Shown: positions 1 through 64,000 of the stretch, piece after piece
Numbering within the stretch: position 1 is the first letter of the stretch
Layout: each line of letters starts with the position of its first letter
Source: Sorghum bicolor
Taxonomy: Eukaryota; Streptophyta; Magnoliopsida; Poales; Poaceae
Reading direction: 5' to 3'
DNA length: 64,000 nt
Assembly: GCF_000003195.3 (NCBI RefSeq)
Contig: NC_012870.2
Coordinates: 15,244,501 to 15,308,500 of the forward strand
Translations under genes and position numbers: made by a program
Notes under the pieces: model-generated
Seen by the model: the letters and a program-made list of their open reading frames with translations, nothing else
Told to the model about the DNA's origin: nothing
Databases searched by the model: none

Positions 1-220
1 TTGTTTAGTTCACCCTAAAAAACAAAAAATTTGTAAGATTCTTCGTCACATCGAATCTTGTGGCACATACATAAAACATTAAATATAGACGAAAACAAAA
101 ACTAATTACACAGTTTAGCTGTAAATCACAAGACGAATCTTTTGATCCTAGTTAGTACATGATTAGACGAAAGTGCTACAGTACTAAAAAAATTTTTACT
201 TTTCGAAACTAAACAAGGCC
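1..220. mobile_element. Tourist-like MITE (family A), left end cut by window
   Basis: The right end carries the family A terminus CTAAACAAGGCC and the body shares the family's conserved blocks (ACTAATTACACAGTTT, GACGAATCTTTTGA, GTGCTACAGT). Most copies here are about 230-250 bp with 3-bp target duplications of TAA or TTA type, as expected of PIF/Harbinger-derived Tourist elements. The first few bases lie outside the window. Confidence 0.8.
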
Positions 221-516
221 TTTGTCGTTGGCCGCGCCATGCCCCTGGCAGAGGCGAGCCTCCACCGTGCCGGTCGCATGGCAGGTGTGCCTGGATCAGC
301 CCCTTGGTCGGCCGAGCTAGCTACTAGCTAGCGAGGAAGGCCTGGCTGGGCTACTTGCCAAGCCTGTGTTGGCGTCATGCCGTCATCGAAGTCCTTGCCA
401 GGCTCCTCTGCCTGTTGCGCGTTGCTAGTACGTCGTCCTCAGTCGCACGCTACGTCAAGAATGCCATTGTTGGGCCGCAGGCCAAGCCCCAAGCTAAGCT
501 AGGCTACCGTAGCACC
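221..516. other. GC-rich spacer without a recognised gene
   Basis: A moderately GC-rich stretch between two MITEs. It has no long open frame, no family match that I recognise and no clear repeat structure. Confidence 0.4.
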
Positions 517-1024
517 TAAAGATGACAATTTTTATCCGTAACCCGAGAAACCGGGCTATTTTTTTACCCATACTTAAGATAATGGAAAAAAAGTTTTACC
601 CAACGGGTAAAGCGGGTAAAGTTATGAGACTGCATTGACCATACCCGTTAACCCATTGTAAATTGATCCCGATAAATTATACTAGAATCATGGAACTTGT
701 GAATTTTATGACTTGTTATCTAGTAATGATGGATTTACCCATTAGATCATTTGATTGTGTGTTCATGTAGCTTATATATTTGAAGAGTTTATTAATGATT
801 TATGATATTTTGGCTAAATTTAGGAGCCTGATATATTAAAACACGTATTTTTTCATAGCAAATATTCTTAAAATCATGGGTAAAGATAACTCATGGGTTA
901 CCCGTTATCCGCATGGGTAAGGGTATGGGAAAAAACTCTTATCCGTGCACGGATATGGGTAAATTAATGGGTAAAATATTTTCTCGTGGGTAAGGGAGCG
1001 GGTAATTATCCATTGCCATCCCTA
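517..1024. mobile_element. Non-autonomous hAT element (508 bp)
   Basis: The terminal inverted repeats are TAAAGATGACAAT on the left and TAGGGATGGCAAT on the complementary right end. Flanking 8-bp direct repeats are GTAGCACC (509-516) and GTAGCACT (1025-1032), matching at 7 of 8 positions; 8 bp is the hAT target-duplication length. The subterminal regions are rich in GGGTAA/TTACCC motifs in both orientations. There is no transposase frame. Confidence 0.75.
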
Positions 1025-1032
1025 GTAGCACT

Positions 1033-1700
1033 GTGCATATATATATGACAATAGAAAAAAATCTACATAACCTCTTAAAATACTTCATCCCAAACTATAA
1101 AATCAGATACAAATATTCTACCTCCTGAACTTTCAAACCGATTAAATAACCCCCTATAGTGGTTTTAGATGGTGATTTTATCTTTTTCTTTTTTATTTAT
1201 TTCCGTTGAATCTTTGAAAAATCATAATAAATCACAAAAAATTATAAAATGAAAAATTCAAATATTTTTTTAACTAATGTTCCACTCACGTCACAATACA
1301 CTCACGTCACACCTAATGTTCCAATCCAAACATGCCAAAAAAGAAAAATAAAAACCAGCCAAACAGGCCATCGTTACATGAGTGTCTAACTGTCTATCAA
1401 ATCAAATTAATAGAATCCCTTCCCTTTTCAGACAAAAATGTTATATCTCTATACTATTTTATGAGTGATCTAATATTTTTTTTGAATATCATGAATGTTA
1501 GTAATTTTTACAAATTTAGTTGAATTTAAGATTATTTGCACTTTTTAAATGTAGAGAGCAATTATAATGTTTCGTGATTTAGAAATTTTTATTATAGAAG
1601 TGCCCGTTGACAGTGGACTGCTGAAACGGCTTCTAGAAGGGAAGGGATCGTCTAGTACGTGGCGTCAGTGGTCTGACGCCCAAACGGCCAGATCGTCGTT
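1033..1700. other. AT-rich upstream spacer of the truncated Dicer copy
   Basis: AT-rich DNA with short homopolymer runs. A 63-codon frame at 1332-1523 has no coding character. From about 1600 the composition becomes GC-rich and leads into the presumed promoter and 5' UTR of the gene starting at 1972. Confidence 0.4.
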
Positions 1701-1971
1701 GCCGAAAAAGCGCTCACGGCGCACCGAAAGCGCGGCCTGACGACTGACGAGACGAGACGAGACTTGATTGAGACTTTGGCAGCTTTCCTTCCGTCTGAAG
1801 TCTCCTCGCTCCTCGGTGCGGAAGTCTCGGTGTGCACGGGTCGGCGCCTCGGGTCGGCGGGTGTCAAGTGCAACAGGGCAGCCCCAGCCCAAGCGCCGCC
1901 CCTCCATGCTTTCCTCTTCATCCCTCCCAATCGCTCCGCCGAAACCTCACCAGCGACCAGTCCCCACCACC
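1701..1971 (+). promoter_or_regulatory. Presumed promoter/5' UTR of the truncated Dicer-like gene
   Basis: A sharp rise in GC and in CG dinucleotides, then a C/T-rich leader running into a CACCACCATGG start context at 1972, is typical of grass 5' ends. No TATA box is obvious. The transcription start is not defined; this is inference from composition and position. Confidence 0.35.
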
Positions 1972-4900
1972 ATGGATGGCTCCGCCTCCCCCTCCGCCGC
2001 CGCGGTCGAGACTGATACGCAGGGAGGAGAAGCTCCGTCCAAAGCCAAGCGAGGCAACGGTACGATCAACGGAAACTGATGCCGCACCTCACTCTGCTTC
2101 AGACTGTACTAGTAGTACCTTAGTTAGCTAGTGTTTACTCTTCCCTACATGAAAACGATGTCCTTCCTGAGATCTATAGTTACTGTGCTTTTTTTATAAG
2201 GATATTTGTAGTTCCCTTTTGAAAAACCCTGTTGTGATTATTACTGATTACCACTGCTGTTGTAACAATTTCATGACTGCTTCGGTTTCACCATAAGTTA
2301 CTTGATTTGTTGTAGGAATTGTCATTAAAGCTCTTGCCAGTAGCTTTTCAAAAAAATAATAATTATTATGAACTAGGTGTAAGGACTGCTGTTACAGTTC
2401 AAGCTTTCAACTAAATTGAACCTCACCCGTTCGAAACTGGTGTCATTATTTTGCTTAGTGTCAAGCATCTGCTTAATGTTAGATTTGTGATAACGATGCC
2501 TGCCATGCCTTATTCAGCCGAGGAGAAATATCAACATGGACAGCCGGTTTACTTTCCAGAGGAACTAGTGGACAATTGGGTTTCTTTTTCTCGTCATGGC
2601 TTGTATTATTGCTACAGCATCAACATCTCGTTGCAAGGGTCTTGCAACACAGCTGCTGATCCGACCAACATAATTTTAGCTGTCAAATGTGACATGGGAC
2701 CTGACTTTTTTTGGCACTCTTTTAACTCGGGTGGTATTGGAATTACCATTAAGTACTTGTGCAAGATCCATCTGAATCAAGAACAGGTAAATATGGAGTA
2801 ATGTTATCTTTTTTCTTAATCTCAGGTTCCTGTTTTTAGTTTCTTTTATCAATATGTTAGTATTTTAAGTGTGAGAGATCTTCTGCATTAATGTTGTGTA
2901 CAACATTTTTGCTTCTTCAGGTAATTTTTGCTAGAAGATTCCAGACAACGGTTCTTTCTTTGCTCATTAACAGTGACCATTTGGAGGTCAGTGATGCCAT
3001 AAAATACTTCCATGAACTGCAAGTAGATGTGGGGGTTGTCTATCTACTTCTGCCCACAGTGTATGGCAAAATCGATTGGTGCGGTATCAAGTTCTCAACT
3101 TCATCAGTATATGATGATGTGACTGATAAAAATACTAGACATTCCCATTCTTGTAAAGATGCTGATATACTGCAGACAATGGATGGTCCTTGCTGCAGAT
3201 GCATACTTCAGAATTCTGTTGTCTATGCCCCTTGTGATAAAAAAATTTATAATATTACAGAACTTGACTTAAATGCAAACCAACCTCTGGATTTGAACAA
3301 TAGGAGTGCTGTTAGCTGCAAAAGGTATTAAAGATTAGATTTATGTTTGTCCTTACATTTGTTATGTGCTCCTCTGAACGGTAGAATTTACATCCAAAAA
3401 CGGTATTCTTTTTGTATGCTCCGGATATGGCCTACATTTGACCTCTGAAAGCAAACCACTCTTGGTCGCCAGTGGATTATTCACAGTGCAAAACTTTCTC
3501 TACAAATGCTACGAAAAAAGAAAAGGTTGTTTTCTGTTAACAGTACTGAAATTTTTGCCTCTTGATATCTTGTTCTAACAGCATGTATAAATTCAACTAC
3601 TTTACGATGCTTAGTACTCCCCCATTTATTTTTATAAGGTGGGCACGAATTTTAAGATTCAAACCTTGTAATTTACAATCCGCAATTGGGCTTACAAGAT
3701 GTAAACTCCATTATACAAAAGTGATATCGTTGAATTAGTATTTGAAAAAACTACTTATGGTTATAATTTTGTTGCTAGAAACATTGTAGTATAAGAGGCA
3801 ATATAGGTCAAAGTATAACTTTGGAAACCACACCTAGGTAAACCGCACCTTATATTGAAAAATGGAGAGAGTAATTAGTAAAGCAAATTCCATGCATAGG
3901 AAAAGGTTTGCAATGTAATTTTCCACTCCCAAAAGACAGAGAGAATGAGGTTAATTAGAAGTTAGAGCTGTAGCCTGTGATCCTACTGCTGTTAATAGGC
4001 TATGTATGATGTTAACTTATCTTTTTTTCCTTTCTTCAGAACCTAGGAGTGTTAAGTTGCTGCCACCTGGACTCTGCAGAGTAGTCATGGCACCAGTGTC
4101 AGCAAATACTTTGTTCAGCTTCTCATTTGTACCTTCCATAATGTACCGTATCCAGTGTCTGCTTCTTTCTGCAAAGTTGAAAGTCCAGTTGGGCCCAAGA
4201 ATGCAACAGTTCAACATAACGGCTATGAAGGTTCTCTTTTTCTCAGCAGTTATTTACTCCACTAATAGCTGTAGTAGATGACTAGATACTAAGCTGATGA
4301 GCTTACAAGCTACAAACGTATTTCAGTTGCTCTTATTTTGAGAATAAAGAAGGCTTGCCAATTGGCAATGTTCATGCATTACTTTACTAGACCTAAAGAA
4401 CAGCAGTTTTTTTTGGATAAATAAATAGACGGCTTGCTTGTACTATGCTTCATTTGTAAACTAATAGCAACATGCTACTAACATTACGGTTTATTCCTTG
4501 GCTGATGCTTAAACTATTTCGTTTCGCTATGAATTTGAAGTTAGCAAGATGCATCATTCGCAGATTCTGGAAGCGCTTACAACAAAGGAATGCCAGGAGA
4601 AATTTTCACTGGAATCATTAGAAACACTTGGAGATTCTTTCCTTAAGTATGTTACAGGCCAAGATCTTTTTAGCAAATACACATATAGAGAGGACATGCT
4701 AACCTCTATGAGAGGAGAAAAGGTCTCCAACCCAGCTCTATGCCAGCTAGCCTGCAAAAGCGAAATTGTGGTACTGAAAGTTTTCTGATCTGCTTTGCAT
4801 GACTTTTTTCAACTTAGTACTGAAGTGTAATAGTTGGTTGAACTTTCTGAATGAAGTAGTTTGTGATTAAAATTGAACACTTACCATAGCCAAGGAGTCC

Positions 4901-7900
4901 TGAGTTTGGAACCTGGTTTGTTGCTTTATTTAATCAAAGAAGTCCAAATATCTCCCCCCTAAGTTTGGCCTATGTCCAGAGAACCCCTATACTAACATTT
5001 TGTTCGATTTACTCCCCCAACTACTACAGTTGGCCCAGTTTACCCTTTAACAAGGTTTTTTTTTTGTTTCTCCACGAACAAGGTAAGTCTAATTCAAATT
5101 TTGTGAGATGATAGCTTACATCATGTTTTATATTACAAGATATATATGACGAATTTTTCATTGTTATGCTTCGTACAATTTTATATCTCTAGTATTATTT
5201 TTTTACTAAATGTCCAAACCTATCAAAATAATGATGAAAATTTTTTATGTATTTTTTAACATAAATTATGATGTCATCTATCACTTCACAAAAATTGAAA
5301 TTTAGACTCAACTTGTACGCAGAGGGAAAAAAAATCTTGTTATGGGGTAAATTGGACCAACTGAAATTGCTGGGGGAGTAAATTGAACCAAACATGGGTT
5401 TAGGGTTATTCATAGGTCGGACTTGAGGGGAATAATTTGGACGTTTTCCTTTAATTCAATTCAAAAATAAAAGAATTATGTTCACTTTAAGTCATATTCC
5501 TAGTGATGAATGTTCACATTGTGGTTGAAATGACCTTGTCTAGAGCGGTCTTTTCATGGAAATGTTGCAGGAACTGTTATGCTTTCTGCAAAATTTCTGT
5601 GCTGCAAACAAGCATGCCAGCTAAAATCATTTTGTGAGCAGCATTTTCATGAGAGTCCTACTGGATATGTAGATTTTGTTTTTTTGTACATTACTTTGTT
5701 CTGAGTTTTAAAGATGTTTTTTTGATAATCCTGTTATCCACAATTTTTAACCATGTTATGCAATGAAACGCGGCCAAATGGACCAAAATTTCCCACCATT
5801 ATCCACAAATTACTCTACTCTTTGTAAGTACAGAGATAGAATCATTTTAGTTACTTTATCATCTCCTCAGCACTTAAATTAATTTATATGTTTACTTTCA
5901 GGTCTATATGACATTAATAGATTTTTTTTCCTTGTTTGGCAGGGATACATTCGAGGTGAATTGTTTAGCCCAAAAAAATGGACCATTCCAGGGCTCGGTT
6001 ATGACACACGTGGTAACAACAAAGTTTTGTTCCGAACAACCAATGATATGTACAGTCTGGATGAAATACCCATAAAAAGTAAGAGAATTGCTGATACAGT
6101 TGAAGCCTTGACTGGGGCCTACCTCAGTGCTTGTGGTGAACTGGCAGCAGTTCATTTCATCAAATCACTAGGAATGGATGTAGAACTGCATAGTAAAATG
6201 CAAGTTGAAAGGATTGTTTCAACAAAATCTGAGGAGTTCATTGACGTGGAAAGCTTGCAGACAATCATCGGTTATGTGTTTGATGACAGTTCACTGTTAA
6301 TAGAAGCATTGACACATAGTTCCTACAATACTGCTGGTATTACAACTTGCAATGAGGTTAATTTCAATGACTTAATGCACTTTGATCTTCAGTAGCAATC
6401 GTTTATTTGATTGCAAACAATTCTTTTTCAAAGTTAACAATGTTTTTGCAGTTGAGTAGTCTGCAGCATTGAGATGGGTAGTTCAATAGTTTTTCAGTTA
6501 ATCCAAAGGGCGTGAATATGTAACATAAAGACTAACCCAAGCCATGGAATGGACTACTAACTTTTAATACAATGAAAAATTGTTCTCCTGCGTGTTTGAG
6601 GGGGGAAAATAATGTTTTGCAGTTCTTTGGTGCACCCTTGACATGCAAGAACATAGACAAAATTATCTGTGCAGAATTACTAAAGGTGGCTAAATAATAC
6701 CAACAGCAATTGAGTCTAAAAATCTACCAATAGGATAGAATCAGAGAAGTACAAGGAAATGTGTGAAATATAATTTATTATTGTATTATCCTTTCATTAA
6801 CTTCTTTTAACACAAATGGTATTTTACCCCAGATGACTTTTTATGGGTGAACTTAACAAGTTTGTGCTCATGTGCAGAGGCTTGAATTTCTTGGAGATGC
6901 TGTATTGGACTACATCTTAACTGATTACTTTTACAGAAAGTACTACCCCAAGTGTACACCAGCACTATTGACAAATCTACGAAAAGCTTCTGTGAACAAC
7001 TGGTGCTATGCACATGCAGCTGTTAAAGCAGGGTTACACAAGCATATTCTCCATTCCTCATCAAAACAGATGATTAAAGATCTTGAGAGTTCAGGGCCGT
7101 TTTCAGGCCCATCACATGGTTGGGAACCTGGCATTGGTCTACCTGAGGTGTGTCTTTTTGAATGATCAGTTTTTCTAGGTTTCTTTAAAACACATGTTCC
7201 ATGCATTGCTAGGCCCATGAAAACACATGTGCCCCTTTTTTTGTTTGCATTGAACACATATACTTACCGTATTTTATATGGTTTTCTGTTTCATGTTTCT
7301 TGGATAAATTAGTTATTAGCTATAGATGTATGACTGAAACTGGCTGGCTTTCATTAGTCTTTGTTCTCTCGTACAGTATTATCATGTCTCATGGCAGACA
7401 ACTGCGGCTCTGCCAGTAACAAGGCAGATGGTTATGTACGGCTGAGGATGAATCTGGTTTAACATTTTTTTTTCTCGAAAAATCTGGTTTAACATTTGAA
7501 ATAGCAGCGTGAAATACGGATTAACCACACGCATGGCTTGGCTTCACCTGGTTTCCGCCTTTCTTTGTTTCTCAATAGGTGCTAATGTGCTACTGTATAT
7601 TCTATTTACTCTTCTGATCTTTTTTTCCCCATTTTCTTGGGTAACATGGGTCTGTTGCTTGTTGCGAAAATAAAACACAGGATCTCGCAGATTTATTTGA
7701 AGCAATAGCTGGTGCAATTTACGTCGACAGCGGGAATGACAAGGAGGCTGTCTGGAGAGCCATGAGGCGGCTACTGGTACCTCTTGCCACCCCGGAGACC
7801 ATTTTGCTTGACCCAGTGTCGGAGCTCAAAGAACTATGCGAGCACAAAAACTACCCTGAGCCATGGTACTCTCCAACTCGTGACGATGCAGCTGGAGTGA

Positions 7901-8034
7901 CAAGGGTGGTTGCAAAGGTGAAGGCTGCGGGGAGAGAATACTCTGACACTGGAGAAGGCCCCAACCAGGATGTGGCGGAAGTTTTCGCTGCAAAGGCTCT
8001 GCTCAAGAAACTGAAGGCCGCAGCAAGAGGATGA
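1972..8034 (+). CDS. Helicase-less Dicer-like 3 paralogue (PAZ remnant, RNase IIIa, RNase IIIb, dsRBD); possibly a pseudogene
   Basis: Spliced model: 1972-2059, 2518-2786, 2921-3324, 3452-3525, 4040-4230, 4564-4770, 5943-6356, 6878-7147, 7681-8034, giving about 756 aa with every join in phase. From exon 2 onward it matches exons 13-20 of the complete DCL3 copy at 16422-32547, with equal or near-equal exon sizes. The first 29 residues (MDGSASPSAAAVETD...) come from an unrelated exon. Helicase and dimerisation domains are absent. RNase IIIa acidic residues E362, D366, D462, E465 and RNase IIIb E552, D556, D643, E646 are present, and a C-terminal dsRBD follows (about 670-750). The fourth exon's canonical acceptor (3423-3424) reads GG instead of AG; I used the in-frame AG at 3450-3451. 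In-frame ATGs at 2496 and 2505, in the intron before exon 2, could be alternative starts. If expressed it could cut dsRNA without ATP-driven translocation. Pseudogene status cannot be excluded. Confidence 0.72.
3617..3871. mobile_element. Stowaway-like MITE in an intron of the truncated Dicer copy
   Basis: The left end CTCCCCCATTTATTTTTATAAGG pattern is matched by the complement of the right end (CTCTCTCCATTTTTCAATATAAGG pattern), with TA on both sides (3615-3616 and 3872-3873). CTCCCTCC-type ends and a TA duplication are the Stowaway (Tc1/mariner) signature. It lies between the exons ending at 3525 and starting at 4040. Confidence 0.65.
4938..5449. mobile_element. Long-TIR element, probably a Mutator-like MITE
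   Basis: About 140 bp at each end are inverted repeats of each other: left from AGAAGTCCAAATATCTCCCCC, right (complement) from GGAAAACGTCCAAATTATTCCC, and both continue through a shared TTTACTCCCCCA block. Flanks TTTAATCAA (4929-4937) and TTTAATTCA (5450-5458) match at 7 of 9 positions, compatible with an eroded 9-bp Mutator-type duplication. It lies in the intron between the RNase IIIa exons of the truncated Dicer copy. Confidence 0.55.
7468..7480 (-). mobile_element. Micro-insertion resembling a LINE 3' tail
   Basis: A 17-bp direct repeat beginning AATCTGGTTTAAC (7451-7467 and 7481-7497) brackets about 13 bases of the form TTTTTCTCGAAA. That is the complement of the CTCGAAAAA tails of grass LINE insertions. 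The repeat behaves like a target-site duplication around an almost completely 5'-truncated retroposition event. Confidence 0.5.
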
Positions 8035-8541
8035 AGCTTGGACCTGGAGCACAGGGCGTTAGAATGTTTTACGCACTTGATAGCTGTTTTCGCGGAGGAT
8101 CAAGTCGGTCGCTTGGTTACCAGCTTGTATGTAAGACTGGTTAAAGGTTTGAGCGCTGCCTCTGGTTTCACAGTTGTGAGAAACTTTTACTGGTGTTGAC
8201 TGCTGAGTCTATGTTTATGCTAGACTGTGCCTCCACCAATTAGATAGAGTATGTTTTCTTTTTGTGATCGTGCCGTGGCACGTTTTTCATCGAGTAGGAG
8301 TAGAATAGTTTGTTACAATGCCATGTGGTTACGGTAATCCGTTGATGACCGAAACACACCACCAACACCTCTCGCACGCGGTTATGATTACAGAGTAAAC
8401 TCTTTTGCGACTAACGTTATACGAACAGCCCTGTGGCCGATCAAGTTAAAGCAGCGAGCCGAGTGCCCGGTCGCTCCTGTGAGGAATTCCCTAATGACAT
8501 TGACATTACGACGTGTGCGACCCATTAAGTCCTGCATTTCA
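8035..8541. other. 3' flank of the truncated Dicer copy
   Basis: Presumed 3' UTR and downstream DNA. No second gene or clear repeat is visible before the MITE cluster that starts near 8542. Confidence 0.4.
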
Positions 8542-8781
8542 CACTTGTTTAGATGTAAAAAGTTTTTTAATTTCACTACCGTAGCACTTTCATTTGTGGT
8601 AAATATTGTCCAATCATGAACTAACTGGGATCAAAAGATTCGTCTCGCGATTTATAGGTAATCTGTGTAATTAGTTTTTGTTTTTATCTATATTTAATGC
8701 TTCATGTATATGCCCATAATATTCGATGTGACACGAAATTTTGAAAAAGAATTTGATTTTTAGGGTGAACTAAACAAGGCC
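8542..8781. mobile_element. Tourist-like MITE, family A
   Basis: Ends ACTTGTTTAGATG and GTGAACTAAACAAGGCC enclose the conserved family A blocks (CACTTTCATTTGT, AAAGATTCGTCTCGCGA, TAATTAGTTTTTG). The left end is slightly eroded. Confidence 0.7.
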
Positions 8782-8856
8782 TGCCCATATGAGTGATGCG
8801 AGGCTGACACAGCTCCTGAAATAATTTTTTATTCATTTCAGCACCCATACATGTAT

Positions 8857-9095
8857 GGCCCTAGTTCCCGAGAAATTTTGTAAAATTTTTTAGGTTCTTT
8901 GTTACATGGAATCTATGGTACATGCATGGAACATTAAATATAAATTAAAAAATAATTAATTGTACAATTTGTTTGAAAATTGCAAGACGAATTTTTTGAG
9001 CCTAGTTAGTTCATGATTGGATAATATTTGTCAAATAAAAATGAAAGTGTCACAACGTCCATTTTGCAAAAAAAAAAATACAACTAAACAAGACC
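8857..9095. mobile_element. Tourist-like MITE, family A, diverged
   Basis: Begins GGCCCTAGTTCCCG and ends CAACTAAACAAGACC. The body holds recognisable but diverged family A motifs, such as AAGACGAATTTTTTGAGCCTAGTTAG. Confidence 0.55.
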
Positions 9096-9179
9096 TAGGC
9101 CCAAAATTTTTTTGCAAAATGCTACTGTAGCGAGGGCCTGGCCATCATGTCGAACAGATGCACGTCTATGGAAGTTGAC

Positions 9180-9375
9180 TTTCGTTTTTATTTAACAAAC
9201 ATTATTCAATCATGAAGTAACTAGACTTAAAAGATTAGTCTCGCGATTTTACAGGCAAACTGTGCAATTAGTTTTTTATTTTTATTTATATTTAATGCTC
9301 TATACATATGCCGCAAGATTCAATATGATGGGAAAACTTGAAAAGTTTTTGGTTTTTATGTGAACTAAACGAGGC
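9180..9375. mobile_element. Tourist-like MITE, family A, partial
   Basis: The right half and terminus (GTGAACTAAACGAGGC) are clear. The left part is interrupted or rearranged near the preceding copy, so the left boundary is approximate. Confidence 0.5.
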
Positions 9376-9398
9376 ATGAATCAGTCTGATTTACGTAT

Positions 9399-9624
9399 GG
9401 CCTGGTTTAGTTCACCCTCAAAATAAAAAAATAAGATTCCACATCACATCGAATTTTACGGTACATTAAATATAGATAAAAATAACTAATAATTATATAG
9501 TTTGTCTGTAATTCGCGAGCCGAATCTTTTGAGTCTAGTTAGTTCATAGTTAGACAACAATTATCAAATACAAACAAAAGGCTATAGTGTCAAAATTCAA
9601 AAAAATTCGGATCTAAACAAGACA
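9399..9624. mobile_element. Tourist-like MITE, family A
   Basis: Begins GGCCTGGTTTAGTTCACCC and ends near GATCTAAACAAGAC, with TAT flanking on both sides. Internal motifs are shared with the other family A copies. Confidence 0.65.
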
Positions 9625-9761
9625 TATGTACCCTTGTGCAAAATGTACTATTCTGCTCCATCTTTTACTTCACTTTCAATTTTGCTAGACAAACATATAA
9701 CTTCACTTTCCTTAAAGTTGGATGATGGCCATCCTATACATCTACAGATTTTTGTGGCTAC

Positions 9762-11743
9762 TGAAAGCCCTAGTTTAGTTTTGGATAATTGATGAAACCC
9801 TAGTACTAACCTCTATACTAAGTGTGTAGAGTTAATAAGGTTGGTACATGTCAAGTGATAGAGCAAGAGATGATCATGGTGATAATCGTAATGACTACAA
9901 GGTGATCAAGTGCTCAACTTGGAAAAGAAGAAAGAGAAAAACAAAACCCTATGGAGATCAAGGCAGAGGTATTGCTTAGGGTTTCGATTTTGGTGATCAA
10001 GACACCATAGAAAGGTGTGATCACACTTAGGATAGATAGTTGTACTATAAAGAGAGGAATTCTTTGGCTAAGCGGTTATCGAGTGCCACTAGGGTCGTTG
10101 TTCATGTACATGCATTTAGAACCTAGTGAGCTAACTCAACTCTTTCGAAGAAAATGATTGTGAAAATGCTAATACACTTGCACTTGTTGGTACACACTTG
10201 ATTGTGTTGGCACACTTTAAGAAGGAGGTGAAAAGTTTCTTTTATGCCGGTAGAAAGTTTCTTGTATGCCGGTGGAAAGTTTCTTGTATGCGGGTGGAAA
10301 GTTTCTTGAATGTCGGTGGAAAGTTCCTTATGCGCCATTAGAAAGTTGGAAAGTTTCTTGTATGCTGGTGGAAAGTTTATTGTGCGTCAGTAGAAAGTTT
10401 CTCACTGAAAACTCCCACCATGCGCAGGCACCGAACGCTGCCTCGGAGCATCCGGTGCGCTCTCGGTTGCTGGCACAGGTGAAAGCTGAGTACCGAACGC
10501 TCAACATCGGACGGGGGCCGGACGCTCAGCATCGGACGGGGTCAGACGCTGTTCGCGCGTCCGGTGCCCCTGCGGTTTTGTAGTGTTCTCTGAGTAAGCG
10601 TCCAGTGCTGACTTGGCGCGTCCGGTGGTCACGTCCGGTGATCCTGCTTTTTTTACAAACCTCTCTGCGTACGTGACCGGTGTGCACTGGACGCGTCCGG
10701 TGTACCATGTTAGGTGGTTCGAATATTATTGTTAGAGCTTGACGCGCGAGATTCAAGTAGAGGACACGTGGTTGTTTCTGGAGCACCGGACGCTATGTTC
10801 CAGCGTCCGGTGGTCCCATTTTCTGCCCAGTGAAAGAGCCGACAACTCTATTTGCTTGAGGGGCTTATAAATACGTGTTGGCCGACTTGGGGCTCACCCT
10901 CTTGGCATTCTAGCATACTTGATATCCTTGTGAGCATAAACAAACACCTCCCACTCATCTCTTTCATAGATTAACCATTCTTGTGAGATTTGGAGTGATT
11001 CAAAGTGCATTTGCTCGAGTGATTGCATCTAGTGGCACTTGGGGATCGATTTGGCTGCGGTTTTCTTGTTATTGGTGGTTGCCGCCACCTAGACGTCTTG
11101 GAGCAGCGGAGGAGCATTGGCACGAGTTGGTGATTGTTCGTGGCCATCTCCCAGTGATTGTGAGGGGTCTTGTACCTTTCCCGACGGAGAGCCGAAAGGT
11201 AACTCTAGTGAATTGCTCGTGCCATTGACTTACCTCACTTGTGGGTCGGTTCTTGCGGTGTCCTAGTGAGGACGAGGTTTGTGCTACACCTCTTAGCCGA
11301 CGAATCACCAAGTGTTGGTCGACACAACGGGGATGTAGCGTGTCGGTAAGCACGTGAGCCTCGGAAGAAAATTTGGTGTCTCAATTGTGTTTGATTGACA
11401 TTCTCCCGGTGCTTGATTGTTCATATATTGGTGATTGATTCATCCCCTACACGGCGGTATAAATATCTCACCCTCTCCGTTTACTTACCGTAAAATATTG
11501 TAACTAGTTTAGTTGCTAGTCTTGCTTTTTGTAGTATAGTTCACTAGTGTAGCTTGTAGTGACATAGCTCTGGTGTGCCTAGTGATTATAGTAACTATAA
11601 TTGTTGGTTAGGTGGCTTGCAAACACCCCGTTAGAGCTAGAGAAAAAGCTTCGCTTTGTTATCTACTAATCTCTTGTTTTAGTGAGTTTGTAGAATTCTT
11701 AAATATGCTATTCACCCCTTTCTAGCCATATTAGGACCTTTCA
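9762..11743. mobile_element. Solo LTR of an LTR retrotransposon (1982 bp)
   Basis: The sequence starts TGAAAG and ends CTTTCA, and the perfect 5-bp direct repeat GCTAC flanks it (9757-9761 and 11744-11748), the signature of integrase insertion followed by LTR-LTR recombination. The opening (TTTTGGATAATTGATGA) and ending (CTATTCACCCCTTTCTAGCC) resemble Ty3-Gypsy LTRs of grasses. A TATA-like CTTATAAATACG near 10865 would be the LTR promoter. No gag or pol frame is present. Confidence 0.88.
10231..10400. repeat. Degenerate 22-bp tandem repeat inside the solo LTR
   Basis: About eight imperfect units of the form GGTGGAAAGTTTCTTGTATGCC follow each other. Further on (10430-10815) the LTR carries scattered GTCCGGTG/CACCGGAC motifs in both orientations, a common feature of some grass LTR families. 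Confidence 0.7.
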
Positions 11744-11893
11744 GCTACACATAAAACAATATTTTTCTTTCACAATAAATCAAACATAAGTAGTATCATT
11801 TTTTCAGTCATCCGAATAGGTGTCAGTGTCAAAATGAAATGAAATGGGGCATAGCCAAGTACGTAGTAAGGTAAGAATTTGGCCCATTACTTA

Positions 11894-12135
11894 GGCCTTG
11901 TTTAGATTCAAAAAAAATTTAGATTTTGATACTGTAGCACTTTCGTTTTAATGTGACAAACATTGTCCAATTATGAAGTAACTAGGCTTAAAAGATTTGT
12001 CTCGCGATTTAAAAGCAAACTGTGCAATTAGTTTTTATTTTCATCTATATTTAATGTTCTAAGCATATGCCGCAAGATTCGACGTGACGGGGAATCTTGA
12101 AAAGTTTTTGATTTTTGGGTGAACTAAACAAGGCC
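11894..12135. mobile_element. Tourist-like MITE, family A, with TTA duplication
   Basis: Runs from GGCCTTGTTTAGATTC to GTGAACTAAACAAGGCC, flanked by TTA on both sides. It is a well-preserved copy of 242 bp and a good reference for the family. Confidence 0.85.
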
Positions 12136-15100
12136 TTAATTAATTATAATGAGTTAATATTCGAATCATTTCATCCTAGATTTTTTTATTAAAGCAAATG
12201 ATAAAATATTAATATGCTTTGGCACGACACAAAAAGTGAACTAAGGGGCATTATATATCAACATAGCACATTCTCATCTATAATTCCACTTTTATAGAAA
12301 GGAAAACCGAAAGAGCATGTCTGAGTTGCTTTGCATCAAGCTATTCTGTTATAATATTGTACAAGCCTATTAAAAAAACCTAAAATGAGGGGGCGGAACT
12401 AGTCATCACTGAAAGTGATGCTTGCTGATTTATTATAAGAGAAAAAAATCGTTAGCTGACAGAAAAAGTACGACTTATAAGATAAACAAATAGAGACTAT
12501 ATTGGATCTAGTTGCGAGCGCACCCACTAAAAGTAGTTGTTTCACTACTCCTAGTTTATTTTGAGAAGAGAGAGAAAGGAGCTAGAGCCAAAGCCATTTG
12601 AAGCTCTACCAAACAAGGTCACCATGCATATAAATAGCCTCATGGCACAAATCTATGAACGAGTACAAGACAAGCACACATTTCCAACATGCTACGATTT
12701 CTCTTGGAAACCTTTAAAATTGTAAAACAATGATGACTATATGAGAAAAAGCTATACATTTGAGACCGTATTCTTTCCATTCCAAATTAATAGAGGGTGT
12801 ATGAAGCTTGTGTGATATAAAAACCAAAGATCAATGTTTGTGTGAGTGTTCATGTTCTGGATGAGTTAGGCCCCATTGGGATTGGAGAAACGTTTCAATT
12901 TTTTACGAGAATCACTAGAATCACCTCCAAGGCTCCAAATGGTCTTTTCAGCAAGTGATTTGAAATCAACCCCTCTTAATGAAATACACGTGAAGTCGTG
13001 TTCTAGAAAAAAAGATTTGAAATCAAAACGTTTCACCATTTCTACGTAAACATGTGAAATGGCTGGAGGCGTTTCACACAGATTCTCATCTCATTGCTTC
13101 TTACTTTTTTGGTATATTTTTCAGTTAATTATTTTTTAGTGCAACAAGTTAAAATGGTTTTTATTTAAGTTGTTCTCCATCCACCAAAAAAGATTTTTTT
13201 TATGATTTTTTAAATTAGAATCCAGATTGTCAGTCAAACGATTTTATAAAATGATTCTGTTTCATTATGAGAAACATTTTTTAAAAAAATATAAATCTAA
13301 AATGTTTTTATGATAATCTAAAGGCCTACCAAATGGATCCTTGCTATTTATTGTTTCGGTTGGACCGCCGACCGCTCCATCATCAAGCAACGCCAGCCAT
13401 CTTACCAAGCTTGTTCCGGAAGTATCTGCACTCGGATTTGTTTTTTTTGGGCGATTAAGTCTGTTCTTATCTACCGAATATATTAATCATTCAATAGCAT
13501 TTCTCTTACAACATAAAACAATACTTTCAGGGATCAGGCTCAATCTGAACTCGGGTCTCGCCCGCCCCTGCCGTCCCAGACTTCCAGTGGAGAGTGTGGA
13601 CCATTCAGAGTTCAGATCCAAGCTTGTTCGACAAGTAATGCCCACTTTTCCAAAAGTTTTCTTTTCACATCAAATTTTTAAATACATATTAAAATATTGA
13701 ATATAAATAAAAAATAACTAATTATATATTTTATATGTAATTTGTGAGATAAATATTTTGAACCTAATTAATTTAATTAACAAATAAAACGAAAAATATT
13801 TATAGTACTAAATCCAAAGTTCAGATGAGTGTGGACAATATGCTTTGTGAGACGAATAGTGGGATTGGGTTGTTTTCAGATGCAGTGAGCAGGACCTTGC
13901 TGGCAGTTGGCTTTTCATAATCGTGCGCTCTACTTTCTAAAGCGCCTTTGAACGAACACAATAAATATTATGTACGGTTTCGGTTAACTTTTGGCATCTT
14001 TTTTGGTTTCGTGTTGGTTTCTGCCCTTGCCGTTTTCAAAGAAAAGGAATTATTCGCTTAGAAACGACCTTGAAATTTCAAGATTGTTCCGCCCACTCAG
14101 TTCACGGTAGGGATGAAAACGATAACAAATGATCGATAGAAGTCTGAATTTACTTTCATTTTCATATTTTTGTGTAAAAATGAAATTGATACAACATTGA
14201 CGAAAACAAATACAGTATCGATATTCTGATAATTTTGAAAACAATAGTAGTCGATAAAAAAAATACACAATAACTATCGGAATTCATAAAAACAATGTCC
14301 TCTTTTGGCCCCAACGGCGGTTCGGAAAGGGTGCTCTACTTAACTGTAGTGCACTTACTAAGAGTATTTATTTATTTATCCACTTGTATCATTGTACGTT
14401 ATATTGTTTAGTTTCTCCCTACCACATTAGATATTTGAACACATGCATGAAGTATTAAAATAGACTAAAAAATGATTAATTGCATACATTGTGGCTAATT
14501 TGTGGGACTAATTTTAAGCCTAATTAATTCATGTGTTTGACAATATGATGCTATAGTAAATATGTTGCTAATGACGAACTTCGTCTCGCTAATTACTAAT
14601 AATTTTTGTAATTTATTTTATTATTACTATCCGAACATCTGATATGACACCTGGTGTGACACCCTTAAACTTTAGCCTCTAAATTTAAACACACTAAATG
14701 TTTGAAATGATTACATGCATTGGTGTTCCTGATTTGAACTATCGGTTTTTGATCATCATTATATATCGAGGTGTTCCATTTCTGATTTATCGACATAACT
14801 GTTTTTGTTTTCTCGACTGGCATTTTTTATTCCAAAATAAAAATATGGGATCAACAGTTGTTTTTTTTTGCCCCTGACGTTTGACATGATTTTCATCATC
14901 ATTATTTAAGACAGACAGACCAGTACTCCTACTTCCGAAGGAGCACGAGCGTGGTTGTTGCCCCCACCACTTCATGCCTTCGTCGTGGTCTCGTGGAACA
15001 TTGGAAATTTTGAAAGGCAGAAAACCAAGCGCACAAAAGGGATCGAATCTCCAGGCCCACCCACCGACCGTTCCCCTCCTGTCAAGCGACCGAGGTACTG

Positions 15101-15279
15101 TGCCCGACAGCTACAGGATGGGGTTATGGGGATCAGAGGATGGCGCAACGCGGCAATGGACCCTCGCCGAGTCGGAAAGCGTACTCATCACTACCGAACA
15201 AGCGCAAAAAGTTCCGTGTCCCAACATCTTTCCCCTCCCGAGGCCCTGTTCGGTTTTTCAAGAATCTTGGCCACATTAA
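12136..15279. other. Intergenic repeat-rich DNA without a supported gene
   Basis: AT-rich sequence with diverged family A MITE remnants (about 13660-13830 and 14400-14640). A possible larger element spans about 12870-13335, starting GCCCCATTGGG and ending near CCAAATGGATCC. A GC-richer patch at 14950-15260 has short overlapping frames but none with coding character. No gene is supported. Confidence 0.4.
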
Positions 15280-15524
15280 GGTCTTGTTTAGATGCATCCA
15301 AAAAAACTCAAAACTTTATAAAATTTCTCATCACATTGAATCTTACGGCACATGTATGAAACATTAAATATAAATAAAAAAGATAACTAATTGCACAGTT
15401 TACTTGTAAATCACGAAACGAATCTTTTAAGACTAGTTACTCCATGATTGGACAATATTTGTCAAATAAAAACGTAAGTGCTACAGTGTTAAAATCCAAA
15501 AAGTTTTTGGATCTAAACAAGGCC
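15280..15524. mobile_element. Tourist-like MITE, family A, with TAA duplication
   Basis: Runs from GGTCTTGTTTAGATGC to GATCTAAACAAGGCC with TAA on both sides. It lies 0.9 kb upstream of the complete DCL3 start codon and is followed directly by two or three more related elements. Confidence 0.8.
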
Positions 15525-15525
15525 T

Positions 15526-15690
15526 AAACCTTGTTGTATATGCATAAAACATTAAATATAAATTAAAAAATAATTAATTATAAAGTTTATTTATAATCTA
15601 TAAGACGAATTTTTTAAATGTAGTTAGTCTATAATTGGATAACAATCGTTAAATACAAACGAAAATGCTATAATATATTTTATTAATTTT
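15526..15690. mobile_element. Tourist-like MITE, family A, truncated and diverged
   Basis: The internal family blocks (TGCATAAAACATTAAATATAAA, AAGACGAATTTTTTAAA, ACGAAAATGCTATAATAT) are recognisable. Termini are missing or eroded, so the boundaries are approximate. Confidence 0.5.
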
Positions 15691-15698
15691 TTCACCAA

Positions 15699-15888
15699 GG
15701 CCTTGTTTAGTTCACAAAAATTTTCAGAATTTTCCGTCATATCGAATCTTTGAACGCATGCATGAACCATTAAACGTAGACGAAAACAAAAACTAACTAT
15801 ACAGTTTACCTATAGACAATAATTGTCACATACAAACGAAAGTGCTACAGTAGACAAAGCCAAAATTTTTCACGAACTGAACAAGGCC
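15699..15888. mobile_element. Tourist-like MITE, family A, internally deleted
   Basis: Runs from GGCCTTGTTTAGTTCAC to CTGAACAAGGCC, only 190 bp, with CAA on both sides. It lacks the central block that contains GACGAATCTTTTGA. Confidence 0.7.
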
Positions 15889-16110
15889 CAAGTAAAAACA
15901 TATTTGGTTGCATATGTTAAACTTTATCGTCTGTCACATAGAATATTTAGACACACACATAAATTATTATATATATTAATTATAAAATTAAAAACATAGT
16001 TAGAGAATAATTTACAAAACGAATTTTTAAATATAATTAATTTATAATTAGACACTAATTATTAATTAAAACAAACATATTATAGTATCAATTAAACTTT
16101 AACGGCCAAA
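15889..16110. mobile_element. Strongly diverged MITE adjoining the DCL3 promoter
   Basis: AT-rich sequence with faint family A spacing (TTTAGACACACACATAAATTATTA, AATTTATAATTAGACACTAAT, TATAGTATCAATTAAACTTTAA). It abuts the start of the GC-rich DCL3 promoter at about 16120. Confidence 0.35.
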
Positions 16111-16119
16111 ACTAAACAT

Positions 16120-16421
16120 CCCTGGACAGTCCCCGAGTCTCAAAACTCTCAACACCTCCGTTTCACTGCCAAACTCTCCCGTTCTCTCCCAACAGTTCGT
16201 TCCCACCCCGCACGCACGCGCGCGCGTTGATTTGAGGCGGCGCTTGCACTGCACGGCGTCGTGGAGGCAGCGGCAGCGGCAGCGGCAGCGCAACCGTCCA
16301 CCACCAAGCCCTCCGCATTCTCTCGTGCACGCGTCGCTAAACCTCCCTCGCCCCTTCCCCTGCTCCTTCTATATACCTCGCCGCCGCCGCCGCCGAAGCC
16401 GAAGCCGCCGGGGAGGTGGTA
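16120..16421 (+). promoter_or_regulatory. Presumed promoter and 5' UTR of the complete DCL3 gene
   Basis: GC jumps sharply after the MITE cluster. A C/T-rich leader contains CTCCTTCTATATACC near 16365, a possible TATA-like element about 50 bp before the ATG, and GCC-repeats follow. No transcription start can be fixed from sequence alone. Confidence 0.35.
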
Positions 16422-19400
16422 ATGGCGGAAGAAGATCCGCTGCCGCCCTGCGACCCGCAGACGCAGGCGAGATGGTGAGTGCAGCGCCACCGCGCGCGCG
16501 CGCGCGCGCCCTGCCGCCGCTCGGCGATCGGCTCCTCGTCCGCCGCTCGCTCGCTCGCTCGCTCCTCCGTCCCGCTCCCGTCCTAATGTGGGTGCCCGCC
16601 CCCCGCACGCAGGTACCAGCTCGAGGCGCTGGAGCGCGCGCTGGCCGGGAACACGCTGGTGTTCCTCGAGACGGGCGCCGGGAAGACGCTCATCGCGGTG
16701 CTCCTCCTCCGCCGCTTCGCGAACCGCATCCGCTCGTCCCCGCCGCCCTGCTTCGCCGTCTTCCTCGTCCCCACCGTCGTGCTCGTGTCCCAGCAGGCGC
16801 GCGTCGTCCGGGCGCACACGGACCTCACCGTCGCCGAGTTCTTCGGCGAGATGGGCGTCGACTTCTGGAACGCGGACAAGTGGCGCGACATGGTCGACGG
16901 GGCCGAGGTGCTCGTCATGACGCCGCAGATCCTCCTCGACAACCTCCGCCACAGCTTCTTCAGGCTCCGGGACATCCCGCTCCTCATCTTCGACGAGTGC
17001 CACCACGCCACCGGGAATTCGCCCTACGCCTGCATTTTTAAGGTCACCCCGAAAGTTGGAACCACGCTTGGCTATTTTTGTCCCCCAACTGACCCTCTTG
17101 TCTGTTGGCATGCACATTTATTGATCTGGTTTCCACATATCGCAGTTCAGTTACAAATTTTAAGGCTTAAGTTTGCCCACGTGTATCAGTTCAGTATGTT
17201 TGTATGTGTATTGGGGTAGGAGTACAATTTTTGGTGGAATCATGAATGCTCTTTTTTGGGGGGTAAATTTCGGTTTCAGTTTGTCTTGGATTCTTTCCTT
17301 TTTTTAGAATGTATATCCAACAATCTAGTTAAATCTTTTATGTGTCTTTTTCTGGTAGGAGTTTTATCATCCCCAACTGAATTCTAGGCCATCAGATCCT
17401 ATTCCAAGGATATTTGGGATGACAGCTTCCCTAATTAATTCGAAAGGTAAGGTTGGGGACAATATTATTTGTATATTTATACGCCTTTAATTAATTAATT
17501 CAAAAGGTAAGGAGGCGGCAATATTATCTGTATATTTATTTATATGTGCATTTCATTCTCTCATTAATTAACTCCACTCTATTGTGGAATTTTGTCCACA
17601 GATCTTGCGCGTGACAAATATTCAATGAAAATATCTGAGCTCGAGAACCTCATGAATGCGAAGGTCAGGCTATATAAGAACACCCACACAACTGTATTTC
17701 AGATAATCATTATTATCCCTAATTTGTAACATGTGACAATAACTTATGCATTTCCCTTTATAGGTGTACACTGTTGCCAGCGAATCAGAGCTATTGCAAT
17801 ACATTCCATTTGCGACTACAAGGATAATCGAGTATGATGATTATATCGTAAAGTCTGAGTTATATAGCCATACTATCCGTTGCTTGGACAAATTGGAAGC
17901 GAAGGTACTATTATATACTCTAGGCATGGTCTTTTGCTGGACACAGATTGATTACGTTACTCTGCATCACCCAGTATGTAATGCAGGGATCGTTTTCTGT
18001 GCATTCTGCATTATGATATTGAAGTATATCATTGTAGACTGTAGAGTTGGAATCTTATGATTTAAGATACTACCATTCCCAGCAAAATTATCCAGTCTTG
18101 TTTTTGTAAACACATTTTCTGTTTGATGCTGAAATTGTTAAGAGTGCTACAACACTCTGTAAACAACATTAGTTTATTCTGGTTCTTAATTATAAATGGT
18201 AAGCATTATTACACCTTATATATCTGGTTCACAGTGTAAATGGTATCGTGAATAATTCTTGTAAGAATAACTAAGTATGACTGCTGAACTCAAATAGTTT
18301 AGCAGGAAGGGTAACACTACATACTGGTAAGGTGGTTTAATATTAGAGTGAAGTCCATTTGACCCCATGAACTTGTCATTGGGTTCAAAAAACCACTCTC
18401 AACTCAAAAACTAGAAATCCAGACAAATTACCCCATATAGCAGTTAAAAGTGTTTTTGAGTTATGTTGACATTTTTTTATTCAAAAACAAATCTGGAAAA
18501 CACTGGATAAGGTTCTTAATAAACCATGAAAAATGATAAGGATCTTAAGCCTCTTAAAAAACCCAAAAAGATCATAGAGATATATTAGGACAAGATATTT
18601 AGAGCTTTTGAATGTTTAAACATATTTTGAAAACTTTCCACACAAAAACATGAGTTGCAACCAGCTTTAAATGAACACAACTAGCACTATTGCGTGTTGC
18701 ATTCTTGCTAATTGCATCTCATATTTTTGTTGTGAAAAGTTTTCAAAATGTGTTTATACATCGCTTAGATTGTTCTGGGAATTTTCTCATTTTTATTGGA
18801 TGTTTTCCCCATTTTACTAGAGCTCAGTCCAATTTTAAAAGCTTTCAATTTCACTGGCTCCAAATATTTCATTTGGATGTATCTTGTCATAATATATCAC
18901 TTGGATTTTTTTCTTGGATGTTTCGGAGGCTTGAAGATATTTTTCGTGGTTTAAAACCTTATATAGTGTTTACCATATTTGTTTTTATTATAAACTAAAA
19001 AAGGACGATGTGGCTGAAAATCACCCTCAAAACTACTTTTAACTGATGTAGAAGTAATTTGTCCAGTTCTGAAAGTTGGAGGATGTAAGAGTTCTGTTTT
19101 TAGTTCAGGTGTTCTTTTTTTTTTTCAGATTCAACAAGTTTATGGGGTCGAATGGACTAAACTCTAAATATTTTTTAAAAACACTAAACTCTAAATATTA
19201 CAGGCATAATGCTCTTCGAAAGAAATCTGATTATGTTAGAAATATTCAAAGTAATACTCAACCTTGAAGGGGTGTTGAACAAATCTGTATTATTCTTTTG
19301 TTTTGTTATAAATGTGCAACTGTGCCACAATCACAATGTTACCATGGCTCCATATTTATATTCCAAAAAATGCAGTAGTTGTACTGATATCCATATTGCT

Positions 19401-22400
19401 TTCTTTATCTAGTTTTATGCTCACAATGGTGCAATGCAGCTTTTTAGTACATTTTAGTAACTTCTTTCATCATGTTCTGAGTTGATATGCATATGAAATA
19501 ACAGTGGTTGCATTATCTTAGCATTTAGAAATCCTGAAGGGCAAACTGCATGGTTCATATTTGGAAAATGCAGAGAAAAGGATTAAAAAATTAAATGCAA
19601 TGTTCTTATATTGCATATCTGATCTTGGAGTATGGCTGGCAGCAAAGGTACGAGGTTATGTAATGTGCACATTTTTATCATTCTTATGCACTCCTAAAAA
19701 TGCTTTAAAACCTTTTCTCAGGCTGCTGAGATTCTACAATCAAACAAGGAAAGCTGCGTATCCTTTTGGGGTGAAAAACTGGATGACGAAGTTGAGGGAT
19801 TCATTAGAAACTATATTGGTGACGTAAATAATGAACTGTCAGAAATTATATTGAAGATGACAAAGAGGGGTTTACAACGTAATTGCATCCTTCTTCCTTT
19901 CTTGTTTCTTCAATGCACCTCTTCCTAAAAGTTTTCACTTAATATAAATTACTCTGTGCAAGTTTTCTGCCAATGCTATTCAGTATTTTTTACTCAGTGC
20001 TGATAAGACTTTTCGTATCTATAACAACTAAGGTGTATGCCAATAGTAATCACTTTATCTATCCATTAAATAAAATACTAGACTCAACCACGGGGAGAAG
20101 ATGGCACTTCCCCCAACCTTTAGGCAGGGGCACACGACCTATGAACACCTGGGGTTTGAAGTTTGAACTGGGGTGGGCAGCCTCTCAACTGAAGGCTATT
20201 TGTCGATTTGACAATTTGCATTATTAGAGATGCATTTGGCCTTAGCGTGTGTTTGAATTATAACACTATCAAAAAATGTATGTGGTGCGGTTTATTTTTG
20301 CATTCTTCCAAACTAGATTTTGACTATTGTTTTCTTACATAAGAATATTGTTTATAGATATGTATGACTCTATTTATTTTTTCTTCTATTAATACAATGA
20401 TACGCAGCTCTCCTGCGTGTTCGAGAAAAAAAATTGTTTATAGCTACAAAATCAATATAGTGCAAAAGCATTTTTTTTGAATCTATTTATATGATATTTA
20501 TACCAAACGTACCTTGACTAAATATTGGTCAAAATAAACAGTTTGAATCTTCTTATAGCATGCAAACCCTACCTGATTATGTATGATCTCATATTTAATC
20601 TGTCTATACAGGGCATATTGGTGAGGACTTTGATGCGGATTTGCAAGATGGGTTATTGAAATCCAAAGTTTATTTTCTTATCAAATCTCTTTTGGAGTAT
20701 AGGTGAGAAAATGCTTGGATCTTAAGTATGTATAGTTTACTCTCATTGCCTTTGAAGTAGTGATTTGACTACAACACATGTCTAAATTATCTCGACACCC
20801 AAATCCTAAACCACAGTGCTCACCATACCTTCAAATCTAATTCAGCTAAAGTTGCCTATTCAAATAAATGTACGCTAGCTTATCCTATTGATCTGGTATA
20901 GTTTTATGAACTGAATGGCTAGCTGGATGATTACTGCCTTGCACATATCTTGATGTCATCATGGTCCATGCACTGCGGCTCTGCATATGGCCATATGGTA
21001 TAAATTGCTAATGAAATGATACGGCCAGCTGCAAATTATTCTCTCTTGTTGTAAACCATGAATGATTAATCTCCTGCTCCCTCTTGCAGGCATGTGCAAG
21101 ATTTGAGATGCATTGTTTTTGTTAAGAGAGTTATTACAAGCATTGTGTTGGAGGCTCTTCTGTCAACTATTAATCAAATGTCTGGATGGAGTGTAAGATA
21201 CATGGCAGGGAAAAATTTTGGTTTGCAATATCAGAGTAGGAATACGCATGTGGAAATTGTTGATTCATTTCGAAGTGGAAAGGTTTGCCACTAATGTTGC
21301 CCTGCAGTGGTCATGTCTTATTAATAATTGTACTGATGATAAAATGATATCCTGTAGGTGCACCTAATTATTGCCACACAAATTTTGGAGGAGGGACTGG
21401 ATGTGCCCAGTTGTAACTTGATAATCCGCTTTGATCAGGCAGCAACTGTATGCAGCTTTATACAATCACGGGGTCGAGCTAGGATGCAAAATTCTCACTA
21501 TGTTTTACTTATTAGAAGGCATGTTTTCCAGTTTTGTAGCTGTTGTTTCGTGAGCAATTTTTTTTTGTACTTTCAGCTTCATGAATTTCTTTTGGGTCCA
21601 CAGTAGACTTTGTAGGATCACACTTTTGGTCACTCACCGTGGACACTTGGTCCTTTTGTTGAGTAGAATGTGGATGGTGGTTGTCTTTTTGATGGCGTCC
21701 GTGACACGTCTGTTTTCTGTTTCGACGGGTGTGTTTGGGTTTGTTTGGGAGCAGACTCCAGCCTTTCCTTTGTACTTGGAGTAGGCACTTGCTTCTCCTT
21801 GTGCCTTTTCTCCTTAATTTTTTTCGAGAACGTGCGCTGCATGTATTTCATTAAGCAGAGAAATAGAGTTCACAACCCAAACAACACCCGGTAATCCAGA
21901 GATTACCGCAGAAACTTGGACCCAAACTCACACGCTAGCCTTTTCTCCTTAATGAAATGACATGCATATCTCTTGCATTGTAACAGAAAAAAAGTAGACT
22001 TTGTCAGATGGATTCCCCAATCACCAATTGAATTGCATGTATGGGATAAAGAACATGTAGTTTGTTGCATTTTTTTAGTGTAGGCACAACATTTCCTGTT
22101 GAATTGTATGTTGTGAATTGCTAAGTGCACATTTAGTCTCAGTGGATTAATCTGCATGCCAGTGCAACTGATGGTGATACGAGAAACAACGTGAAGGACC
22201 AACATTAGAAAAAAAACCTGTGTTTTGTTCATGGTGGTACTGTCTTCATATGTTTACAATCGTTAGAGATTTGAGATATTGTTCATGGTGGTTCTGTTGA
22301 TTTACTATATTCAGTTAAGGACCCTGTAATCTCACATTTGTTGTCAACATTGTGGTTCAACTTATTTGAGTGATATTGTTGGATTTTGCATATTGCTTTA

Positions 22401-25400
22401 CATGATCATTGAGTTTTTTCTATGCTTCTGTATCAGGGGGGACGCCAATGCTCTTTCTAAGACAGAGGAGTTTCTCGAAAGTGGACAAATCATGCGTGAA
22501 GAATCTCAGAGATTGGAATCTACTTTTTATCAGCCTCTTCCAAACACCCTATGCAATGAAGAATTTTATGGTGTTCAATCTACTGGAGCAATTGTTACTC
22601 TGAACTCTAGTGTTCAGTTGATTTACTTTTTCTGCTCAAAGCTACCTTCCGATGAGTCTGTTTTCTTTCTTAGATTAGACAATGTTTTCTTTTGGTTCAT
22701 ACAACAAAACATTTCCTGGTGCAAATACTAACAGTTTTTATCAACATATGCCAGGTATTTTAATCCTCTACCAAGATTCAATATTGACAAGGCATTAGGT
22801 ACATGTACGCTGCATCTTCCAATGAGCAGTCCCGTACAAACAATTTATGCTGAAGGAGAAATTTCTATCATCAAGAGGGTTGTTTGTCTTAACGCCTGTC
22901 GTGAATTACATGCTGTTGGTGCTCTCACAGATTATCTCTTACCCGAATCGAGTGTTCCATGCGAAGATGAACCTGACATTGGTATTCCTATTTATTTGTT
23001 ATAACAAAAAAATGAATCAAGACTTCATTTAATTGCAGTTATTATTTTTTTTTCATTGTGACTGCTTACATACGTTGGATACCATTTCCTTCAGTAATGA
23101 TATACTTGCAGTTTTATCTGAGTTATATTTGTACTATCCAAAGCTTCTAAACTCAACATACATATCTTAGGACTTTGGGCAATTGTGGAGGGTGGGATCA
23201 CACATAGGGCACGACTACAGTGAGTGGTGTAGGGCAGGGAGTGGTATGGCTTTAGAGAGACTATTATTTTAGCTAAGGTCATCTGATGCTTACAACAGCA
23301 AAATGGCTTATAGTGGGTATGCTGGATTCAGAGGAAACTTCATTTTGTAGGTTCAGCATAGAATGTTTGATCGGTTATGAATTTCCACATTTATCAATGT
23401 AACTGTTAAGTTTCAATTGCAATGTAGGGGTGAGTGATTAGAAATATCAAGTTTTGTGTATGGCTAGGATCCAAACAGTACCATTTTCTTGTCGGGAATT
23501 TTCATCCCTGCCTGAAATGTGTATGCTAGAAAGTCAAAAGTGTGCACACTCGTTTGATCCATGTTTTCAGTTGGGTAATCAGTTTGACATGCAATTGAAT
23601 CGGTATATTATACTAAGACTGTATTAACTCTGGTGATGTAGTTGTGGACAAATACAAGGAGGAGCAACCTGACTACTTTCCAGAACAATTAATGGATAAT
23701 TGGTTGTCTTTTTGTCATCGTGGCTTATATTATTGCTACAAGATCTCACTGGAAGGTTGTTCTGAAACAACTACTCCAGCTGAGATAGTATTAGCTGTAA
23801 AGTGTGATTTGGGATCTGACTTCATTTCAACCACATTCAAATTGTGGGGTGTGCAAGACTATTTGAGTTTTACCATAAGATATGTTGGTGTGATTCATCT
23901 AAATCAAGAACAGGTAGCTATTCTCTTCATATAATCTTGTTCTGTAGTCACCATACCATCCTTTCTTTTTCTCTTCCATAGATGAAAGTATTTTGGGCCC
24001 TTCATTATGAATACACCTCTCCTGCTCAGGTAATTGTCGCCAGAAGATTTCAGACAAGAATTCTTTCTTTGCTTATTAGTAAGGACCTTTCCGAAGACGG
24101 CAATTCTATTAAGAGTTTACTTGAAATGCAAGTATCTTCTGGAGCTGTGTATCTACTTCTGCCTGTAGTTTCTGGAAAAATTGATTGGTGCAGCATCAAA
24201 TTCTCATCCTCAGAAATGCATGAAGATACTATCATGGATAGTAGACACAGCCATTCTTGTAAAGATACTGGTTTGCTGCAGACAAAAGGTGGCCCTTTCT
24301 GCCCATGCATGCTTCAAAATTCTATTGTCTCCACCCCACATAATGGCATGCTCTATGCTGTTTCTGGGCTTCTTCTTGACTTGAATGCTAATTCGCCTAT
24401 GCGTGAGAGTGTTCTTAGCTACAAAACCCATTTTAAAGAAAGGTATAAGTTTTGTCTTTCCTTTGGTATTCTTTATGTCATGCTCCCATAAGCTGTAGAA
24501 ATAATCTTTATGTATCTTATTTCTTGTTTTACATTTTCCAGTCATGGCCTTGACTTAAAATGTGAAGATCAACCTCTCTTGCGTGCCAGTAAACTTGTGA
24601 AAGTGCGGAACATCCTCCATGAGCGCAACTATAAAAAAGAAAAAGGTTCCTTTCTTTTGAGAAGAGTATTTAAGGCATATCCATCGGGCTGCATATTATA
24701 CCATGTGCTGTATCAATTAGTTTGCGCTCAAATTCTGGGAGATGGAAAGACTGAAAACATGGGCTTGTGATTTTCCTAACTGTTTTCTCTTAGACGTGAG
24801 CCTCACATTTGCAAAAGCTAGCATAATTGACTTGTGGGACATGGGTCCATGAGTACATAATGATCTTTTGGGCGCATGTTGATTGTCTGGCAACATTGGC
24901 TACACGATAGAAGATGAAAGAGTTTCAAGTGTTAAAAAGATTTCCTTTTTTTTTCTGTCTTATATCTATGTTCTTAATACTGAGTTTATCTGTGGTTACT
25001 AACAAAACTACATATTTAATTAGTGGATTTACATTGTAAATATGAGTATGAGAGTATAGAACAAAACCTTTTTGTCACAGGCAGTGGCGGAGCTTGGACC
25101 TAAATCCAGCAGGGGCCACTAATTAAAGAATAAGGCTAATCTTTAGTTTTGTTCAAGCCAAATGGATGCAATTATATGGATTTTACATAAGTTCAGGGGT
25201 GGCCATGGCCCCTATTGGTCTATGAGAAGCCTCGCCACTGGTCACGGGTGCACATGTACCAAGGAGTAAGGGTTTGGGTGTTATAGTGTACTCAGGGTTT
25301 CTACTGTTCTCTCTTCTCTCTAATACAAAGATAGACAGCTCTCCTGCATAGTCAAGAGAAAAAAATACACTGACATCTTATAGCTGTTTCAGTTATGGAT

Positions 25401-28400
25401 ATGTGTCATATGAATTAAACTCACTTCTCCTTTTTGAAAACATTTTTTTCAGCAATGAATATTCTACTATATAGGTCTTAATAAAACTATAGTTGATTGG
25501 TTACTTATGAGACAGGATAAATGCCACACATTTCAGCTTTAAGTTCTCTTAGAAGCTTCTAGAATTCAATTCAATATCACAATGGTTGTATAGGTAGACA
25601 GTTCTATAGCAGAACTTGTTTAATGTGTACATGTATATTTCAAGTAACTGTAGTAGTTTGGAGGCTCGAATTTGTGGAAACTACATTTTTTTTGTCTTCA
25701 TTAGTGCATTATATATATTTTAAATTCATCGATGGTTTGCTCATAGGTACCATTTGTGTACAAAATTTCAAGAAACTACATTTGTCTCCTCTCAAGATTA
25801 TATAAACTGATCAAAGAATAAAGGAGATATGCCAATTTCATGTCCTTTTTCTACTGAGCATAGCTTAGCAAGCTTCTTAGAGTAAGGGAGTCAGAAGCTT
25901 CATACTTGCAGAAAGGCCTAATACCTGTTTGTTTGCCTCTCTGTTTTTGAGGGGTGGTTTTTGGCTGACCTGATAAGTTGGCAGTCTTTTTTTTTTTTTT
26001 GGGGGGGGGGGGGGACTTTTTGACTGAATTCTAATTGTGGGCCAGAATATCTCTAATATCCTCTACTAAAAAATTGGATGGTTCAATTTATATACAATTT
26101 TAAATTGAGTTTTTTATACTACTATAATTAAATAACTTGTTTGTTAAATGACTGATTCCATTATCCTGTTTCAGAAAGTACAAATGTGTTTGAATTGCCA
26201 CCCGAGCTCTGCATAGTTGTCATGGCGCCAGTGTCAGCAAATACCCTGCGCTGCTTCACATTTATTCCTTCTATAATGTATCGTATCCAATGTATGCTTC
26301 TTTCTGTGAATTTGAAAACGCAATTGGGTCCAAGCATGAAGCAGTTCGATATTCCAGCACTAAAGGTTAAATTCGATAGCAGTTTTTCTACTTTATGCAC
26401 ATCCATAATGTTTTAGAAAATGTAGCTGCTAAATCAGCTTGTTGTTCTCTAGATGCGAGAACAGAGCTATTGGTTTCCCATATACACTGTTTTATTAGTC
26501 TATTGCTTTGTTAAAATAAAGATTCTGTTCAGTTATTCTTCAGTTATTGCATCATGTGCATCGGTTCTTGTCATAATTTTTCTTCTCCGAAACAACTTGT
26601 CATTATGTTTCATTCCCTTGGGATGATTTTTCTATGAGTGCTTCCATTAGTTCAGATCCTGACTCTGCAAATAGGAGCTAGAAATTTATTGTTACTTAAA
26701 TATAATTTTACATTATATAAAAGTATTTTCATGACAAACCTAGGAATGTCGACCTTATCAAGTCAATCTATATGATTATTTAGCTATTGATGGTTGAATC
26801 TAAAAAGTTTTTGACATAAGAGATAAGAGTTTATAAGACGTTTTGACTTTTCTAGATTATAAGACGTTTTGACTTTTCTAGATACATTGCTTTTACTATG
26901 TTTTTAGACTATGTATATCTAAGTGAATAGAAAAATGTATCTAGAAAAGCCAAAACGTCTTGTAATTTGCAATGGAGGGAGTACTTATTTGGGATCAGAG
27001 TATCTTAAACTGATCAAGATGCAGGATATGCATGCTGCTTCATATTCTCTTCAGAAATTTTCAGTGAAATTATTTGTTGTCACCAGCGTGAATATTCTTC
27101 TATGCACATTGTCTGTACAAGGGTTCTCTTTTTTTTACTCATTCAATGGCTTGCAGGTTCTGGAAGCACTAACAGCAAAGAAATGCAAAGAAGAATTTTC
27201 GCAGGAATCATTAGAAACACTTGGAGATTCTTTCCTCAAGTATATTACAACTCAGCACCTCTTTAGCAAATACAAACATCAGCATGAAGGCATGCTAACC
27301 AAGATGAAGAAAAACTTGATCTCGAATGCTGCTTTATGCCAGCTGGCCTGCAGTAACAATCTTGTGGTACTCTTTCTTAATCTGATATTTTTTTCTTGTT
27401 TGGAATATAAGGTCCTCTTTGTTTACATGAGTTGGTCCTAGAATCGTCGATTTGAAAAATGGAATTTTCTGAATACAGCTGTTTGGATCAGCTTAGAACT
27501 TTAATTAGAAATGGAGTCTGATTGTATCACTTGAGAGCAACTCCCAATACCAAGCTCTAACCTTCTGAATAGCACTGACCACAGCTCATCAACTCCACCT
27601 AGTCTCTCCATGTACAACCAGACACCAGACAACTTCCATCTCCAGTGAGCTTGTAGAGAATTAGGGAAACACCTCACACCCAATTAGAGCTCCAGCAGTC
27701 TGGCCTTAAGCCAATGCTGGTGAAATTGCTAGTGAAAAACTAGACCTGCGGGGGTGTGTAAGACAGCCCTCGGGCATTTTGCTAAGAAGAAACCCCCGAA
27801 CCCCTACCCCACCCATACATAGCGGCACCGTAGCCCATGTGAGAACTACCACAATCAGGGCCGGACCTTATACCTGTACTTTAGCGTGGGGTGGGACTGA
27901 CGGGAGGATTTTTTAACCCTAGCCTAAAATTTGCTCCCACGGGGAGTCAAACCAAGGGTCTGAGGAGTGCTAATCAAGTCACCTAACCAACTCAGCTCAG
28001 CTAGAGGCCCTTTCGCGGTGAAATTGCTAGTGACATCCACTTTATTTGCCTCTGACAACTTTCTCCTTCCTCTTCGAGCACACACTGGTCCATATCCAAT
28101 CAATGCCACCACTGGCCATTGCTTCGTCCTTTTCACTGGCAGTGAGGCCCACACTGCTGTTGTTGACTGGAATTTTCCAGGGCCTGGGCTTTCGCTGCTG
28201 TTGTCAATTGTGGAATATTATTCCTCCTTTGGCGCTCAGACCAGGCAAAGGTGTGAGCGTGTGGCTTGGGGCCTGGGATCATGGAGCTGGCCATTCTTCC
28301 TGGCAGACAGACTTAGATTGTGTTAGAATAGGCGCCCTTTGGGCTGTTATCGGCCTAATGCCTTAGTGGTTAAGTTAGATTGATAAGGCAAGGATCACCG

Positions 28401-31400
28401 TTATCTGGGTGTTTCTATAAACCCTTAGGGGATCCTTGCCTATATATGTACTCTGTACTCTTGATTATCAATCTACTAATCTCGAGACCTATTGGCTCTC
28501 AGATTGCAAAACTTTGGTGACTTAGATTTCACAGCTTTGGTGTCGTTGCTCATGTATGTAAGCATGGGCGCATCTTTGATGCCCTTGCCTGCGGTACTGC
28601 TGCTCCCATACAGCATTGGGTCATGTGCATTGAGGTCTTTGGCTCTGAGCATGGACAAAAACAGTATGGCCTCATGGCTTGTCAAGCGCACATCTGGTCG
28701 CCCAACTGCACCAGATCCCAAGCCTTCACATCCTGCAAGGCTCATTTTTCATGCCGTCTTTCGAATGAAACAGTGTATGGAATGGATTTTATTCAGCGAT
28801 TTCCTCTATAACCAGACAGAAGAATTGAATTCAAGCCTGTTTTCATTTCCTCCTATATTCAATTTGGAGCCTCATTTGAATTCATCCAATCCAATTCAAC
28901 AAATTGAGCCTAATACTTTTTTAGTGTGTTAGGTTTTTGTTGATAATCATTGACCCCAGGTCCTCCTCCTGTATCCGTTATCCAAATATTCCTTCTAATC
29001 AAAATTGTTTAAAACACTGACATGGTCCCTAAAGTTGACTCCTTTTTGCACATTTGAGGTGTCTATAAGTTTCAAAGTTTTTGCATGCATGTATACATAA
29101 AAATCTTTTTGGCAACTCCATACACAATCGCCATTGACAACGACATGCTTACCAGTAGCCTGGTGATCAGTAAAGAGCTGATTGAAATATTAAAATCTGT
29201 TTAGATAATTCTTTACCAATCAGCCACTAACACAATGTGTCTCAGTGTTCTCTGTTAAAACTTGGTTGTATCATTTATTTGCATTTTCTTGTTGTACAGT
29301 GTGTTTATCTGTACCATTTCTGCATTTGTTGTGCCTTTTTCTTTGATTGCAGGGATACATTCGAAGCGAAACTTTCAACCCTGAAACGTGGATTATTCCA
29401 GGGGTTGGCAATGACTCATGTGGTAGGAGTCTGAGGAAGCTTAAAAGTAAGAGGATCGCAGATTCAGTTGAAGCCTTAATTGGGGCATATCTTAGTGCTG
29501 CTGGTGAGCAGGCAGCGTATCTTTTCTTAAAATCTTTAGGAATGGATATAGAGTTTCACAAAATGCCAGTTGAAAGGAAAATTACAATCAATGCGGAGAA
29601 CTTCATTAACCTTAGAAGTTTGGAGCTAATGCTTGACTATAATTTCAGTGATCCATCATTGTTGTTGGAAGCACTGACACATGGTTCATATCAGATTGCC
29701 GGCACTACTGCATGTTATCAGGTTGGTCTAGAAGCCACCAAACACCTCTCTGTTTCAGATTAGTTAATTTCTATCTATTTTCCCAAAGATCCCTGTCTAC
29801 TTCAGCGTAGAGGCTTACATCCAGTATTATCACAGTTGGGAGTATCTTTATCATTAATAATTACCTTGCATTCTATTATTCACTTACAAGTTACAACCTA
29901 GTTTCATGAGATGAAAATCACAGTGTTGTGGGGTACCCCAACCTCTAGGCCATTGAGAATACAAATATTCTATTGGTATATATATGGGTGATTTGTTAAA
30001 AGCATTATTGTCTTCAGGGGGAGTCTACCAAATGCCCCTGGATTTTATCATGTGTCTTGGGGCAGGATGGGACTCCTCTAGCACCCAAGCTCCTTCATTT
30101 TATCCACGAGGGCAAGAGCACCATTGCTTGTTCAGTCTCTTCACTTGTAACTTAATTCCCCTCTCTAGTTCGTGTAGTTTAAAGGGTAGGGTACAACCCT
30201 CTGTTTGACCTGTAAGGACAGCACAGAAAGCATAATCAAGGAAGTTTTGCAAGATAGTTTACTTAGGCTAGAAAGATAATTCATAGCCTCCTAACAGTGG
30301 ATGGAAAACACCAACAAACTTGAACTATATGTTCTGTGTATTCTAAGAGGACTAGTAAAAACAAGCTGAAAGCACGAGGTAATGAAATACACTATTGTGG
30401 ATCTCAATACGATGCTCAAGTTGAATTATGTTGAATCCTTTGTGGATGATGTAATATTTTAGGGTATCTAAACTGCTGTAAAAAAATGTGGAGTATGTGG
30501 TTTACACATGGTAAAGTTTTTCATCTTTGAGCATAACATCTGTAATGGGAGTGCATCCTGCGCATAGTTCTGCTGACTAAATATAATGGGAGAATACTTC
30601 ATGGGAGCACCAAATTTATAAAAAAAAACCAATATTTGTGTCACCAAATAATTATCATTAGGTTCATCATTAGATATGTTTTCATAGTATACTTATTTGG
30701 TGGCATAAATGTTAACAATCTTCTCTATAAGCTTGGTTAAACTTAAGCTAGTTTGGCAAGCTATAGTGACATGTTTTTTGGGGACAGAAATAATACTACA
30801 TTGGATGAGGTGAATAATAATCTTTTGTATTAAATGAATGCACAGGGCATCTTTTGTTGGCACAGTTCAATTTGTTTCTTGCAAAAGAGTATCTCAAAGA
30901 TACTGTTTTATTGTTTCCTATATTTCCACAGAAAAAGAATATTCCTCTTAGTGTGTTCTATCATCCATAATAAATTTGATACTATCAAAGTTTATACCAA
31001 GCAGCAGGTAACCATTATATTGAGTTACTTACAGCTTCATGCATTTATGCAGCGGCTCGAGTTTCTTGGAGATGCTGTATTAGATCATATTTTTACCGAT
31101 TATTTCTACCATCAGTACCCTGAATGCACTCCAGAACTGTTGACAGATCTGAGATCTGCTTCTGTGAACAATAGCTGCTATGCTCATGCAGCAGTTAAAG
31201 CAGGATTACATAAACATATTCTACATTCATCATCTGCACTGCACAAAAAGATGGCTGACTACCTCGACAAGTTTGAGCAGTCATTTTCAGGTCCATCACA
31301 TGGTTGGGAAGCTGGCATCTGTTTACCAAAGGTGCGTCTTATTTCCTTCTAGGTGCTAATGGTCTAATATTGTGCAACTTTTAGCACACTAATAGTGCAT

Positions 31401-32547
31401 TTTCAGTGCTCTGGTGCCATGTTTGGGAGGAAAACCTGGCCTCTAGCCTGAGTGGCAGTAACCACCTAGACTCCCTCAGTTATAGATTCTTTTCAGCTTT
31501 GACTAAATCCTTTCAGAACAGGCTGAAACACTAACGATTAAATGGTTAGTTCTTTACAGGACTACCAACTAAATCATATCATTAACCAGGAAACAATTTT
31601 GGTTATAACAAAACAGCTAACAAGTAGGGGCTGTTAGTGCCATAGTGGCTCATGTAGACCTGCTTTGTGAGTGAGGGTACGTGTGCTAACTTCATCCCAA
31701 ACCTCGTGCACGACCAAGGTTAAACTAGGGACGGCACTGTTAAAACAATGTCGGCCAGCAACATTGCAAGATAACAAGCAAGTTGAAACCCTTTCGTCCA
31801 GCTTTTTAACACGTCAGGTAGCCTTCCGCCACCAGGTCTACTTCTCATCTGGTTGTGGAGCGACACATCTGACCTAGGCAATCTTTTGACTATGTTTTGT
31901 GTTCATTCTAAAGCTGATTACCCCAACTAAAAAGAATATTTTGTTTCTTGAGAAGCCTTTGATCCAAACAAACATAAATAAAAAATATGCCCTAACATAG
32001 TAGAACACACTGTTGCATGTTCTCCATAGGTTGAGGGTAATAAATGTTAAACCACAAGGTAACATGGGGCAAATATTGATTAATGACACCCATCGTATTT
32101 CCTTTTTGGAGGAACATAGTAAATTTCAAGTACTCTGGGACCCTAATCGTTTGCTTATTTGCATACATGCAGGTTCTAGGTGACGTAATTGAGTCTATCG
32201 CTGGTGCAATCTACATTGATACCAAGAACGACAAAAAGGTTGTTTGGAGAAAGATGAAACGGCTACTAGAACCTCTTGCCACCCCCGACACTCTTGAAAT
32301 TGATCCTGTCAAAGAGCTGCATGAATTCTGTGATCCTAAAACGTGCAGTATCAAGTACACAGTAGCTCGTGAGGACCGGGTAACCTCGGTGGCCGTAGAA
32401 GTACAGACCAAAGGGACTACATACAAGGCCACTCGGACAGGCCTCACCAAGCGTGACGCCAAAAAGTTAGCAGCCAAATCCGTGCTCAAAGATATGAAGG
32501 CCGCGAATAGCACGCAGCATTTTGCAAATGGTATCAGCTGCACTTAA
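16422..32547 (+). CDS. DCL3: Dicer-like 3 ribonuclease, complete
   Basis: Twenty exons: 16422-16474, 16613-17042, 17359-17446, 17602-17663, 17764-17904, 19522-19647, 19722-19878, 20612-20702, 21090-21282, 21358-21518, 22437-22655, 22755-22981, 23642-23913, 24030-24442, 24542-24645, 26175-26365, 27157-27366, 29353-29721, 31053-31331, 32173-32547. They total 4161 bases (1386 aa) with all phases consistent. Domains: DExH helicase (GAGKT 39-43, DECH 145-148, QSRGRAR 483-489), Dicer dimerisation about 555-645, platform/PAZ about 740-912, RNase IIIa (E996, D1000, D1083, E1086), RNase IIIb (E1172, D1176, D1266, E1269), dsRBD about 1300-1370. The DCL3 family dices Pol IV/RDR2 dsRNA into 24-nt siRNAs in the nucleus. 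Exon content most resembles monocot DCL3 rather than DCL1, 2 or 4; DCL3a versus DCL3b/DCL5 is not resolved. It is somewhat shorter than the usual 1550-1650 aa. Intron 10 has a GC donor. Confidence 0.93.
16475..16612 (+). repeat. CG-rich and CGCT microsatellites in DCL3 intron 1
   Basis: The short first intron carries a GCGCGCGCGC run (about 16493-16508) and a (CGCT)n run (about 16541-16563). Both are low-complexity and probably variable between accessions. Confidence 0.7.
18345..19165. mobile_element. Inverted-repeat element in DCL3 intron 5
   Basis: The left end (AGAGTGAAGTCCATTTGACC...) is matched by the complement of the right end (AGAGTTTAGTCCATTCGACC...), and the similarity continues through an AACTTGT block. 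About 820 bp separate the ends and no coding frame lies between them. The architecture recalls the long-TIR element at 4938-5449. No convincing target duplication is visible. Confidence 0.5.
20358..20432 (+). mobile_element. 5'-truncated LINE insertion in DCL3 intron 7
   Basis: Seventy-five bases ending in TTCGAGAAAAAAA are bracketed by the 11-bp direct repeat ATTGTTTATAG (20347-20357 and 20433-20443). The body (AATACAATGATACGCAGCTC...) is the common 3' end of grass L1-type LINEs. The poly(A) tail on the + strand gives the orientation. Confidence 0.75.
21519..22436 (+). other. GC-AG intron (intron 10) of DCL3
   Basis: Joining AG at 21518 to GGGGGAC at 22437 restores the expected frame across the end of the helicase-C region. 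The donor dinucleotide is GC (AAG|GCATGT) and the acceptor is CAG. No nearby GT donor keeps the frame. GC-AG introns are a known minor class, and their weak donors are often alternatively spliced. Confidence 0.75.
21819..21937 (-). mobile_element. 5'-truncated LINE insertion in DCL3 intron 10
   Basis: A perfect 16-bp target duplication (GCCTTTTCTCCTTAAT at 21803-21818 and 21938-21953) flanks 119 bases. On the minus strand these end in CTCGAAAAAA after AATGAAATACATGCAGCG, the typical grass LINE 3' end. It lies inside the GC-AG intron. Confidence 0.8.
25082..25240. mobile_element. hAT MITE (159 bp) in DCL3 intron 15
   Basis: Starts CAGTGGCGGAGC and ends with the complementary type CTCGCCACTG. 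The 8-bp flanks GTCACAGG (25074-25081) and GTCACGGG (25241-25248) match at 7 of 8 positions. TIR sequence and duplication length fit non-autonomous hAT elements. Confidence 0.75.
25290..25370 (+). mobile_element. LINE 3'-tail remnant in DCL3 intron 15
   Basis: CTCTAATACAAAGATAGACAG followed by CTCTCCTGCATAGTC and a run of A repeats the motif order of the better-defined LINE insertion at 20358-20432. Boundaries are approximate and no target duplication was found. Confidence 0.5.
25987..26014. repeat. T14-G14 homopolymer junction in DCL3 intron 15
   Basis: Fourteen T are followed directly by fourteen G in the coding strand. Such a tract could form a G-quadruplex in RNA or DNA. Its exact length is likely to be uncertain in the assembly. 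Confidence 0.85.
26819..26981. mobile_element. Stowaway-like MITE remnant with a short tandem duplication
   Basis: The right end TTGCAATGGAGGGAG followed by TA and the matching left arm TATAAGACGTTTTGACTTTTC are Stowaway-type. The left arm occurs twice in tandem at about 26831-26882, and the extreme left terminus is missing. It lies in DCL3 intron 16. Confidence 0.55.
27737..28017 (-). mobile_element. tRNA-derived SINE in DCL3 intron 17
   Basis: A perfect 16-bp target duplication (GTGAAATTGCTAGTGA at 27721-27736 and 28018-28033) encloses 281 bases. On the minus strand the 5' part has RNA polymerase III promoter boxes (A-box-like TAGCTGAGCTGAGTTGG and B-box-like GGTTTGACTCCC), and the 3' end finishes in a T run, as in grass SINEs of the p-SINE/Au type. 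The insertion is antisense to DCL3. Confidence 0.88.
28321..28501. mobile_element. Short solo LTR (181 bp) in DCL3 intron 17
   Basis: Runs from TGTTAGAATAGG to GGCTCTCA with the perfect 5-bp duplication GATTG on both sides (28316-28320 and 28502-28506). It contains a TATA-like CCTATATATGTA. Its size fits a TRIM or a short Copia-type LTR. It lies about 290 bp from the SINE in the same intron. Confidence 0.8.
28507..29352. other. Unassigned remainder of DCL3 intron 17
   Basis: Contains an 89-codon open frame on the minus strand (28476-28745), partly overlapping the solo LTR, and an overlapping plus-strand frame. Neither shows a recognisable domain. It may be a decayed retroelement or captured sequence, but nothing specific can be assigned. 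Confidence 0.3.
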
Positions 32548-33228
32548 ACTTCATAGCTCTGACGGTGTACTTCTGTATATAGATAATAGATGTCATACTT
32601 CAGAAAGAAAGCCTCGATCGAATCAGTAAGGCACAGGTGTGCAAGTGCCTACGCATGCTACGGACTTCCCAAATGCTGCCTCTACGGTCACACTTATTTA
32701 AGCTGTACATATTTTTTTTTTTTGTTTTGGTCATGTCTCATGTGAAAGTTTTTTGTTCTTTTCTATTTTTATTAGATGGCGCATCTCTGATAGTCTGATT
32801 GGGCTGGTGTTGGTTTGGGTATCTGGGAGAAGGAGATGGGCTGGGATGTAAAATACTACTCCCTCCGGCACGTAATATAAGTACATTTTAGCATTTGAAA
32901 TTCATCCCAAAATATAAGGGATTTAAGGAACGATAATGTTTACTAGATAGAAATACTTGATTCAGTGCTTGCTATATTTTTCGTATAAGCGAATTGAGAG
33001 CCGATCCTTTATTCATGTTAAATAGAAATGGATTTCAATAAATTAAGAATTTATTAAGGGTACATGTGTCTATTGTACTCTCTTATTTTAGCTAAAGTGC
33101 AATATGTTTTTTTTCTTTTTTTTTCACAAATGAATCTATGTCATGTATTTCATTAAGACGATGGAGAATAGTTTTACTGGAACCGGTAATAAAAAGTTGC
33201 TGAATCCTTCTACAGACACGAGGCAGAC
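32548..33228. other. 3' flank of DCL3 with LINE and MITE tails
   Basis: Presumed 3' UTR, followed by a Stowaway-like left end at about 32866 (CTCCCTCCGGCACG) without a clear partner. At about 33108-33200 is a T-run plus CATGTATTTCATTAAGACG, a minus-strand LINE 3' tail. No gene is seen. Confidence 0.45.
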
Positions 33229-33231
33229 TTA

Positions 33232-33434
33232 GGCCAGTCTGAATGCATGTTTTATGAGAGTGTCATGCACATTAAATAGTGTGCCACATAAGAAAAATTG
33301 CTGACTTTGTAGGGTCATTAAATGGAGTTTCATCAGATGATAGAGGAGTTTTATCTCCATGAAACTCCTATAGTTCGGTTACCTAGTTTATAGTCTTGGT
33401 AACTGTGTCATGAAACTATGCATTGAGACTGGCC
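33232..33434. mobile_element. Tourist-like MITE (GGCCAGTCT family)
   Basis: Starts GGCCAGTCTGAATGC and ends GCATTGAGACTGGCC, with TTA on both sides (33229-33231 and 33435-33437). The interior has a palindromic TTTCAT...ATGAAACTCC arrangement. It is a different family from the GGCCTTGTTTAG elements. Confidence 0.8.
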
Positions 33435-33541
33435 TTAGGGCTCTCTCTATTACATGAAAATATTGGCGACGCAAGCTTGAATAGGCTTACTCGATCCTGC
33501 TTGTTTTTTTAACGCAGGAGACCTACGTTTCTTTATATTAA

Positions 33542-33764
33542 GGCCTTGTTTAGTTCACCCCAAAAATCTAAAAAATTTCAAGATTTTTCGTTATATCGAA
33601 TCTTGCGCTACAAGTATGAAGCATTAAATATAGACGAAAACAAAAACTATCGTGAGACGAATCATTTGATCCTAGTTAGTCCATAATTAGATAATATTTA
33701 TCACAAACAAATGAAAGTGCTACAGTAATAAATTCCAAAAAAAAATTTACATCTAAACAAGGCC
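33542..33764. mobile_element. Tourist-like MITE, family A, with TAA duplication
   Basis: Runs from GGCCTTGTTTAGTTCACC to ATCTAAACAAGGCC, flanked by TAA on both sides. It is internally shortened around the ACTATCGTGAGACGAATC junction. Confidence 0.8.
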
Positions 33765-33779
33765 TAAAGAGAAATCATA

Positions 33780-34154
33780 GTCCCTGCTGAAGCGACTAGA
33801 TCTGGCTGTGCCCCGCCAGAACCCAGGTCTACGCCTCGTCAACAATGTTGCATATAGCAACTGCCGCTACGTGGAGTTGTGTCGTTGGAATGTCCTAGCA
33901 TTTCGCTTTTTCCATAAATTCCAACCTGTCAGCAGTATGAGGCTATCAAAACCTGTCCTGCGTTCCTTGGGTATCTGCTTCCTCGAGATGAGCCCAATCG
34001 ACACATGCAGCCCCTTGAACGGTGATAATGGCGTCGAGATTTCTGGACGGAGAGAGCAGTGGGTTTCGGTCTTTTGGATAGGGCTACGCGAATTATTTCC
34101 ATTGTCTTCTGTATGGTCTAGGCGTATGTCAGGGATATGATCTATGATGACCAC
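33780..34154 (-). pseudogene. LINE reverse-transcriptase C-terminal remnant
   Basis: The minus-strand frame 33867-34154 (95 codons) ends with residues of the type TGFDSLILLTGWNLWKKRNA. That is the conserved W-x-LWK-x-RN region near the C-terminus of plant L1-type reverse transcriptases (zf-RVT context). Downstream on the minus strand a further 80 or so bases can be read as its continuation. No catalytic part remains. Confidence 0.6.
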
Positions 34155-34383
34155 ATGAAAAATTATTATTTGTATTTGTATTTCTTGTTAATATGTATAT
34201 ACCAGTTTGGAATTTCAATACTATGCTCTATTGTATAATCAAAGGATGAAAAAGGTTGGTATCACTTAGGAGTATATATGGAAACAACGGCGGAGCGTGG
34301 CCCAATAGCAAGAGGGGCCGAATTGCTCATTTCAGCATCAAACCATGATGACATACTCCATTATTGATACTCATTTTGACTAA

Positions 34384-34522
34384 GGCCTTGTTTGGATGTA
34401 GTCCGATTTGCATCAATCCACATGTGTTGATGTGGATTGGAGTGAAACTTGAACTAAATTACACCTCAATTCACTCCAATACATGTGGACTGAAGTGAAT
34501 CCGACAACATCCAAACAAGGCC
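34384..34522. mobile_element. Small Tourist-like MITE (139 bp)
   Basis: Starts GGCCTTGTTTGGATGT and ends ACATCCAAACAAGGCC, with TAA on both sides (34381-34383 and 34523-34525). The two halves are largely complementary (CCACATGTGTTGATGTGG core), so a transcript would fold into a hairpin. Confidence 0.85.
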
Positions 34523-34744
34523 TAAAGAGGGGGGCCAAACTGTTTCACAAATCACAATTACACATCAACCCACCCTGTCCGCACCATTCTTCTTCTCTCC
34601 AAAACCAAACTGAAATAGACACTGTACGTATAATTGTTTCAGTTCAGACTAAGAAAAAACCATGAACGAACCTCGTTCTCCTCTCTCGACTCCACCGTAC
34701 GTGTCCGGTGTCCATGCAGACACGCCGCGTCCCCGTCTGCGAAG

Positions 34745-35021
34745 ATGGCCGGCGCCACCGTGTGCTCCATGTGCGGCGACGTTGGATTCTCCAACAAGCT
34801 CTTCTGCTGCGCCCGCTAGCTGCCGCCTCCGTCCGCGAGGCATGCAGATGCCAGCGTGTGTGTGCCTGGTCCCGTCCGTCAGAATGCCAGCAGGTGCAGC
34901 AAGGGTGCCGACAAGGTTACCCGGCTGCAAAAGCACGATGGCGACGAAGGACACTCTGTGCTAGCTAGCGAGCCGGGCAGCCTGCTAGCTAGGTACGGCT
35001 TGGGCGATTCTCAGCCCTAAA
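34745..35021 (+). pseudogene. Remnant of a C4-type zinc-finger (PHD-like) protein gene
   Basis: The frame opens MAGATVCSMCGDVGF and carries CxxC and CC pairs typical of small plant PHD/RING-like proteins. It then meets a stop at 34817-34819, exactly where the family would continue with further Cys/His ligands. A shifted frame continues CRLRPRG-like sequence, and the original frame is open again to 35021 (residues CSKGADKVTRLQK...). An indel or stop has broken it. The parental family is inferred from the Cys spacing only. Confidence 0.4.
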
Positions 35022-35545
35022 CCCCCCAAACCACCGCGCTCAGCTGAGCACCCGCTTCTAGGCCGGCCAGCTGCTGCTCCGGCGGCCGCTGCTTCGTCGC
35101 GCTCTGCGACCGGGACGACTTGGCCTCCGATGACTGCGTGCTCGACATGTACCCGGGGCAGTTGGGCGGGGTGGCCGTAGTAGCTGTTGCCCCCGGCCGG
35201 CGCCGCCGCCTCCGACGCTCTTCTCCGATCCGGCGCGCACCAGTCGTAGTCCGGGAAGTGGCGCGACGTCGGCACCGCGATGCGCGGGGGAGCTGGTGCC
35301 TGGTGGTGATGCTGGCACGGCGGTAGCAGCGGCGACGACACCGGCTGCGCCTGCGCGTACCAGCACTCGTCTTCAGTGCGCAGGGACGCGAACAGAACGG
35401 CCGGGGAGATGTTGTCGAGGAAGGCACACGAACCGAGCTGAACAAGGGGAAATGGTAGTTTCGACTTTTCCCATGCCCTGAGGAGTGAGAAGAGGCCTTT
35501 AGAAATAGAAAATGGAAAAAAAAAAAGATCTTCATAACCTCTCAA
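35022..35545. other. GC-rich stretch with overlapping open frames, function unknown
   Basis: Both strands have open frames. The longest is on the minus strand (34985-35545, 186 codons, Ala/Pro/Arg-rich), and a plus frame contains CFVALCDRDDLASDDCVLDM-like residues. It may be the decayed continuation of the zinc-finger gene at 34745. No domain is recognisable and codon pattern alone does not decide. Confidence 0.3.
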
Positions 35546-35671
35546 ATCGAAAGAATTGGTGTGTGGACAGGGTCAAATATCAAAAGGTTTGTCAATACTT
35601 GCGAATTAAAGGTTAAATATTAAAATATCTCGTATCCCCAAATCCCAAACACAGGTTTGGTTATATCCTAA

Positions 35672-35829
35672 TCCTATATTTTCTCTGTTCCAGAATATAG
35701 CATTAGATTTGTCAAATGATGTTAGATTTGATCAACTTTACATAAGAAAACATCAAGTACAAGCTCGTTTAAAATTAAAATAGCTAAAATTTGGACAGAC
35801 TTAAAAGTAGTTATATTTGAAACGGAGGT
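35672..35829. mobile_element. Degenerate Stowaway-like MITE
   Basis: The left end TTCTCTGTTCCAGAATATAGC and the right-end complement CCTCCGTTTCAAATATAACTA are Stowaway-type arms. TA-type flanks are plausible but the ends are eroded. Confidence 0.45.
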
Positions 35830-35831
35830 AA

Positions 35832-36150
35832 TGGCATTCTCAATGCAGAAACTATTATTGTTTTTATAGACATTAATTGTAGTGCCAGCTAAGCATTTTG
35901 CTGATGTGGCAAGTTAGTTATTGAAGAGAGAGCAAAAATTATAGAAACTGGGTCTAAGTTAGAAACCATGTCTACACGAAATCCAAGACATGAACTAATA
36001 TTATTGGCTGAGAATAGAGAGAATAAATATGATTGGATAAAAAAATATTCTATAGAAACTATCCAATGGAACTATAGTTTATATATATAATGTCTATAAA
36101 AATTAATAGATATAGAAACTATATACAGTTTCTAACATTGGAAGTGTCCT
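35832..36150. mobile_element. MITE of the CACTCCCAATGC family, copy 1
   Basis: About 85% similar by eye over its whole length to the element at 60272-60585. It shares the ends (CTCAATGCAGAAACTAT...GTTTCTAACATTGGAAGTG) and the internal block AGAAACCATGTCTACACG. It is the more diverged of the two copies. Confidence 0.7.
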
Positions 36151-36938
36151 CATACTTCACATTCCTATCTCACCCTTCGCTTCCCGCGAACCAAATGGCT
36201 ACTGATTGTTTTATCTGTCATTTTAACCAGGGTTGATGCTAGTGTTTGGAACAGAGTCGGCTTTTTGTTTTTTCCCCTCTTAAAATTGAAAGGGGGCTTT
36301 TTGTTATGCCAATTGCCAGTGTTGCAACGGCGAAGCATGAATTTAACGAGTGTTGTATTGTTAGTTGCGGCATAATATTTGATGTTATGCCGTTTTTCTT
36401 TTATATTAAGTAGGCCATGTACACACTAGCTATGTTTAGGCCAGACTAAAGTAATTTTGGAGGTTTTTGCGGCTTGTTGAGTTGTACAGAAAAGTTTTGT
36501 TTTTGGTGAAAGGAAAACTTAGTGAAAGCAAATCACCATACCTCCCTAATTGTTTGCCATCTCAATGCCCGTCTAGCTTCTTTTGTAGAAATCCAGTATC
36601 ACAAATCGGTGTGTGCACAAGGCCTAGCACTTTCTTCTGACACTGCAAGCCAGCAAAGGAGTGCAGTGTGCAGAACCACTAAAAAAAATGAACCTCGTGC
36701 CAACGATTGCTACTACTCTATTGCTAGGAGTAGACCGACAAACTCTAATTTCATCAGCTATTGTAGTTGTAGAGTAAGCTATTTCTTCCTGATATTCTAT
36801 GACACATGCTGCACAATTCATGTTTCATGAATATATATCTACAAAAAAAAGGGTTACACCTGCAGAGTTGCTGCAGCTAATTGTACAATTTACATAACCC
36901 CTGAAGGGCCAAGCAGCTTTCCAAGGTCTATGGGGCTG
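36151..36938. other. 3' flank of the Mpv17-family gene
   Basis: AT-rich sequence including the presumed 3' UTR of the minus-strand gene ending at 36939. A 102-codon plus frame (36522-36830) shows no domain and is considered chance. Confidence 0.4.
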
Positions 36939-39545
36939 CTATCGTGAGTTGTCCTGAAAGGAAAGGAAGGCAGGAAGTTATCAGTGTTAACACGATAATA
37001 CAAGAATGGCAAAGATTCGGACTTTAATGCTTGATATGTTTTACCTTTGATGAAGCAGCTGGTGTGGAGGTACTGTCAGAATTCCTTGCCTCTGACTTTT
37101 CGTTTGAGTAACTGGCAAGGGGTCAACAGATTACACGTTGAGGTTCGAAGCCATGATAGTTAGGTGATATTAGAAAAAGATGATGATACTCACGTCGACA
37201 ATATTGTGACCCAGACAAGTTCCACACAGTCGACCCATAGAAGTCTTTGCTCAACAGGAACCACACCATATGTAACTAAGTGCGCAAAAGGCCACAACTT
37301 CCATCCAGCCTGCAGCAATCCAAACAATGATTCAACTTTGTCAGAACAGGAAATATGACATAAAATAGCTAGTAGTGGTATCACAAATATTTGCAACAAC
37401 ATCATCAAGAGACAGGTATGCTATTGTTACGCCCTGCTGTGTATTCAGTTGAAAACCTCCATAATAATGATGTGAGGGAGGGTAGTACAAGCACAGGCAT
37501 AGAACAATGGAGGGTTACTAAATGGAGTGCTATCAGTACACATGGTTCCGCTATTGTTCACCATATTATCTATTTAAGTTCAGTTATAGCTTATGAGTTA
37601 TTCTGCTACATGTTATGACAGTAAAAGTCACATTCATTGCCTAGAGCCAGGAGCAGATATAGTATGCGCGTACCACTATCAATGGAGCAGACTCTTAAAG
37701 GCCCGACAATTAAACCCAAGGATATGGATAGTCTCAAATGAACAATTCATGTAATTAAGACTCAAGTTGCCAATATGTGTAACAGTATGCCCATGGGTTG
37801 TTCATAATGACAGTGAAAATAAGCAGCACAACTCTTATGTTTAATGCCTGCCCAATTCTCACCCTGCGAACTGATTAAACTTATTCAGGGAAGATGAATC
37901 CTTACGGTAAGCATGGGCCAGAATGTGGACTTGAGCTCGCCGTAGATAGTGGTAGGTGATTCCAACCGAAGGAAACCCAAGACCACGAAGTAGATACTGT
38001 TCCAGATTGCAGACCAGATGGTCTGATCGAATGCAACCTTTGCAGGGACAACCCACCAGTCCTTGAATGGGAACAGTGCCTGTCAACATAACAAAATTAT
38101 GTAATCCATCAGGTCTGCCTTAGACGGCATGTTAGCTCTCTAAATTTGAAAAATCAAAATGATTCATATATGACCTCTATCTGATGGGACTTGCCCCTTC
38201 TATTAAGTTGTAGCATCAACTTAAGAGCTCTATCTGATGCCTGCTATGTGCCGGTTAGTTTACCCCCAAAACTCAAAATGATTCATATAGATATGCCGAT
38301 TAGTTGACCTCTATCTGATGTGACTTCCCCCTTTTATTAAGTTGTAGCATCAACTTAAGAGCTCTATCTGATGCCTGCTATGTGCTGGTTAGTTTACCCC
38401 CAAAACTAAAAGTCAGATTAATGGGAAAAGTTGGGCAAATCACATACTTCAACACCTTAAAACCCGTTTTATTTGTTTTGTCAATTCATCAGCTTAAGAA
38501 TTTTGTTAACTCGACACAGACAACTTTTACTAGAGTATACTAAGTAGGTCATGTAAATGGTTACCTCACAGATATGGTAGTAGTAATGTGAAAGTGACCC
38601 ATGAAGCGTGAACCCAACAAGGCCAGACCGGAACATCCGAGCACGGTCGAAATCAAAGATTGGCTTGCCTTCGTAGCACTGCAAGCATAAGCAGCAGCAG
38701 CAAAAACAACGGCAGAGTCAGTAATCACACTGATGCTACAACAGGACATGACATACGTCTTATGAGTAGCGGCAGAGTGGCTGTGGAAATTGAAGTGTGA
38801 AGGCACCTGTGCAATCCAGTCACCAAGGGAGTAGACGACGCCACTGATCATCATCTTGGCTAGAACCGGGTTGGCTTTGAGGGCCTCCTCGTATGCGGAC
38901 CAGTTGTGCTCCGGCATATATCGCAGGATCTCGAAGATCGTCCATCCCTGTACCAGCAAATGAAATCAATATACGCCCGCCGGTACATGGCTCTGAATCC
39001 AGTCAGGAATTAATTAAAATCTAGTAGTACGTACAAGGGAATGAAGAAACCGAGGAGAGGAGACTCACATGCCAGTAGTCCTGGTCGACGGTGAGCAGCT
39101 TGGTGAGCGCGTAGGTGCTGGCCCCGAGCACGATGGCCGTGTTGATGCCCCGGTCCAGCATCTTGTTGCCGTCGCCACCGCCGGAGGCCCCGGACCCGGA
39201 GCCCGACCCGCCGCCGGTGAATCCCCCGCCGACGTCGCCCTGGAAGGCGAGCCCTCCGATGTCGAGCTGGCTTCCCCCCAGCGGGGGCTCGTCCCGCTGC
39301 TCCTCCAGCCTCCCGGTCCCGGGCACCGCCGCCTCCCCCTCGGCCCCCGGGCCAGGCAGCACGTCCGCCTCGTCCCCCGCCGCGGCGACCCGCAGGGCGC
39401 GGGCGCGCCGGAGCCGCCTGGCCGGCCTCGAAGGGAGCCGGAGGAGAGACGGCGCGGCGGAGGAGGGGAGGGGGAGCAGCAGCCGCCTGGATGCGGGGGA
39501 TGATGGGGAGGCCACGGTCGCCACGGACGCCGACGCCGCCGCCAT
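36939..39545 (-). CDS. Mpv17/PMP22-family membrane protein with organelle-targeting N-terminus
   Basis: Seven exons on the minus strand: 39545-39069, 38947-38807, 38678-38565, 38079-37906, 37309-37194, 37111-37045, 36953-36939, giving 367 aa with phases consistent. The N-terminus (MAAASASVATVASP...) is rich in Ala, Ser and Arg with few acidic residues, like a chloroplast or mitochondrial transit peptide. A Gly-rich linker follows, then the Mpv17/PMP22 core from about residue 160: WSAYEEALKANPVLAKM, SGVVYSLGDWIAQ, FDFDRARMFRSGLVG and WKLWPFAHLVTYGVVPVEQR. These match the four-helix family of inner-membrane or peroxisomal channel-like proteins. The start is the first ATG of the GC-rich exon; an upstream in-frame extension lacks an ATG. 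The substrate is unknown. Ser/Thr-rich C-terminal residues (NSDSTSTPAASSKDNSR) form a soluble tail. Confidence 0.9.
38172..38409. repeat. 133-bp tandem duplication in an Mpv17-gene intron
   Basis: The segment starting GACCTCTATCTGATG at 38172 recurs at 38305 with only a few differences, both copies running to TTAGTTTACCCCCAAAACT. Within each unit the phrase CTCTATCTGATG itself occurs twice. It is intronic (between 38565 and 38079). Confidence 0.85.
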
Positions 39546-39927
39546 CGCCCGCTCGCGCGCTGACGCGCGTTCCAACTCTCTTCCCTCACGGGCGCGCGCG
39601 CGCGCGCCGCTTTTATCCGCGGCGGCGGCGGCTGCCTGTGGATCTGGAGAGGGCGGGGCCTACTGTTGCTGGGCCTGTGGACGTGAGCCGCGGTTGCTCG
39701 CTCGCCTGAGACTGAGGGATCGGTGGCCGTCTTGCGGAGGAGAGGAGGGTGAGATATGGTGGGAGGGGAGGGGAGGGTGGAATTTGGGGCAGAGATGTGA
39801 GCCACTTGTCTCAGCCGGTTGTGGGCCAGCAGGGAAGATTCCAGTGAGCCAGCGTGGTATGATATTTTTTTTTTCTTGTATAGTTGTATAAAATTCATTT
39901 CAGTTACTTTTCTCAGCTGACATTTTT
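39546..39927. other. Promoter-side flank of the Mpv17-family gene
   Basis: A GC-rich upstream region with a CG-alternating run (about 39591-39607), followed by a G/A-rich stretch (39730-39780). It probably contains the core promoter on the minus strand. No TATA box stands out. Confidence 0.35.
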
Positions 39928-40090
39928 GGCCTTGTTTAGTTTTCAAAAAAAATTTGGTTCGAGACACTGTAGCACTTTTATTTGTTTGTGGCAAATATTT
40001 TCTAATTATAAACTAACTATGTTCAAAAGATTCATCTCGTGATTTACAGACAAACTGTATAATTAGTTTTTGTTTTTTACTATATTTATT
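39928..40090. mobile_element. Tourist-like MITE, family A, right end lost
   Basis: Begins GGCCTTGTTTAGTTTTC and keeps the CACTGTAGCACTTTTATTTG and AAAAGATTCATCTCGTGA blocks. The sequence then leaves the family before the right terminus. Confidence 0.6.
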
Positions 40091-41370
40091 AGGCATGTAT
40101 ATTCTTCCTATATTCTGGTTACAATTTATTTTTAGAAGATTGACAAAATTATCAGCTAGACACGACACATATGGCCCTATTCGTAGCACTTCTTCGGCGA
40201 AAGATTTATATATTTTCTCTCATAACAAATCAGCGTCAACATAAATTCTAGCGTCCAAGAGTAGTTACTTCTATCTTCAATAAATAACATTGTATGACTA
40301 TGTGTATGATAGTGTGTAGGACTCCGATAATATTATTTAAATAATGTCTATATGACTATGTATGATTGTGTGTATAACTGTTTATTGTCTATGTCAAATT
40401 ATGTAACTATAATAATGCCTCAAATTGTACTTAAAATTTTATAGAAAAAAATATTTTTATATGCATATTTACTTCAATAGTGCAAACAGTTTAAACCATC
40501 TAAACGGTGACTGAACTGGGGGTGGTTAGCCATTTAGGCTTTAATGTTTAGCATCTAGGATAACACTGTTTTAATAAGGATCAAAGTATGCATTATCACA
40601 TAATAAACAAATTATTCTTTGAGGTCTCATTTTGTACGGCTGGCTTTATTTCACCAGTAAAGTCATTTTTTAAACCGTTTAGCAAAACAACTCTACATGT
40701 AAAGTTTCTTAAAACATGAACCCCATACAAGGCAAGATGAAGCTACTACTTTTTATTCTACCCTCCACATATCCTTTATGAAAGTATAATTTAAGGGGCT
40801 CTTTAGGTGAAACCTTTTGGTTTTACCTTGTTTGCCATAAAACGACTCCAAACGGCTTCAGGAGCTGATGGAAAAGTCATGCCAAATGGGTCTGAAATTG
40901 TATTTTTTTTTTCTTATTGGATGACAAGTTAACTAACCCCTTACTTGGCCCATCGTAACATAGCCCCCCTCTACCTACATGCCGTAGATAGAAAGACCTT
41001 ATGTGAATTGGATTTCTTCTGATGGAACCTGTTCAGGTTTAACTCATCGACTTGGCATGAGTATTTGTATTTTATTGGATTTTAATAGCGATATGCTTTC
41101 TATGGTAGACGACGTTCTTGTCGACAGTGAGACGTCTATGATAAATTTGTAAATCTTGATGTTCTCATAAGGATAAGTTTGCGTGCATGTTGTGGACATT
41201 AACGTTGTAATGTGTATAATTTTATAAAAAAAGGAACCACTTGTTCTCCAATGCATTTCGTACATGGTTTTCTCCCTCGGGAGTTCAGACTAGTGCATTA
41301 TCTATTTCTTTCATCATCCAAGACCATCCCTTCCGATTAATGTTCTGGCCTGTCTCAGTTGTTATTCTTT
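40091..41370. other. AT-rich intergenic DNA
   Basis: No gene, no clear TIR element and no tandem repeat beyond short TATGACTATG-type iterations near 40290-40380. Open frames are short and lack coding character. Confidence 0.4.
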
Positions 41371-41610
41371 GGTTTTGTTTAGTTCTAAATTTTTTTGAGA
41401 AATCGATATTGTAGCACTTTCGTTTGTATTTGATAAATATTGTCCAATCATGGACTAATTAGGCTCAAAAGATTTATCTCGTCAATTCTGACTAAACTGT
41501 GCAATTAGTTTTTATTTTTATTTATATTTAATACTTTATGCATGCGTCTAAAAATTCGATATGACGGAGATTCTGAAAAATTTTGCAAATTTTTTTAACC
41601 AAACAAGGCC
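41371..41610. mobile_element. Tourist-like MITE, family A
   Basis: Runs from GGTTTTGTTTAGTTC to CCAAACAAGGCC with TTT on both sides. The full set of internal family blocks is present. Confidence 0.75.
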
Positions 41611-42083
41611 TTTCTCGAAACCACGGGCACCAGAGCTAGAGTGAAGAGGTGGCGCGGCGAGTTCAGATGCGGAGGACAAGAGGATACCGGGACGCCACCC
41701 TTGCGTGTCAAACAGATACTACTACAAACAAAGACAAGCCGCCGAACTGTGTACTGTACGTCCTGAAGGCGCGATCGACCGGAACCCCCCCGGCCGGTTG
41801 GACTCTCCGGAGGCGCGCCTCCTCCACACGGCTGAGACTTCGCCGGCGGCGGCACCCGTTCCGTGAACCATTCCGTGATCGACTTGACACTTGGCTGCCC
41901 GTGATCCACACGTCCTGTGTGCTGTGTGCCGGGCCGATTCGCGACTTGTGGACGAGAAATCACTGCGTACTCCTACGCGGTATATACGTCTACGTCCTGC
42001 CGGCATTGGCGAACAGGCGTAGGACTACTTGTCTTCTCGTTCAGACCACCGACCCCGACGGGGTTTTGTTCTTCGTTTCCTAC
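41611..42083. other. GC-rich interval between two MITEs, no supported gene
   Basis: Several overlapping frames of 67-148 codons occur on both strands, but none shows a domain or a better codon pattern than its antisense shadows. It could be a decayed exon or promoter fragment. Confidence 0.3.
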
Positions 42084-42319
42084 GGCCTTGCTTAGAAAAT
42101 TTTGTAAAATTTTTCACATTTTCCGTCACATCGAATCTTTAGACGTATATATAGAGTATTAAATATAGACGAAAATAAAAACCAATTGCACAGTTTGGTC
42201 GAAATTGACGAGACGAATCTTTTGAGCCTAGTTAGTGCATGATTGGACAATATTCGTCAAATACAAACGAAAATGCTACGGTGCCTGTTTTGCAAAATTT
42301 TTTGGAACTAAACGAGGCC
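42084..42319. mobile_element. Tourist-like MITE, family A
   Basis: Runs from GGCCTTGCTTAGAAAATT to TTGGAACTAAACGAGGCC with the complete family A interior (TCGAATCTTTAGACG, GACGAATCTTTTGAGCC, CAAACGAAAATGCTAC). Confidence 0.8.
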
Positions 42320-42559
42320 ACGTGCGGCTGTTGCTTTCGTGGAGGTGTTTCTTCTCTTCCTGCTGGGAGAAATACATGTGGGTGTCCAGCTCGCCACCTC
42401 GACGCCACAACAGCGTGAGGAAAATCACTTGGTTCTGATTTGACCCGATATATCTGCCAGTCAAATAGAGTTCGGAGTAAAAGACAGCCACGTCAAAATT
42501 CAAAAGCCACAACCACAACCACAACCAGACGCTAGGCTACAACTGAAGAGATCTGCTTA

Positions 42560-42810
42560 GGCCGTGTTTAGCTGATGAAGTCAAAAATTTTGCGACACTG
42601 TAGCACTTTCGTTTGTTTGTAGTAATTATTGTCCAATTATGGACTAGCTAGGCTCAAAAAATTCATCTCGTAAAATTTAACCAAACTGTGCAATTAGTTT
42701 TTATTTTCGTTTATATTTAATACTTCATGCATGCGTCTAAAAATTCGATATGACGAGAAATCTTGAAAAATTTTGAGTTTTTAGGTGGAACTATGGAAGT
42801 AAACACAGCC
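42560..42810. mobile_element. Tourist-like MITE, family A, with TTA duplication
   Basis: Runs from GGCCGTGTTTAGCTGATG to GAAGTAAACACAGCC with TTA on both sides. The orientation is opposite to the copy at 42084. Confidence 0.8.
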
Positions 42811-42820
42811 TTAGCAATAA

Positions 42821-42838
42821 GAGAGAGAGAGAGAGAGT
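42821..42838. repeat. (GA)n microsatellite
   Basis: Nine GA units directly downstream of a MITE right end. Simple sequence with no gene context. Confidence 0.85.
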
Positions 42839-43219
42839 ATATAAGCAGGCTCTAGAATCCAGACTTGGCGGGCTCCACTGTTGTGGTTTTGCTCGGCTCC
42901 AAGGAGAAAAGAAGGCCCAGTTTGTCAACATGAAAACTGGAGCCTGTTAGACCTTTCGGTCCTCCCATCTCCAACTCCAAATGAGGTCTTCTATGTAGCC
43001 TTTGGCCCACTATCTGATGAATTAAGGCAAAATACAGCTTATTTGTGTGGCACGGGAAGAAAGAGGAAATCCTCTTTGGTTTTCTTTTGGAATACTTTTC
43101 TCTATTTAATTCCCGATGTGGTTTTTGTGACCAGTCTACCCTTTTCATTTATTTCAAAAAAATTTCTCAATAGTTGCATCAACAACTCTTGTATCCAACT
43201 CAATGTTTTGGGGATATAA

Positions 43220-43560
43220 CATTTTTTAATGTTCTAAGGAGAATGTTCTATCTTAAATAGAAAATGTGGTACCTTCGTCACGAAACAATGTTCTTACTTG
43301 ATTAACTATTTCAACTCGATTAAAAAAAATATTCCTATTTCATGAGGAAAATTCCTCAGTTTCATAAGGACATTGTTCCATATTTAAATGCTTGCTCCAA
43401 CTTTATGTGAAAAAATGTTCTACGTTAATAAGAATAATCTTCTAGCTTCAAAAGAAAAGAAAAATCTTGTTTCATGAGAAAAAGATTATATTTTAAATAA
43501 AGAAAGCTCTAGCTTTATAAGAGAAAACATCCTAGGTTAATGAAAAAATATTGTAGCTTA
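43220..43560. repeat. Degenerate short-period repeat (GTTCTA/TTCATGAG motifs)
   Basis: Irregular repetitions of AAAATGTTCTA, TTTCATGAGGAAAA and similar phrases recur about every 30-40 bases. The repeat is too decayed to define a unit. AT-rich, with no gene. Confidence 0.4.
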
Positions 43561-43947
43561 AAATACTTTTTATGAAATTGAGAGCCATGTTTTGCAGATT
43601 TCTTACTCAACCTTTGTAAATGTCGAATGTATTTGAAATGGAAAACAACAAATACTAGTAGTACGGAAAAACACACAGGACCTGATTGGTTGGCTTCCAA
43701 TTCTTGCCCAACCAAAACCATGGCATACCAAAGGTTGTATTCATCGAATCGATTGTTTCATTACCAAAGAATTGACACACTAATGTTTGTAGTGAAAGTT
43801 TTGACAAGTTTCTAGAAAGTTCTGAAACCGCATAAAAGAGAAAATTGGCAATCCTTAACTTTGGCAGTCAAGCAAATGCACATATATGTCTTTTGCTCTA
43901 GCTTTAATTTGGCAGCTTTAACTTTGGCAAGCCTAAGTTTTAGCTTG

Positions 43948-44190
43948 GGCCTTGTTTAGTTCTGAAAAATTTTGGGAAATGGACACCGTAGCACTTTCGT
44001 TTGTATTTGACAAATATTATCCAATCATGGTCTAACTAGATTCAAAAGATTCGTCTCGTCAATTCCGAGTAAACTGTGCAATTAGTTTTTATTTTCGTCT
44101 ATATTTAATACTCCATGCATGCGTCTAAAGATTCGATGTGACGGAGAATGTGAAAAATTTTGCAAAATTTTCAGAGAAGTAAACAAGGCC
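43948..44190. mobile_element. Tourist-like MITE, family A, with TTG duplication
   Basis: Runs from GGCCTTGTTTAGTTCTG to GAAGTAAACAAGGCC with TTG on both sides (43945-43947 and 44191-44193). A full-length copy of 243 bp. Confidence 0.85.
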
Positions 44191-44194
44191 TTGC

Positions 44195-44880
44195 TATAAT
44201 TTTGGTTCCCGTTCCGTCCGCAACCGTATACCGTATTTTCCCACTCGTTTTCGTTTTTTACGGGATAAACGGAAACGGGACCGAAAACGGGATGGATTAA
44301 AGCGGGAGCGGGATCGAAAACGGTAGATCGTTTGTCCGTCCGTATTTGCGGAATCCCGTTTTTTACCGGGATATCTCGTTTTCTATCCCGTTTTTCATAA
44401 AAACGGGAAAGTAGCCCAACATAGTCCCTAAGCCCAATATGGTCCAAAATGTCTCTTGTCTTATGTGATGTATGGATAATTCATATTTGTGTGAATTGTA
44501 ATCTATGAACTATGGATATGTTCTTATGCGATGTATGGATAATTTATATTTGTGTGAATTATGATCTATGAACTATGGATATATGGTATTGTATTAATAT
44601 GGTCACTAGTCACTGGTCAGTGCATATTTGATATTTGGTATTACATTTTGGTCTCTGTATTTGCGCTATCATATGCGGCTTATATGTTCCGGTTTGAATT
44701 TTCGCTTACCGCTCGTTTCCGTCTATTTTCGATCGTATTTACCCGTTTTCGTATTACCGTTTATCCCGCTACCGTTTTCGCTCCCGGTTGTCCGGCTTCC
44801 ACTTCCGTTTTCGTCTAAAAATATGAAAATGAAAACGATAGAGCGATTTTCCGTTCGTTTCCGTCCTTTACAACCTTATC
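44195..44880. mobile_element. Element with subterminal CGGGA/TCCCG-type repeats, possibly non-autonomous hAT
   Basis: The two flanks (about 44210-44410 and 44690-44875) are packed with GAAAACGGGA/TTTTCGTT motifs in both orientations around an AT-rich middle, which contains a 60-bp near-duplicate (ATGTATGGATAATT...ATGAACTATGGATAT at about 44470 and 44530). The style is that of grass hAT-like elements. TIR ends and target duplication could not be fixed. Confidence 0.4.
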
Positions 44881-45941
44881 GATGCCAAGCCAGGGCAAAC
44901 TGTCGGACGGGAGAGCCTGTCCTAACCTTTGGTATCGTGGCCATTTATTAAATGTGCCTGGACGCAAGGTCTAGGCTTGAGGCAAATTAATCGGGCTTTT
45001 TCAGGCGGGCGAAAAGCTTACTAGGACCAGATACAAGGCACTTCAAAACTATGACCCTCTGCCGTGTGCAATACTGTATGCCGGTATACCAATGGCAAAT
45101 GATTTGCCGGTCGTCGCTTGTGGTCTTTTTGGAGACGACGTCCCCCGCTACCCGTTCACGTACGGTTCAGTGGTTCACCTTCACCTTGTCTTTAACCAAA
45201 CATAGTCACATGATGCGACCTGGCAGCAGCAGCATTTGTTGCATCTATACAGTACTACCGAAATGTACTACCCTTTGTGTCTAGTTGTCCCTCTGAAACC
45301 TTACAACCTACACTACATACTCACCTCCGTTCCACAAATAAAAGTACATCTAACTCTTAGACATGCAGATTAAGGAAGTTAGCAAATTACACTGATGCCC
45401 CTATAAAGATATCTGACAACTCACGGGAATGACAACTAGAATTTCCATCTTCTCCTAACCATATGGGCTTCTTCTAGTGTTTTAGCCTTCAAAATTTAGT
45501 ATAAATTTTTCCTACTAAATATCTCCTAGTGAGAATTCTCTGGTGCTATGAGTAGTAATAGTGTTTTACTACTAATTTAAAACAAAAAAAACTCTACCAT
45601 TTTAGTAGCGAGTGTTTCAGAAAACACAATTTAAAAATAGCCAAACTAATGGCAAAACAGAGGAGCGTCAGGTAATAAAGAAATATTTACTAGAACCAGC
45701 CGCCCACCGCGAAGAACACAAACCCACACGAACTAACGATGTGCTCTGTTATGTTGGCAACATAGTAGCCTATAGGTCCTGTATTGATATATACTATAGG
45801 AAAAATTTTGAATCCTAAATATATTTTTATTTATGGAACGAAAGAAGTACACAAATGTGCGGGGACCACGGTCATCACATATCAAGATATCCATCTGGGT
45901 CACGAGACATGTAGCCTCCGAAACCTAAAGTTGGAGGCTAT
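44881..45941. other. Intergenic DNA with a possible Stowaway element
   Basis: A Stowaway-like left arm at about 45326 (CTCACCTCCGTTCCACAAATAAAAGTAC) may pair with a right arm near 45826-45851 (complement CTTTCGTTCCATAAATAAAA). The roughly 525-bp span between them is noncoding. No gene is seen. Confidence 0.35.
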
Positions 45942-46166
45942 GGCCTTGTTTAGTTTGCAAAAATTTTAGTTTTTGGCTACTGTAGCACTTTCGTTTTTAT
46001 TTGACAAATATTGTTCAATCATGGAGTAACTAGGCTCAAAAGATTAATCTCACAAATTACAGGTAAACTGTGCAATTAGTTTTTATTTTCGTCTATATTT
46101 AATGCTTCACGCATGCGATCAAAGATTCGATGTGACGGAGAATCTTGAAAATTCTTGCGAACTATT
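45942..46166. mobile_element. Tourist-like MITE, family A, right end eroded
   Basis: Begins GGCCTTGTTTAGTTTGC with a complete interior (CACTTTCGTTTTTATTTGACA, ACTAGGCTCAAAAGATTAATCTC). The right terminus stops at TTGCGAACTATTA without the AAACAAGGCC end. Confidence 0.65.
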
Positions 46167-46241
46167 ACACACTAGTCAGAGATACGCGTCAGGTGCACAC
46201 ACAATGCAAATTAAGTAATGTCTGTATGCAGCAACTCCTAA

Positions 46242-46401
46242 GAGCAAGTATAATAGCAGGCTGTAAGCCGGCTAAATGTTAAGATGGAAGAGAGAGAATA
46301 GAAGTAGGTTATAAACTTACAGTCGACTCAGGTACAATAACCAATGAAGTTTGTGAGAGAAATAAGCAGGTCTTAGCCAGCAGCTGAGATTAACTTTGCT
46401 C
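46242..46401. mobile_element. Tourist-like MITE (GAGCAAG family), copy 1
   Basis: Starts GAGCAAGTATAATAGC and ends TTAACTTTGCTC, flanked by TAA on both sides. It shares termini and the AAGCC...GGCT style interior with the element at 51941-52130. Confidence 0.65.
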
Positions 46402-46860
46402 TAACAGAAAAAGGGGGGCAATTATGCAGCATCTTGCTAGCGCCCTGTGCCAAGAATTGCACATTTGCACCCATCTGGTAACCACCGATCGTCGACTTCC
46501 AGCCTTGCGGACTAAGCCAAGTGGTAGGTTTCCATCAGTTGGACGATCGAGTGGACAACGGTGTACTAATACAACGGATGAAAATTAGGTGGACGATGGG
46601 TTCATTGTATCTCGCGTGCGACCCCCTGGCTGATGGACGCCGTGTGGCACTGGTTCTAATCAAACGGCCACGGCAAGAGATGCACGTCATGGCTCCCCTC
46701 GGCTCAGGCGGGATTTATTGGGTGGAGACGGCGGCCTGTCCATGCGGTGCAGCCTCACGTCGTCCATCCATTTCTTTTCCGATGCAAGCAACTGCAGTTT
46801 AAGTCGCTGTCAGATCTTTATAATCCTCGGCTGGGACTGGGAGTGGGACGTGACATCTTA
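46402..46860. other. Unassigned intergenic interval
   Basis: GC-richer DNA with a 93-codon frame (46521-46802, residues such as MKIRWTMGSLYLACDP). I recognise no domain in it and splice context is absent. Nothing can be assigned. Confidence 0.3.
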
Positions 46861-47294
46861 GGCCTTGTTTTAAAATTTTTTTATAAAATTGATACTATAG
46901 CACTTTTATTTGTATCAAATAAATATTATCTAATTATAGGGTTTAAAAATTTCGTCTCACAAATTACATATAAACTATATAATTAGTTATTTTTTTTTAT
47001 CTATATTTAATGCTCTGAATATATGTTGTAAGATTTGATGTGATGGAAAATCTTAAAAAATTGCAAATTTTCTGCGGGAACTAAGGCCTTATTTAGTTCC
47101 CAAAAAATTTTGCAAAAAATTTAGAGAACTAAGACCTTGTTTAGGCTTAAAAGATTCATCTCGCAAATTATAGATAAACTATGTAATTAGTTATTATTTA
47201 TAAATATATTTAATGTTCCATGCATACGCCGCAAGATTCGATGTGACGGAAACCTGAAATTTTTTGAAAATTTTTTTAGGAACTCATCAAGGCC
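46861..47294. mobile_element. Nested or adjacent family A MITEs
   Basis: GGCCTTGTTTT at 46861 leads through family A blocks to GGAACTAAGGCC at 47088. From there GGCCTTATTTAGTTCCC starts a second copy with an internal break (AGAACTAAGACCTTGTTTAGG) and ends ACTCATCAAGGCC at 47294. The terminal GGCC appears to be shared. Confidence 0.6.
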
Positions 47295-47297
47295 TAA

Positions 47298-47620
47298 GGC
47301 CCTGTTTAGATTGGAGATGAAAATTTTTTAAGCTGTCAGATCGGATGTGTCGGAAGGATGTCGTAAGGAATTTTTAGAAACTAATAAAAAACAAATTACA
47401 TAGCTCGTAAAAAAACTGCAAAACAAATCTATTAAGCATAATTAATCTGTCATTAGCATATGTGGGTTACTGTAGCACTTAAGGCTAATCATGGAGTAAC
47501 TAGGCTTAAAAGATTCGTCTCGTGATTTTTAACCAAACTGTGTAATTAGTTTATTTTTTATCTATATTTAATGTTACATGCATGTGTCTAAAGATTCGAT
47601 AGGATGGATGAAAAATTTTT
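47298..47620. mobile_element. Tourist-like MITE, family B, truncated
   Basis: Begins GGCCCTGTTTAGATTGG and carries the family B blocks ATCCGACATCC-type (complement), TTAAGCATAATTAATCTGTC and GGGTTACTGTAGCACTTAAGG. It lacks the right terminus. Family B is about 345 bp and related to family A in its second half. Confidence 0.65.
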
Positions 47621-48317
47621 GGGTGGTCTTATTCGAAAATCTACGGTTCCCAATCCACAAGATCTACGGTTCCAATCCACAAGGCCGGTCCTCCGTCCAG
47701 TCCAGGGTTGGGGGACGCCGACCGAGCCGACAAGCAGTACTACTCGTGGTAGTGTCGTACAATCCTCATCCAATGAGAATGTGTAGTGTGTACACCAGTG
47801 TTGTGTAGTGTCGTCATTCATGACTCGTCTCGTCTGCGTCCCGTCCTCAGCGCCCCAGTAGATCTACTCCGACGTTGCCATGCATGCACCAGCCAGCCGG
47901 CACCCGGCAGCAGCCGTGCTGCAACTGCACTAACGTCTCTGATTCGCCAGCAACCTACCCTGCACTGCACCAACCTGGACGCTAGCCAAACTTTACTGTT
48001 ACAGCGTTACTGCTCCACGGCCAGTCGCCGTGATTCAGTCGTCAGCGAACGACCGGCGGCACGGAGCTCCGTCGCCGCCGGAAATGGACGCGGCCGTGCT
48101 CCGATCCGTCCGTCTCTACTCTAGTCGATCGGAGCTCGGGGAAGGAAGAACGGGCCGGGGAAAAGCAACAACAGAGGTGCATGGTGAGCGAGCGGCAATG
48201 GCGCCATAAAAATGTCCAATTTAGGTTACTGAGCAAGTAACAAGAGACAGCGATTAGCGAGAGAGGAACAAACAAAAACACTGCATGGATGTTGAGTTGC
48301 TGTTGACCAGCTCTAGT
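47621..48317. other. 3' flank of the ECFIFL-type gene
   Basis: Contains a short direct duplication (AAAATCTACGGTTCC / CAAGATCTACGGTTCC near 47640-47675) and then GC-mixed DNA including the presumed 3' UTR of the minus-strand gene that stops at 48318. No separate gene is supported. Confidence 0.4.
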
Positions 48318-49493
48318 CTAGAGGAAGATGAAGCACTCCATGGCCACCGAGGGGTGGTTCTGCCCCAGCGCGCCCTCCTCGCCCACCGCGAGCTTCTTCT
48401 GTTCTGATTCTCCTCCGCCCGACGCCGCCGCCCACTCGTCGCCGACGCCGCCGTCTCTGACGACACGCGGCGGGGGCCTGGCTCGCTCGGGGGTGCCGTG
48501 CTCCTTCGCCGCCGCCGCCGCCTTGCGCATGGGGCTCGCGGGCCGGTGGTGGATCGTGCTGGCGCTGGGACTGGGAGACGCGGGGGCGCGCCTACTGCCC
48601 GTCGGGGAGTCCGACCGCCGCCCGGACCGCTCGCCGGGGTCCCGTCTGGACAGCGTGCTGACGCTGCCTCCCCCGTGGCCACCGGCGGCGACATTGCCGT
48701 TGATGGCGGCGGCGGTGAGGGAGAGGAGGGACCGCTTCGACGACGACGACGGCAGCGCCATGTCGGCCTCCCTGGCGGAGTGCGTCCGCCGGACGGCGGC
48801 GGCGCTCTCGGCGGCGCGCCTCGCGGCGGACGGCGAGAACCGGCCGCTGCGGCACCCGATGCCGGACACCACAGCGGGCTGCTCCCGCCGTGGCCGCGGC
48901 GCCGGCGGATGATGCTGCTGGCCCTGCTGGCCGCCGCTCTGCTGCTGCCTCCTGTGCGCCGACGAGGGTGACGGCGACCGCGCCCGCCCGTGCCCGTTAA
49001 CGCCGCCCTTGGGCTTGCGGCTCTCCCTCTCCCTCTCCCTGTCATCCGGCGGCGCCGTCCTCCTGGCCGTTGTCTTGGCTTTCTCCGGCGCGTCCACCGC
49101 CCTCTTCTCGACCTCCAGCTCATCACCTCCGGCCTCGTGCACCTTCTTCACCTTCGCCTTCTCCTTGGCAGCCGACGCCACCGACGCAGCGCTGTCGCTG
49201 GCGCTGGCGCTGCACGTCTCGGACGGCGCCGGCGCCGCCTCATCATCCGCCTCCGGCTGCGGCTCTCGCCTCCTCTTGACGGGCTCCGGCTCCGGCGGCG
49301 GCCTGGGCGGCCGCGGCACCGGCGTCTCGGACAGCACCACCTCCTTGACCTCCTCCTCCTCGACCTCCAGCACCGGTGGCAGCTGAGCATGGGCCTTCTC
49401 CTTCTCCTTCTCCACGACCGGGAGCGGGGCAGCCACCTTGCCCTTGGCGCCGGCGCCGGCGCGGGCGGCCTTCTTGCTCACGCAGCTGCCCAT
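48318..49493 (-). CDS. Predicted N-myristoylated Ser/Arg/Pro-rich plant protein ending in ECFIFL (At1g65710-like)
   Basis: A single uninterrupted 391-codon frame. It starts MGSCVSKK, a classic N-myristoylation signal (Gly2) with a neighbouring Cys4 that could be palmitoylated, followed by a Lys pair, so plasma-membrane attachment is likely. The body is low-complexity: acidic PVLEVEEEEVKEVV, Arg/Ser-rich clusters (RARSPSPSSAHRRQ), and conserved-looking RSGRFSPSAARRAAES, ASPMRKAAAAAKE and a C-terminal PSVAMECFIFL. This arrangement (MGxC start, SGRFSPS motif, ECFIFL end) fits a plant family annotated as uncharacterised or serine/arginine repetitive matrix-like, including Arabidopsis At1g65710; the assignment is from memory of the family. 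No enzymatic domain is present. It is read in full from an ATG preceded by a GC-rich leader, and no intron is needed. Confidence 0.85.
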   Translation of the reverse strand: MGSCVSKKAARAGAGAKGKVAAPLPVVEKEKEKAHAQLPPVLEVEEEEVKEVVLSETPVPRPPRPPPEPEPVKRRREPQPEADDEAAPAPSETCSASASDSAASVASAAKEKAKVKKVHEAGGDELEVEKRAVDAPEKAKTTARRTAPPDDRERERESRKPKGGVNGHGRARSPSPSSAHRRQQQSGGQQGQQHHPPAPRPRREQPAVVSGIGCRSGRFSPSAARRAAESAAAVRRTHSAREADMALPSSSSKRSLLSLTAAAINGNVAAGGHGGGSVSTLSRRDPGERSGRRSDSPTGSRRAPASPSPSASTIHHRPASPMRKAAAAAKEHGTPERARPPPRVVRDGGVGDEWAAASGGGESEQKKLAVGEEGALGQNHPSVAMECFIFL

Positions 49494-50265
49494 GACGGGC
49501 CACCCACCCCACCCCGCCGCCGGCAGAGGAGAGGAGACGAGACGGAGAGTGGAGTGCCGGCGTAGCTAGGGAAAGGAGGGATGGTGGTGGCCCTGGCTGG
49601 GATGGGCGGAGCGGACGGATGGATGGGAGGTCCGGGTCAATGAGGTGGCGCCTCAGCGATCAGCTGAATGCAACTGCAGCAGCAGCAGCAGCATACATAT
49701 GCATGTTCGTCGTGAGGTGGAGGTAGAGGGAATCGGATCGCGAATTGAAGAAGGCCTATTAATCTCGGGGTCAACAACCTCGATTCCAGCCTTCTCTCTC
49801 CTCTCCTCTCCTCTCCTCTCCTCTCGATGCACAGCACAGCTACCCACACTGGCTGGCTGCTACGAAGGACACTGTGGTGCTCGTTCAGGTTCAGCTCGCT
49901 CGGCTGCTCCTGCTGGGGCTGCTCATTAAACTGGAGTCAATTCGCCGGCCACTGACTGTATCGAGCTGGCGCCATCACTGCGCTAACTCCCAGCACCCGC
50001 CGGGCCGCTATCGCTACGACAACACTACTGGCCTTGCTGCTGGACGGCTGCTGCTGTGCTGTTCCCTCACCCTGCCACGAGAGATTGGACCCGGCCGTAG
50101 CCCAGCCCCAGAGGGGACTCATCTACTAGGATTAATGGTTAGAGGCACGGTAGGTAGATAATTAGATGCAATTTGTTATCTAAAGTATCATATTACAGAT
50201 GCTAGAGTCATGTACTGTATTTGACAGCGCTGCCGAGATGGACAGTTTACATATCATAGAACCGG
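49494..50265 (-). promoter_or_regulatory. Upstream region of the ECFIFL-type gene with a (CTCCT)n tract
   Basis: Contains a pentanucleotide CTCCT/CTCTC tract (about 49793-49825), which on the gene's sense strand is a GA-rich run. Such runs are common in plant promoters and 5' UTRs. A GCAGCAGCAG run lies at about 49673-49692. No TATA box is certain. Confidence 0.4.
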
Positions 50266-50285
50266 CCTCTGCTAGCTAGCTAGCT

Positions 50286-50320
<35 letters not shown>

Positions 50321-50357
50321 TGATATATAAATATAAGTATATAACTATAGGATTAAT

Positions 50358-50406
<49 letters not shown>
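50286..50406. repeat. Two GATA/TAGA microsatellites
   Basis: A (TAGA)n run at 50286-50321 and another at about 50358-50406 are separated by AT-rich sequence. They are preceded by a GCTAGC palindromic run. Confidence 0.9.
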
Positions 50407-50449
50407 GTAGATCTAAACATGTAACTTTTTTTTCTATATGTGCTAACTA

Positions 50450-50684
50450 CTCCCTCCATCTCAAATTGTAAGTCGTTTGACTTTTTTTATTCCAAGTTTG
50501 ACCACTCGTCTTATTCAAAAAATTTGTGGAAATATAGTCAAATTTAAGTCATTCTTAAAGAACTTTTATTAATAAACTAATATACAACAAAAAAAATAAT
50601 ATTTTGTACAAAACTTTGAATAAGACGAGTGGTCAAATTTGATATTAAAAAAGTCAAACGACTTACAATTTGGGATGGATTGAG
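50450..50684. mobile_element. Stowaway MITE (235 bp)
   Basis: Starts CTCCCTCCATCTCAAATTG and ends with the complement of CTCAATCCATCCCAAATTG. The arms are inverted repeats for roughly 70 bp, and TA flanks both sides. These are textbook Stowaway ends. A transcript would form a long hairpin. Confidence 0.88.
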
Positions 50685-51940
50685 TATTAGAGTGGTACCT
50701 TTTTAGTAGGCTAAAGGTTGTTTGTAGATATTATTAGTACTACCAATTCTAAATTTAATAAACCCAAGCATGCCATAAGTTTGATTGCCCGGCTCCCACG
50801 GCGTTTTTTGTCCAAGATAAACCATCTCCATGTCGTACTGTAGAGTTTGTTTTGTATTCATGTCTCAATATAGTGCTTGTTTTTTTTCTAAACAATACAT
50901 TATGCTTCATCCGTTCTAAATTGATACAACATATTTTAAAAAATACTAAGTTACAAACTTTGACTAACAATTAGTCAATGGGAATGTTTAGTTAGTCGAC
51001 ATATTTCATGTGGTCAAATCTGAGGCTCTGTATGGATTCTTGGAATTGAATTTATTTTAAATAATCATAATTTAGGCACATATTAATTAAGCTAATATGG
51101 TTGTATATGGATTGTATTTATATGTTATTGTTGGCTATATGAGAGATATTTATATGTTGCATTTCTACCGTAGGGGAGCGAGTTGAAGAGCGTGTTATCA
51201 GCTGCAAAATAGAAATATAGAATAGTGATCTATAGAATCAATTTCCATCTCCCACCTTATGAATTTTAGATAAGCTTAGACGTGAACTTTAGAAAGTGGT
51301 GAAATATCAAATTCCAAACCAAATACCTTAATTTATTAAGTATATTTCAATTCCTCCAAATAAAAGAATCCAAACGACTCAGATTTTTTTATAAATACTA
51401 TCTGGTACATAGTCATAGCACAAATCTTAAAGTACAATCAAACATATAGGAATATGACAAGATTTAGTTTTCTAAAAAATCCATCAACAAATGAATAGCA
51501 AAAGTATTAGTCAATTTATATACAAGTTTAGAAAATTAAAACATCAAACTCATGTAAAAAAATTGCATTTGAAGCGGCTCTAAGACGATATTGATTTTTT
51601 TAGCAAATGGTAACATATTTTAAAGGAAGTTAAAGGTGGCATATATATCATTATGAATTATCCTGTTTAAGGTAAGCTTATAATTGGGAGGGACATATGG
51701 AGACAACAGGCAAGTTGAAAAGAAGACCTAAACAGAGGACCGTATTACAAGTGCAAATCGTCTTTAGTGATGAGAAGCTCATCGTAGAACGTGGAAACAA
51801 AGATGCCATGGGTGCATGATGCCTGGAGCGTAGGTTGAAGCCTTGAAGGATGAAGGGCATGGTACTCGTAGTCGTAGCAGTCAATGAAGAACGTTTCGGA
51901 GACCAACCAAAGGATGTGGATCAAAGTTGGTAAATGTTAA
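50685..51940. other. AT-rich intergenic DNA
   Basis: No gene or clear element is seen. Short frames on both strands lack coding character. Confidence 0.4.
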
Positions 51941-52130
51941 GAGTAGATATAATAATGGGTTTATAGTCAAACTAATGCTGATATGGAGGAGAGAAGAGAG
52001 ATGATAACTTGGGTCTCATGCAAGCACCAAGCTGAGTACAAATGCACAAGTATGAGACAAATTATTGTATAATTTGGCTCTAATCACTTGGCTTATAGCC
52101 AAGCACTTGGCTCTATTATTGATCTTGCTC
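51941..52130. mobile_element. Tourist-like MITE (GAGCAAG family), copy 2
   Basis: Starts GAGTAGATATAATAATGGG and ends TTGATCTTGCTC with TAA on both sides (51938-51940 and 52131-52133). Related to 46242-46401. It contains repeated CACTTGGCT phrases. Confidence 0.65.
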
Positions 52131-53216
52131 TAAGCACTAAGGGAGCAGTGACCCACGCTGTGCGCTTAAGTGGGCTTAAGCGTTCTAAGCATCGCTTAAG
52201 TGTTCTGCACTGTAGAAAATCAGGCTCATGTAATAAGCTGTCAACTTGAGAAGTATAAATAAAAACATACTCCCTCTATACCAATAAAGAAAGTCGTTTA
52301 GGACAACAACATGGTCTACAAAGCCTAACTTTGACTAACATCTGAAGTTCAAAAACCATAGGTTAAGGTCCTACTTAGTTCCAAAATAAAAGATACATCA
52401 CTACAACCTACTCATGCGCATGACAGTACAACATAACTGATAAGTTGATAAAACAACAATGATGTCAATGCATAGATAAACATAACAACCTCACATGATC
52501 TTAGAGTGTGTGCGTGAAGCTACTAGCTCTTGATCAAGAGATAGTTTTCTCTCTTCTATTGAAATACATATTACGTAGTATTCTTAAAGCTAGCTGAAGT
52601 CACCATTGGAGCTGCCCTAAGAGAGATACATTAGAGAATGACATGTGGGCCTTACGAAATATTTTTTCCATTGGCTAATAGTTAAACATGAATTAGAGAT
52701 GTCTAAACCTTGAGCAAACCACTTAGCAAGTTTAGGAACCAAAATATATATTCAATAGTTGATGGATCTATTTAAACATCATCGAACAAGTTTGAGAACT
52801 GCTGATTTATTTTACTTTTACTTTTCTTGCACTAAGTCGATGACTGATACAAGTTGATTTTAATGCAATTTTGACATGAATTTATTGATATAACTTTGTG
52901 CACAAACATTCATGGTGATTTTGTTATTTGCGAATTTAGAAAATATTCCCCCCCATTCTTCCTAGTGTAGCTTTATTAATTGTTGTTTAGTTTGTTTCTA
53001 TTATTTGAAGATCGAACCTGCTTCCTCTTTTTGTAGAAAAAAAATCCTCACTAACTGTACATGTTTTTGAAATGGACGTCTTTTCAAGGTGCGTTGTGTA
53101 GTTATTTCGTTTAGCAGAAAGAAGTTTTAAAAATGATGCGGTATCACAAGTTTGACATTTTTTTTGACATTATCACAAATTTGACACTTGACAACACGCC
53201 CACATGCCCACACCAC
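52131..53216. other. AT-rich intergenic DNA
   Basis: A short GCTTAAGTG-type iteration occurs at about 52165-52205. A degenerate Stowaway-like left arm (ACTCCCTCTATACC) lies near 52270. No gene is seen. Confidence 0.35.
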
Positions 53217-53219
53217 TTA

Positions 53220-53565
53220 GGCCCTGTTTAGTTTCCTACCCAAAATTTTTTCATCCATCCCATCGAATCTTTGGACACATGCATGGAACATTAAATGTAC
53301 ATAAAAAAATAAACTAATTACACAGTTTGGTTGAAAATCGCGAGATGAATCTTTTAAGCCTAGTTACTCCATGATTAGCCTTAAGTGCTACAGTAACCCA
53401 CATGTGCTAATGACAGATTAATTATACTTAATAGATTTGTCGTGCAGTTTCGTGACGAGCTATGTAATTTGTTTTTTTATTAGTATTTAAAAACCCCTCC
53501 CGACATCCTTCCGACATATCCGATGTGACACCCAAAAAATTTTCATCTCCAATCTAAACAGGGCC
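53220..53565. mobile_element. Tourist-like MITE, family B, full length
   Basis: Starts GGCCCTGTTTAGTTTCC and ends CAATCTAAACAGGGCC, 346 bp, with TTA on both sides (53217-53219 and 53566-53568). It is the best family B copy; the central part shares the AGTTTGG...AAGCCTAGTTACTCC blocks with family A. Confidence 0.88.
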
Positions 53566-53568
53566 TTA

Positions 53569-54674
53569 ACGTATGGTGTGCGGCTTGGATTGTCTTGCCA
53601 TTTTAAAACTATCAAGAGCGGAAAAGTTTATTTTTTTAAAAAAAAGTATGGACAAAGGAAAACTCACTTGTCTTTTTGGTGTTTGGCTTGTGCATTTTTT
53701 TTCCTTGGCGAGGAGGATGTGGAAACTTGTATGTGAACACGAAAGTGGAGTCGATCGCCAAATCAAATGAATAATAAATAAATGCTCCTATGTGTAGAAG
53801 GTACTGTTTGCTTGTTTTATAAACTATATTTTTTCTGCAGCTCCTTATAGTATTTTTCTATTATAACAAATTAGCGAAAATTATATTCAGTTATGACTTT
53901 TCTAACAAGCGAACATCTATACATGACTAATACCGGAGCGAATCCTTGCCCGGTGACACCCGGCAAGGTACAGTAAATTAATGAGAGGTGGCGAAAGACA
54001 TAGAGGCAGTGACATGATCCAGGATGTTTTTGACGGCCGGCGTTGCTCGGTTTTGGGTTGAAATTTGAATGGCATCAGGGCGGCATGCAGGGCCCGGCCA
54101 GCGGTACAGAACCGGCCGGCCGGCTCCGTCGTGGCACTGCGGTGTACGCACATCACATGGTCGATCAGTTCAATGGGGGCCCTGCCCAACGTCGCCGTGA
54201 TAGTTGAGACATGCATGCGCATGGCTGGCCATGGCCGCCGGTCAATTCTCGCGCGCAGCAGCGGGCAACTGTTGTGAACTCGCCGCAGGAGCCGCTCGGC
54301 GTTCGGTCTGTCATCATGCAACCACCGCAAACCGCGGCCAGCATGTGCCATCTCTCGTCTCGGTTCAGACAGTACTATGCTACGTACGTAGCAGCAGTTG
54401 ACCTACCCTCACTTAATTCATTTGCGAGTCAAAGGGCACGCCGGAGAGAGCTAATGGCGCGAGGACTCTGTTTGCTCAAGTTTATTAGTCAAATTTATTT
54501 ATTATTTAGTAGTATTTTTTTTCTTATAATAAATCAGACAATCATAGAATGCTTCGTCATAACCGCCGTCGCATTGGGTGGTGTACGACAGAGTTTTGGC
54601 TCAGCGTCAGCAGCCACATGGGGGCGGCGTGTGATGTGGCACTACATACGAGGGTCGGATAGAGCCGTATTTTA
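53569..54674. other. Interval between two family B MITEs
   Basis: The left half is AT-rich. 54000-54460 is GC-rich with several overlapping frames (up to 154 codons, both strands) and an EagI/NaeI-like CCGGCCGGCCGG run. No domain or conserved gene start can be recognised. A decayed gene or CpG-rich repeat is possible. Confidence 0.3.
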
Positions 54675-54992
54675 GGCCTTCATCCATCCCATCGAATCTT
54701 TGGACACATGTATAGAACATTAAATGTACATAAAAAATAAACTAATTACATAGTTTGGTTGAAAATCGCGAGACGAATCTTTTAAGCCTAGTTACTCCAT
54801 GATTAGCCTTAAGTGATACAGTAACCCATATGTGCTAATGACAGATTAATTATGCTTAATAGATTTGTCTTGCAGTTTCGTAACGAGCTATGTAATTTGT
54901 TTTTTTATTAGTTTCTAAATACCCCTCCCGACATCCTTCCGACATATCCGATGTGATATCAAAAAATTTTCATCTCCAATCTAAACAGGGCC
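54675..54992. mobile_element. Tourist-like MITE, family B, left arm deleted
   Basis: Nearly identical to 53220-53565 from CATCCATCCCATCGAATC onward. About 25 bp after the left GGCC are missing. It ends CTAAACAGGGCC. Confidence 0.8.
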
Positions 54993-55709
54993 CTAGAAAG
55001 AACTTGTTTTGTGAAGTTTCATGGGCGAGTGAAGCAAAATTGAGATGCTATTTGGTTCTCTATATGAGTAGACGATCGATACAAACAAAACTAATATGAA
55101 AGACTGACATGTGGGACCATACAGAACAGCTTGCATCCACGGAGGTAGACTCATCAGCAAAGGCCGATTTGGCCGCACCGTTGGAGCCTACATGCGGGCA
55201 TGCAACTGCATGTGCAGATGCAACACATTATAGTAATTTCCATCAAACAAGTTGCTCTACTACTGTTTCATACTCATAAGCATATTAGTGTTGGCTTAAA
55301 TCTTTCCAGACACCGAATGCGCACCCACAAATTGCATAAAGATCATCACCGCGAACTGAACCTCACACAATCTAGTCTAGCCGTTTTGTGTTGTAGAAAT
55401 AATGTTGGAGAAAACCTACAAATGCCTCCCGATTTGGAGATCGTTTACATACCAGATTCCACATGAAATTGACATTCTACTCGGATTCACTAAAGCAGTA
55501 TGACCAATTTGCTCGACAAACATGCATGTACTATCAACTTTGATTGCCAACAACAACATATGCCTCATATTTTTTAATCTCACCATTACAATTTATATTC
55601 AGAGCCCTAGGCAATCACTCATCTTGTAGCATCTCAACCATATAAGTATTTTTAATAATATCCTTGATTACCTTGAGTCCTCCCCAACTTAAAACCACTT
55701 AACTTATTA
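54993..55709. other. Intergenic DNA, no gene seen
   Basis: Mixed composition with short frames only and no repeat structure that I can define. Confidence 0.4.
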
Positions 55710-55855
55710 CTCCCTCTTTTCCCAACTATATAAGTTGATACATAGCTTTTACTATACATCTAGATATAACATACAAAAATATCTAGGTGTACTATAGCAA
55801 AAGCCATGTACAAAAAAAAAGCTAGAATGCCTCACAACTTTGAACAGAGAGGGAG
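55710..55855. mobile_element. Stowaway MITE (146 bp)
   Basis: Starts CTCCCTCTTTTCCCAAC, the complement of the right end is CTCCCTCTCTGTTCAAAG, and TA flanks both sides (55708-55709 and 55856-55857). Confidence 0.75.
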
Positions 55856-56229
55856 TACTTTTTATTCCAAGAGAAAGAATTGTCTTCCAAACTAGATTAT
55901 TCACCTGGAATGATTTTTCTTTCACCTTCTTATTGTAAGTCTTGACAACTTGAGATTTGTCCTTTTCAGTCCTCTCCAAAGCTCTTAATCGCGTGTCGAT
56001 GAACTTATCAATATTATCCATCATAAATCGTGATAAACTTAATAGATAAATTATTTTGTTTATCTCACACCCCCGCACCTCATCCTCGATCTCCATCCCC
56101 ATCCATTCACGTTACCCCCCAACCTCGCAGTAGCACCCCCACCTTGTCGTGCCCTCTGACGATGGCTCTGCTCCGCAATATGCTCCTGTCCCCCTCCCCG
56201 GCCCAATGCACCTCTTTCCCCAACTACAA

Positions 56230-56525
56230 CATCGATAAACATGCACTGCAACATAAAAAATATATTTACTACAACAACAAAAAATATCTACTACAATGTA
56301 ACATCAAACACATATATAGTGCAACATTGAAAAACATGTACTATAACATCAAAAAAGCATATACTGCAACAATAAAAAATTTGTAATGCAACATCAAAAA
56401 ATTATGCCGCAACTTCAAAAAAATGTATTGCAACATCTCCAATGATCCAAAAAAAATCACATTACAACATTCAAAATCATCTGATGCAACATCTGAAAAA
56501 AAAGTATTGCAACATGGTGAGATCT
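56230..56525. repeat. Degenerate TGCAACATCAAAAAA tandem repeat
   Basis: At least ten imperfect units of about 22-28 bases with the core TGCAACATCAAAAAATATG follow each other. GC-rich DNA with an open frame on each strand (56550-57110) comes next. Similar iterated arrays occur in subterminal parts of some grass DNA transposons, so this may be one end of a larger element. Confidence 0.65.
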
Positions 56526-57700
56526 GACCTGAGAGCTCACCGTAACTTTAGGCACCACCGCATTCCTTAGATCCAAAGGAGGAGGAGGATGAAGAGGAGG
56601 AAGAGGGCTTTGATCCAGATAGGAGGAGGGCGATCCAGATAGGAGGAGGAGCATGCCTCAAATTTAGATCCCAACGCACCCTACCTCGTCGGAGCCGCCG
56701 CCATCGTCCTTGTCTCCGGTGGAGGTGTGGGAGCCGAGTTGAGGGAGAGTGGGGTGCGTGGAGGTTCGTGGACGAGCGAGGGACAGAGGGAGCACAGGCG
56801 GGCAGGCGCGCAACGAGCTCTCGTGCACGGGTGCGGTGTCCCTGTCTTGGGGATGGCTTGGAGAGCGGGTAGCAAAGCAGGCGGAGAAGAGCGAGTGCGG
56901 GGGAGCATGAAGAGAAGAGCAAGTGTGGGGAGCAAAAGGAGTGTGATTGCGGAAGGAGCACAAGGGAGAACGGACGAGCGGAGAGAGCAAGTGGGGAACC
57001 GAGATATGCGTATCTATGTTGGTGGGAAACGGAGTGAGGGAGTGAGCCCGAAGAATGGCTTGGTCGAGTATGTGCGGATCCGTCCGGACGTCCATCATGT
57101 ATCATTACCGTTTAATTTGGGACGAAATTGGATCACTAGAGACTCAAACAATACAACTACTACTCAAAGCGAGTATCGCGCCTTTGTGGTGGACTTGTTT
57201 TTTCTTTTCAGTTGCTCGAAATTTTAAAAGTAAAATTAGCATACATCTTATGTAACTAGTTATCGATTTGGCCATCATATATATATTTCTGACTGTGAGA
57301 TAAAATTATCACATTGCTAGGAATTTTTAACATAATGAACGAGATGTGCAACAAGAAAAGAAGTGGTCTAAGATAAGAGCGACACAAATGAATCCGGCCT
57401 TGACTTTGAAACCATATAAAATGCATGTACGTTTCCGTGTTAACAATATTATTCTTATCAGATCCAGGCGAAATCTCCAAAATCAATCCCAAGTTGGCGT
57501 AATATAGGTCATTAATGTTTTCTATTCTATTGATATTGATGTGATCATCATCCGGCTAAGCAGCAGATGAGATGGCCATCTCTAGATGGACAAAATTAAT
57601 GGTGTGAAGTACGCTTAGCTACTAGCTAGGTTGGTGCATTTGAATGAACCAGCATGGACGCGCTAATTCCTATGATCATGCGAATCTTAACGCATAATTT
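56526..57700. other. GC-rich then AT-rich interval upstream of the MADS gene
   Basis: Overlapping frames at 56548-57105 (minus, 185 codons, Ser/Pro/His-rich) and 56727-57227 (plus) look like composition artefacts. AGATAGGAGGAGG is repeated twice near 56615-56650. No gene is supported. Confidence 0.35.
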
Positions 57701-57780
57701 GTTTCCATTTCATGGCAATGGTGGATGGGTGGTTCCAATCTGTATCCTTTTTTCCTTCAATCCACACGGACAGGGGCGGC

Positions 57781-57787
57781 TATAAAA
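57781..57787 (+). promoter_or_regulatory. TATA box of the MADS-box gene
   Basis: TATAAAA lies 69 bases before the ATG in a locally GC-rich context. This places a transcription start near 57812 and a 5' UTR of about 40 bases. Confidence 0.65.
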
Positions 57788-57849
57788 TGACCACCATCTC
57801 CGTCCCTCCCTTTCCTTCCAAAATCTTGCATGTAGTCGCAGCAGCCGCC

Positions 57850-58734
57850 ATGGCTCGCAAGAAGGTGACCCTGCAGTGGATCGCCAACGACGCGACCCGT
57901 CGCGCCACCTTCAAGAAGCGGCGCAAGGGCCTGATGAAGAAGGCGAGCGAGCTGGCGACGCTGTGCGACGTGGACGCCTGCGTCGTCGTGTACGGCGAGG
58001 GCGAGACCCAGCCGGAGGTGTGGCCCGACGTGGCCAAGGCGGCGCAGGTGCTGGCCCGGTTCAAGGCCATGCCTGAGCTGGACCAGTGCAAAAAAATGAT
58101 GGACATGGAGGGGTTCCTGACGCAGCGCATCGACAAGCTCAAGGAGCAGCTCCACAAGGCGCAGCGCGAGAACCGGGAGCGCGAGACCACGCTCCTCCTC
58201 CACGACGCCATCGTGGGGCGACGCCCGAGCCTCGTCGGCCTCTCCGTCGAGGACATCGCCGGGCTCGGCTGGATGGTGGAGAACCGCCTCGTCGGCGTCA
58301 AGGAATCCCTCGAGCGCCACCACCACCAGGTCCAGGCCGCCGGCGGGAAGCAGCCGCAGGGTGGTCACCAGGGCAACGCCGTCGTTCCCCCGCCGACCCT
58401 GCAGCTGCAGATGCCGCCTCAGGTGAGCCTGCAGCCGCTGATGCCCTACAACATCGGCGGCGGCCCCGCCGGGCAGACGGACGGTGTGCATCATCAGGCG
58501 CCGCCGCACCCGCAGGCCAGCAGCTGGTTGATGGAAGTGGCCAGGGCCGGAGGGGACCTCGGCGCGCTCGTCTACAGCGGCTTCAGTGGTGGGCGCGGGA
58601 GCTTCGGAGGCTCCGCCGGCGCCGGCACCAGCACCAGCGCTGTGGCGGCAGACATGCTGCCTCATCTGGGCAATTTTGGCGCCGGATTTGGGTGGTCTGA
58701 TCCTGCTGGCCCTTCTTCTTTCCCTCCGATGTAA
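57850..58734 (+). CDS. Type I MADS-box transcription factor, M-gamma-like
   Basis: A single-exon frame of 294 codons plus stop. The MADS domain occupies residues 1-60: MARKKVTLQWIANDATRRATF, KKRRKGLMKKASELATLCDV, then VVVYG. The RKGLMKKA and ELATLCDVDAC elements are characteristic of the type I M-gamma (PHERES/AGL80) group, which acts mostly in the female gametophyte and endosperm as heterodimers with M-alpha proteins. Residues 75-130 form a basic, Glu-rich coiled segment (FLTQRIDKLKEQLHKAQREN). The C-terminal half is Gln/His/Gly/Pro-rich. Absence of introns fits type I genes. I chose the ATG at 57850 because the MADS domain starts there and a TATA box sits 69 bases upstream; an in-frame ATG at 57712 lies before that TATA. 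Type I members are fast-evolving, so orthology is not assigned. Confidence 0.93.
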   Translation: MARKKVTLQWIANDATRRATFKKRRKGLMKKASELATLCDVDACVVVYGEGETQPEVWPDVAKAAQVLARFKAMPELDQCKKMMDMEGFLTQRIDKLKEQLHKAQRENRERETTLLLHDAIVGRRPSLVGLSVEDIAGLGWMVENRLVGVKESLERHHHQVQAAGGKQPQGGHQGNAVVPPPTLQLQMPPQVSLQPLMPYNIGGGPAGQTDGVHHQAPPHPQASSWLMEVARAGGDLGALVYSGFSGGRGSFGGSAGAGTSTSAVAADMLPHLGNFGAGFGWSDPAGPSSFPPM

Positions 58735-59163
58735 GGAGGCCGACGCGCTCCGCCGTTCGCCACAATCCGCACCATCGCATCCTCTCGTCGTCGTCGTGTC
58801 GTCGGGCATGCATGCATGCATATCTATGCTATCGATCGTATCCTGCCGTCGTTCGTGTACCGTCTATATAATACTCCACTCTTATATAGGAGTATGTTTC
58901 ATTTTTCACTATATATTGTACTTGTCATGCCACATGGATGGTTATATATTAAGAAATTGATTTTTGTGTGGTTGCTCTTTATTAGCTGTACCAATGTTGG
59001 ACAAATTTTAAAACTACTAGATATATGTTGGTGCATTGTACCGGATGACAATTTTTTGATTTAAACCTTAGTGTTTGGATATGGACGCAAGGACTTCCTT
59101 TCAGACGCAGAAATGTGAATCCGGTCTTCGTATCGATCCGACAGGACGCGGACATGAGCGCTG
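58735..59163. other. 3' flank of the MADS gene
   Basis: Presumed 3' UTR (GC-rich, then TATA-rich), followed by AT-rich DNA up to the Pack-MULE target duplication. Confidence 0.4.
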
Positions 59164-59172
59164 AGTGAAGTT

Positions 59173-60218
59173 GAGAAAATGGTAATTCTGCTATTATGAA
59201 AAATGAGCTTCGCAATTTTACCATCCCGTAAATAAGATTCGCAAATTTGCCATTCTCAAACGATGTACACCCTCAAATATGCCCTAAACAAGATTTTGAT
59301 GTAAACTTTCTTTTGCCATGTCTTATTTCTCTTCCCGTTTTGCACCTTCTCCTTATCCATTCGTTCACGGTTATTCACGGGAGACAATCACAGGAATTCG
59401 AGAGGGGACAACTCCCCCGCCGCGGACGAGACCGAGCCAAGCCGCCGCCCCGTCGATCTGCTCCAGGCCACCGGCGCTGCCTCCTCCGTCCGCACAAGCC
59501 ACAAGTTCTGCGGCGGCGATGGCGCTCTCCTCCTCCCGGTCGCACCACCTCCTGCGCCTGCTCTTCCGGGGCTTCCACGCCTCCGCGCGGACCCTGGCGC
59601 GGGCGGAGCCACACGAGTTCTCCAAGCCCAGCAGGTACCTGGGCAGCTGGGAGCCTGTGGCGGAGCCCCAGGAGGCGTGGGGGCGGCTGGACCGGCTGTG
59701 CAAGTGGTACGTGCGCGACGTGCAGCTACGGCGGCAGTACGCCTACGAGGTGCAGCTGATGGAGGCCGAGCGGCAGCGGAAGGCCGAGGCCACCCGCATC
59801 GCCAACCAGGAGCGCAAGGCCGCCAAGCTCGCTGCCGCCCAGACGCGCGCCGCCGAGCGCCGCGCGTTCGAGGACTTCCGCCAGACCCTCATAGGCTTCG
59901 ATCCCTCCTGGCGCGGACGGAGGAGGCAGCGCCGGTGGCCTGGCGCAGATCGACGGGGCGGCGCCGGCGGCTTGGCTCGTGCATTGTCCCCTCCCGAATG
60001 CCCGTGACCGTCTGCTGTGAACGAATGGATAAGGAGGAGGGGCAAAACGGAGAGAGAAATAAGATATGACAAAAAAAGAATTTTAAATTAAATCAACATT
60101 CTGCCCGGGACATATTTGAGGGTGTGCATCGTTTGAGAATAACAAATTTGCGAATCCATTTGTAGGATGACGAAATTGCGAAGCCCAGTTTTCATAATGG
60201 TAGAATTACTATTTTCTC
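59173..60218. mobile_element. Pack-MULE (1046 bp) carrying a captured gene fragment
   Basis: Terminal inverted repeats of about 320 bp (59173-59493) and 306 bp (59913-60218) begin GAGAAAATGGTAATTCT and, on the complement, GAGAAAATAGTAATTCT. The 9-bp flanks AGTGAAGTT (59164-59172) and AATGAAGTT (60219-60227) differ at one base. Long TIRs plus a 9-bp duplication define Mutator-like elements. The interior is a 420-bp piece of an ordinary plant gene rather than a transposase, so it is non-autonomous. Inner TIR segments are GC-rich (CCGCCCCGTCGATCTG). Confidence 0.9.
59519..60007 (+). CDS. Chimeric frame in the Pack-MULE: 5' part of a mitochondrial coiled-coil protein gene
   Basis: Open for 162 codons from an ATG. 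Residues 1-35 (LLRLLFRGFHASARTLARAE) look like a mitochondrial presequence. Then come FSKPSRYLGSWEPV and WGRLDRLCKWYVRD, and a charged Ala/Arg/Glu helix (EAERQRKAEATRIANQERKA) to about residue 130. The last 32 or so residues (GRRRQRRWPGADRRG...) are encoded by the right terminal repeat and are not part of the parental protein. The parental gene must lie elsewhere in the genome; I do not recognise it with certainty (a mitoribosome-associated protein is possible). Whether the chimera is transcribed is unknown. Confidence 0.55.
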   Translation: MALSSSRSHHLLRLLFRGFHASARTLARAEPHEFSKPSRYLGSWEPVAEPQEAWGRLDRLCKWYVRDVQLRRQYAYEVQLMEAERQRKAEATRIANQERKAAKLAAAQTRAAERRAFEDFRQTLIGFDPSWRGRRRQRRWPGADRRGGAGGLARALSPPECP

Positions 60219-60271
60219 AATGAAGTTGATTAATATCGGACACCTTTATTCCTTGTGACTTTGTGAGATAA

Positions 60272-60585
60272 GAGCACTCCCAATGCAGAAACCATCATGG
60301 TTTCTATAGATATTAATTGAAGTGCCACCTAACCATTTTGATGATGTGGCAAGAGAGTTATTGAAGAGAAAGAGCAAAAATTATAGAATCTGGGTCTAAA
60401 TTAGAAACCATGTCTACACAAAATCCAAGACATGAAGTGATATGATTGGCTAAGAATTGAGAGAGAATGAATGTGATTGGATAAAAAATATTCTATAGAA
60501 ACTATCTATTGAGACCATAGTTTCTATATATATTGTCTATAAAAATTAATAAGTATAGAATATAGTTCTAGCATTGGGAGTGCCC
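60272..60585. mobile_element. MITE of the CACTCCCAATGC family, copy 2
   Basis: Starts GAGCACTCCCAATGC and ends GCATTGGGAGTGCCC, with TAA on both sides (60269-60271 and 60586-60588). The better preserved of the two copies (the other is 35832-36150). It lies 45 bases from the Pack-MULE's right target duplication. Confidence 0.8.
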
Positions 60586-60755
60586 TAATAGCTGCCAAGA
60601 TAAAAAGTAGCAATTATGGAGATTGGGAGGCAGGGCGCCAGTTGTCGTTACGATCCCGTACACCTGTTGTTTGGAATTAAAATTAAGCTGATGAGATGCT
60701 GACTGTCCTGACAAGGCTGCCAACCGTCCATGACACGTGAACTCAGGAGAATTAG

Positions 60756-60998
60756 GGCCTTGTTTAGTTCCCAAAAAATTTTACAAAATTTTTCAGATTT
60801 TTCGTCACGTCGAATCTTTAGACACATGCATAAAGTATTAAATATAGACAAAAATAAAAACTAATTACACAGTTTGGTCGAAATTGACGAGACGAATCTT
60901 TTGAGCCTAGTTAGTCCATGATTGGACAATATTTGTCAAATACAAACGAAAAAGCTACAGTGTCGATTTTGCAAAATATTTTGGAACTAAACAAGGCC
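60756..60998. mobile_element. Tourist-like MITE, family A, with TAG duplication
   Basis: Runs from GGCCTTGTTTAGTTCCC to TTGGAACTAAACAAGGCC with TAG on both sides (60753-60755 and 60999-61001). It is one of the least diverged copies, so probably recent. Confidence 0.9.
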
Positions 60999-61001
60999 TA
61001 G

Positions 61002-62330
61002 AGGATGTTTGATCGAAGGTGTTAAAATTTAATATGTATTGTAGTATTTCGTTTCATAATTTTTTTGTGTTTTTAGTTTTGTAAATAGTCTATATTTAAT
61101 ACTTTATATATATGTGTTCAAACATTTTATATGATAGATGGTAAAGTTTATCAACGTGAACCAAACAAGGCCGCTGTGACACGGGACTCTGTACACGTTT
61201 GTGGACTCGCGTCAGCCGTCCGCGGTGTGCTTTATATTGGGCGAGGAATGAAAACTAAATAATATACGTATTTGGTAGTCTGGAGAGTAGTCTTTGTGAC
61301 TGAATAGTATACGATTTTTAGTATCATCGGGTAAATAATTACTTTAGAGTATTTTTAGGTGTAGAAATGAGAAAAACATTAAATTAATTTATATTTCCTA
61401 TTACATAGCATATTTGGATATTGTAGGTTATGACATATATCTACAGGGTACAAAAAGAAGTAGGTTTATATTTAGTAGGCTCTTAACTAACATCCAATTC
61501 GAGGGACATATATTAGGGTTATGTATTGCTCTAGTACTGACGAGTGACGACAATAGTTCGGGAATTTCGCGAGTAGAATCCACGACTAAATGTGTGATAG
61601 ACTCTAGATATTTAGGCTATCACATGGTGTTACATTCAAGTCTCATTATAGTCATACAGTCTCAATAACCAATCATAAATCTTAGATTACATAGAACATT
61701 CTCGTATTATAAGTCCACATGAACCAATAACAAAAGAACAAGAAGTGAACAGCGAGCAACGCCCTCCATTAGCAACCATGAGCATATGGTAGAGACCCAT
61801 CACTTATCAAAACCACCATCAAAGTCATGGTTGGGGTCCTCGCAAAGTCGTAGTCAGACTCCCTATTAGAAATCAAATCTTTTAGAACAATTTATGTGGT
61901 CAACAACTCACTGTACCCACATGATCACCATCGTCGGCGATGGTAGCCACCAGCATCCTTAGCCCTGAGTCACCATGGACACAACCGACATCCTCGAGTC
62001 TACGAACTGCATCCTCCAGGACACTGACCCCATGGTGCAATGCTTGCAGGTTTTGGGAAACCCAAGTCTCAACTCAACTGCCCTAATACCATATTTTTAC
62101 TCTAATAGAAGTGATATTATCTTTGGACTAACCTCGGGTTGCCGACCAACATATAATACAATTAGCAAAACTTGGTCTATATGAGAAAGGCAAGATATAT
62201 CCTTCAAAGGGAAGCCATTTCCCAATAGATTTCATAGGTACCTCAAATCCTCGGTAAAATCCACCGACACAAATGGCCAATTGTTGTAGAACTCCAAGTT
62301 GTACCCCATGCATGTACTCTCAGAGGGTGT
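61002..62330. other. Intergenic, possibly retroelement-derived DNA
   Basis: The first 170 bases look like a decayed MITE ending CCAAACAAGGCC near 61173. The rest has only short frames (84 and 69 codons) and no recognisable gag/pol or host gene. CACCATCGTCGGCGATGG is a local palindrome near 61928. Confidence 0.3.
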
Positions 62331-64000
62331 GTAACACCCCAAACACCAAAAAAAACCCAGGGTGTTATTAACATCTCTTCCCACATGCCAAAGGTTCTGC
62401 CTCAAACATTTTTATTAAACTACATGAAGAGTCACCAAGACTGATAAACTAAGTTTATTACATCAAGCTAAAATCATTATTATTAAAATTAAGTGTGGAT
62501 GAAACAGTAAAGAAGTGCTTTTAATCCCCTCTATTCAAGCAAAGTATCCATACCAAGCACCTGAAAAGATAACGGGATTGAGAATAAATCTCAGCAAGCA
62601 AACTGCTTGAACATGTCATTCAAACTATAAGTTCATTAGGCATTGATTTAAATATATAAGACTACATATCATAACAAATAAAGGTTCATGATAATAATAT
62701 TTACCCAAACAAAATTTCATAGAGAAAACACATTTATATAACAAATAAAACACCTCAACAAATGAATAGAATGATACTCCTCATATAATAAAAACAATAC
62801 TTCTCAAACTACTTCATGCCAATATAAGACTTCAATACAAATAAACCTCAAAGAGTGCAAATACAATACATATGTATGTTCACTGCTTCCATACCGAACA
62901 AGGTATGAAGCTGCATTGTACCCCTCCTCAAGCAATGTACGATGATGTATCGATACGGTCGTAGCTAGCAAGCAACGATATAATCTACAAGAGCACTCCA
63001 GAATAGTCATATAGCTTTCTCACTGACCTAGCTCAAGAGCACTCTAGAATAGTTATATGACTTTCTCACCGACCTGGCTCGATGCATATGCTCATAGCAA
63101 AAATGTGCATGATGTAATGATATGATGCAAGTGCAATTGTACTTACCACATATGCCATATGTACATCCACAATCATAACTTACCTCATGAAGAAAAGATA
63201 ATTTCTTACCACATATGTCATATTTCTTCATAATCATAAAACATATCATCTGCCTTCCCATGGTAGACACATGATATTCAACAATTATGATCATAACATA
63301 CATTATTTCAAAGGATAACTTAATTCAAGTAGCTATATCATATTGGTTCAATTAATATTATGACAAAGTGTAGTTAGAATAAACAAATCAAGCTATAGCA
63401 ACCACTGCTATGTTTACTTGCCTCAAAATGATGATGTGACAACGTGAGCTAAGACCGATCTGAAGGTATATAACCCACTCAAATATCACCATCTCAAAAA
63501 CCATGCTTATACAAATATGCACAAGTAACACACAAATCACTCATACAACCTACGCCATCGTTTCCCTCAAAATAGCGACCAAACAACCAATCAACAGCAG
63601 CGACCCTACTCCATATTTTTACTAAAGACAAATAACTTATCCAAAAAATAAAACTTACTCATAATATACAAAACAGAATTATCTACAACTTTTTGTTACA
63701 ACTTTCAGATTTTGAAGACATGACGATACCCAAACAAACGAACAATCTAACTGAACTTTTCTAACAACAGGAAAATAGCAGCTGACTAAAACACACATAA
63801 CCGGAAATCTTATGTAATTTAATACAACTTTCATTTAGATAATGCATCAAAATTATGGACTTAAACTATTGTATATTGAATGTATCTAAAACTATAGGGA
63901 AATTTGATAGCACAATAATAGCATCAATGATCTTATCTCTCAAACAATAAGGGCTATAAACATGATCCCTTTGCCAAAAGAAAGATAATGGAGTATACAA
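62331..64000. mobile_element. Probable Gypsy-type LTR, cut by the window end
   Basis: TGTAACACCCC at about 62327-62337 is a typical LTR start of grass Ty3-Gypsy families and is immediately followed by a related inverted phrase (CCCAGGGTGTTATT). The following 1.6 kb is AT-rich, frameless and internally repetitive. The other end is outside the window, so the call rests mainly on the terminus and composition. Confidence 0.4.
62990..63082. repeat. 45-bp direct repeat inside the putative LTR
   Basis: AGAGCACTCCAGAATAGTC... (from about 62990) recurs as AGAGCACTCTAGAATAGTT... (from about 63035). Both continue through a CTTTCTCAC(T/C)GACCT block with few differences. Confidence 0.8.

What the first reader, a model, noticed from the sequence alone, without database searches (positions are those of the whole stretch)
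1972..8034. Tandem DCL3 paralogue lacking helicase and dimerisation domains
The sequence shows two Dicer-like 3 genes in tandem. The upstream one starts at the equivalent of exon 13 of the complete copy and keeps PAZ-region, RNase IIIa, RNase IIIb and dsRBD exons in frame over about 756 aa. Plant Dicers normally carry an N-terminal helicase. A naturally helicase-less plant Dicer would resemble minimal Dicers of some protists and could process short or pre-unwound dsRNA, or compete with full-length DCL3 for RDR2 products. Function is inference; exon structure and frame are seen.
Basis: partly seen in the sequence, partly recalled or inferred. Interest (0 to 1): 0.88.

Follow-up and report, generated by a model that had tools for sequence, protein, structure and literature searches.

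The report
Conserved helicase-less DCL2 gene in grasses
Next to its normal Dicer-like 2 gene, sorghum carries a second, shortened Dicer gene without the RNA-unwinding half; relatives in other warm-season grasses keep its two cutting sites, so it looks like a real, overlooked RNA-cutting enzyme rather than a dead gene.

Summary
The anatomy is real, the name is wrong. Window 1972-8034 (+) holds a nine-exon gene, frame open over 756 codons (annotated as 778 aa, start 1906, SORBI_3001G179900), lacking helicase and Dicer_dimer. It matches exons 13-20 of the 20-exon gene at 16422-32547. Both are DCL2, not DCL3. The short gene is not a sorghum oddity: it belongs to one clade (18 rows, support 100/100) from four PACMAD grass subfamilies, 16 of the 18 with a similar new N-terminus, apparently beside full-length DCL2 in five species. 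All eight RNase III metal-binding acids are present in 19 of 24 rows; the other five are incomplete or exon-skipping models. dN/dS against DCL2 is about 0.3; platform, connector, dsRBD and the first part of RNase IIIb diverge no faster, or hardly faster, than in full-length DCL2. Best reading: a catalytically competent, ATP-independent dsRNA nuclease without a precise ruler, working like RTL1 beside DCL2/DCL4. Shortened DCL2 proteins also recur in other angiosperms, some perhaps partial models. Activity, sorghum expression and phenotype are untested.

The parts
1972..2059 (+). Short gene exon 1: new first exon, not similar to DCL2's (annotated start is the in-frame ATG at 1906); ends in phase 1
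   Evidence: no DNA match of 1500-2500 to the downstream gene; similar N-terminus in 16 of 18 tree rows by eye
2518..2786 (+). Short gene exon 2 (= DCL2 exon 13), start of platform
2921..3324 (+). Short gene exon 3 (= DCL2 exon 14), platform to start of PAZ; ends earlier than DCL2's, without the THFKE stretch
3423..3424 (+). Position of DCL2's PAZ-exon acceptor: GG here where DCL2 has AG
   Evidence: sequence comparison
3452..3525 (+). Short gene exon 4 (= rest of DCL2 exon 15), PAZ remnant entered through a shifted, frame-keeping acceptor
   Evidence: (P0001 uses it)
4040..4230 (+). Short gene exon 5 (= DCL2 exon 16), connector
4564..4770 (+). Short gene exon 6 (= DCL2 exon 17), first half of RNase IIIa with E362 and D366 (756-aa numbering); 207 nt, absent in annotated forms P0002 and P0003
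5943..6356 (+). Short gene exon 7 (= DCL2 exon 18), second half of RNase IIIa with D462 and E465
6878..7147 (+). Short gene exon 8 (= DCL2 exon 19), RNase IIIb with E552 and D556
7681..8034 (+). Short gene exon 9 (= DCL2 exon 20), RNase IIIb with D643 and E646, dsRBD, stop
16422..32547 (+). Full-length DCL2 (SbDCL2, SORBI_3001G180000), 20 exons, 1386 aa in my model (annotated P0121 is 1352 aa): helicase, Dicer_dimer, PAZ, RNase IIIa/b; exon 10 ends in a GC donor

Best explanation
The upstream gene is an old, retained paralogue of DCL2 that lacks helicase and DUF283 and has its own first exon (shown by anatomy, tree and conservation; I put about 0.9 on 'functional gene'). It encodes a Dicer core: platform, damaged PAZ, an RNase IIIa/IIIb pair with both catalytic centres intact, and a dsRBD. 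Inferred mechanism: without a helicase it cannot translocate on ATP, and without the PAZ helix it should not anchor a 3' overhang well, so it would cut dsRNA at unmeasured places as a distributive RNase III. It would then work like RTL1, destroying or pre-cutting viral or endogenous dsRNA before or beside DCL2 and DCL4. A spliced form lacking half of RNase IIIa would be a nicking or inactive dsRNA binder.
Against: No enzyme assay and no sorghum expression value. The platform is as conserved as in DCL2, which hints that end binding may still matter. The first half of RNase IIIa is the most relaxed part (ratio 2.32; second half 1.36) and some annotated forms skip it. The sorghum dsRBD scores 21.4 bits, under Pfam's 23. 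The clade evolves faster than full-length DCL2 (mean crown-to-tip 0.30 over 18 rows vs 0.21 over 12). dS near 1 makes the dN/dS rough, and 29 of the 726 codons are exon 1, which is not homologous to DCL2.
Confidence: 0.5

Rival explanations
1. ATP-independent minimal Dicer: the platform still anchors a 5' phosphate, so the enzyme makes short siRNAs of roughly fixed size from short or already cut dsRNA, a plant counterpart of Giardia Dicer or mouse Dicer-O.
Against: The PAZ helix stretch is missing in 17 of 24 rows and kept in 4; 3 rows do not cover it. No PAZ match in sorghum.
Confidence: 0.27
2. Regulator rather than nuclease: a dsRNA- or partner-binding decoy that dampens DCL2, above all in the form lacking half of RNase IIIa.
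For: Annotated forms P0002, P0003 (sorghum) and P0006 (maize) lack the 69-aa exon with E362 and D366. That half-domain is relaxed (2.32). Tandem linkage to DCL2.
Against: Catalytic acids are kept wherever rows cover them except one position of a damaged Digitaria model. A full-length DCL2 model (P0041) also lacks that exon, so skipping may be annotation noise.
Confidence: 0.15
3. Pseudogene, or a relic with transcription but no function.
For: Changed splice acceptor and eroded PAZ; faster evolution than full-length DCL2.
Against: No stop in 756 codons; neutral simulation stop-free in 8 of 500 runs at 0.05 and 0 of 500 at 0.1 substitutions per site; a clade across PACMAD grasses; sorghum end branch 0.075, not longer than maize 0.078.
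Confidence: 0.05
4. The short models are annotation fragments of longer genes.
For: Several relatives are visibly incomplete (P0034, P0042, P0039).
Against: In the window no helicase-half match better than E 1.8 lies in 1-16400, while the complete copy has its own helicase exons after 16.4 kb. 16 of 18 tree rows share a similar new N-terminus.
Confidence: 0.03

Closest known systems
DCL2 (SbDCL2, the downstream gene)
   Same: Nearest relative; same exon order from exon 13; two RNase III domains, platform, dsRBD
   Different: DCL2 has helicase, Dicer_dimer/DUF283 and PAZ; Pfam detects none of these in the sorghum short gene
RNASE THREE-LIKE 1 (RTL1, Arabidopsis)
   Same: Plant RNase III plus dsRBD without helicase; RTL1 cleaves long dsRNA before DCL2, DCL3 and DCL4 (PMC4687873, passages)
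   Different: RTL1 orthologues were picked by one RNase III and one dsRBD; here two RNase III domains plus platform and connector, and DCL2 ancestry
Giardia Dicer
   Same: Two RNase III domains and no helicase base; the review calls it a 'minimal Dicer' (PMC10328071, passages)
   Different: Giardia Dicer has PAZ and lacks the dsRBD; the sorghum gene is the reverse, and arose by secondary loss
Mouse oocyte Dicer-O
   Same: N-terminal truncation with a new promoter and first exon (PMC8069103, passages)
   Different: Dicer-O is an isoform of one gene from a retrotransposon promoter; here a separate paralogous gene shared by many genera; that the truncation reaches further is recalled

Membership tests
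DCL2 lineage (by descent) | Groups with DCL2 rather than other plant Dicers | tested here: met
   Rows whose name gives a Dicer type say DCL2, apart from maize 'dicer-like 105' (another numbering); tree of grass and outgroup DCL2 places it among grass DCL2. DCL1/3/4 were not put in the tree.
Canonical Dicer (DCL) | DExD/H helicase with Helicase_C | tested here: not met
   No match in P0001; 0 of 14 members
Canonical Dicer (DCL) | DUF283 / Dicer_dimer | tested here: not met
   No match in P0001; 0 of 14 members
Canonical Dicer (DCL) | PAZ domain | tested here: not met
   Not met in sorghum; 4 of 14 members match; maize P0006 only 11.8 bits, E 0.24
Canonical Dicer (DCL) | Two RNase III domains with catalytic acids | tested here: met
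Canonical Dicer (DCL) | C-terminal dsRBD | tested here: inconclusive
   Sorghum 21.4 bits against cut-off 23; 12 of 14 members match at E 0.01; confident fold in the model
Canonical Dicer (DCL) | Makes small RNA of fixed length | not testable with these tools
   needs enzyme or small-RNA data
RTL1-type RNase III | A single RNase III domain and a single dsRBD | tested here: not met
   Two RNase III stretches; criterion from PMC4687873 passages
RTL1-type RNase III | Cleaves long dsRNA without helicase or PAZ | not testable with these tools
   needs enzyme assay
Minimal Dicer (Giardia type) | Platform plus two RNase III domains, no helicase | tested here: met
   that residues 51-200 are the platform rests on the alignment to Dicer structures
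Minimal Dicer (Giardia type) | Working PAZ that anchors the RNA end | tested here: inconclusive
   In sorghum no Pfam PAZ and no helix at the place of the Phragmites PAZ helix; RNA binding itself was not tested

The most novel reading that the evidence does not exclude
Flowering plants repeatedly make helicase-less DCL2 paralogues with almost the same breakpoint, and in PACMAD grasses one has become a long-lived separate enzyme class: an ATP-independent, ruler-less Dicer core that shreds dsRNA alongside DCL2, an extra layer of antiviral or dsRNA control that the Dicer inventories seen here leave out.
Probability: 0.33. Interest if true: 0.82.

Novelty: new variant of a known kind. Interest (0 to 1): 0.63.

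Why it matters
DCL2 makes 22-nt virus-derived siRNAs in plants (PMC3882329, passage). A conserved neighbour gene with the cutting core but no motor and, in most rows seen, a reduced end-binding domain is a natural test of what the Dicer helicase and PAZ are for, and it occurs in maize, sorghum and Setaria, where genetics is possible. Two gene inventories of which I saw passages, for sorghum and Saccharum, do not list it there: one states that only DCL3 has duplicates in sorghum, the other that no tandem DCL duplicates were seen (PMC3882329 and PMC7413343). Effects blamed on DCL2 in these crops may involve two genes. The shortened DCL2 proteins in other orders suggest a recurring evolutionary route, if they are complete genes.

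Tried and rejected
DCL3/DCL5 identity: my own first guess from the sorghum chromosome-1 position was DCL5 (DCL3b). It was dropped when the protein search returned DCL2 and PMC3882329 placed SbDCL3b at 19.8 Mb. That the best structural match is a DCL3 structure does not argue for DCL3: none of the chains listed is named DCL2.

Dating the duplication: T+F together (PACMAD only) has support 79/95, while holding F with rice and pooid DCL2 is not rejected (p-AU 0.537), so a split at or before the PACMAD/BOP divergence stays open. Among the 120 rows listed of 626 I saw no helicase-less row of this type from Oryzoideae or Pooideae; Zizania P0029 is short but keeps Dicer_dimer, and Aegilops P0049 (483 aa) is a fragment that was left out of the main tree. 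Loss or absence there is not proven.

Rows left out of the main tree: 12 of 59 aligned rows, partial or duplicate models. The domain comparison used 5 of the 8 species I had listed in the script. Origin of exon 1 and a genome-wide copy count were not obtained, because the whole-genome search did not complete. Rfam and promoter scans were not run. Paper searches that gave no paper: (gene identifiers). That I found no report of this gene rests only on paper searches in open-licence papers, most of whose hits I saw as listings only; the MBE 2013 Dicer evolution paper that I recalled was not held.

Full report
WHAT IS THERE. The window lies on contig C1 at 15,244,501-15,308,500 of a 709-Mb genome; the database protein identical to the upstream gene is labelled Sorghum bicolor. 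Two Dicer-type genes stand in tandem on the + strand. The upstream gene has nine exons from 1972 to 8034, GT-AG introns and a 756-codon open frame. The annotated protein P0001 (778 aa) is the same with an in-frame start at 1906; P0002 bears the locus name SORBI_3001G179900. The downstream gene has 20 exons (16422-32547, 1386 aa; one GC donor at exon 10) and matches SORBI_3001G180000, whose annotated protein P0121 is 34 aa shorter. Short-gene exons 2-9 correspond to full-length exons 13-20; the stretches that blastn aligns are 67-79% identical. The helicase half of the full-length protein has no match better than E 1.8 in window 1-16400.

WHICH DICER. It is not DCL3. Among the listed hits (120 of 128, 120 of 992), names that give a Dicer type say DCL2 or Dicer homolog 2, apart from maize 'dicer-like 105'. 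By sequence P0121 scores higher against Arabidopsis DCL1 and a DCL4 chain (686 and 622 bits) than against DCL3 (465 bits), with no DCL2 among the 60 of 72 chains shown. PMC3882329 (passages) lists SbDCL2 at chr1 15.28 Mb with 1385 aa, SbDCL3b at 19.8 Mb and SbDCL3a on chr3, and says that only DCL3 has duplicates in sorghum, so the short gene was not counted.

DOMAINS. Sorghum P0001: Ribonuclease_3 124.8 bits with two stretches; dsrm 21.4 bits (cut-off 23); no PAZ, helicase or Dicer_dimer. P0121 has DEAD, Helicase_C, Dicer_dimer, PAZ (33.4) and RNase III. Over 14 members of the short clade: RNase III 14, dsrm 12, PAZ 4, helicase and Dicer_dimer 0.

THE PAZ. In the full-length gene the end of exon 14 and exon 15 encode SYKTHFKESHGLDLKCEDQPLL; in Arabidopsis DCL1 the aligned stretch is TYADYYKQKYGVDLNCKQQPLI. 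In sorghum's short gene the exon ends earlier, the acceptor AG of the full-length gene reads GG (3423-3424), and the protein runs from SCK to SKPLL through a later acceptor at 3452 that keeps the frame. Annotated P0003 shows an alternative, CKRYGLHLTSESKPLL, still without the THFKE stretch. Of 24 short-clade rows (some from one species), 4 (Aristida, Eleusine, Eragrostis, Phragmites P0016) keep the stretch, 17 lack it and 3 do not cover it. Pfam's four PAZ matches are not the same four: P0016, P0025 and P0035 match, and Stipagrostis P0014 carries a precomputed PAZ though it lacks the stretch. The AlphaFold model of P0016 (mean pLDDT 80.8, pTM 0.82) has a helix at 228-236, which is YKTHFKTRH; the sorghum model (75.9, pTM 0.76) has no helix there and pLDDT under 50 at 260-275. 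That this helix carries aromatic residues of the 3'-overhang pocket is recalled from work on human Dicer; PMC10328071 (passages) supports that PAZ has specificity for the 2-nt 3' overhang.

AGE AND SPREAD. In a tree of 47 rows and 763 columns the helicase-less proteins (18 rows) form one clade with support 100/100, PACMAD full-length DCL2 (12 rows) another with 100/95. Members come from Panicoideae, Chloridoideae, Arundinoideae and Aristidoideae (one species each looked up; the rest recalled). Whether the split predates the BOP lineage is open. Adjacent locus numbers suggest that the tandem is kept in Panicum virgatum (9KG468200/468300), P. hallii (9G175800/175900), Paspalum notatum (009852/009853) and Eragrostis curvula (50575/50576), besides sorghum, where the window shows it (names). 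Stipagrostis and Aristida numbers are not adjacent. A similar N-terminal stretch before YQH (MDGSASPSAAA...GN in sorghum, Miscanthus and maize) is seen by eye in 16 of the 18 rows; Phragmites P0016 and Aristida P0025 begin differently.

SELECTION. Short versus full-length sorghum gene: 726 codons, dN 0.294, dS 0.997, ratio 0.295, including 29 exon-1 codons that are not homologous. From each clade's crown, mean tip distance is 0.30 (short, 18 rows) and 0.21 (full, 12 rows); Sorghum-Miscanthus distances are 0.143 and 0.118. Over 10 pairs of five species the divergence ratio short/full is platform 1.02, PAZ 1.74 with many gaps, connector 0.67, IIIa first part 2.32 and second part 1.36, IIIb first part 1.17 and second part 1.65, dsRBD 1.05. 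The gene is held by selection, somewhat relaxed, mostly in PAZ and the first part of IIIa.

TRANSCRIPTION. P0023 (483 aa on an 1848-base contig, 49 member sequences, maize-like) and P0043 (423 aa on a 1724-base contig) run through the exon 5-9 junctions in one reading frame, so they come from spliced RNA unless they are retrocopies. Their source tags (lgn, jgi) I take to be read assemblies; that is inference. Isoform names X2, X3 and X5 point to RNA-based NCBI models (recalled). No sorghum read was seen.

HOW IT LIKELY WORKS. Shown: a conserved core with both cutting sites, no motor, and in sorghum a reduced PAZ. Inferred: ATP-independent cutting of dsRNA without fixed length. RTL1 is the nearest working precedent: it cleaves long near-perfect dsRNA before DCL2, DCL3 and DCL4 and is induced by viruses (PMC4687873, passages). 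A helicase-truncated Dicer can also be more active on dsRNA (mouse Dicer-O, PMC8069103, passages), which keeps the minimal-Dicer rival alive.

A WIDER PATTERN. I inspected 25 other short DCL2-like proteins: 21 begin at DCL2 residues 602-679 without a helicase piece (Persea, Tasmannia, Magnolia, Castanea, Juglans, Carya, Prunus, Pyrus, Gossypium, Actinidia and others), P0068 and P0077 keep a helicase fragment, P0095 and P0212 begin later. In a quick tree of 60 rows (27 short, 33 long or partial-long) the label needs 15 changes, 14 of them forced by starred branches; Juglans+Carya, two Prunus and three Pyrus rows form small clades of their own. Some are probably incomplete models, so this is a lead: helicase loss from DCL2 copies may recur.

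VERDICT. A real, conserved, overlooked variant of DCL2. New variant of a known kind; interest 0.63.

Noticed in passing
Related proteins P0056-P0101, P0175, P0209: Helicase-less DCL2-like proteins with a similar breakpoint occur in magnoliids, Fagales, Rosaceae, Malvaceae and others and scatter over the DCL2 tree, suggesting repeated origins or many partial gene models.
   Followed up: partly
window 4564-4770: The 207-nt exon with half of the RNase IIIa site is absent in two sorghum forms and one maize form; a full-length Panicum DCL2 model (P0041) lacks the same exon.
   Followed up: partly
window 29353-29721: Full-length DCL2 of Sorghum, Miscanthus, Zea and Digitaria lacks a stretch between the RNase IIIa halves that the sorghum short gene still has.
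   Followed up: no
window 1-221, 8544-8782, 9197-9378, 11893-12136, 15279-15521, 33541-33761: A family of short interspersed repeats in both orientations, similar to MITEs by eye, flanks and separates the two Dicer genes.
   Followed up: no
window 57739-58731 (+): Open frame with a MADS-box (SRF-TF, E 3.8e-19); likely type I, by recall.
   Followed up: no
window 21519-21520: Intron 10 of full-length DCL2 begins with GC instead of GT in the model that keeps the conserved reading.
   Followed up: no
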